NCBI GenBank assembly: GCA_029211065.1
Contig: JARGFK010000052.1
Location: 1 to 32,013 of the forward strand
Direction: 5' to 3'
Source: Desulfobacterales bacterium
Lineage (GTDB): Bacteria > Desulfobacterota > Desulfobacteria > Desulfobacterales > JARGFK01
Length of the DNA stretch: 32,013 nt
Shown here: positions 1 to 32,013 of the stretch, piece after piece
Layout of the letters: each line of letters opens with the position of its first letter
How positions within the stretch are numbered: the stretch's first letter is position 1
Made by a program: the position numbers and the translations under genes
The notes under the pieces: generated by a model
Database searches by the model: none
Seen by the model: the letters and a program-made list of their open reading frames with translations, nothing else
What the model was told of the DNA's origin: nothing

Positions 1-735
1 GGATCAGCTCCTTGAACCGCGGCAGGGTCGTGGATACCTTGGCCATCTGGATATCTGATCTGATCCCGCCGGCTTCGGCTGTGGCCAAAATTTCACTGAC
101 TGCAAACGCGCCTATAATCGCCGGGATAAAATTTATCCCGCCGATGAGCGCCTTTCCGCCGAAGGTAAAGCGCGCGTTACTGGTCATGGGATCGATGCCG
201 ATGGTGGCAACCAGCAAACCGATGGCGCCGGCGATAAACGCTTTGAGCATGTTGTCGCCCCCCAGGGAGGCAATCAACGTCAGGGCCGCAACCCCCAGCG
301 CAAAGTATTCGGGCTGTGAAAACATCAACCCGACTTTAGCAAGTTGCGGGGACACCAGGGTCATGACCATAACGCTGAACAACCCGCCGATGCAACTGCA
401 CATAATGGCGATGCCGAGGGCTTGGGCCGCCTTGCCGGCCTTGGCCATGGGATAGCCGTCAAAACCGGTCACCGAGGCTTCCGGCGCACCGGGCACATTA
501 AATAAAATCGCCGATATGGAACCGCCGAAGGTTCCGCCGCAATACACCGCCGACAGCAGTACCAGCCCGTTGGTCGGTTGCATGGCGAAGGTGAACGGAA
601 TCAGCAATGCGGTGCCCATGGTGGAGTTCAACCCGGGTATCGCCCCTAGGGTGACACCCATCATTACACCGGCAGCGACCAGGAAAAGTCCTGTCGGATT
701 AAACACATTCTGCAACGCTCCCAACCAGATTTCCA
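1..735 (-). CDS. tctA: Tripartite tricarboxylate transporter large permease TctA, 3' truncated by window edge
   Basis: This is the N-terminal 245 codons of a TctA-family permease, the large membrane subunit of a TTT (tripartite tricarboxylate) uptake system; the rest lies off the left edge. The start is the ATG complementary to 733-735 and the product begins MEIWLGALQNVF. Family signatures are visible: an early GAIPGLNSTMGTALL segment, a GGTFGGSISAILFNVPG segment, and the DGYPMAKAGKAAQALG motif that follows it. The sequence is strongly hydrophobic with several predicted membrane spans. It follows tctB with a 26-base gap, giving the order tctC-tctB-tctA on the minus strand. The family imports carboxylates using a periplasmic binding protein. 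The substrate cannot be read from the sequence; the neighbouring glyoxylate/malate genes make a C2-C4 hydroxy- or dicarboxylate plausible. Confidence 0.93.
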
Positions 736-761
736 TTTGATAATGTTCCTTGAGTTACTGT

Positions 762-1259
762 TTAATACAGCAGGTGGCTAATGGACAAAAAAATACCGAT
801 TCCCCGGGGCAGGGGAACATACATAATCTTGGTGAACAGCAGCACGATGCCGAGGGTCAGCGCAAACGGTATCGTAAAAATCCACACCTTGCTTTTTTCA
901 CCCAGAAGGTACATGAACGCGATCATCACAAAAGGGGTCAGAACCAGAAACCCGATGATTTTCAACAAAATGATATAGAGTGCGATCAGCCCCATGGCAG
1001 AGAACAACTGGATTTTGCCCATGTCCAAAGTTGCTGCTGCGGCAGGCAGGAGACCTTTTTTAACCTTTTGAAACACATTAATCGCCACCCCAACACTAAA
1101 CGCCATCAGCAAAACAAGGAGGAGCCTGGGCCAGAAGAACGGCCCAAGACCCCCATAAAGATCAATAAAACCGAACTGATATGTTTCGTGATAGAGGTAA
1201 ATGGCACCGATAATAGTGATCAGGCTGATGACGATTTCGCCTTTAAACAACGCTTTCAA
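762..1259 (-). CDS. tctB: Tripartite tricarboxylate transporter small permease TctB
   Basis: A 165-residue hydrophobic protein of the TctB family, the small membrane subunit of the TTT transporter. Four membrane spans can be read at about residues 8-28, 39-62, 84-120 (long, perhaps two) and 128-150. The region GGLGPFFWPRLLL after the first span is typical of TctB. TctB proteins are poorly conserved, so the assignment also rests on its position: it lies between tctC (25 bases upstream) and tctA (26 bases downstream) in the standard order. It should form the membrane complex with TctA. Confidence 0.88.
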   Translation of the reverse strand: MKALFKGEIVISLITIIGAIYLYHETYQFGFIDLYGGLGPFFWPRLLLVLLMAFSVGVAINVFQKVKKGLLPAAAATLDMGKIQLFSAMGLIALYIILLKIIGFLVLTPFVMIAFMYLLGEKSKVWIFTIPFALTLGIVLLFTKIMYVPLPRGIGIFLSISHLLY

Positions 1260-1284
1260 TACAAGTTACCCCTTTCTGTTTTTT

Positions 1285-2271
1285 TTACTTTTTCTTGGTA
1301 TATCCGAGCTCTTCCAGAATTTCCTTGAAAACAACATATTCAGATTCCCAGAACTTGCCGAATTCCGCCGGTCCCTTCCAGCCCGGACGCAAATCCAGCA
1401 GCGATGCTTTGGCATACGTCTTATAGCTTTTATGATCATAGGCTTTCTTCAATTGTACCGCCACCCAGTCGATGATCGGCTGAGGGGTGCCTTTTTTGAA
1501 CGCCAGGCCTCGCCAGCGGCCCATGGTGATGTCGGCGCCGATCTCTTTGGCAGTGGGAACATCCGGGAATGCTTCCAGGCGTTTTTCGGCGAAAACCACT
1601 ATCGGGATGAGTTTTTTGGCTTCAAGCAGGGAAATGATGGAGCCCGGCTCTTCATGCAAGACATCCAAATGGTTGCCCAGAACCGCGGCATGGGATTCGG
1701 GGGCTTTGTCAAAAGGAATGTATTTAACCTTTATTCCCACTGCTTTGGCAAAACTCATGATGATAATTTCATCCGGGCTGGCCGGGGTGGTGCCGGTGAA
1801 CTGAAGTTTTCCCGGATTGGCCTTGCCATAGGCAATGACATCCTGGATGGTCTTAAATTTTGATTGCGGGCTCACAGAGAACAAGCTTTGGTCCTGCTGC
1901 ACCTGGCAAAGCGGCACGAATTCCTCACTGTAATTTTCGCGACCCAGGACGGTATTGATGAGCTGTTCCGGACTGAAGTTGTAGATGGTATAACCGTCGG
2001 CCGGCTGCGAAAGGACATACTGGGAAGCCTTGACACCGGCGCCGCCGGTCATGTTGGTGATATTGACGGCCGTTCCGAGATTCCGCCGGCCTCGCATCAT
2101 CAGGTTACGCACAAAATTATCGCTGCCGCCGCCGGCACCGTACTGAACCACCACTTCTATGGGCCTGCTGGGGTAGTCTTTGGGTTTGTCGGCAGCCTGG
2201 ATTTGTACCGCTAAAGCCAGAACCATGACAAATGTCACTGTCAAAAATACCAATGATTTTTTCTTAAACAT
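1285..2271 (-). CDS. tctC: Tripartite tricarboxylate transporter substrate-binding protein TctC (Bug family)
   Basis: A 328-residue periplasmic solute-binding protein. It has a clear signal peptide: MFKKK, a hydrophobic stretch to about residue 22, and a likely cleavage site after VQIQA. The mature protein opens with YPSRPIEVVVQYGAGGGSD, the hallmark of the Bug/TctC family, whose ligand pocket lies in that first loop and in later loops such as FTGTTPASPDE. It should capture a carboxylate in the periplasm and pass it to TctAB. It lies 96 bases downstream of the aminotransferase on the same strand, so the two may be co-transcribed. The ligand is not predictable with confidence. Confidence 0.93.
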   Translation of the reverse strand: MFKKKSLVFLTVTFVMVLALAVQIQAADKPKDYPSRPIEVVVQYGAGGGSDNFVRNLMMRGRRNLGTAVNITNMTGGAGVKASQYVLSQPADGYTIYNFSPEQLINTVLGRENYSEEFVPLCQVQQDQSLFSVSPQSKFKTIQDVIAYGKANPGKLQFTGTTPASPDEIIIMSFAKAVGIKVKYIPFDKAPESHAAVLGNHLDVLHEEPGSIISLLEAKKLIPIVVFAEKRLEAFPDVPTAKEIGADITMGRWRGLAFKKGTPQPIIDWVAVQLKKAYDHKSYKTYAKASLLDLRPGWKGPAEFGKFWESEYVVFKEILEELGYTKKK

Positions 2272-2367
2272 AGCCTTTCCTCCCTTTTTAAATGGTTTTT
2301 TTGGATATGGTTACCAGCGCATCTACCTCTGTCGGCAGCGCTCGACCAACACATTATCGGTCATCCT

Positions 2368-3543
2368 TTATTTATTAACAGAACTCTCGAGGTAATCCAT
2401 GGCAGCGGCCACGCCGCCTTTTTTAAACGGCACGCCGGCCAGGGATAAACCCATCTCGACTCCCGCCAGGGTTCCCATCAGCATCAGATCGTTAAAATCC
2501 CCCAGATGCCCGATCCGGAACACCTTGTCTGCAACCTTCCCCAGGCCGTTTCCCAGAGACATGTTGAAATTTTCCAGAATCACCCGGCGCAGACCGTCCG
2601 CACTGTGCCCCGCAGGCATCAGCACCGCCGTCAGCGAACTGCTGTATTCCTTTGGCTCCGCGCACAGCACCTCAAGCCCCCAGGCCCGAACCGCCCGACG
2701 GGTCGCCTCGGCATGCCGATCGTGACGCTGAAAAACATTCGCCAATCCCTCTTCCTCCAGCATCGCAATCGCTTCCCGCAGTCCGTAAAGCAGATTGGTC
2801 GCCGGGGTGGAGGGAAAAAATCCCTTCTTGTTGGGCGCAAACATGCCGTCCCAACTCCAGTAGGATCTCGGCAATTTTGCCGATTGTGACGCCGCAATTG
2901 CTTTAGCACTCACCGCATTGAACCCCAAACCCGGCGGCAGCATCAATCCCTTCTGGGAACAGCCCACCGTGACATCCACCCCCCACTCCTCATGGCGGTA
3001 ATCAATGGATGCCAGCGAAGAGATGGTGTCGACCATAAACAGGGCCGGATGTCCGGCCGCGTCGATGGCCTTGCGGATCTCGGCAATCCGGCTGGCAACT
3101 CCGGTGGACGTTTCATTATGCACCACCATCACGGACTTGATGTGATGATTCTTGTCGGCCGCCAGTTTTTCCCCCACCAACGCCGGATCCACCCCATGAC
3201 GCCAGTCGCTCGGCACAAAATCCACATCCAGTCCCAACCGTACGGCTTTCTGATACCATAAGGTCGCAAAATGGCCGGTTTCGAACATCAACACCTTATC
3301 GCCTGGAGACAACGTGTTGACCAACGCCGCCTCCCATGCTCCGGTCCCGGAAGAAGGATAAATAATTACCGGACCGGAAGTCTTGAAAATACGCTTGATG
3401 CCAGCTAAAACTTCCAAAGACAGACCCGCAAATTCAGGTCCGCGATGATCCATCGTCGGCCGGCACATGGCCCGCAAGACACGCTCCGGCACATTGGTGG
3501 GCCCCGGTATCTGTAAAAAATGTCGTCCAGCTTGTCCAGTCAC
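2368..3543 (-). CDS. Class V aminotransferase, serine/alanine/aspartate-glyoxylate aminotransferase type
   Basis: A 391-residue PLP enzyme of the glyoxylate aminotransferase group (fold type I, class V). The N terminus carries the typical IPGPTNVPERVLRAM and DHRGPEF motifs. PSSGTGAWEAAL at about 63-74 binds the cofactor phosphate, and the PLP lysine is K198 in VGCSQKGLMLPPG. Enzymes of this group convert glyoxylate to glycine using serine, alanine or aspartate; BhcA, the aspartate-glyoxylate enzyme of the beta-hydroxyaspartate cycle, belongs here too, so the amino donor is uncertain. It starts with GTG, preceded by AGGAG nine bases upstream. Its placement beside malyl-CoA lyase and glycolate dehydrogenase genes fits glyoxylate handling. 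It heads the leftward group that continues into tctCBA. Confidence 0.88.
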   Translation of the reverse strand: MTGQAGRHFLQIPGPTNVPERVLRAMCRPTMDHRGPEFAGLSLEVLAGIKRIFKTSGPVIIYPSSGTGAWEAALVNTLSPGDKVLMFETGHFATLWYQKAVRLGLDVDFVPSDWRHGVDPALVGEKLAADKNHHIKSVMVVHNETSTGVASRIAEIRKAIDAAGHPALFMVDTISSLASIDYRHEEWGVDVTVGCSQKGLMLPPGLGFNAVSAKAIAASQSAKLPRSYWSWDGMFAPNKKGFFPSTPATNLLYGLREAIAMLEEEGLANVFQRHDRHAEATRRAVRAWGLEVLCAEPKEYSSSLTAVLMPAGHSADGLRRVILENFNMSLGNGLGKVADKVFRIGHLGDFNDLMLMGTLAGVEMGLSLAGVPFKKGGVAAAMDYLESSVNK

Positions 3544-3824
3544 CGCAATTAACTCCTCTCAATCACACTGTTTGATATCTAAAAATTTTAAATCAATTGT
3601 ATCCAAATATTATGCTTTCTGTAGTTGATAAATTTTCTAAGCCATCCGCCTGTAAATGTCAATAGTATTTTTAATTATTTATTCATAATAGATTACAATA
3701 TGTTACCGCATAATATTTATTATTCACAAAAAATATTAATGAAAAATATTAATGAAAAATAATATTTTCAAAATGCAGATAAAGGTTATGAAAATTTACT
3801 TTGGATACAATTTTACAAGACTAT
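3544..3824. promoter_or_regulatory. AT-rich spacer with inverted pair of operator-like sites
   Basis: This 281-base spacer between the aminotransferase start and the oad terminator has no plausible gene and is very AT-rich. A perfect 13-base inverted pair is present: AATTGTATCCAAA at 3595-3607 and TTTGGATACAATT at 3800-3812, with centres about 205 bases apart. The core TTGGATACAA resembles operators of FCD-type GntR regulators. The copy at 3595-3607 lies close upstream of the aminotransferase gene, where a promoter is expected, so it may control the leftward aminotransferase-tct group, possibly by looping. A near-exact direct repeat of about 14 bases (AAATATTAATGAA) occurs near 3729-3758. Promoter boxes are not clear. 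Confidence 0.45.
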
Positions 3825-3861
3825 AAAAAAAACCCGCAGCTGATAAAAGCTGCGGGTTTTT
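3825..3861 (-). terminator. Rho-independent terminator of the oad operon
   Basis: A perfect 14-base stem, AAAAACCCGCAGCT at 3828-3841 and its complement at 3848-3861, surrounds a six-base loop. A-rich sequence at 3825-3832 becomes a U tract in the minus-strand transcript. It lies 21 bases past the oadB stop codon. The symmetry would also let it work on the plus strand. Confidence 0.9.
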
Positions 3862-3881
3862 AAAATAATAAATTAGGGGTA

Positions 3882-5009
3882 TTATCCCAGCAGCGCCAGG
3901 AAGACCCCGGCTGCCACGGCTGAACCGATAACGCCGGCCACATTGGGACCCATGGCCTGCATCAGTGGATTGACTTCACCGTTGGTATGGTCTGATACGA
4001 ATTTTTGAACCACCCGGGCTGCCATGGGAACGGCTGAAACGCCGGCCGCGCCGATGCAGGGATTTATCTTCTTGTCTTTCGCCAGAAACAAATTAATGAA
4101 CTTTGCAAAAATAACACCGCCGGCGGTGCTGAAGGAAAACGCCACCAGTCCCATGAGCAGAATCTGAATCGTCTGCACCGTGAGAAAGTGCTCGCTGTCC
4201 ATGGTGGCGCCCACCGCCAGGCCCAGAAAGATGGTCACGATATCAATGAGCGCGCTGCCGGCGGTCTTTTTCAGCCGTTCGGTCACGCCGCATTCCCTCA
4301 GCAGGTTGCCGAACATGAGCATGCCGATGAGGGGCGCGCATGAGGGAATGGCCAGTGACGCCAGGATTCCCGTGGCAATCGGAAATATTATCACCGCTGT
4401 TTTAGAGACCGGTTTGGTCTGGGGCATATCGATGGCCCGCTCCTTTTGAGTGGTGAGCCATTTGATGATGGGAGGCTGAATGATGGGTACCAGCGACATG
4501 TAGCTGTATGCCGCCACCGCAATGGGCCCCAGCAGGTGCGGCGCCAGCAGGGTTGCCAGGTAAATCGATGTGGGCCCGTCTGCGCCGCCGATAATACCGA
4601 TGGCTGCGGCTTCCTGATAGGTAAAACCAAAAATATAAGCCGCGCCGAGTGCGGCGGAAAATATGCCCAGCTGGGCGGCTGCGCCCAGCAGAAATGTCAG
4701 CGGACGGCCCAGGAGCGGCCTGAAATCCGTCAACACCCCGACCCCCATGAAAATAACGGGGGGCAGGAGTTGGGTTTTGATGCCGCTGCGGTAGATAAAA
4801 TTCATCACGCCCTGACCGTAGGATCCCATGTCCCCCAGCGGGAGATTTGCCAGGAGTGTCCCGAATCCGATCGGAATCAGCAAAAGCGGTTCATACCCTT
4901 TGGTAATCGCAAGATAAATAAGGGTTCCGGCCACAATAAACATGACAAGGGTTCCCCATGTCAGGTTGGCGAAACCCGATTTTAAAACTAATTCAGCAAT
5001 GGTTTCCAT
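3882..5009 (-). CDS. oadB: Sodium-ion-translocating oxaloacetate decarboxylase, beta subunit
   Basis: A 375-residue integral membrane protein of the OadB/MmdB/GcdB family, which couples decarboxylation of carboxybiotin to Na+ export. The Na+-site and proton-pathway signatures are present: GGADGPTSIYLAT with D144 (the equivalent of Asp203 in the Klebsiella protein), AAYSYMSLVPIIQPP with tyrosines at 168 and 170, and the C-terminal GPNVAGVIGSAVAAG with the conserved N, G and S. Many hydrophobic spans are visible. The start lies 3 bases after the oadA stop codon, so translation is probably coupled. It is the last gene of the regulator-oadG-oadA-oadB operon and is followed by a strong terminator. 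With OadA it would turn oxaloacetate into pyruvate and CO2 and store the energy as a Na+ gradient. Confidence 0.95.
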   Translation of the reverse strand: METIAELVLKSGFANLTWGTLVMFIVAGTLIYLAITKGYEPLLLIPIGFGTLLANLPLGDMGSYGQGVMNFIYRSGIKTQLLPPVIFMGVGVLTDFRPLLGRPLTFLLGAAAQLGIFSAALGAAYIFGFTYQEAAAIGIIGGADGPTSIYLATLLAPHLLGPIAVAAYSYMSLVPIIQPPIIKWLTTQKERAIDMPQTKPVSKTAVIIFPIATGILASLAIPSCAPLIGMLMFGNLLRECGVTERLKKTAGSALIDIVTIFLGLAVGATMDSEHFLTVQTIQILLMGLVAFSFSTAGGVIFAKFINLFLAKDKKINPCIGAAGVSAVPMAARVVQKFVSDHTNGEVNPLMQAMGPNVAGVIGSAVAAGVFLALLG

Positions 5010-5012
5010 TGA

Positions 5013-6905
5013 TCAACCTTTTTTCGCAATCATTAGAATTGGTTTCGAAGCATCCAGTTCATCTCCAATGCGAGCCTGAACGGATGCAACCACACCGTCC
5101 ACCGGAGATTTGATATCATGGTTGGCCTTCATGGCTTCAACCGCCGCAACCACCTGTCCCTTGGTAACCGTGTCCCCGGCCTTAACCTTAATGTCCACCA
5201 GCTCCACCGATCCGGCGAACTTTGTGTAAACCGGAACTTCCTGGCCGGAAGCTGTTGGCGGCGCCGCCGGTGCGACAGCCGTTGGAGCCGGAGCAGCAGG
5301 AGCGGTCGCCGGAGGGGTGTCCGCTGCGGTGACAGGTTCCACGGTCACTAAAAAGCAGCGGGAGTTTCCGCCTTCGACAACGGTGCAGCGGGTTGTCATG
5401 GGCATCATATCCGAAGGCGCCACCGCCAGCCTCATTGCGGGGGCTTTTTCCTCAGCCGGTTTGGGTTCCTCTTTCTTTTTCAGCGGCACATCGATCTTGC
5501 CCTTGCCCTGCAGGAGCCGCATCCCCTCGTTTGTTTCAAATTTCTTGCCGGGAACCATTGCCGATATCACCAGAAATATATTTTTTTCGGTAACCGGCAG
5601 TTTGTTTTCTTCTAAGGCCTTTTTAGCTTCCGGGATATTATCGGCTGCCGCCTCTAACGGATCCCCTTCAAACGGCGGGAGCTTGAGTTGTTCGGAAGCG
5701 ATTTTCACCACGGCGGGATCAGAGGGCAGCGGCGTTTTGCCGAAATAGCCGAGAACCGCCCGGCCGTAACCGCCTTCGATGGTTTTCCAGCGGCCGTAAA
5801 GAACATTGTTAAATGCCTGCAGCCAGTACTGCTGGCTTCCGGGAGTGACGCTGGTCCAGGCGCCGCCGGCCTCAACCACCACCGGAAACTCCGCCAGAAT
5901 TTCACCATATTTATCCAGCAATCCGGCTTTTACCATCATATGAACATTGGGACCAATGGCGCCGCCCGGCATGGGGAAGGCAATCACCCTGGCATCGGCC
6001 ATGGTGGTTACCGGATTGAAATCATAATCCGCCAATCCTTCGTTCAGCAGATTCTCCACCATCTGTACCTTGGAAACATCCAGATCCAGTTCGAAGCCGG
6101 TCCCTTTGAGCGCATGCGCCATGGACCGTACGTCCGGCTGGACCGTCCCGCTGGCCAGAGGCCGGACGGACAGGTCAACCCCATCGGCGCCGCCGGCGAT
6201 GGAGGCCATATACTGCGACACCGCCATACTGGCCGTATCATGGGTATGGGCCCACAGCGGCATTTCCGGCGGCATGATTTTTCGCATGCCGATCGCCGTA
6301 TCATAAAATGTTTTGGGATCGGTCGTACCGCTGGCATCTTTCATACAGATGCTGTCCACCCGCATCCCGCTGTCCAGGATCTTTTTGCCGATCCCGACAT
6401 AAAATTCGGCCGTATGGACCTTGTCCGACTTAAAGGGAAGCCCCATCATGGCAATACAGGCCTGATGATGCATACCGGACTCGATAATCGGCTGGCCGGT
6501 TTTATATAAAAGCTCTGTATCGTTCATGTAATCGAAATTGCGATCCCATGTGGTCCCATGGGCTTTCATCAGCTTCGCCTGCAATTTAAGCGCTTCGGTA
6601 TTTTGCGCCTGCAGGGTCACGCCTGAGATCGACCGCGTCAGGATTTGCAGATCCACATCCGGACCGACGGCATCCCGCATTTTTTGCATGGTCTCAAACG
6701 GGTCTTCTCCCAGATAAAAGAACGGCGCCTGGTAGCGTGCGCCACCGCCGAACTCCATATGTCTGACGCCCATTTCTTTAGCGGCATATTCCATCGCCGG
6801 CAGGTAATTTTCGAGCTTTACCTTTCCGCCGAAAGAGCTTTGAAGTCCATCCCGAAAGGGCGTTAGCATCACGCGTATTGTTTTGGGTTTCTGTGTATAA
6901 ATCAT
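5013..6905 (-). CDS. oadA: Oxaloacetate decarboxylase alpha subunit: carboxyltransferase plus biotinyl domain (divergent)
   Basis: A 630-residue protein with an HMGL-like TIM-barrel carboxyltransferase domain (about 8-290), a PYC/OADA conserved domain (to about 475), an Ala/Pro-rich linker (about 520-555) and a C-terminal biotinyl domain. Expected active-site residues are present: metal ligands D19, H220 and H222, and carboxylated lysine K189 in ICMKDASG. The biotin lysine is K593 in EAMKANHD. The length is in the usual OadA range. Several motifs differ from classical OadA: RDGLQSSFG replaces the usual RDAHQS type, EFGGGARYQ replaces the EVWGGATFD type, and EAMKA replaces EAMKM. It is therefore a distant member, and another 2-oxoacid or acyl-CoA substrate is possible. 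Position between oadG and oadB and the malate-forming neighbours favour oxaloacetate. Confidence 0.87.
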   Translation of the reverse strand: MIYTQKPKTIRVMLTPFRDGLQSSFGGKVKLENYLPAMEYAAKEMGVRHMEFGGGARYQAPFFYLGEDPFETMQKMRDAVGPDVDLQILTRSISGVTLQAQNTEALKLQAKLMKAHGTTWDRNFDYMNDTELLYKTGQPIIESGMHHQACIAMMGLPFKSDKVHTAEFYVGIGKKILDSGMRVDSICMKDASGTTDPKTFYDTAIGMRKIMPPEMPLWAHTHDTASMAVSQYMASIAGGADGVDLSVRPLASGTVQPDVRSMAHALKGTGFELDLDVSKVQMVENLLNEGLADYDFNPVTTMADARVIAFPMPGGAIGPNVHMMVKAGLLDKYGEILAEFPVVVEAGGAWTSVTPGSQQYWLQAFNNVLYGRWKTIEGGYGRAVLGYFGKTPLPSDPAVVKIASEQLKLPPFEGDPLEAAADNIPEAKKALEENKLPVTEKNIFLVISAMVPGKKFETNEGMRLLQGKGKIDVPLKKKEEPKPAEEKAPAMRLAVAPSDMMPMTTRCTVVEGGNSRCFLVTVEPVTAADTPPATAPAAPAPTAVAPAAPPTASGQEVPVYTKFAGSVELVDIKVKAGDTVTKGQVVAAVEAMKANHDIKSPVDGVVASVQARIGDELDASKPILMIAKKG

Positions 6906-6926
6906 TTCGCCTCCTCTATTTATTAT

Positions 6927-7154
6927 TTATTTAATCTCTTCAATTTTAGAAACCTTCGTTCCCGGATACAGGCGCGCATATGTTGAACTCACGGCCGCAT
7001 AAACAACCGCGTCGTCTGATCCGGCAGCTTTGGCTATAATTTTCTTTCCCGGAAAAATCAATGTAATCACATGCATCGTAACGGCCAGAAAGGTCAAGAC
7101 GCTAAAGACCCCCACAAACGATGAAACACATATCCATAAAAGTTTTGTGTCCAC
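6927..7154 (-). CDS. oadG: Oxaloacetate decarboxylase gamma subunit (OadG family)
   Basis: A 75-residue protein with one N-terminal membrane span (about residues 6-31) followed by a short charged, cytoplasmic tail. This is the usual layout of OadG-type small subunits, which anchor the alpha subunit to the membrane beta subunit. Sequence conservation in this family is low, so the call leans on size, topology and position: it lies directly upstream of oadA (21-base gap), and the order gamma-alpha-beta matches known oad operons. It begins 45 bases after the end of the regulator gene. Confidence 0.8.
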   Translation of the reverse strand: MDTKLLWICVSSFVGVFSVLTFLAVTMHVITLIFPGKKIIAKAAGSDDAVVYAAVSSTYARLYPGTKVSKIEEIK

Positions 7155-7199
7155 AATTTTACCTCATGATATTTTGAACTTTAAAAAACGGTTACAACG

Positions 7200-7910
7200 T
7201 TACCGGCTGTTCACCAGTTCCTTGATCCGGGTCTCGACATATTCGAGGTGCTCAAGGATTTTTTCCCTGGCCGCGTCCGGATTTTTTACCTTTATCGCCT
7301 GGACAATATCCTGATGTTGATGATAGACATCATTATAATTGATGTTTTGAAAGTATTTCCCGATGGATTCCCGGATTATATCATATATCGTAAACATGAT
7401 ATGCGTTTGTATTTTGTTGTGCGTCGCTTCGGAAATGGCCAGGTGGAAATCCGCGTCAACCTTTTCAATGACAAAATCATGATCCCCGATCTTTTCTTTC
7501 AAGGACGCAACATTTTTCTCCAGGCGCTCGATGTCCGCCGGCGTTGCCCGTTTAGCGGCATAATACGCATTCCAGGCTTCAATGGCTTTGCGCACCTCGA
7601 TCAACTCGAAGACGACCATGATATCATCCTTTAAGAGTTGATGCAGCGGATCCAGCATCCGTCCGGACGCCAGCGACTTTACAATGGTCCGATTTCCCTT
7701 GGAAGCTTCCAGGAATCCCATTCCGATCAGCGACTTGAGCGCCTCCCGAATGGACGGCCGGCTGACATTTAATAAATGCATCAGCTCTCTTTCCGGGGGC
7801 AACGGATCGCCGGGTTTCAATTCCCCTTCAATGATCAGTGTTTTGATCTGGCTGGAAATTTTGACTGAAAGTTTTTCCTGTTTGATCGGCCTAAACATTT
7901 GTCTGTCCAT
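7200..7910 (-). CDS. GntR-family transcriptional regulator, FadR/GlcC/LldR subfamily (wHTH + FCD domain)
   Basis: A 236-residue regulator. Residues about 5-75 form a winged helix-turn-helix with the GntR signature (LPPERELMHLLNVSRPSIREALKSL). Residues about 85-230 form an FCD ligand-binding domain; its usual metal-binding residues are visible as D and H in DADFHLAIS, H in YHQHQDI and H in EHLEYV. The subfamily includes GlcC and LldR, which sense glycolate or lactate; that fits the neighbouring genes, but the ligand is inferred. I place the start at the ATG complementary to 7908-7910, because GGGAGAGG directly precedes it; an ATG 12 bases further upstream lies inside that ribosome site. It is the first gene of the oad operon and is divergent from the malate-CoA ligase operon. 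Operator candidates at 7925, 8198 and 8268 suggest control of both directions, including itself. Confidence 0.9.
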   Translation of the reverse strand: MDRQMFRPIKQEKLSVKISSQIKTLIIEGELKPGDPLPPERELMHLLNVSRPSIREALKSLIGMGFLEASKGNRTIVKSLASGRMLDPLHQLLKDDIMVVFELIEVRKAIEAWNAYYAAKRATPADIERLEKNVASLKEKIGDHDFVIEKVDADFHLAISEATHNKIQTHIMFTIYDIIRESIGKYFQNINYNDVYHQHQDIVQAIKVKNPDAAREKILEHLEYVETRIKELVNSR

Positions 7911-7924
7911 GTCCTCTCCCATAT

Positions 7925-7943
7925 TGGACTGACCATTATACCA
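7925..7943 (-). promoter_or_regulatory. Extended -10 promoter and operator for the regulator-oad operon
   Basis: On the minus strand the sequence TGGTATAAT (7935-7943) is an extended -10 element. It is followed at once by TGGTCAGTCCA (7925-7935), an imperfect TGG-N5-CCA dyad of the FadR/PdhR type. A protein bound there would cover the transcription start, so autorepression is likely. The same composite order recurs at 31338-31356. Confidence 0.6.
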
Positions 7944-8197
7944 AATTCGATTTATATAGTTTGGCTATGTATCAACGTTCCGATAAAATTGTCAATCAAA
8001 AAAAACATTATTGTACTGAATTATGCTGAAATGGATTTTTCGACGATATTTTTGGTTGCGCTATCCCGGCTGCTACTTGTAAAAGTGCTGAAATCTAATT
8101 ATTATCAACACGCCCTTTTGCCGGAATTTCAGGTTGAAAGAAAGCCCTGTCCGATATAAATCCCCGTCGTTCAGCTCATTCTCAGGTACGCAGCCGT

Positions 8198-8208
8198 TGG
8201 ACTGACCA
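8198..8208. promoter_or_regulatory. Second copy of the TGGACTGACCA operator
   Basis: An exact 11-base copy of the site at 7925-7935 lies in the divergent region, 30 bases upstream of the TTGACA box of the malate-CoA ligase promoter. The TGG-N5-CCA form matches FadR-subfamily operators. The rest of the 7923-8323 gap holds no plausible gene. Confidence 0.55.
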
Positions 8209-8227
8209 TTTTTTTTGGAAAAATTAC

Positions 8228-8278
8228 TTGACAGCTAAAAATTTTTCATGCAAATGTTCAGGGTAAATGGTCTTACCA
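8228..8278 (+). promoter_or_regulatory. Promoter and FadR-type operator of the malate-CoA ligase operon
   Basis: A perfect -35 box TTGACA lies at 8228-8233; the -10 region near 8251-8257 is weak. TGGTCTTACCA at 8268-8278 is a perfect TGGT-N3-ACCA dyad, the core recognised by FadR-subfamily regulators such as PdhR and LldR. Its place near the expected transcription start suggests repression released by an inducer. The AAATTACTTGACA stretch is repeated at the right end of the window. Confidence 0.7.
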
Positions 8279-8323
8279 AACAAAAAGTAAAAAAACAAAA
8301 ACCAATTTCCAAATGGAGGCATT

Positions 8324-9577
8324 ATGGCAAAGTTTTTTGAATATCAGGGAAAAGCCTTCTTTAAACAAGCAGGTATTCCGATCCCTGTCGGCGAAGCGGT
8401 AAAAACCCCTGAGGCAGCCAAAGCAGCAACCCAGAAAATCGGCAAGCCGGTGGTCATAAAAGCCCAGGTATGGGCGGGCGGCCGCGGCAAGTCCGGCGCC
8501 GTCAAGTTTGCCGACACCCCGGACGAAGCCCAAAAAGCTGCCGGTGAAATCCTGGGCATGAAGGTAAAGGGGCTCGAAGTCAAAGAGGTTCTGGTTGAAG
8601 AAAAGCTCGATATCGCTCAGGAATTCTATGCCGGCGTTATCATCAACTCTGCCCAGGACGTAAGGGGACCGGTCATCATGTTCAGCCCCGAAGGCGGTAT
8701 GGAAATCGAATCCGTCCCTGCCGACAAAATCGCCATGTTGAACGTGGATGTCGTTAAGGGCCTGATGCCTTATGACACCTTGAACATGGCGCTTTCCATG
8801 GGCGTCAAAGGTGCGGCCCTGCGCCAGGTAGGGGATGTCATCTTCAAGCTTTTTAAAACATTCCAAAAGTATGACTGCCGCACACTGGAAATCAATCCGC
8901 TGGTGATGACCAAGCAAGGCAAGCTGATTGCAGCCGACTGCCGCATGGCGGTGGATGACCAGGCCCTTTTCCGCCATCCGGAGTTAGGCATCAAAATCGG
9001 ACGGGAATTTCTCAAGGAGGCCACCCATTTTGACCTGATGGGATGGTCTTTTGAAGAGACCGATTTTCGCGGAACCAGCTATGTCGCTGAAATGGCATCC
9101 CCTGAAGAAATCGCCCAGGGGGGCTATGTCGGTTATCACGGCATCGGCGGCGGCGCCGCCATGATCGGTATGGATGCCCTGAATCAGGTGGGGCTGAAGG
9201 TCGCCGATTATGCCGATACCAGCGGCAATCCCACTGCTTCCAAGGTCTACCGTGTCATCAAACTCATCATGTCCCAGCCGGGCATTGAGGGGTATTTTCT
9301 GGCAGGCTTCATGATGGCCAACCAGGAACAGTGGCACCATGCCCACGGCATCGTGAAAGCGCTGCGGGAAGAACTGCCCAAGCGGCCCGGTTTCCCGGTT
9401 GTCCTGCTGCTGTGCGGCAACAAGGAAAAAGAATCCCAGGAAATCTTGAAGGAAGGGCTGAAAGGCCTGGATGCCAGAATCGAAATCTACGACCGCGAAC
9501 GGGTTTATGACGCCAAATTTATCGGCGGCCGGGTCAAAGCGCTGGTGGATGAATACAGAAAAGAAAAAGCTGCCTAA
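8324..9577 (+). CDS. mtkA: Malate--CoA ligase (malate thiokinase) beta subunit, SucC-like ATP-grasp
   Basis: A 417-residue protein of the succinyl-CoA synthetase beta family. An ATP-grasp domain begins at EYQGKAFFKQAGIPIP and includes VIKAQVWAGGRGKSGAVKFADTPDEA. The CoA-ligase domain includes GYHGIGGGAAMIGMDALNQVG. It is slightly longer than typical SucC (about 390). AGGAGG-like sequence (GGAGG at 8315-8319) gives the start. Malate-CoA ligase is preferred over succinate-CoA ligase because a malyl-CoA/CitE-type lyase follows its partner subunit in the same operon. With that subunit it would interconvert malate, CoA and ATP with malyl-CoA, ADP and phosphate. In a glycolate-oxidising pathway the direction would be ATP formation. 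Citrate or citramalate as substrate is not excluded. Confidence 0.8.
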   Translation: MAKFFEYQGKAFFKQAGIPIPVGEAVKTPEAAKAATQKIGKPVVIKAQVWAGGRGKSGAVKFADTPDEAQKAAGEILGMKVKGLEVKEVLVEEKLDIAQEFYAGVIINSAQDVRGPVIMFSPEGGMEIESVPADKIAMLNVDVVKGLMPYDTLNMALSMGVKGAALRQVGDVIFKLFKTFQKYDCRTLEINPLVMTKQGKLIAADCRMAVDDQALFRHPELGIKIGREFLKEATHFDLMGWSFEETDFRGTSYVAEMASPEEIAQGGYVGYHGIGGGAAMIGMDALNQVGLKVADYADTSGNPTASKVYRVIKLIMSQPGIEGYFLAGFMMANQEQWHHAHGIVKALREELPKRPGFPVVLLLCGNKEKESQEILKEGLKGLDARIEIYDRERVYDAKFIGGRVKALVDEYRKEKAA

Positions 9578-9590
9578 AAAGGGGGTCCCT

Positions 9591-9875
9591 ATGGAGTTTA
9601 ATGAAAGAACCATCAAAGTCATTATCGATGACGATAAATGTAAAGATTGCAAGACCCACGCATGCGTGGAAGCATGTAAAACTTTCAGCCGGGGGATTTT
9701 AGTGCTGAAAGACGGAAAACCTGCGGTGGAAGGGAGTCCGGAAGAACTGGCGCGTACCGGCACGGAATGTCTGGCCTGTGAGTACGAATGCTGGTTCAGG
9801 GGCAATTCGGCCATAACCATCGAAGTCCCCATTGAGGGACTGGATCAATACAGGAAAAAGCATGGAACAGCTTAA
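9591..9875 (+). CDS. Small ferredoxin-like iron-sulfur protein inserted between ligase subunit genes
   Basis: A 94-residue cysteine-rich protein. The start is the ATG at 9591, preceded by a GGGGG ribosome site and 13 bases after the mtkA stop codon. Seven cysteines lie in two groups: C17, C20, C25 and C29, then C60, C63 and C67 in ECLACEYECW. The pattern resembles FixX/ferredoxin-like proteins, but one cysteine is missing for two full 4Fe-4S clusters. It lies between the beta and alpha ligase genes with very short gaps, so it is co-expressed and may form part of, or regulate, the ligase complex. Thiokinases need no redox centre, so its role is unclear. It could also be an electron carrier for the downstream dehydrogenases. 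Confidence 0.75.
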   Translation: MEFNERTIKVIIDDDKCKDCKTHACVEACKTFSRGILVLKDGKPAVEGSPEELARTGTECLACEYECWFRGNSAITIEVPIEGLDQYRKKHGTA

Positions 9876-9887
9876 CGGGGGGATACG

Positions 9888-10784
9888 ATGTCGATACTTT
9901 TAGATAAAAATACAAAAGTAATTGTTCAGGGAATGACCGGCCGGGAAGGATCGCTGCGAACCGAATTTATGAAGGGGTATGGCACCCAGGTGGTTGCCGG
10001 CGTCACCCCCGGACGGGGCGGACAGGAAGTGCATGGCATCCCGGTGTTCGATACGGTAAAGGCGGCCATTGATAAGGTGGGGATGGTCGACGCCACGGTT
10101 ACGTTCATCCCCGGCCCGGGGTTGAAAGGCGCCGTTTATGAAGCCATCGATGCCGGCATTAAATTTATCGTTTCACCGGTGGAACGCATTCCGGTGCACG
10201 ATGTCATTGCCATGGTTAATTACGCCTTGAAAAACAAAGTCAAACTGCTCGGTCCCGGAAGCCTGGGCCTGATCAGTCCCGGCAAAGCCGCCATGGGCTG
10301 GCTGGGCGGCAGCGCCGACTGGGCCCAGATGCTGTTTGAGCCCGGCCCCATCGGCGTTATTTCCCGCAGCGGCGGGCAGTCCGGCACCGTTCCCTGGGCA
10401 TTGAAGGTCGCCGGCCTGGGCATCAGCACCGCCCTGCACATCGGCACCGAACCGGTTTTGGGTCTTTCCATGGCCGAAGTTTTGGAAATGTTCGAGGCCG
10501 ACGGGCAGACAAAGGCCGTGGCCATCTTCGGCGAAATCGGCGGAACCCTGGAAGAAGAAGCGGCCGAAGCGGTAGCGACAAAGAAATTCACAAAGCCCCT
10601 GGTGGTCTTTATCGCCGGCGCCTGGGCGCCCGAAGGCATGCGGTTTTCACACGCCAGCAGCATTGTGGAGCGCGGCAAAGGCTCGGCCAAAAGCAAAATC
10701 GAGGCGCTCACCAAAGCCGGCGCCCACGTGGTGGACAGTCCTGAAGAAATGGCGCCGACCATCAAAAAATTAATCAACTTATAA
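9888..10784 (+). CDS. mtkB: Malate--CoA ligase (malate thiokinase) alpha subunit, SucD-like
   Basis: A 298-residue protein of the succinyl-CoA synthetase alpha family and of normal length for it. The N-terminal CoA-binding Rossmann region starts with KVIVQGMTGREGSLRTEFM. The ligase domain contains GVISRSGGQSGTVPW, and the phosphorylated active-site histidine is H255 in RFSHASSIVERGKGSA, the counterpart of the SucD histidine loop. It follows the small iron-sulfur gene by 12 bases and precedes malyl-CoA lyase by 16 bases. Together with the beta subunit it should make or use malyl-CoA. Confidence 0.82.
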   Translation: MSILLDKNTKVIVQGMTGREGSLRTEFMKGYGTQVVAGVTPGRGGQEVHGIPVFDTVKAAIDKVGMVDATVTFIPGPGLKGAVYEAIDAGIKFIVSPVERIPVHDVIAMVNYALKNKVKLLGPGSLGLISPGKAAMGWLGGSADWAQMLFEPGPIGVISRSGGQSGTVPWALKVAGLGISTALHIGTEPVLGLSMAEVLEMFEADGQTKAVAIFGEIGGTLEEEAAEAVATKKFTKPLVVFIAGAWAPEGMRFSHASSIVERGKGSAKSKIEALTKAGAHVVDSPEEMAPTIKKLINL

Positions 10785-10800
10785 GAAGGAGGATACGATC

Positions 10801-11700
10801 ATGGCAGTTATGCGATCTGTGTTTTATGTACCCAGCAATAATGAAAAGATGGTGGCCAAGGCCCCCACCATCACAGCCGACATTCTCACCCTTGACCTGG
10901 AAGATTCGGTCCCGCCGGCTGAAAAGCCCAAAGGCCGCAAGATGATCCAGGAGTATTTGAAAAGCAGCCGGGCTTCCCAGGCTTCCGCCAACCTGTATGT
11001 CCGCATCAACAACTGGGAAACCCTGATGACCAATGACGACCTTGAAGCCATCGTCCATCCCGGGCTCGACGGCGTCTGCCTGGCCAAGTGCGGCAGCGCC
11101 GACAATGTCAAACGTCTGGATTGGAAGCTGGAAGAACTGGAACAGCGCCGGGGAATGAAAGTCGGGACCGTCGGCATCCAACTGCTGATCGAAACCGCCA
11201 AGGGCGTTATCAACGCTTATCCGGCGGCCACCGCCAGCCCGCGGGTAAACTCCCTGATTTTCGGCGCCGTGGACTATACCAAGGATATGCGCGTAACACT
11301 GACATCCGAGGGTATGGAGCAGCTCTATGCCAGGTACTATACGGCCGTCGCCGCCCGCGCCGCCGGTTGTGTCGCCATTGACTGCCCCTTTGTGGCTTTC
11401 CAGGACATGGACGCCTTTGACAAGAGCACCCGCGAGGGCCGCCAGATGGGATATGAAGGCCGCATGCTGATTCATCCCAGCCAGATCGAACCTTCGCACA
11501 TAATCTACACCCCGTCTTCCGAAGACGTCGAGTGGGCCGAAGGCGTCAAGAAAGTCTTTGAAGAAGAAGGGATTGCCAAGGGCGCTGCCGCCGTTACCTA
11601 CAAAGGCAAAATGGTCGACACGCCGGTATATGAAAACGCCCTGACAATTTTACGCACCATGGAAGAGATCAAAGCTGCAGACGCCAAAAGAAAAGCATAG
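10801..11700 (+). CDS. mcl: Malyl-CoA lyase / CitE-family CoA-ester lyase
   Basis: A 299-residue HpcH/HpaI-type TIM-barrel lyase of the CitE/malyl-CoA lyase family. The N terminus RSVFYVPSNNEKM and the LDLEDSVPPAEK motif are diagnostic. R69 in YVRIN and the likely Mg2+ ligands E131 (LLIETAKG) and D158 (FGAVDYTKD) are in place. A full AAGGAGG ribosome site precedes the start. Family members split or form malyl-CoA, beta-methylmalyl-CoA, citramalyl-CoA or citryl groups. Linkage to a thiokinase, an aminotransferase for glyoxylate and glycolate dehydrogenase genes favours malyl-CoA to and from acetyl-CoA plus glyoxylate. Specificity needs biochemical proof. Confidence 0.82.
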   Translation: MAVMRSVFYVPSNNEKMVAKAPTITADILTLDLEDSVPPAEKPKGRKMIQEYLKSSRASQASANLYVRINNWETLMTNDDLEAIVHPGLDGVCLAKCGSADNVKRLDWKLEELEQRRGMKVGTVGIQLLIETAKGVINAYPAATASPRVNSLIFGAVDYTKDMRVTLTSEGMEQLYARYYTAVAARAAGCVAIDCPFVAFQDMDAFDKSTREGRQMGYEGRMLIHPSQIEPSHIIYTPSSEDVEWAEGVKKVFEEEGIAKGAAAVTYKGKMVDTPVYENALTILRTMEEIKAADAKRKA

Positions 11701-11710
11701 GTACAAGAAT

Positions 11711-11856
11711 TAGGGTCCGGGTGTCAGGTTCCGGGGATCAGGGTTCAGGTGCCGGGGGCCAGTTATCAGGGAGCAGTATAGGTCATTGAATGCGTACTTC
11801 CTGATCCCTGACACCCGACCCCTGATCCCTTTGAATCGACACCCGCCCCTGATAAC
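11711..11856. repeat. Spacer with nested inverted repeats built from short direct repeats
   Basis: The 208-base gap before the alcohol dehydrogenase is G-rich on its left and C-rich on its right. GGGTGTCAGG (11719-11728) pairs with CCTGACACCC (11807-11816). GTTATCAGGG (11762-11771) pairs with CCCTGATAAC (11847-11856). GATCAGGG-like words recur in each arm. No T tract follows, so this is not a simple terminator. Confidence 0.75.
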
Positions 11857-11908
11857 GGATTCCGCCCCCTATTCTTCGATAAATACCCGTTAGAGGAGAT
11901 ACCTTATT

Positions 11909-13195
11909 ATGTCCGATCTAAAGGAGCAGGCTGCAAGCCTGTTAAAAACATTCAAGGGAAATACCTACGCTTTCGGCAGTGACATTTTAGGCAAGGCGCC
12001 GGGCAGGTTTGCGTCTGAATTCGGAAAAAAAGCCCTGTTCATCGGACCGCTGAACTTCAGGTGGTTCCAGCCCGTCAAAGAACGGATTCAAAACTCACTA
12101 ACGGCAAATAATGTCACCGTTGTGGGCTCAGTCCGTTCAGCCGCCGCCAATGCGCCATTTGTGGATGTCTATCGCATCCACAGCCACATCATGCATAAAA
12201 AACCGGAGATGCTGGTTGTGGCGGACGGCGGATCGGGCATAGACGCAGTCAAAGCCGCCGCCATGCTGGCCAGTCTGGGCGATATTCAGCCTGAAATCGA
12301 CCCGTTTTTCGGTGTCGGGCAGGTCAGCAACGTCTGTCAATCCTCAAACCGCAGCATCATGCCGGTTATCGCCATTATGATGGCGGCCAGTTCCGGCGCG
12401 CATCTGACCAAGTATTCCAATATTACCGACCCGGTGGCCGGGCAAAAGAAACTGATTGTCGACGAAGCCATCATTCCGCCGCGGGCGGTTTTTGATTATG
12501 ATGTCACCATCACCCAACCCATGAATTTGACCCTCGACGGCGGTCTCGACGGCATTGCCCACTGTCTGGAAGTATATTTCGGCGCACCCCCTGACGTCCG
12601 AGACAAGACCCGGCAGATAGCCGAACTGGGCATTGAACTCATTATCAAGGGGCTCACGCAAGTAAAAAAAGATCCGGGCAATACCGAAGCCAGAACGCTG
12701 CTGGGGCTGGGAACCGACCTGGGCGGTTATGCCATTATGGTCGGTGGGACCTCCGGGGCGCATTTAAACAGCTTTTCTTTGATCGACGTACTTTCACACG
12801 GTCGGGCCTGTGCCCTCATGAACCCCTACTACACCGTCTTTTTTGCGCCGGCCATCGAAGCGCAACTGCGTGTGATCGGCCATATTTATCAAAAATATGG
12901 GTACACCAAAGAAAAAATCGACACCTTGTCCGGCCGGGAACTGGGCCTGGCAGTTGCCGGCGCCATGATCAATTTCAGCACATTTTTAGGGTTTCCGACC
13001 TGTCTGCAGCAGGTACAGGGGGTCGATCCCAAGCACATTGATCGTTGTCTCACAGCAGCCAAGGACCCCCAGCTTGATATGAAGCTGAGGAATATGCCCG
13101 TTCCCCTCAATGCCGACCTGCTGGATGAATATATGCGACCGATCCTTGAGGCGGCCTGGGATGGCAATCTGGAATCAGTAAAGAACATGCAATAA
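11909..13195 (+). CDS. Iron-containing (group III) alcohol dehydrogenase family protein
   Basis: A 428-residue protein of the iron-dependent alcohol dehydrogenase superfamily. The nucleotide-binding loop is VADGGSGIDAVKA (about 104-116). The four metal ligands can be assigned: D214 and H218 in GLDGIAHCLE, H285 in SGAHLNSF and H297 in LSHGRACAL. The start has a GAGGAG ribosome site. Homologues oxidise short alcohols, diols such as ethylene glycol or lactaldehyde, or hydroxyacids; the sequence is not close enough to a well-known one to name the substrate. Being followed by glycolate-oxidase-type genes, it might supply or reduce a C2/C3 alcohol or hydroxyacid. The long spacer upstream suggests its expression may be partly separate from the ligase-lyase genes. 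Confidence 0.85.
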   Translation: MSDLKEQAASLLKTFKGNTYAFGSDILGKAPGRFASEFGKKALFIGPLNFRWFQPVKERIQNSLTANNVTVVGSVRSAAANAPFVDVYRIHSHIMHKKPEMLVVADGGSGIDAVKAAAMLASLGDIQPEIDPFFGVGQVSNVCQSSNRSIMPVIAIMMAASSGAHLTKYSNITDPVAGQKKLIVDEAIIPPRAVFDYDVTITQPMNLTLDGGLDGIAHCLEVYFGAPPDVRDKTRQIAELGIELIIKGLTQVKKDPGNTEARTLLGLGTDLGGYAIMVGGTSGAHLNSFSLIDVLSHGRACALMNPYYTVFFAPAIEAQLRVIGHIYQKYGYTKEKIDTLSGRELGLAVAGAMINFSTFLGFPTCLQQVQGVDPKHIDRCLTAAKDPQLDMKLRNMPVPLNADLLDEYMRPILEAAWDGNLESVKNMQ

Positions 13196-13265
13196 CTGAA
13201 CGTTATCCACCTTTTACACATACCCAATTTATATTAATAAAATCAATTTTGACCGGGAGGTTTTT

Positions 13266-14654
13266 ATGGACAAACAGGAACTGGCCAAACGATTGAAAGA
13301 AATCGTCGACCCGGAATATGTCCTCACATCGGAGATGGATCTTGCCCTATACAGCTATGATGCGTCCCTGGAAAAAGGAAAGCCGGATGTCGTCGTGCTG
13401 CCCGATTCAACCGAAGAAGTCTCTAAAATAATGTCATTGGCTTACCAGGAAAAAATTCCGATTCTGGGGCGGGGCTCGGGCACCAATCTGACCGGCGGAA
13501 CCATACCGACCAAGGGCGGGATTGTCCTTCACTTCTCACGAATGAATCGCATTCTGAATCTCGATTATGAAAACCTGACGGCTACCGCAGAACCCGGTGT
13601 AATCACCCTCGATCTGCAGACCCGGATACTGAAGGATGGGTACATTTACCAGCCCGACCCGGCCAGCCAGAAAGTCTCCACGCTGGGCGGCAATGTCGGC
13701 GAAAACTCCGGCGGCCCTCACTGCCTTAAGTACGGCGTTACCTCCAACCACGTTCAGGGTCTTGAAGTGGTTCTGATTGACGGCACCGTGATCCAAAGCG
13801 GCGGGGAATCGCGCGACAATCCCGGCTTTGATTTGACCGGCCTGTTTGTGGGCAGTGAAGGCACCATCGGCCTGGTGACCAAGGTGATCCTGAAACTGGA
13901 AAAAGCACCGGAGGCCGTTAAAACCATGCTGGCAATATATGAAACCATCGAGGACGGCGCCAACACGGTTTCGGCCATTATTGCCGAAGGGATTATTCCC
14001 GCCACCCTGGAAATGATGGACAACACCGTCATGCGCGCCGTCGAAGAGACCATCAAGGTCGGGTATCCCCTGGATGCAGCCGCCGTCCTGATAATCGAAC
14101 TGGACGGCATGCCCGAAGGCATGGATGAAAAAGCCCTCAAGATCATGGAAATCTGCAAAAAGAACAACGTCCGTGAAGTCAAACTGGCAAAAAACGAAAA
14201 TGAACGGGCAATCCTGTGGGCCGGACGCAAAGGCGCTTTTGGCTCCGTGGGTCAGGTCCGCCCCAGTTACCTGTGCTGTGACGGCACGGTGCCCCGCACC
14301 AAGCTGCCGGAGGTGTTGAATAAGGTTGTCGCCATCGGCAAAAAATATAATCTGCCCATCGGCAACGTGTTCCATGCCGGCGACGGCAATCTGCATCCGC
14401 TGATTATGTTCGATGAAAGAGATCCGGATGAACTGCAGCGGGTTCACAAGATTTCAACGGAAATCCTGAAACTGTGCGTCGATGCGGGCGGAACCATCAG
14501 CGGCGAGCATGGCGTCGGACTTGAAAAACTCAAGGAAACCCATTTCATTTTCAACGCGGGCGACCTCCAGTTGGAGCGCGATATCAAATCCGCCTTTGAC
14601 GCCGATGATATCCTGAACCCGGGCAAAATGATTCCGGCAGCCCAAAGCGCATAG
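13266..14654 (+). CDS. glcD: FAD-linked 2-hydroxyacid dehydrogenase, GlcD type (first copy)
   Basis: A 462-residue flavoprotein of the GlcD/D-lactate dehydrogenase group. The PCMH-type FAD domain covers about residues 35-215, with GRGSGTNLTGG and the GGNVGENSGGPHCLKYG loop. The FAD-oxidase C domain contains NVFHAGDGNLHPL and ISGEHGVGLEK, typical substrate- and flavin-contacting motifs. It oxidises glycolate or another 2-hydroxyacid to the 2-oxoacid. It is followed by a second FAD protein and a CCG iron-sulfur protein, giving a GlcD-GlcE-GlcF module. A GGGAGG ribosome site precedes the start. A paralogue lies at 21339. Confidence 0.88.
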   Translation: MDKQELAKRLKEIVDPEYVLTSEMDLALYSYDASLEKGKPDVVVLPDSTEEVSKIMSLAYQEKIPILGRGSGTNLTGGTIPTKGGIVLHFSRMNRILNLDYENLTATAEPGVITLDLQTRILKDGYIYQPDPASQKVSTLGGNVGENSGGPHCLKYGVTSNHVQGLEVVLIDGTVIQSGGESRDNPGFDLTGLFVGSEGTIGLVTKVILKLEKAPEAVKTMLAIYETIEDGANTVSAIIAEGIIPATLEMMDNTVMRAVEETIKVGYPLDAAAVLIIELDGMPEGMDEKALKIMEICKKNNVREVKLAKNENERAILWAGRKGAFGSVGQVRPSYLCCDGTVPRTKLPEVLNKVVAIGKKYNLPIGNVFHAGDGNLHPLIMFDERDPDELQRVHKISTEILKLCVDAGGTISGEHGVGLEKLKETHFIFNAGDLQLERDIKSAFDADDILNPGKMIPAAQSA

Positions 14655-14701
14655 ATAGCTGTCTGATAAAAACCCTAGCGACTAAACCAAGGAGTTTTCA
14701 C

Positions 14702-16147
14702 GTGCCAGATTTAACAGAAAAATTGAAAAATATATCGGAAAAAATAGGCCGGGATTTCGTTAAAACCGATGCGGCGACAGTCGCGCAATACGCGATTGAC
14801 GGATTGACGCCGGCTGCAGTTATTTTCCCTAAAAATACAACTGAAGTATCCGACGCGGTGAAGTTTGCGAATGCGCACCATCTCTCCATTGTCCCCTGGG
14901 GCAGCGGTTCCCAGATCAGGATGGGAAATCCTCCTGAAAAACTGGACCTGGTGATCTCTACCAAACGCCTGAATCACATGCTCGATGTCGACACCCAGAA
15001 TCTGACCATCACTGTTGAAGCGGGGGTCAAACTCAGAGACATCCAGGCCCGCCTGGCAACTGAAGAGGATCGCTGTTACCTGCCGCTGGAAGACCTGGAT
15101 ATCGCCCCGGATGAAATCATCTGCTCGGACCGCTCCCACAGCGGCTGCTTTATTCCGCTGGACCCGCCCTGCAGCGAAAAAGCAACCATCGGCGGTGTTG
15201 TCGCCGGCAACGCCAGCGGCCCCCGGCGCCTTTTGTACAATCTCCCGCGGGACATCATCCTGGGCGTCCGGTTTGTAACCCCCCAGGGCGGCATGCCCGG
15301 CTCCGGCGGCAAAACCGTCAAAAATGTTTCCGGTTACGACGTCTCCAAGCTCATGGTCGGCTCCATGGGAAGTCTGGGAATTATTACCGAAATGACGTTT
15401 CGCCTGATGCCGCTGCCCGAAAAGATGGAAACCCTTCTTTTCGGTTTTAATTCCCTTGCCGCCGCCCATGGTTTTGTCAAAAGCATCCTGAAGACCAAGC
15501 TCCTGCCCGCAGCAATTGAAACCATGAACGCGGCTGCTTATGGGCATCTCGATTTCACAGGTGCGCCGGATTTTTCGCCGGGCCGGTTTGTTGTGGCGCT
15601 CTCCCTGGAAGCCTTCGCCCCGGCCGTCGACCGCATGGAGCGGGAAATGGTGTTGCTGGCCAAAAACAACGGCGCCGATGCCGACGCCGTTTTCGATGAA
15701 CACAAACACCTGCAGTTCTGGCTGGCCGTCAGTGATCAGGCCGCTGTTCTCGACGCGAAAGACAGCAACCTGATCCGGGCTAAAGTCAACTGCCGTATTT
15801 CACAATGGCAGGATATCCTTGAATTTACGGACAATGCCCTGACCACGCTCAAGATCCCGCATACCCTCCAGGCGCATTCCGGCAGCGGCATCTGTCTGAT
15901 CAATCTTCTGATGGATGAAGCGGCCGACGCTCTAAAGCAAAAATCGGCCGTTTTTCTGGAAGAATTATTGCAGCTGAGCCGCAAGGCCGGCGGCAACACG
16001 GTTATTCAGAATGCACCGACGGACATGAAACCGAAGCTGAAAATCTGGGGGGAAACCGGTTCCGATTTTGTGGCCATGAGGCTGCTGAAAAAACAATTGG
16101 ATCCCAATGGCGTCATGTCTCCCGGACGCTTTGTCGGCGGTCTTTAA
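14702..16147 (+). CDS. glcE: FAD-binding oxidoreductase, GlcE-like subunit
   Basis: A 481-residue PCMH-type FAD protein. It starts with GTG, preceded by AAGGAG. The FAD-binding part runs to about residue 230 and includes the WGSGSQIRMGNPP loop, GGVVAGNASGPRR and a VSGYDVSKLMVGSMGSLGI segment. The C-terminal half lacks the HAGDGN motif of GlcD and ends PNGVMSPGRFVGGL. It is longer than the usual GlcE (about 350 residues) but matches its role as the second flavin subunit, sitting between GlcD and GlcF. An insert before the GGVVAGNASG loop carries two cysteines (C141 and C148) and another at C157. Its function as partner subunit is inferred from position. Confidence 0.78.
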   Translation: MPDLTEKLKNISEKIGRDFVKTDAATVAQYAIDGLTPAAVIFPKNTTEVSDAVKFANAHHLSIVPWGSGSQIRMGNPPEKLDLVISTKRLNHMLDVDTQNLTITVEAGVKLRDIQARLATEEDRCYLPLEDLDIAPDEIICSDRSHSGCFIPLDPPCSEKATIGGVVAGNASGPRRLLYNLPRDIILGVRFVTPQGGMPGSGGKTVKNVSGYDVSKLMVGSMGSLGIITEMTFRLMPLPEKMETLLFGFNSLAAAHGFVKSILKTKLLPAAIETMNAAAYGHLDFTGAPDFSPGRFVVALSLEAFAPAVDRMEREMVLLAKNNGADADAVFDEHKHLQFWLAVSDQAAVLDAKDSNLIRAKVNCRISQWQDILEFTDNALTTLKIPHTLQAHSGSGICLINLLMDEAADALKQKSAVFLEELLQLSRKAGGNTVIQNAPTDMKPKLKIWGETGSDFVAMRLLKKQLDPNGVMSPGRFVGGL

Positions 16148-16180
16148 TTATTTCGTTTATAATGGTATGAGGTAATTCAT

Positions 16181-17326
16181 ATGAACATCGTCCAGTTAAA
16201 AAAATTATCCTATGACAAAGTCGCCAAATGCAACAAGTGCGGTTTCTGCCTGCCCAGCTGTCCGACCTATCTGGTCAAAAAGAAGGAAGCCTTCTCATCC
16301 CGGGGTCGCAATGCCATCACCCGTTTTGCCATCGAAAATAAACTGCAGTTGAACGAAGATACTGAAAACGCTATTTTTACCTGTCTGGGCTGCGGCGCCT
16401 GCGAGGCTGTTTGCCTGTCCAGCGTTAAAACCAAGGAGCTGATTTTCCGTGATCGGGAATGCCAGGTCGGCGAGGGCTTTTATCCTAAAATTACCGACCG
16501 CCTGGTCAAAACCCTGGAGGGTACGAAAAACATTTCCGACGATGATCAGGACGAACGCGCCGAGTGGCAGGAATTGATCAAGAACCTGCCCGAAGAAAAC
16601 TTTGAAAAAGAAAAGGCCGAAGTTCTTTTCTTTGTGGGCTGCGTCGCTTCCTTCTTTCCCATGGTGCAGAAAATCCCGGCCAATATGGCCACCATCATGA
16701 AAAAAGCAGGGATCGACTTCACCATCCTGGGCGGCGATGAATGGTGCTGCGGGTTTCCCCTTATCGGCGCCGGCATGCCTGAAAAGCTGGAGCTGATGAA
16801 AGCGCACAATCTGAAAAAAGTTGTCGAGGTGGGCGCCAAGAAGGTTGTCTTTACCTGCCCTTCCTGTTTTCATACCTGGAAACATCAATACGGCGCCGAC
16901 GTCGAACTGGTCCATGCCAGCCAGTTTATCAATCAACTGATTAAAGCCGGACGCATCAAGCTCAAAAAGGAAATCAAGATCCGCACGACCTATCACGATC
17001 CCTGCGACCTCGGCCGCAACACCGGCGTTTACGAGGAACCCCGCGAAGTTATCAAAGCGATTCCCGGGATCGACTTTGTTGAACTGCCGATGAACCGCAA
17101 GTTTTCGGTCTGCTGCGGCGGCGGCGGCAATGTGGAAATGACCGATGCGGATCTTTCCGCCCAGGTTGCCCAGATGAAGCTCGATGCGATCCAAAGCGTG
17201 GGCGCCGAAATGGTGGTTACCGCCTGCCAGCAGTGTGTGCGCACCATGGCCACGCGGGCCAAACGCACCAAAACCGAACTGGCGGTAAAAGATCTGACGG
17301 AACTGGTGGTCGAAGCCATGGAATAA
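16181..17326 (+). CDS. glcF: GlcF/HdrD-like iron-sulfur subunit with two 4Fe-4S motifs and two CCG domains
   Basis: A 381-residue protein. Two ferredoxin-type 4Fe-4S motifs occur near the N terminus: C17, C20, C23 and C27, then C68, C71, C74 and C78. Two CCG (cysteine-rich) domains follow, with EWCCGFPLIGAG and TCPSC in the first, and HDPCDLGR, CCGGGGNVEM and ACQQC in the second. This matches GlcF of glycolate oxidase and HdrD of heterodisulfide reductase. It should pass electrons from the GlcDE flavins onward, perhaps to the membrane cytochrome encoded at 18965. It closely resembles the CCG protein at 24275 (shared EWCCGFPL and CQQCVR stretches), so the two are likely paralogues. Confidence 0.87.
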   Translation: MNIVQLKKLSYDKVAKCNKCGFCLPSCPTYLVKKKEAFSSRGRNAITRFAIENKLQLNEDTENAIFTCLGCGACEAVCLSSVKTKELIFRDRECQVGEGFYPKITDRLVKTLEGTKNISDDDQDERAEWQELIKNLPEENFEKEKAEVLFFVGCVASFFPMVQKIPANMATIMKKAGIDFTILGGDEWCCGFPLIGAGMPEKLELMKAHNLKKVVEVGAKKVVFTCPSCFHTWKHQYGADVELVHASQFINQLIKAGRIKLKKEIKIRTTYHDPCDLGRNTGVYEEPREVIKAIPGIDFVELPMNRKFSVCCGGGGNVEMTDADLSAQVAQMKLDAIQSVGAEMVVTACQQCVRTMATRAKRTKTELAVKDLTELVVEAME

Positions 17327-17331
17327 GCGGA

Positions 17332-17438
17332 GTATCAAGAATTCAGAAGCCGGAATTTAGGAGACAGAATAAAAACCATACAATCGACTTTCTTATCAGC
17401 CCTATTCTTCTGGATTCTGACTCCTGGCTCCTGGATAC
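17332..17438. repeat. Spacer inverted repeat between glcF and larA-like gene
   Basis: An imperfect inverted repeat: the arm starting GTATCAAGAATTCAG (17332-17370) pairs with the arm ending GGCTCCTGGATAC (to 17438). Each arm is made of related words of the CAGAAGCC/CAGGAGTC kind. The remaining 96 bases to the next gene contain no clear signal except its ribosome site. Confidence 0.65.
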
Positions 17439-17534
17439 TTTAAAGTATCTAACACATTCACTGGCATGATAGATTGCCACGCGCAGCAAGCTGCGGAGGA
17501 TGAAACCCAAAGATTATAATTCTGGAAGGTGATC

Positions 17535-18968
17535 ATGGATAAAATAATAGCAGATAGGATCCGCACGGCGGATGTTTCAAACTGGAAAAAAATCAAGGTC
17601 GAATTCGGCAAGGATTTTCTGGATATTGCCGTGCCGCCCAATTGCGTCACCCTGAACATGAAACGGATGCCCTGTTTAACCAGCTCTAAAGATGAAATTG
17701 CACATAGCCTGAACCACCCCATCGGATCGCCGACGTTGCCGGAAATCATTCGATCGAAAGCGAAACCGGCCGATGAACTGTCGGTTTGCATCACCGTTTC
17801 CGACATCACCCGGCCGGTCCCCTATAAAGGCGAAAACGGCGTCCTCTTACCCCTGGTGGAAATCATCGAAAAGGCCGGCGTGAAAAAAAGCAACATTGTC
17901 ATCGTCATCGGCAACGGCATGCACCGCCCCAGCACCCCTGAGGAGCGAATTTTCATGTACGGCCGGGAAATCGTGGACAATTACCGGATTGTGGATCATG
18001 ACTGCGAAGACTTATCCACCCAGGTGCTGGCGGCCCACACCAGCCGGGGAACCGATGTTTATCTGAACAAAATTTTCTTCGAATCCGACATCAAGATCGT
18101 CACCGGACTGGTGGAGAGCCATTTTATGACCGGCGTCTCCGGCGGCCGTAAAGCGGTCTGCCCTGCCCTGACGAACACCAAAACCATTCAAAAATTTCAT
18201 GGCGTTGAATTTCTGGAACACCCCAACGCCACCAACCTGGTCTTGGAAGGAAACCCGTGCCACGAAGAGGCCATTGAGGTGGCCCAAACCGTCGGGGTTG
18301 ATTTTATGATCAGCACCACCCTCGACAACACCCTGTGCATTACCGGCGTTTTCGGGGGCGATCTGATTAAAGCCCATCAGGCGGCTGTTGAAGCCATGAA
18401 GGAATTTGTTCAAATCCCCATCAAAGAACCGTACGACATTATCCTGACGCATGGCGGATATGTCGGCCGGGATCATTATCAGAGTGTGAAAAGCGCCGTG
18501 GGCGCCATCCCGGCCGTCAAGGAAAACGGCTTTATCGTCATGGTTGCCAACAATGTGGACAAGGAACCCATCGGCTCCAGAGAATACCAGACCCTGCTGC
18601 ATTTGTTTAAAATTCTGGGACCGGACGGCTACATCTCCATGCTGCAGCATCCGGACTGGGTCTTTACCAAAGACCAATGGGAGCCTGAGATGTGGGGAAA
18701 ACCCATCCGCAAGGTAGGCGCCGACGGTCTGATCTACTGCGCCACACAGATCCCCGAGAAGGACTACAAGATCATCCCGGGGATGAACGGATATCAATTC
18801 ATCGATCCGGCTACCGCGTTTCGTTCCGATAAGGAAAAAGCTGCCGCCATGTTCCAGAATGCCGTTATTTACGCCGCCACACACCCGAAGTTCAAAGGCC
18901 GCACACCGACCATGGCGTTTATCGACGAAGGGCCGTATGCGATTCCAATGGCGATGACAGGATTATGA
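17535..18968 (+). CDS. LarA-family nickel-pincer racemase/epimerase of a 2-hydroxyacid
   Basis: A 477-residue LarA-family (DUF2088-type) protein. All residues used for catalysis and cofactor attachment in Lactiplantibacillus LarA have counterparts at a steady offset: D90 and R93 in SDITRPVP, H130 in GMHRP, H196 in ESHFMTG, K206 in SGGRKAVCP (the lysine that carries the nickel-pincer nucleotide) and H222. It should therefore be active if LarB, LarC and LarE are made elsewhere. LarA homologues act on lactate, malate, phenyllactate or sugar acids. Here it could convert an L-2-hydroxyacid to the D form used by the GlcD-type enzymes. I use the ATG at 17535 after GGAAGG; an in-frame GTG six bases earlier overlaps that site. 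Its stop codon overlaps the next start (ATGA). Confidence 0.85.
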   Translation: MDKIIADRIRTADVSNWKKIKVEFGKDFLDIAVPPNCVTLNMKRMPCLTSSKDEIAHSLNHPIGSPTLPEIIRSKAKPADELSVCITVSDITRPVPYKGENGVLLPLVEIIEKAGVKKSNIVIVIGNGMHRPSTPEERIFMYGREIVDNYRIVDHDCEDLSTQVLAAHTSRGTDVYLNKIFFESDIKIVTGLVESHFMTGVSGGRKAVCPALTNTKTIQKFHGVEFLEHPNATNLVLEGNPCHEEAIEVAQTVGVDFMISTTLDNTLCITGVFGGDLIKAHQAAVEAMKEFVQIPIKEPYDIILTHGGYVGRDHYQSVKSAVGAIPAVKENGFIVMVANNVDKEPIGSREYQTLLHLFKILGPDGYISMLQHPDWVFTKDQWEPEMWGKPIRKVGADGLIYCATQIPEKDYKIIPGMNGYQFIDPATAFRSDKEKAAAMFQNAVIYAATHPKFKGRTPTMAFIDEGPYAIPMAMTGL

Positions 18969-20695
18969 AAAAGACACTACTTGCCTTGTTCATATTATTG
19001 CTGATGGCATTGCCGACGGTTACTGATGCCTCCTGGCTGATTGATTTTGAAAAATTTTCAGCCTCGGTCCATCGGGAGATTTCCTGCCAGGATTGTCATG
19101 AGAATATCGCCGCTGAAAAACTTCATCCCGATCCGCTCAAGGTCAACAGGCAACTGTCGGATTTTTTCACTGCCGACAACTGCATGAACTGCCATGACAC
19201 CGTTCAGGAAACACTGGACAAAGGCCGTCACGGCTCCCAAAAAGCCGATGACCCCAAAAAATATGAAAACTGCATTCAGTGCCATAACCCCCACTACCAG
19301 CTCCCCATCGGTCAGGAATCGGCTGAGACAGTTGCGGCCGATAAGGATTCCTTATCAAAAGCGGACCGTCTCTGTATGGATTGCCACGGTCTGAGCGAAA
19401 CCGACGAACCGCACAAAATAGCGGCTTTCTGTTTCCATTGTCATGCCCAGACCGGAACCCGGACCCAGGCGGTTGCCGCTCAAATAATTCCGTTGATAGA
19501 CCCCGGGTCCTATCAATCCGTGCCCCATGCCGAGGTCGCCTGCCTGGCCTGTCATCCCCGGGCCGCAGCCTTCAATCATGCCGATCAAGTACAGGGCGAC
19601 TGCCTGCAGTGCCACGTGCGCCATAATGAAAAGACGGCGCATGACGCTCACTCCCTGGTGAGTTGTCAGGCCTGCCATCTGAATAACGTTGAAGCGTCCC
19701 GTGACCCTCAATCCAAAAAAGTGCTATGGCATAAACAGCGCCTCCTGGGAACGCCGCTGACAATCCACGCCATGGAGCGTAATGATAACAAAGCGTCGTG
19801 CCGGCGCTGTCATATCAGTAAAAATGAAATCGGTGCGGCGGCGATGGTGCTGCCGGCCAAAAGTCTTTTGTGCATGCCCTGCCACGCAGCCACATTCTCT
19901 GCAGCTGATGCCGTCAGCATTGTTGCCCTGCTGATTTTTGCCGCCGGTCTGGCCCTGATGTTCTCGGTGGTGCTCACCGGAAGCATCCCCGACCGGACCC
20001 AGGCCGGTGTGATACAAAAAATATTTCACCTGATCATGGCTGCCGTCAAAGCCGTTTTTTCGCCCAAGATCTCTGTAATTTTAAAGGCCCTCTTCCTGGA
20101 TGTGCTGCTGCAAAGACGCCTTTATCATAAATCCGCCTGGCGCTGGCTGATCCACAGTTTTATTTTTCTATCTTTTGGTTTCCGGTTTTGCTGGGGCTTG
20201 ACGGCGCTGCTGGCCTCATCATGGAAACCGGAGTGGTCATCCCTCTGGTTTATGCTGGACAAAAACCATCCCTATACCGCCTTTCTGTTTGATCTTAGCG
20301 GCATCCTGATCCTGCTGGGAGTAGCCATGGCATTTATCCGGGGCCTTCAGCGGAAGACATCCCTGCCCCCGAATCTGCCCGGCCAGGACCGCTTGGCCTT
20401 AAGCCTGATCGGTGGAATTGTCATTGTCGGTTTTATCCTGGAAGCCTTGCGCATTGCCATGACAGGCTGGCCGGACGGTTCCGGATATGCGTTTGCAGGC
20501 TATGGCATCAGCCTGCTGTTTTCCGGCGCCGCCGGTATAACGGATTTTTACGGTTATATATGGTATCTGCACGCAATCGTTACCGGCGTGTTTGTCGCTT
20601 ATCTGCCGTTCAGCCGTCTCATTCACATGGTTATCGCACCGATTACCCTGGCGATGCGAACGTTATCGGAATCAGGACATACCCAAAAAACCTGA
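18965..20695 (+). CDS. Decaheme cytochrome c fused to NarI/HdrE-like membrane cytochrome b
   Basis: A 576-residue fusion. A signal peptide (about 1-22) is followed by ten CXXCH heme sites at residues 41, 73, 103, 137, 156, 193, 213, 234, 279 and 303. A membrane part with about five spans follows (316-338, 395-416, 438-460, 478-499, 531-556). Histidines 397, 536 and 554 lie in or near spans and could bind heme b, as in NarI and HdrE. The protein should link a periplasmic heme chain with the quinone pool and with a cytoplasmic iron-sulfur partner. Its start overlaps the LarA-like stop codon by four bases, so it is tightly coupled to the hydroxyacid operon. The probable job is moving electrons between GlcF/CCG proteins, menaquinone and periplasmic cytochromes; the direction is not known. 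Confidence 0.87.
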   Translation: MKKTLLALFILLLMALPTVTDASWLIDFEKFSASVHREISCQDCHENIAAEKLHPDPLKVNRQLSDFFTADNCMNCHDTVQETLDKGRHGSQKADDPKKYENCIQCHNPHYQLPIGQESAETVAADKDSLSKADRLCMDCHGLSETDEPHKIAAFCFHCHAQTGTRTQAVAAQIIPLIDPGSYQSVPHAEVACLACHPRAAAFNHADQVQGDCLQCHVRHNEKTAHDAHSLVSCQACHLNNVEASRDPQSKKVLWHKQRLLGTPLTIHAMERNDNKASCRRCHISKNEIGAAAMVLPAKSLLCMPCHAATFSAADAVSIVALLIFAAGLALMFSVVLTGSIPDRTQAGVIQKIFHLIMAAVKAVFSPKISVILKALFLDVLLQRRLYHKSAWRWLIHSFIFLSFGFRFCWGLTALLASSWKPEWSSLWFMLDKNHPYTAFLFDLSGILILLGVAMAFIRGLQRKTSLPPNLPGQDRLALSLIGGIVIVGFILEALRIAMTGWPDGSGYAFAGYGISLLFSGAAGITDFYGYIWYLHAIVTGVFVAYLPFSRLIHMVIAPITLAMRTLSESGHTQKT

Positions 20696-20730
20696 CGGGA
20701 GTCTTACCGGGAAAGGCAGGAAAAGCACCT

Positions 20731-21135
20731 ATGCGCGATAATTCGGCCCACATTCGATTGGCTGACGGACAGGCCGAGGTTCAAATGGGCGGCAGATCCA
20801 TCCGGGTTTCCCGCCGGGACATCAATGATGAACCGTATCATTGCCCGGTTGGGCTGGTTGCGGGCGCACTGGGAAGCTGAATGGTCCTGACCATGGCTGC
20901 GGTTGCAGACAATAAAAAAATCAGTCTGGATGTTGTTGATGTCCGCATCAGCTATGAGATTCGTGCCGGCAGATCCTGGTCAACAAACTTCGACATCCGG
21001 ATTGATCTGGGAAAAAACCTGACCCCGCGTGAAAGAACCATTCTGTTTAATTCCGCCAGGGGATGCGAGGTTTCTAAAATGCTGAGTGGTGAAAACAAGT
21101 TTACATACGAACTGCTATCCGGCTCGCCCGGATAA
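20731..21135 (+). CDS. OsmC-family protein with selenocysteine at an in-frame TGA (Sec50)
   Basis: The two halves 20731-20880 and 20881-21135 are in one frame and are separated only by a TGA at 20878-20880. Read through, they give a 134-residue OsmC/Ohr-family protein of normal length. The TGA falls in GALGS-TGA-MVLTMAAVADNKK, exactly where the family has its peroxidatic cysteine (ALGaC..mtl..yA). The second conserved cysteine is present in SARGCEVSKML. A SECIS-like hairpin follows the TGA. This makes selenocysteine far more likely than a nonsense mutation. OsmC-like selenoproteins are known as a family. The protein should reduce organic peroxides or similar oxidants. AGGA about nine bases upstream supports the ATG at 20731. 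It lies 35 bases after the cytochrome gene. Confidence 0.85.
20894..20911 (+). promoter_or_regulatory. Candidate bacterial SECIS hairpin of the OsmC selenoprotein
   Basis: Stem TG..CA and CTGC/GCAG, with one G-A mismatch between the two parts, closes a GGTT apical loop at 20901-20904. The loop starts 21 bases after the TGA, inside the 16-37 base range used for bacterial SECIS searches, and it has the required G and a GGU like the E. coli fdhF element. An overlapping alternative hairpin (ATGGTC/GACCAT at 20881-20894) could compete. Confidence 0.65.
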
Positions 21136-21177
21136 CGTATTTAATAAATTACTATCGCCTTAAGGTGATAAACTTGA

Positions 21178-21250
21178 GGGGGTCAAGGATGCAAGGGTTC
21201 AAGGGTTCGAGTGAAAACCATTCAGACAAGTTTACAGACCCCTTGACCCC
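21178..21250. repeat. Spacer inverted repeat upstream of second glcD
   Basis: GGGGGTCAAGG at 21178-21188 pairs with CCTTGACCCC at 21241-21250. Between them are direct copies of AAGGGTTC. The 203-base spacer otherwise holds only the ribosome site (AGAAGGA) of the next gene. Confidence 0.7.
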
Positions 21251-21338
21251 TTTTGGGATAATAATCGAACGAAAGTCTTTGCCCGAAGGCGAGGGTTTTT
21301 ATCGCATTCCCTGAGGAACAATAAAGAAGGATATTTAA

Positions 21339-22718
21339 ATGGACGCAAAATTAAAACAGGCGCTGATTGATATCGTAGGCGAACCCAATTATACCGACAG
21401 CCTGATTGATATGGTGTCGTACTCCTACGACGCTTCCGAACACCACCACCGGCCATTGTGCGGGGTATGGGCCACAACCGCCGAGCAGGTATCGGAAATT
21501 TTAAAACTGGCCAACCGTGAACGCATACCGGTCATCCCCCGGGGCGGCGGCACCGGCCTGGCCGGCATGGCGGTGCCGGCTAAGGGCGGGATCGTGCTGG
21601 ACCTGAACCACATGAACAATATCGTCAAAATCAGTATTGAAGACCGGCTGGCCATAGTACAGCCCGGGGTGGTATACGCCGCCCTTGAAAAAGCGCTGGC
21701 GCCATACGGGTTTATCTTCCCGCCTGATCCGGCCAGCGGCAAGGTCTCCACCCTGGGAGGAAATGTCGCCACGAATGCCGGCGGCGTCAAGGGCGCAAAA
21801 TATGGAACCACCCGGGATTATGTTCTGGGCCTGCAGATCGTTTTACCGGACGGACGCATCATGCGAACCGGGTCAAAAACCATGAAAAGCGTCTCCGGTT
21901 ATGACCTGACGAAGATTTTTGTGGGTTCCGAGGGAACCCTGGGCGTCGTTACCGAAATCACGCTCAAAATCAACCCCAAAACAACCGCCGCCAGTATGGC
22001 CATGGCGACCTTCGACGACCTGGTGGATGCCGGCCGGGCCGTCAGTGAAATCATGTACAGCGGGATTATCCCCAGCGTTCTGGAAATCATGGGGCGCGAC
22101 CTGATCATGGCCATCAACCAGAATACCGACCTGGATCTGCCCGAGGTGGACGCCATCCTTTTGGCGGAAACGGACGGCTATACCCAGGCCGAAACCGAAT
22201 ATCAGATTAATAAAGTAATCGGTGTTTTTAAAAAGAATCATGCCGGCCAGATCAAAGAGGCCAAAACCGCCCAAGAAGCCGGCAAGTTGTGGGCCGCCCG
22301 AAAATCGGCATACGGTGTTTTGGCCCGCATGAAGACCCATTTTGTTCTGGAAGATGTCACCGTTCCCATGAGCAAAATTGCCGACCTGCTCAAAGGCATT
22401 CAAGCGATCTCGAAAAAACATAATATCATGATCGCCTCTTACGGACATGCCGGCGACGGCAACCTGCACCCGCAAATCATGTTCGACGGTTATGATCCCC
22501 AGCAGGTTAAAGATCAGGAAGCCGCCAGTGCCGAAATTTTTGAACTGGCGCTCCGCCTGGGGGGAACCCTGACGGGTGAACACGGCATCGGTATGCAAAA
22601 AGCGCCTTATATGACGCTGGAACATGATGCGGCTGCAATGGATGTCATGCGTTCGATTAAAAAGATGTTGGATCCGAATAATATTCTCAACCCGGGCAAG
22701 ATGGCGCTGGAGGTGTAA
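21339..22718 (+). CDS. FAD-linked 2-hydroxyacid dehydrogenase, GlcD type (second copy)
   Basis: A 459-residue GlcD/D-lactate dehydrogenase-type flavoprotein. The PCMH FAD domain has PRGGGTGLAGMAVPAKGG and TLGGNVATNAGGVKGAKYG. The VSGYDLTKIFVGSEGTLGVVTE segment and the C-terminal ASYGHAGDGNLHPQ and LTGEHGIGMQK motifs are all present, so it looks fully functional. It differs from the first GlcD in lacking a GlcE partner; instead it is joined with no gap to a HdrD-like gene and then to a lipoyl carrier gene. The substrate could be glycolate, D-lactate, D-glycerate, D-malate or a similar acid; sequence alone does not decide. Confidence 0.88.
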   Translation: MDAKLKQALIDIVGEPNYTDSLIDMVSYSYDASEHHHRPLCGVWATTAEQVSEILKLANRERIPVIPRGGGTGLAGMAVPAKGGIVLDLNHMNNIVKISIEDRLAIVQPGVVYAALEKALAPYGFIFPPDPASGKVSTLGGNVATNAGGVKGAKYGTTRDYVLGLQIVLPDGRIMRTGSKTMKSVSGYDLTKIFVGSEGTLGVVTEITLKINPKTTAASMAMATFDDLVDAGRAVSEIMYSGIIPSVLEIMGRDLIMAINQNTDLDLPEVDAILLAETDGYTQAETEYQINKVIGVFKKNHAGQIKEAKTAQEAGKLWAARKSAYGVLARMKTHFVLEDVTVPMSKIADLLKGIQAISKKHNIMIASYGHAGDGNLHPQIMFDGYDPQQVKDQEAASAEIFELALRLGGTLTGEHGIGMQKAPYMTLEHDAAAMDVMRSIKKMLDPNNILNPGKMALEV

Positions 22719-23879
22719 ATGGAAGCGAAATACGATTTTTCACGAAAATATCGCGAACAGGTATTGAAATGTTCGCGCTGCGGATTCTGTCAGGCGGTCT
22801 GCCCTGTCTTTGGGGCTACCTTGCGGCCCGCCTATAATGCTCGCGGCAAAATGTTGGTTTTAAAAGAGGTCATGGACGGACAAATAGATCTCAATGATGA
22901 GCTGATTGAGACCCTGTTCCAGTGCACGACCTGTGCAAACTGCTATAAGAACTGCCCGTCGGGGGTCAACGTACCGGAAATCATCAAGCAGGTCCGAAAA
23001 GACATGGTCAACATCGGCTCCTGCCACCCGGCGTTTACCGGCATGAACGACGTTTTGAAAAAGCATACCAACATCTATGCCGAGGCAGCCTCCGCCGACT
23101 TTCAAAGAGCAAAAAATAAAAAAGCCCCGTATCTGTATTTTATCGGATGCGTGGGCGCCTTTCGCGAAGAAGACGCAACCGAATCCACCCTTAAACTGCT
23201 GGACCACCTGAACGTTGATTACACCCTGATCGATGAAGTCTGCTGCAGCGGGGTCCTGGAAGACGTCGGCTTCAGCATCAATGAAGACCATGTGGGAACC
23301 AATATGGACCGTATCCTGGCCACCGGCGCCGAGACGATCCTCACCGGATGCCCCTATTGCTACCGAACGTTCATCAACCGGCCGCAGTATAAACCCCTCC
23401 TGGATAAAGGAATCAAAATCCTGCATATCTCGCAGTTTCTGAAAGATTTTGATTTTGGGGTCAGCACCGACAAAAAAGTCACCTACCATGATCCTTGCGA
23501 TCTCGGTCGACACTGTGAAATTTATGATGACCCGCGGGAGACCATCAAAAAAATTGCGCCCGATTTTGTTGAAATGCCCCATAGCCGGGTGGACGCGCTC
23601 TGCTGCGGCGCCGGCGGCGGCGTGCGCGGGGCTTACGCCAAAAACTCCATCGCCATGGCCCGGCGCCGCCTGACCGAGGTTGATGAAATCGGCGCTGCAG
23701 TGGTTTTGACGGAATGCAATTCGTGTGTTCACAATCTTGTCAATGCCAAATTACGGAAACAACCATTCGAAATCTATACGACCACCCAGTTTATTATTGA
23801 ACTGCTGGAAGAAAACGGATCATTGAAAAACCAAAAGGAGGAACCGCATGGAAATTCAAGGCTACAATCTGCCGGATGA
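22719..23879 (+). CDS. HdrD/GlcF-like iron-sulfur protein with CCG domains
   Basis: A 386-residue protein whose ATG directly follows the stop codon of the second glcD. Two 4Fe-4S motifs are at C18, C21, C24, C28 and C69, C72, C75, C79. Two CCG domains follow, with FIGCVGAF, VCCSGV and GCPYC in the first, and HDPCDLGRH, LCCGAGGGVRGAY and ECNSC in the second. CCG domains in HdrB/HdrD bind non-cubane clusters that cleave disulfides. A lipoyl disulfide from the next gene's product would be a fitting substrate. The first CCG motif has CCS rather than CCG. It is more distant from the GlcF at 16181 than the protein at 24275 is. Its 3' end overlaps the lipoyl carrier gene by 32 bases. Confidence 0.85.
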   Translation: MEAKYDFSRKYREQVLKCSRCGFCQAVCPVFGATLRPAYNARGKMLVLKEVMDGQIDLNDELIETLFQCTTCANCYKNCPSGVNVPEIIKQVRKDMVNIGSCHPAFTGMNDVLKKHTNIYAEAASADFQRAKNKKAPYLYFIGCVGAFREEDATESTLKLLDHLNVDYTLIDEVCCSGVLEDVGFSINEDHVGTNMDRILATGAETILTGCPYCYRTFINRPQYKPLLDKGIKILHISQFLKDFDFGVSTDKKVTYHDPCDLGRHCEIYDDPRETIKKIAPDFVEMPHSRVDALCCGAGGGVRGAYAKNSIAMARRRLTEVDEIGAAVVLTECNSCVHNLVNAKLRKQPFEIYTTTQFIIELLEENGSLKNQKEEPHGNSRLQSAG

Positions 23880-24273
23880 GCTGTATTACGAACAGAATCA
23901 TTTTTGGGTCAAACAGGAAGGCGACCTGATCGTTATGGGCATGGACGATTTTGCCCAGAAAATGGCCGGTGAGATCGTCTACATCCAGCTGCCCAGTGAA
24001 GGCAAAGCGGTTAAGCAAGGTGCAAAATTCGCCAAGATGGAATCCGGCAAGTGGCTGGGCAAGGTCTATGCCCCGGTCAGCGGTGAACTGGCGGCGGTGA
24101 ACGAAGCGCTGGAAACCAATCCCGAACTCATCAATGAGGACTGCTACGGCAAGGGCTGGCTGTTTAAAATCAAACCGGAAGACCTGTCGGAACTGAATAA
24201 TCTGATTCACGGGAAAGACGCCGTTGAAAAATGGGTCCTGGCAGATATTGAAAAGTACGCCCAGGAGAAATAG
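23848..24273 (+). CDS. GcvH-like lipoyl carrier protein (LbpA type)
   Basis: A 141-residue protein of the GcvH fold. The lipoylation lysine is K68 in KMESGKWLGKVYAPVSGEL, aligned with the ESVKA motif of glycine cleavage H protein; the usual downstream VNEALE, NPELINED and GWLFKIKPED stretches are also present. A full AGGAGG ribosome site precedes the ATG, which lies inside the end of the upstream gene. No gcvT or gcvP gene is nearby. Instead it sits between two CCG/HdrD-like genes and upstream of a lipoate assembly set, like LbpA proteins of the sHdr sulfur-oxidation system. I infer a role as a swinging dithiol/disulfide electron carrier for the flanking dehydrogenase rather than in glycine cleavage. 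Confidence 0.88.
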   Translation: MEIQGYNLPDELYYEQNHFWVKQEGDLIVMGMDDFAQKMAGEIVYIQLPSEGKAVKQGAKFAKMESGKWLGKVYAPVSGELAAVNEALETNPELINEDCYGKGWLFKIKPEDLSELNNLIHGKDAVEKWVLADIEKYAQEK

Positions 24274-24274
24274 A

Positions 24275-25462
24275 ATGGCCAACCAGGACTACAGCATGCG
24301 GCAGTTGCTTGAAATGAAGGCCTGTACCAACTGTCAGGCGTGTGCCGACATATGCCCGGCAGTGACCGCCTCCAAAGAAGGCAAGCTATCGGCGGTATAC
24401 CGCATGAAAGGCCTGCAGCAGATTTTAAAAAGCAGGATCGGCCTCTTTCGTAAAATTTTCCGGTCGGCCGAACCGTCGCCCGAGGAATGGAACGATTTCA
24501 GCGACACGGTTTTTCGCTGCACGCTCTGCGGCAACTGCCAGGAAGTCTGCCCGGTGGGGATTCATTTAAAAGACCTCTGGATTTCACTGCGCCAGGATCT
24601 GGTGCATTCCGATCATTTCCCCAAGAAAATTGACATGATCCGCAGCAACCTGGCCGAAAGCCACAATGTCTTTGCCGAAGACAATGAAGAACGCGCCGAC
24701 TGGGTGGAGGACATGGACGACACCCCCGCAGACGGTTATATTCGCGCCAAAGCCGACGTGGTTTATTTCACGGGCTGTGTCGCGGCCTATTTTCCGCTGG
24801 CCCAGAACATCCCCGTGGCCCTGGCGGAAATCCTGGAAGCCGGCGGCGTCAATTTCACCCTGCTGGGTGAAGACGAATGGTGCTGCGGATTTCCCCTGCT
24901 GGGCGCCGGTTTAAAGGAACTGCACCGGGAATTCGTGGATCACAATCTTGCGGTTGTGCGCGAAAGGGGTGCGAAAACCGTGATCTTCGCCTGCCCATCC
25001 TGCTATCAGATGTGGCGGGAGTTTTACCCCCCTGAATTCGAAATCGCCCATGCCTCCCAGTTCCTGATCAAACTGCTCAAGAGCGGCGCCATACCGCTGA
25101 AGGAGCTCGCATTAACGGTCACGTATCATGACCCCTGCGACCTGGGACGGGGGGCCCGGGTTTTTGACGAACCCCGCGACGTTATCCGCAGCCTTCCCGG
25201 CGTTAAATTTGTGGAACTGGAGCACAACCGCGAGAATTGCCAGTGCTGCGGCGGCGGCGGCAATCTTGAAATGATGGACGCAACCCTTTCCGGAGATATC
25301 GCCAAAAATAAAATTGAAGAGGCCTTGAAAACCGGCGCCCAGGCGATCGTCACTTCGTGTCAGCAATGCGTCCGCGCCATGACGACCTATGTCAGAAGAA
25401 ATAAAGTCCCGCTGCAGGTCATGGACATTACGCAGTTGATTCATCGAGCGTTAAAGCGCTGA
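24275..25462 (+). CDS. GlcF/HdrD-like iron-sulfur protein with CCG domains, lipoyl-linked module
   Basis: A 395-residue protein. The start is the ATG at 24275, with AGGAG about seven bases upstream and one base past the carrier gene's stop codon; an earlier in-frame start would overlap the carrier gene. 4Fe-4S motifs lie at C17, C20, C23, C27 and C82, C85, C88, C92. The CCG domains contain TGCVAAYF, EWCCGFPLLGAG, ACPSC, HDPCDLGRG, CCGGGGNLEM and SCQQC. It is clearly a paralogue of the GlcF at 16181. Together with the protein at 22719 it brackets the lipoyl carrier, so the module has two CCG proteins for one flavoprotein and one lipoyl protein, an arrangement reminiscent of the paired HdrB subunits in sHdr. 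Confidence 0.86.
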   Translation: MANQDYSMRQLLEMKACTNCQACADICPAVTASKEGKLSAVYRMKGLQQILKSRIGLFRKIFRSAEPSPEEWNDFSDTVFRCTLCGNCQEVCPVGIHLKDLWISLRQDLVHSDHFPKKIDMIRSNLAESHNVFAEDNEERADWVEDMDDTPADGYIRAKADVVYFTGCVAAYFPLAQNIPVALAEILEAGGVNFTLLGEDEWCCGFPLLGAGLKELHREFVDHNLAVVRERGAKTVIFACPSCYQMWREFYPPEFEIAHASQFLIKLLKSGAIPLKELALTVTYHDPCDLGRGARVFDEPRDVIRSLPGVKFVELEHNRENCQCCGGGGNLEMMDATLSGDIAKNKIEEALKTGAQAIVTSCQQCVRAMTTYVRRNKVPLQVMDITQLIHRALKR

Positions 25463-25478
25463 AGAAAAGACAGGGTCC

Positions 25479-25563
25479 GTTGATTGTCGTCCGTTGTCCG
25501 TTGCCAAATACATGAGCCCTTGATTCGGTTGCATTCGACAACTGACAACGGACTACGGACAAC
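25479..25563. repeat. 25-base imperfect inverted repeat in spacer
   Basis: The arm at 25479-25503 and the arm at 25539-25563 are imperfect reverse complements. Each arm consists of repeated GTCCGTTG-like words (left) or CAACGGAC-like words (right). It lies in the 178-base gap before the lipoate ligase gene; the rest of the gap shows only that gene's AAGGAG site. Confidence 0.75.
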
Positions 25564-25640
25564 AAGCATTTCAACATGACGTCTGATTTCCGGCCACCCA
25601 ACGCTTCAATGTTTTTAAATCGATTTAAGGAGTATGACGG

Positions 25641-27200
25641 ATGACAACCTGGCGCCTGCTGGATACCCCGCCCATGACGGCCGCCGAAAACATGGCGCTG
25701 GATGACACCCTTGTGGAGTTGAAAGGCCTGGGCCAGACACCCAACACCCTTCACTTTCTGCAGTTTTCACCCCGGGCGGTCCTGACCGGATTTCATCAGT
25801 CTGTTGAGGAAGAGATCCGTGTGGATTATTGCCGGCGTGAAGGCATCCATATCAATCGTCGCATCACCGGCGGCGGCGCAATTTTTTTTGACGAAAACCA
25901 GCTCGGATGGGAAGTCATTTGCGACAAGTCTTTTTTCAACCTGACCATTCCCAACGCCAAACTTTTCCGAACCCTGTGCAATCCGGTGGTTACCGCCCTG
26001 GGGCGTTTGGGCCTCCAATCCAGTTTTCGGCCCCGCAACGATATTGAGATCAACGGCCGCAAAATCTCAGGCACCGGCGGCACCGAGTCGGACGGCGCTT
26101 TCCTGTTTCAGGGAACCATGCTGGTGGATTTTGATGTGGACACCATGCTGAAGAGCCTCAAAATTCCCGTTGAAAAATTGAAAGCCAAGGAAATCGATTC
26201 GGTCAAGGAACGGGTCACCTGCCTGAACTGGGAGCTCGGCTATACCCCCGGCCTTGATAAAATTAAATCCGCTATTCTGGCAGGCTTCGCAGCGGAGCTG
26301 GGGGTCGAATTCAGGCCGGGTGGGCTGACCCCGGAAGAAGAAGATCATTTCAACAAAAAGGTGAATTACTACCGATCGTCCGAATGGATTGATTTCGTAA
26401 AACCCAAATTTAAACGCAGCGACGTCATTCAGGCGGCCTACAAAGCCGAAGCCGGCATGGTTCGCTTCACCATCATCGTCGGACTTCCCCAAAAAAAAAT
26501 AAAAAATATTTTTATCACCGGCGATTTTCTCTCTTTCCCGACCCGGGCCCTGTTTGACCTGGAATCCCGCCTGAGAGGGCTGCGACTGGACCGGGCGCTT
26601 CTGCACGACAGGATCAAACAGTTTTTTGATGAAGGTCGCATCGTCATTCCCGGAATGGGTTACCGGGATTTTATCAAGCCTTTGGATCAAGCCATTGAGA
26701 AAGTTGAAATAACCAAGTTCAATATCCCCCTGGAATTCTGCAATCAGATATCGGTTTGCAACGCCTCCTTTGAAGAAATCGTGGCAAAAAGGCCTTCGGT
26801 TCTGCTGCTCCCTTACTGCGCCAAGGATAAAGAATGTGATTTGCGCTATGAAAAAGGGTGCCGCGCCTGCGGTGACTGCTCCACCGGTACGGCATCAGAC
26901 ATGGGCAGGGCGAAAAAAATGAAAATCGTCAACATTACCAGTTTTGAAGATTTGATGGCAGAATTGCACAAAATGAAAAGCGCGGGCGTGTCTGCTTTTG
27001 TCGGCTGCTGTTGCCGTCCATTTTTTAATAAACACGCGGATGACTTTGAACGCGCAGGGGTTCCGGGTATTTTGCTCGAAATCGACAGCACGACCTGCTA
27101 CGAACTGGACCAGGCCAAACAGGCCTACGCCGGAACGTTTGAAAGTCAGACCCATTTGAATTTAGACCTGTTGAATACCGTTCTGAATGTTGCTGGATGA
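25641..27200 (+). CDS. Lipoate--protein ligase fusion: LplA catalytic domain, LplB-like domain and DUF116
   Basis: A 519-residue three-part protein. Residues about 1-205 form the LplA/BPL catalytic domain, with the RRITGGGAIFF motif and the nucleotide-activating lysine K141 in RNDIEINGRKISGTGG. Residues about 225-345 resemble the LplB/accessory C-terminal domain (AGMVRFTIIVGL, ITGDFLSFP). Residues about 365-519 are a DUF116 domain rich in cysteine: C393, C399, C407, C410, C413, C456-C458 and C486. This matches the sLpl(AB) ligases that load octanoate or lipoate onto proteins in the LipS1/LipS2 pathway; here all parts are fused. The cysteines may bind an iron-sulfur cluster. The nearby GcvH-like protein at 23848 is the obvious acceptor. 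The exact role of the DUF116 part is unknown to me. Confidence 0.83.
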   Translation: MTTWRLLDTPPMTAAENMALDDTLVELKGLGQTPNTLHFLQFSPRAVLTGFHQSVEEEIRVDYCRREGIHINRRITGGGAIFFDENQLGWEVICDKSFFNLTIPNAKLFRTLCNPVVTALGRLGLQSSFRPRNDIEINGRKISGTGGTESDGAFLFQGTMLVDFDVDTMLKSLKIPVEKLKAKEIDSVKERVTCLNWELGYTPGLDKIKSAILAGFAAELGVEFRPGGLTPEEEDHFNKKVNYYRSSEWIDFVKPKFKRSDVIQAAYKAEAGMVRFTIIVGLPQKKIKNIFITGDFLSFPTRALFDLESRLRGLRLDRALLHDRIKQFFDEGRIVIPGMGYRDFIKPLDQAIEKVEITKFNIPLEFCNQISVCNASFEEIVAKRPSVLLLPYCAKDKECDLRYEKGCRACGDCSTGTASDMGRAKKMKIVNITSFEDLMAELHKMKSAGVSAFVGCCCRPFFNKHADDFERAGVPGILLEIDSTTCYELDQAKQAYAGTFESQTHLNLDLLNTVLNVAG

Positions 27201-27201
27201 A

Positions 27202-27289
27202 ATTTAGGTCGAAGGTATAAAGGCTGAAGGCTGTAAGGTTTCAATTGTCCTTCCTTCAACCTAATCCACCTTCAGTCTTCAGCCTAAAT
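27202..27289. repeat. Imperfect inverted repeat in spacer before lipT
   Basis: The arm at 27202-27238 (ATTTAGG followed by GAAGG and GGCTGAAGG words) pairs with the arm at 27253-27289, which ends CTTCAGCCTAAAT. A further GAAGGTTGAAGGTG copy lies at 27301-27313, next to the lipT-like start. Confidence 0.7.
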
Positions 27290-27323
27290 ACACGAAATCG
27301 AAGGTTGAAGGTGAATTGTAAAA

Positions 27324-28406
27324 ATGAAGTCAAGTGACATGCCATCATCAGCTATCTGTGACATCCTTGTGGTGGGCGCCGGCCCGGCCGGTGCCTCCGC
27401 CGCTGCTGCAGCCGCCCGCCCGAATTTGCAGGTACTGATGATTGAGCGCCGTGCGGTGGTGGGGCTGCCGGTGCAGTGCGCCGAATACATCCCTGCCCTG
27501 CTGGTGGGCGAACTGAATATCGGCCGGAAATATCTGGTTCAACCGGTTCGGGGAATGAAAACATTCCTTGCCGGCCGGGAAGTAAAAGAAACGCTGTCCC
27601 CGGGATTCATCATTAATCGTGAACAATTCGATCAGACGCTTGTCCAGGCGGCATGCGACAGCGGCGCCCACCTCATGCTGAACACAAAAGCAGTATCCCA
27701 AAATGGAGATGACGTCATTATCAAACCCAAAGGCCGCCCCCCTTTAAAAATTAAAGCGAAAATCATTATCGGCGCCGACGGTCCTCTGTCAACCGTTGCC
27801 GAATGGATCGGCGCCGCCCACCATGATCTGATCCGCGCCATTCAGATTCGGGTCCCCCTGAAACACCGGCTTGAATTTACCGAAGTCTATTTCAGCAAAG
27901 ATTTCTATGGCGGCTACGCCTGGCTGTTCCCCAAAGGCGATCAGGCCAATCTGGGACTGGGCATTAAGAAAAAAGGCCGCCGGCCGCCGCCCCTGGGACG
28001 ACTTCTGGAATATTTTACATCCCAGTGCAGCCGTGCAGGAAAAATAGTGGCAAACCCTTCCGGGCGCATAACCGGCTGGATCCCGGCCGGACCGGTTTCA
28101 AAAATCGTTCACGGCAATGTTCTGCTGGCTGGGGATGCCGCTGGCCATACCCACCCCATCACAGGCGCCGGTATATTCCCGGCGGTAGCCGCCGGCCGGA
28201 TGGCCGGCACCTGGGCGGCCCGGGCAATTCAAGAAAAGAATCTGCAGGTGTTGTCCGGCTATGAATCTGAATATCGGAATCTCTTCGGAGACTCGATGCA
28301 GCGGGCCGTCAGCCGGCGGCAGCAAATGGAATCCCGCTGGGACGATCTCGACAACATCCTGAAAAACTGCTGGGTCGCATTCAAGGAATACTATGCGGGA
28401 ACTTAG
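27324..28406 (+). CDS. lipT: LipT-like FAD-dependent oxidoreductase (geranylgeranyl reductase family)
   Basis: A 360-residue flavoprotein of the geranylgeranyl-reductase/PHBH superfamily. The FAD dinucleotide motif is DILVVGAGPAGASAA (about 13-27), a GADGP motif lies near residue 153, and a second FAD motif LLAGDAAGHTHPITGAG lies at about 269-285. The family name alone would suggest lipid reduction, but the gene sits between the sLpl ligase and a radical SAM gene that it overlaps by 14 bases. LipT, a flavoprotein of this family, is a regular companion of the sLpl(AB)/LipS1/LipS2 lipoate pathway and is thought to supply electrons. The function is assigned by context. Confidence 0.75.
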   Translation: MKSSDMPSSAICDILVVGAGPAGASAAAAAARPNLQVLMIERRAVVGLPVQCAEYIPALLVGELNIGRKYLVQPVRGMKTFLAGREVKETLSPGFIINREQFDQTLVQAACDSGAHLMLNTKAVSQNGDDVIIKPKGRPPLKIKAKIIIGADGPLSTVAEWIGAAHHDLIRAIQIRVPLKHRLEFTEVYFSKDFYGGYAWLFPKGDQANLGLGIKKKGRRPPPLGRLLEYFTSQCSRAGKIVANPSGRITGWIPAGPVSKIVHGNVLLAGDAAGHTHPITGAGIFPAVAAGRMAGTWAARAIQEKNLQVLSGYESEYRNLFGDSMQRAVSRRQQMESRWDDLDNILKNCWVAFKEYYAGT

Positions 28407-29349
28407 CGGCATATTAAAGAGAGCGCGGGATTTGTCCTGGAAATACCTGGGCCGCGAAATCATATTTTACCTGCCCGGAATGTTCATATCCAACAATCAG
28501 ACCGGCAGATATCCGGCCATCTCCATTACCGGAAGCCAATGCGCGCTTAGTTGCGACCATTGCCGATCTAAAATATTGGAACCCATGATCCCGGCCGTTT
28601 CCCCCGAGCAATTGCTGGAACGATGTCTTCAGCTCGAAAAAAACGGAACGGTCGGCGTCTTAATCAGCGGCGGCTGCGATCTAAACGGCCGCTTGCCGTG
28701 GGACGCTTTTATTCCCGCAGTCAAACAAATTAAATCCCGGACAGGCCTCTTCATTTCGATCCACAGCGGTCTCATTGATTTTCAAACCGCCCTGGCGTTG
28801 AAAGAAGCCGGGGTTGATCAAGCCCTGATCGATGTTGTCGGCGATGATCAAACCCTTAAAGATATTTACCATGTAGACTTCGGCGTTTCACGCATTTATG
28901 ATTCCCTGGAAGCGCTTCATCGCGCCGGCCTGGCCATCATACCCCACATTGTCTGCGGGCTGCACTACGGCAAGATCAAAGGGGAAAAGAAAGCGGCGGA
29001 AATGATATCACAGTTTCGGGTCGAACAGGTTGTTGTCGTTTCTTTGATGAGAATTCCCGGCACACCCCTTTGGCACACGAATCCTTTAGATGCCGAAACG
29101 GTTGCCGAAATCATAGCTGAAACCCGCATTAAAATGCCGCAGGTTAAGATCAGTCTGGGCTGCGCCCGCCAGAGAGGGAACACCGACCTGGAAATCCTGG
29201 CAATCGATGCCGGTGTCAATCGCATGGCCCTGCCGTCCGAAGAAGCCGTGGCCCACGCCAAAAATTACAACCTGAAGATCCATTATCAACCCACCTGTTG
29301 TTCGGTAACCAGGCGGGTGGAGGAAATAGATGACTGGATGTTTGTATGA
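28393..29349 (+). CDS. Radical SAM protein, lipoyl synthase component (LipS1/LipS2 type)
   Basis: A 318-residue radical SAM protein. The SAM-cluster motif CxxxCxxC is C50, C54 and C57 in SQCALSCDHC. An SGGCDLNGR loop near residues 95-103 matches the SAM-binding GGE-like motif. A further cysteine pair occurs near the C terminus (PTCCSVTRR) and a lone one in LGCARQRG, possible ligands for an auxiliary cluster. It overlaps the lipT-like gene by 14 bases. In the sLpl(AB) pathway two different radical SAM proteins together insert the two sulfur atoms of lipoate. I do not assign the number 1 or 2. Confidence 0.8.
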   Translation: MRELSGILKRARDLSWKYLGREIIFYLPGMFISNNQTGRYPAISITGSQCALSCDHCRSKILEPMIPAVSPEQLLERCLQLEKNGTVGVLISGGCDLNGRLPWDAFIPAVKQIKSRTGLFISIHSGLIDFQTALALKEAGVDQALIDVVGDDQTLKDIYHVDFGVSRIYDSLEALHRAGLAIIPHIVCGLHYGKIKGEKKAAEMISQFRVEQVVVVSLMRIPGTPLWHTNPLDAETVAEIIAETRIKMPQVKISLGCARQRGNTDLEILAIDAGVNRMALPSEEAVAHAKNYNLKIHYQPTCCSVTRRVEEIDDWMFV

Positions 29350-29352
29350 GTA

Positions 29353-29382
29353 GGGTTCACGGTTCAAGGTTCAAGGTTGAAG
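29353..29382 (+). repeat. Short GGTTCA-type repeat, left flank of the four-helix-bundle gene
   Basis: The stretch GGTTCACGGTTCAAGG followed by two more GGTT-AAGG words lies immediately before the four-helix gene. It is the exact reverse complement of the unit in the tandem array at 29924-30187, so the gene is flanked by inverted copies. Confidence 0.75.
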
Positions 29383-29386
29383 AACA

Positions 29387-29770
29387 ATGAAAATTGACCG
29401 ATTTGAAGATATTGAAGCTTGGCGACTGGCACGTGAATTGACACGCAAAGTGTATGCCCTCACAAAGAAACCTAAATTCGCCAAGGACTATGGTCTGAAA
29501 AGCCAGATACAAGAAGCGTCCGGCTCATCCATGCACAATATTGCCGAAGGCTTCGATGCCGAAACGAATGCCGAGTTTATTCGATTTTTGCGATATTCAA
29601 AACGATCGTGCACGGAGGTTCAAAGCGAACTCTATGTCGCCTTGGATGAAAACTATATATCGCTCAAAGAATTCAAAGATGTCTATGAGCAGGCCAGGAA
29701 AACCCGCGCTGCGGTTCGCGGATTTATCAACTATCTCAAAAATTACGAGGAGCGCAATAAAGAAAAATAA
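29387..29770 (+). CDS. Four-helix-bundle protein (S23 / 23S rRNA intervening-sequence protein family)
   Basis: A 127-residue protein of the S23/IVP four-helix-bundle family. It shows the usual FEDIEAWRLARELTRKVYALT opening, a YGLKSQIQEASGSSMHNIAEGF centre, the ETNAEFIRFLRYSKRSCTEVQSEL helix and a final helix to the C terminus. Such proteins occur inside 23S rRNA insertions or scattered in genomes, often as apparent mobile passengers; their function is unknown. Here it interrupts the pair of radical SAM genes and is surrounded by inverted GGTTCA-type repeats, which suggests a recent insertion. The ribosome site overlaps the left repeat (GGTTGAAGAAC). It is not needed for lipoate synthesis as far as can be seen. 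Confidence 0.85.
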   Translation: MKIDRFEDIEAWRLARELTRKVYALTKKPKFAKDYGLKSQIQEASGSSMHNIAEGFDAETNAEFIRFLRYSKRSCTEVQSELYVALDENYISLKEFKDVYEQARKTRAAVRGFINYLKNYEERNKEK

Positions 29771-29775
29771 ACAAT

Positions 29776-29815
29776 GTTCACGGTTCAGGGGTTCTGGGTT
29801 CACGGTTAAGAAGGT
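29776..29815 (+). repeat. GGTTCA-type repeat cluster right after the four-helix-bundle gene
   Basis: Two GTTCACGGTT copies and a GGGGTTCTGGG word lie directly past the stop codon, in the same orientation as the left-flank repeat and opposite to the following tandem array. The bases from 29816 to about 29900 show no gene or clear signal. Confidence 0.65.
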
Positions 29816-29923
29816 TAAGAACAAGAAAATTAAAAGGTTGATTCTGGGAAGATAGCGAGAAAATTCATAAACTCTAAACGCTGATCCGTTAACTCTTGAA
29901 TCCCGAACCCTCGAGCCCTTAAA

Positions 29924-30187
29924 CCGTGAACCTTTGAACCGTGAACCTTTGAACCGTGAACCTTTGAACCGTAAACCCTTGAACCGTGAACCCTTGAACC
30001 GTGAACCCTTGAACCGTAAACCCTTGAACCGTGAACCCTTGAACCGTAAACCCTTGAACCGTGAACCCTTGAACCGTGAACCCTTGAACCGTGAACCCTT
30101 GAACCGTGAACCCTTGAACCGTGAACCTTTGAACCGTGAACCCTTGAACCGTGAACCCTTGAACCGTAAACCCTTGAACCGTGAACT
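29924..30187. repeat. 15-bp tandem repeat array, about 17 units
   Basis: The unit is GTGAACCCTTGAACC with two main variants: GTAAA for GTGAA, and CCTTT for CCCTT. Seventeen full units lie in perfect 15-base register from about 29926 to 30180. Because 15 is a multiple of three, all frames stay open: NREPL/NRKPL on plus and FTVQG on minus. I see no start signal or flanking domain that would make either a real protein. It ends 22 bases before the next gene, and could affect its expression. Confidence 0.95.
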
Positions 30188-30208
30188 TAATTATCGGAGT
30201 AAAAGTAA

Positions 30209-31336
30209 ATGACCACGACACAATCTAAAGAAAGCCCTGAATACATGCGCATGAGTCTGGCCGCAGCCATGACACTGGATTTTAAACAGGGACTTTTCTA
30301 TCGCAATGCAAAGCTGTACTGCATTAATCTATTGTTAACATACGATGAAGGCTGCCGGGCGCGATGCGCCTATTGCGGTCTTTCCCAAAAACGACCCGGT
30401 TCCTATGACGGCAAGAGCTTCATCCGCGTCACATGGCCGACCTATCGTCTGGAAGAAATCATTGCGCGCATTTCTGCAAGGCGGGATCGCGTCAAGCGAA
30501 TATGCATCTCCATGGTCACCCATAAACGCGCGGTCAAAGACACGAAAACCGTGTGCAGCCGGTTGCGGTCCCATTTAGACGTTCCGGTTTCCCTGCTGAT
30601 ATCCCCCACCATCCTGAAACCGGAAGATCTAACGGATTTTAAGGCTGCCGGGGCCGATAAAATCGGTGTCGCCATTGACCTGGCGACACCGGAGCTGTTT
30701 GACAAATTCCGGGGAACCGGTGTTGGGGGTCCCCATAAATGGGAGATCTACTGGCAATGCCTGTCGGATTCCATACGGATATTCGGCAAAGGAAACGCCG
30801 GACCCCATCTGATGGTGGGAATGGGTGAAACCGAAAAAGAGATGTCTGCGGTAATACAGCGTGCCAAGGATATGGGCGGCAACACCCACCTGTTTTCATT
30901 CTTTCCGGAAGAATCGTCCGCCCTGGCTTTGGAAGGACTTCTGCCGCCGCCCATGGATCAGTATCGCCGCATCCAGATAGCGCGCTATATCATTGACACA
31001 GAGGCAAGGCACATTACGGATTTTTCTTTCTCACCGGATGGGCAAATAGAGTCTTTCGGGCTACCGACCGGCGAAATTGACGCCATCATCGATTCGGGCC
31101 GTCCCTTTGAAACAAGCGGCTGCACCGGAAATGACGGTCAGGTGGCCTGCAACCGCCCTTTCGGCAATTCCAGGCCCGGTCCGAATATCCGCAATTTTCC
31201 CTTTAAACCCGATCGGACGGACATTCGACGGATACGTAACCAGATGAACCCCGAAAGTAAATCGGAGATACCGGCCACCAGTATCAAGCGGCGAAACCGT
31301 AAAACGGAAAGCACAGCACCGACCAGTGGGATTTAG
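30209..31336 (+). CDS. Radical SAM protein, second lipoyl synthase component (LipS1/LipS2 type)
   Basis: A 375-residue radical SAM protein. The SAM-cluster motif is C49, C53 and C56 in GCRARCAYC. A biotin-synthase-like TIM barrel follows, with the LMVGMGETEKEM turn and the FSFFPEESS strand. C305 and C314 in SGCTGNDGQVACNRPFGNS recall the cysteine pattern of sulfur-inserting or biotin-synthase-like enzymes and may bind an auxiliary cluster. The last 35 or so residues are polar and basic and look unstructured. GGAG ten bases upstream supports the ATG. Its partner is the radical SAM protein at 28393; the four-helix gene and the tandem array lie between them. The operon appears to end here, as a regulatory region follows at once. 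Confidence 0.8.
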   Translation: MTTTQSKESPEYMRMSLAAAMTLDFKQGLFYRNAKLYCINLLLTYDEGCRARCAYCGLSQKRPGSYDGKSFIRVTWPTYRLEEIIARISARRDRVKRICISMVTHKRAVKDTKTVCSRLRSHLDVPVSLLISPTILKPEDLTDFKAAGADKIGVAIDLATPELFDKFRGTGVGGPHKWEIYWQCLSDSIRIFGKGNAGPHLMVGMGETEKEMSAVIQRAKDMGGNTHLFSFFPEESSALALEGLLPPPMDQYRRIQIARYIIDTEARHITDFSFSPDGQIESFGLPTGEIDAIIDSGRPFETSGCTGNDGQVACNRPFGNSRPGPNIRNFPFKPDRTDIRRIRNQMNPESKSEIPATSIKRRNRKTESTAPTSGI

Positions 31337-31337
31337 A

Positions 31338-31356
31338 TGGACTGACCATATTACCA
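31338..31356. promoter_or_regulatory. Composite FadR-type operator copy at right end
   Basis: TGGACTGACCA at 31338-31348, followed by TATTACCA, closely matches the composite site at 7925-7943. On the minus strand it reads TGGTAATAT then TGGTCAGTCCA. It starts one base after the stop codon of the second radical SAM gene. Confidence 0.6.
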
Positions 31357-31644
31357 TTTGATCAAACCCATAGCCGTCAATATTCGCTAAAGAGATCAAA
31401 CGCATTCTCTCAAAGAACCGATTTATACGGACTTTTTTATACGGACTTTAGCTGTGGATCGATTCAGCTCAACAGTGGATTATATCGAATAACGGTTGAT
31501 ACAGCCTCTGATTCCATCGAAAAATTATTATCACATTCACTGCAGGTCATACAATGTTGCACGTGGCACCTCAAAAAAGTCAATTAAACATAAAATGTAA
31601 TAATATCATATATATTTATTTGATATTGTTTGATTAAAAATTAC

Positions 31645-31698
31645 TTGACATTCATTAAAATATACTGCTATGAATTTAATAGATTATTGGTCTTACCA
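31645..31698 (+). promoter_or_regulatory. Promoter with FadR-type operator for an operon beyond the window
   Basis: TTGACA at 31645-31650, an 18-base spacer, TATGAA at 31669-31674, then TGGTCTTACCA at 31688-31698. The operator is identical to that at 8268-8278 and has the same placement after the promoter. A half site (TAAGACCA) lies at 31751-31758. Confidence 0.72.
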
Positions 31699-32013
31699 AA
31701 AAAACTAAAAAGGTCTGGCTGCTGTTTTGTCAAGATGAAAAAAAATTACATAAGACCATTAAGCCGCCGACCTTGATTCAAAAATCACGGCAAAGCAACC
31801 CCCATTGATATGCCGGTTTTTCTCTTTCAGGATTGATTGTTATCTGGTACTTCTAACCAGATTTGAGCACGAAATTCTTGATTGTTTTTTAGGAATAGGC
31901 ATTGGGCTTATTGTCTGGTAAACTGGGAAATTATTTAAAAGTGGGTATGCACTTTACTCAACCGACCACATGGTGTAGTATGCGGTTATGGAGGAGCCAA
32001 GACACCCTGTTGC
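31699..32013. other. Right-end region without a recognisable gene
   Basis: Apart from the half operator at 31751-31758 I see no coding region, RNA gene or clear hairpin here. It is probably the untranslated leader of the next operon. A GGAGGAG stretch at 31990-31996 might be the ribosome site of a gene starting just past the edge, or part of a start ATGGAGGAG at 31988; the window ends too soon to tell. Confidence 0.4.

Follow-up and report, generated by a model that had tools for sequence, protein, structure and literature searches.

A conserved cytochrome, lipoyl carrier and HdrD-like gene set of Desulfobacterota as a candidate membrane redox module with exchangeable electron donors

We describe a gene cluster of a Desulfobacterales bacterium whose core encodes a multihaem membrane cytochrome (CytC), a GcvH-like lipoyl protein (GcvH*) and an HdrD-like protein (CCG2). 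Judging from sequence, we think it rather probable that these three form a redox module at the membrane and that its substrate on the cytoplasmic side is a lipoyl group bound to protein. In the best reading, the lipoyl disulfide/dithiol would serve as a mobile carrier that links soluble dehydrogenases to a membrane complex resembling HdrDE/DsrMK. The cluster lies within a window of 32,013 nucleotides, which is the whole stretch of DNA analysed (Table 1). The original prediction of a hydroxyacid dehydrogenase module built around a lipoyl carrier is partly supported and is here generalised. Every gene that it listed was found intact, in the same order and on the forward strand, with tight spacing from GlcD* to CCG2 (0 bp, a 32-bp overlap and 1 bp). 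Its limits, 21339-31336, left the conserved CytC outside and missed the selenocysteine (Sec) OsmC-like gene. The LarA-family gene and CytC overlap by 4 bp.

Table 1. Genes and sites of the cluster in the window
Feature	Position	Strand	Evidence
Second 2-hydroxyacid dehydrogenase, GlcD-GlcE-GlcF-like, upstream	13266..17326	+	counterpart in loci L121 and L130
LarA-family 2-hydroxyacid racemase	17529..18968	+	PF09861
CytC: signal/N-terminal helix, multihaem and NarI-like membrane domain	18965..20695	+	Pfam cytochrome c7/c3 and Nitrate_red_gam
Sec OsmC-like gene	20731..21135	+	readthrough translation; PF02566, 37.5 bits
Putative bSECIS hairpin CUGC-GGUU-GCAG	20897..20908	+	about 17 nt past UGA
GlcD*: optional donor, FAD-linked subunit of a 2-hydroxyacid dehydrogenase	21339..22718	+	PF01565 and PF02913
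CCG1, GlcD* partner	22719..23879	+	Fer4_8 and two CCG domains; two 4Fe-4S motifs
GcvH*: lipoyl carrier, 141 aa	23848..24273	+	PF01597, 140 bits
Predicted lipoyl-lysine K68 of GcvH*, in ESGKWLGK	codon 24049-24051	+	PF01597; alignment
CCG2: HdrD-like	24275..25462	+	two 4Fe-4S motifs and two complete CCG motifs
LplA-LplB-DUF116 lipoate/octanoate ligase fusion	25641..27200	+	PF21948, LplB, PF01976
LipT-like flavoprotein, geranylgeranyl-reductase-type	27324..28406	+	TIGR02032, above cut-off
LipS1-type radical SAM	28393..29349	+	NF053742, 218 bits (cut-off 230)
LipS2-type radical SAM	30209..31336	+	NF053743, 224 bits (cut-off 270)

The core was delimited with 80 GcvH* loci, chosen by the lipoyl protein alone and drawn from many families, mostly of Desulfobacterales. 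In these relatives the constant set is CytC, GcvH* and CCG2. The CCG2 gene lies immediately 3' of that for GcvH* in 60 of 70 loci, and CytC is found at 4 kb or less in 48 of 54. Closeness to CCG protein genes is conserved to a high degree, as the original prediction required. The constant partners are thus CCG2 and a multihaem NarI-type cytochrome that had been omitted from the original gene set. A recognisable CCG2 match is missing in 5 of the 80 loci, CytC is not close by in some, and L097 and L123 adjoin sulfatases. The association of GcvH* with its module partners is far beyond chance, because it recurs in the 80 loci while canonical GcvH loci are without these partners (gcvP in 7/7, module partners in 0/7). 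Dozens of genomes carry the module; most are MAGs of Desulfobacterales, and the isolates Desulfocicer vacuolatum and strain NaphS2 are among them. Deeper relatives keep its theme, one with the order HdrC-HdrB-GcvH-GlcD-GlcF and another with GlcD-GlcF-GcvH-GlcD-GlcF-...-LplAB-LipT-LipS1-HdrC-HdrB-LipS2.

Electron donors differ among the loci: GlcD* with CCG1 in 21, a TPP-dependent 2-oxoacid/acetoin-type dehydrogenase complex (E1-E2-E3) in 19, GlcDEF in two and none recognised in 12. GlcD*/CCG1 and E1-E2-E3 never occur together in one of these donor-typed loci. In loci L121 and L130, a counterpart of the upstream GlcD-GlcE-GlcF-like set lies directly 5' of LarA-CytC-GcvH*-CCG2, and GlcD*/CCG1 is absent. 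We considered GlcD*/CCG1 as part of the core and rejected it, as about half of the loci lack the pair. The hydroxyacid dehydrogenase is thus only one donor, and at least one other can take its place, which makes the label "hydroxyacid dehydrogenase module" too narrow. The donor label switches at least twice on the GcvH* tree, which makes the carrier and the core older than the donor pairing. The LarA-family protein matches LarA (264 bits) and the malate racemase LarAH6 (256 bits), both under the cut-off. Such a gene accompanies 5 of 16 GlcD*-type loci and 0 of 17 E1-E3 loci, a link that is suggestive only.

GcvH* has a PF01597 domain with the conserved lipoyl-lysine position of carriers with the GcvH-like fold, and K68 is invariant in a 24-row alignment. 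It exceeds generic gcvH cut-offs, and in that respect could be taken for an ordinary glycine-cleavage H protein that neighbours unrelated genes by chance. We find this hardly credible. Fold family and lysine position are common to both proteins, but GcvH* carries ESGKW[LV]G instead of ESVKA, has a C-terminal extension and no GcvP/T neighbours, and forms its own clade with a support of 100/99, canonical GcvH standing apart at 100/100. Identity within the group is 58-76%, and the next relatives reach at most 48% (order sample). No GcvP was found in the 80 GcvH* loci, whose non-glycine-cleavage neighbourhood is conserved, and the same genome encodes a separate glycine-cleavage GcvH on contig C61, beside a gcvP pair and lipA. 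A carrier serving glycine cleavage, which would have undone the original prediction, can be set aside. The tree leaves out GcvH-like matches on contigs C85 and C164, which are longer proteins in other contexts. C99 is kept in 80 of 81 GcvH* sequences; as a unique signature of the group it is weak, since DCY also occurs in two canonical GcvH rows.

The proposed lipoate assembly line stands for the window, where ligase and LipS-type genes lie alongside the carrier, and does not extend to most relatives. LipS1 and LipS2 score under their cut-offs and are in each case the best match, nearly full length and near LplAB/LipT; the LipT-like flavoprotein is grouped with LplAB, LipS1 and LipS2 in relatives as well. 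Only 10 of the 42 loci with enough flank have the LipS1/LipS2 line, the remaining ones having LplA as a separate gene, a fusion of the LipB-LipA type, or both. Between LipS1 and LipS2 in the window there are a 23S-IVP gene and a 15-bp repeat in 18 copies, which the original prediction had also passed over.

CCG2 keeps all ten Hdr-type cysteines, in two complete five-cysteine motifs (CX34CCX35CxxC and CX35CCX36CxxC) whose cysteines are present in 65-66 of 66 sequences. Its AlphaFold model (pLDDT 86.9) matches mycobacterial EtfD (Z 28.1) and HdrB (Z about 22). In CytC there are 10 haem-c sites of the CxxCH type, against 11 in most relatives, and a C-terminal NarI-like domain with 5-6 transmembrane segments (PF02665, 25.8 bits), in which H397, H536 and H554 are invariant. 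In the model (mean pLDDT 70) this domain matches the membrane domain of EtfD (Z 14.1) and NarI (Z 9.0-9.4), so by sequence and model it would be a NarI-type haem-b membrane subunit. EtfD, an ETF:menaquinone oxidoreductase, is thus the closest solved relative of both proteins, and its non-catalytic clusters, with Thr539 in place of a Cys and with His583, connect ETF to menaquinone (PMC13083937). By this likeness, electrons might simply run from GlcD* through CCG1, CCG2 and CytC to menaquinone, GcvH* having an allosteric or scaffolding, non-redox role. We hold this quite unlikely: CCG2 has Cys at the position of Thr539 and Ser at that of His583, and so lacks the substitutions that turn EtfD into a plain electron wire; K68 is invariant, with a ligase often next door; and GcvH* is retained where GlcD*/CCG1 is missing. 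The module also differs from EtfD in having two separate proteins, Hdr-type cluster ligands, no ETF and an added multihaem domain. Complete motifs are no proof of disulfide chemistry, since GlcF-type proteins that have no known lipoyl partner likewise retain both. CCG1 has two complete CCG motifs too (cysteines in 30-31 of 31 sequences), and the nearest solved structures of GlcD* are glycolate oxidase (9qgz, 301 bits), LctD (7qh2, 268 bits) and D-lactate dehydrogenase. GlcD* and CCG1 belong to the GlcDEF/Dld-II/LctD family, but here their genes accompany those of a lipoyl carrier and of another CCG protein, and EtfAB is missing.

The sHdr-LbpA system of Dahl and co-workers also joins a GcvH-like lipoyl protein to Hdr-type CCG clusters and LplA/LipS1/LipS2/LipT genes, and the window cluster has such linked maturation genes of the sLpl/LipS1/LipS2 type. 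Membership of sHdr was nevertheless rejected. As originally noted, HdrA is absent from the cluster, and so are HdrB and HdrC, matches to the latter two being found in none of the 80 GcvH* loci; of the N- and C-terminal cysteine pair described for LbpA (PMC6067878) GcvH* has neither, only C99 being conserved. In this case GcvH* is partnered by carbon dehydrogenases together with a membrane cytochrome, in a dsrA-bearing organism presumed to reduce sulfate. LbpA has been proposed to bring bound sulfur to Hdr-like proteins (PMC6067878). By analogy, the lipoyl arm could bear a covalent intermediate, sulfur or an acyl group as in E2, to be oxidised by CCG2/CytC, and two loci (L068/L122) do have E1 subunits next to GcvH* and no E2. 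Such group transfer seems very unlikely to us, given that the two strictly conserved cysteines of LbpA are missing, that no rhodanese, TusA or DsrE genes were recognised in the window cluster, and that 2-hydroxyacid oxidation requires no carrier-bound group.

We rather propose that the adjoining ligase and LipS proteins would lipoylate K68, making GcvH* a small mobile two-electron carrier. It may dock on GlcD*-CCG1 here, perhaps also on GlcDEF, and on the E1-E2-E3 complex in relatives. CCG2, with two Hdr-type non-cubane cluster sites, would open or close the lipoyl disulfide and pass electrons to or from the NarI-like haem-b domain of CytC and, through it, menaquinone and/or the periplasmic 10-11-haem domain. 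HdrDE and DsrMK(JOP) likewise combine an HdrD-like CCG protein and a NarI-type haem-b subunit with a cytoplasmic thiol/disulfide substrate. Theirs is CoM-S-S-CoB or DsrC, in contrast to the lipoyl group on a GcvH-like protein proposed here, where the membrane subunit carries 10-11 c-haems and the dehydrogenases are encoded in cis.

The favoured direction would be from the dehydrogenase to dihydrolipoyl-GcvH*, CCG2 and CytC. The standard potentials of the hydroxyacids are about -190 mV for lactate, -166 mV for malate and -92 mV for glycolate. They are more positive than that of lipoamide, about -290 mV (PMC6067878), so that the step from GlcD* to the lipoyl group would be uphill under standard conditions, except where the product stays at a very low level or the step is coupled to another reaction. 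These potentials agree with reverse electron transport, in which hydroxyacid electrons would enter at the quinone level via GlcD*/GlcDEF and be raised to about -290 mV by the membrane potential; the menaquinol/cytochrome pool would then reduce lipoyl-GcvH*, and the dithiol would be used by E3, whose gene adjoins CytC in most E1-E2-E3 loci, or by Sec-OsmC as a possible consumer. We consider it unlikely, as the natural flow in E1-E2-E3 loci is outward from dihydrolipoyl and there is no sign of an energy-coupling subunit.

For the wider idea we see about even chances: protein-bound lipoyl may be a general cytoplasmic respiratory carrier in Desulfobacterota, playing the part that DsrC or CoM-S-S-CoB has elsewhere and taking electrons from interchangeable 2-hydroxyacid/2-oxoacid dehydrogenases to an HdrD-like protein and an 11-haem transmembrane cytochrome, with the Sec-OsmC peroxidase as a side client. 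Lipoate is known in a handful of carbon-metabolising complexes and in sHdr sulfur oxidation. If the idea holds, lipoate would join respiratory electron transport, a substrate would be at hand for part of the orphan CCG/HdrD proteins that abound in sulfate reducers, and carbon-derived electrons would have a route to multihaem cytochromes. The role of extra HdrD-like proteins becomes directly testable through the module. We found no report of the module, nor of lipoic acid as a respiratory electron carrier, in the open-access literature searched, where absence is no proof. The searched text of two lipoate papers (eLife 2018, PLoS Biol 2023) mentions neither GlcD nor Desulfo- genera, and copies of HdrD are listed in the genome paper of D. 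autotrophicum, which names no lipoyl partner for them.

The Sec OsmC-like gene, which belongs to the module operon, was overlooked by ordinary ORF calling; it has an in-frame UGA at codon 50 (20878-20880). Ohr proteins take reducing power from lipoylated proteins (PMC5962072), and Sec-OsmC is probably a further thiol/peroxide client of the dihydrolipoyl group. The short hairpin of the putative bSECIS recurs in relatives with altered stem bases; seen in few sequences, it is suggestive only. Six other distinct loci share the in-frame UGA, L144 has Cys instead, and the genome itself encodes tRNA-Sec (77 bits).

The GcvH* alignment was scanned against 84,980 species genomes and gave 80 loci, mostly in Desulfobacterales MAGs; Desulfocicer vacuolatum DSM 3385 and strain NaphS2 are represented as isolates. 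Since these loci were picked by GcvH* alone, the neighbours of this GcvH-like lipoyl protein constitute an independent observation. We found that CCG2, an HdrD-like protein, directly follows GcvH* in 60 of the 70 loci with enough sequence and that 48 of 54 loci encode CytC, a multihaem cytochrome c with a NarI-like membrane domain, no more than 4 kb away. The adjacency to CCG proteins on which the original prediction depended is thus conserved in relatives. The donor, the dehydrogenase gene set accompanying these genes, either precedes CytC or stands between it and GcvH*, and varies among the 54 loci: GlcD* plus CCG1 (21), E1-E2-E3 of the 2-oxoacid/acetoin type, assigned by Pfam (19), GlcDEF (2) or none recognised (12). 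GlcD*/CCG1 and E1-E2-E3 never occur together in this set. Several E1-E2-E3 loci also have an NAD-kinase-like gene, which we take to resemble AcoX of acetoin dehydrogenase operons. On the GcvH* tree, a minimum of two changes of donor is needed, compared with 15.7 when labels are shuffled, indicating that donors have been exchanged, but rarely. The interpretation as a lipoyl-centred hydroxyacid dehydrogenase is thus partly supported: the carrier is distinct from the GcvH of the glycine cleavage system (GCS) and CCG2 stays beside it, but with GlcD* plus CCG1 being only one of the donors, it needs widening.

Some loci depart from this scheme. Upstream of CytC-GcvH* in L076, GlcD-GlcF-like genes accompany 2-oxoacid:ferredoxin oxidoreductase-like subunit genes, a possible third donor type. 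At L068 (the L122 locus), GcvH* and LplA come immediately after E1 alpha and beta, and E2, E3, CCG2 and CytC are all absent nearby; GcvH* may in this case fill the lipoyl role of E2 or act in trans. GcvH* adjoins sulfatase genes, without CCG2 or CytC, at L057/L097 and L073/L123.

In the window, the predicted genes from GlcD to LipS2 are all intact and in the order first described. GlcD, CCG1, GcvH* and CCG2 are spaced by 0, -32 and 1 bp, and look translationally coupled. K68 of GcvH* sits within ESGKWLGK. An LplA-LplB-DUF116 fusion ligase is followed by a geranylgeranyl-reductase-type flavoprotein and by LipS1- and LipS2-type radical SAM proteins, the latter two scoring below NCBIfam cut-offs.

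Features and their coordinates, in the window or in loci of related genomes
Feature	Location	Coordinates	Remark
TctC/TctB-type uptake, class V aminotransferase, oxaloacetate decarboxylase (OadB + biotin-domain subunit), malate-CoA ligase pair, HpcH/HpaI (malyl-CoA lyase-like), iron alcohol dehydrogenase	window	1285-13195	by resemblance
Selenocysteine-containing OsmC-like gene	window	20731-21135	between CytC and GlcD*
In-frame UGA	window	20878-20880	catalytic-cysteine position (ALGS-TGA)
CCG2 start (ATG)	window	24275	
23S rRNA-intervening-sequence (IVP) protein gene + 18-copy 15-bp tandem repeat (CCCTTGAACCGTGAA)	window	29387-30186	between LipS1 and LipS2; appears to be an insertion that interrupts the lipoate genes
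Neighbourhood with two GlcD-GlcF pairs	L046	7190-19901	
E1-GcvH*-LplA locus	L068	7790-11431	
Possible third donor type	L076	1-9015	

A role of GcvH* as the GCS GcvH is rejected: the same genome encodes a canonical GcvH directly adjoining the GcvP pair on another contig (C61), so the GCS has its own carrier; all GcvH* form one clade (100/99) and canonical GcvH proteins another (100/100) in the maximum-likelihood tree; and the lipoyl motif is ESGKW[LV]G versus canonical ESVKA. LipA is encoded near the GCS and LipS1/LipS2 with GcvH*, so two lipoylation routes coexist. Within the order, 22 of 194 genomes contain GcvH* (at least 200 bits; 58-76% identity, 100% being itself), while the next GcvH-like proteins reach at most 48% identity over full length and 142 bits. 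As a control, seven canonical GcvH loci with gcvP contained no CytC, CCG1 or CCG2. The genome also has dsrA, and the host is presumably a sulfate reducer.

Across the phylum, strong GcvH* (at least 200 bits) occurs in 26 of 395 genomes and others have intermediate proteins (146-182 bits), laid out as HdrC-HdrB-GcvH-GlcD-GlcF in L181, L182, L184, L185, L193 and L200. In L188 and L189, a distant CytC-CCG2-GcvH adjoins HdrB/HdrC. L046, L047 and L195 show GlcD-GlcF-GcvH-GlcD-GlcF, with a QSAKWIGE-type lipoyl protein, then LplAB-LipT-LipS1-HdrC-HdrB-LipS2. These neighbourhoods repeat the module theme with other pieces, and nearly all share the motif [EQ][ST]xKW.

The CCG cysteines of both motifs are kept in 65-66 of 66 CCG2 and 30-31 of 31 CCG1 sequences. 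Structural matches to the CCG2 model (pLDDT 86.9) include EtfD (Z 28.1) and HdrB (Z about 22). The clusters of EtfD are reported to be non-catalytic because Thr539 stands in place of an Hdr cysteine and His583 ligates the other cluster (PMC13083937). In the profile alignment, the CT and CPHC of EtfD correspond to CC and CPSC in CCG2, which therefore carries Hdr-type rather than EtfD-type ligands. GlcF-like proteins also keep this set, so that disulfide chemistry at CCG2 would be permitted, not proven. The window's CytC has 10 CxxCH motifs, whereas most relatives have 11 and a short subgroup has 6. CytC has 5-6 TM helices and invariant histidines; its membrane domain matches those of EtfD (Z 14.1) and NarI (Z 9.0-9.4) in a moderate-quality model (pLDDT 70).

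We propose that the module constitutes a new form of Hdr-type thiol/disulfide electron transfer, alike in kind and differing in lipoate as the proposed carrier. The donor would pass electrons to lipoyl-GcvH*, and these would go on to CCG2, CytC and then menaquinone and/or periplasmic cytochromes. This path is downhill for E1-E2-E3 donors. Hydroxyacids lie at -190 to -92 mV. Lipoamide has a potential of -290 mV (PMC6067878), hence the hydroxyacid-to-lipoyl step would be uphill at standard state. The main rival is reverse electron transport in place of the donor-to-CytC direction; a hydroxyacid-driven forward path could work if the product is held very low. In this sense, the oxaloacetate-decarboxylase-like, malate-CoA-ligase-like and malyl-CoA-lyase-like proteins of the window, with LarA (2-hydroxyacid racemase family, best matches including malate racemases), would be in keeping with a malate- or glycolate-linked pathway. 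The whole set of genes at 1285-13195 possibly encodes glycolate/malate oxidation with substrate-level phosphorylation. Similar ligase/lyase genes are also found next to the module of L207; L201 and L213 have ligase genes there.

The OsmC-like gene is split by ordinary ORF calling. Six further distinct loci (L043, L059, L062, L080, L146, L151) share the in-frame TGA; in these, the gene is located between CCG2 and the ligase. L144 has Cys. A short hairpin, a putative SECIS, follows the TGA in most loci including the window, and the genome encodes tRNA-Sec. Ohr proteins belong to the OsmC superfamily and receive their electrons from lipoylated proteins (PMC5962072), which fits a putative dihydrolipoyl donor encoded next door.
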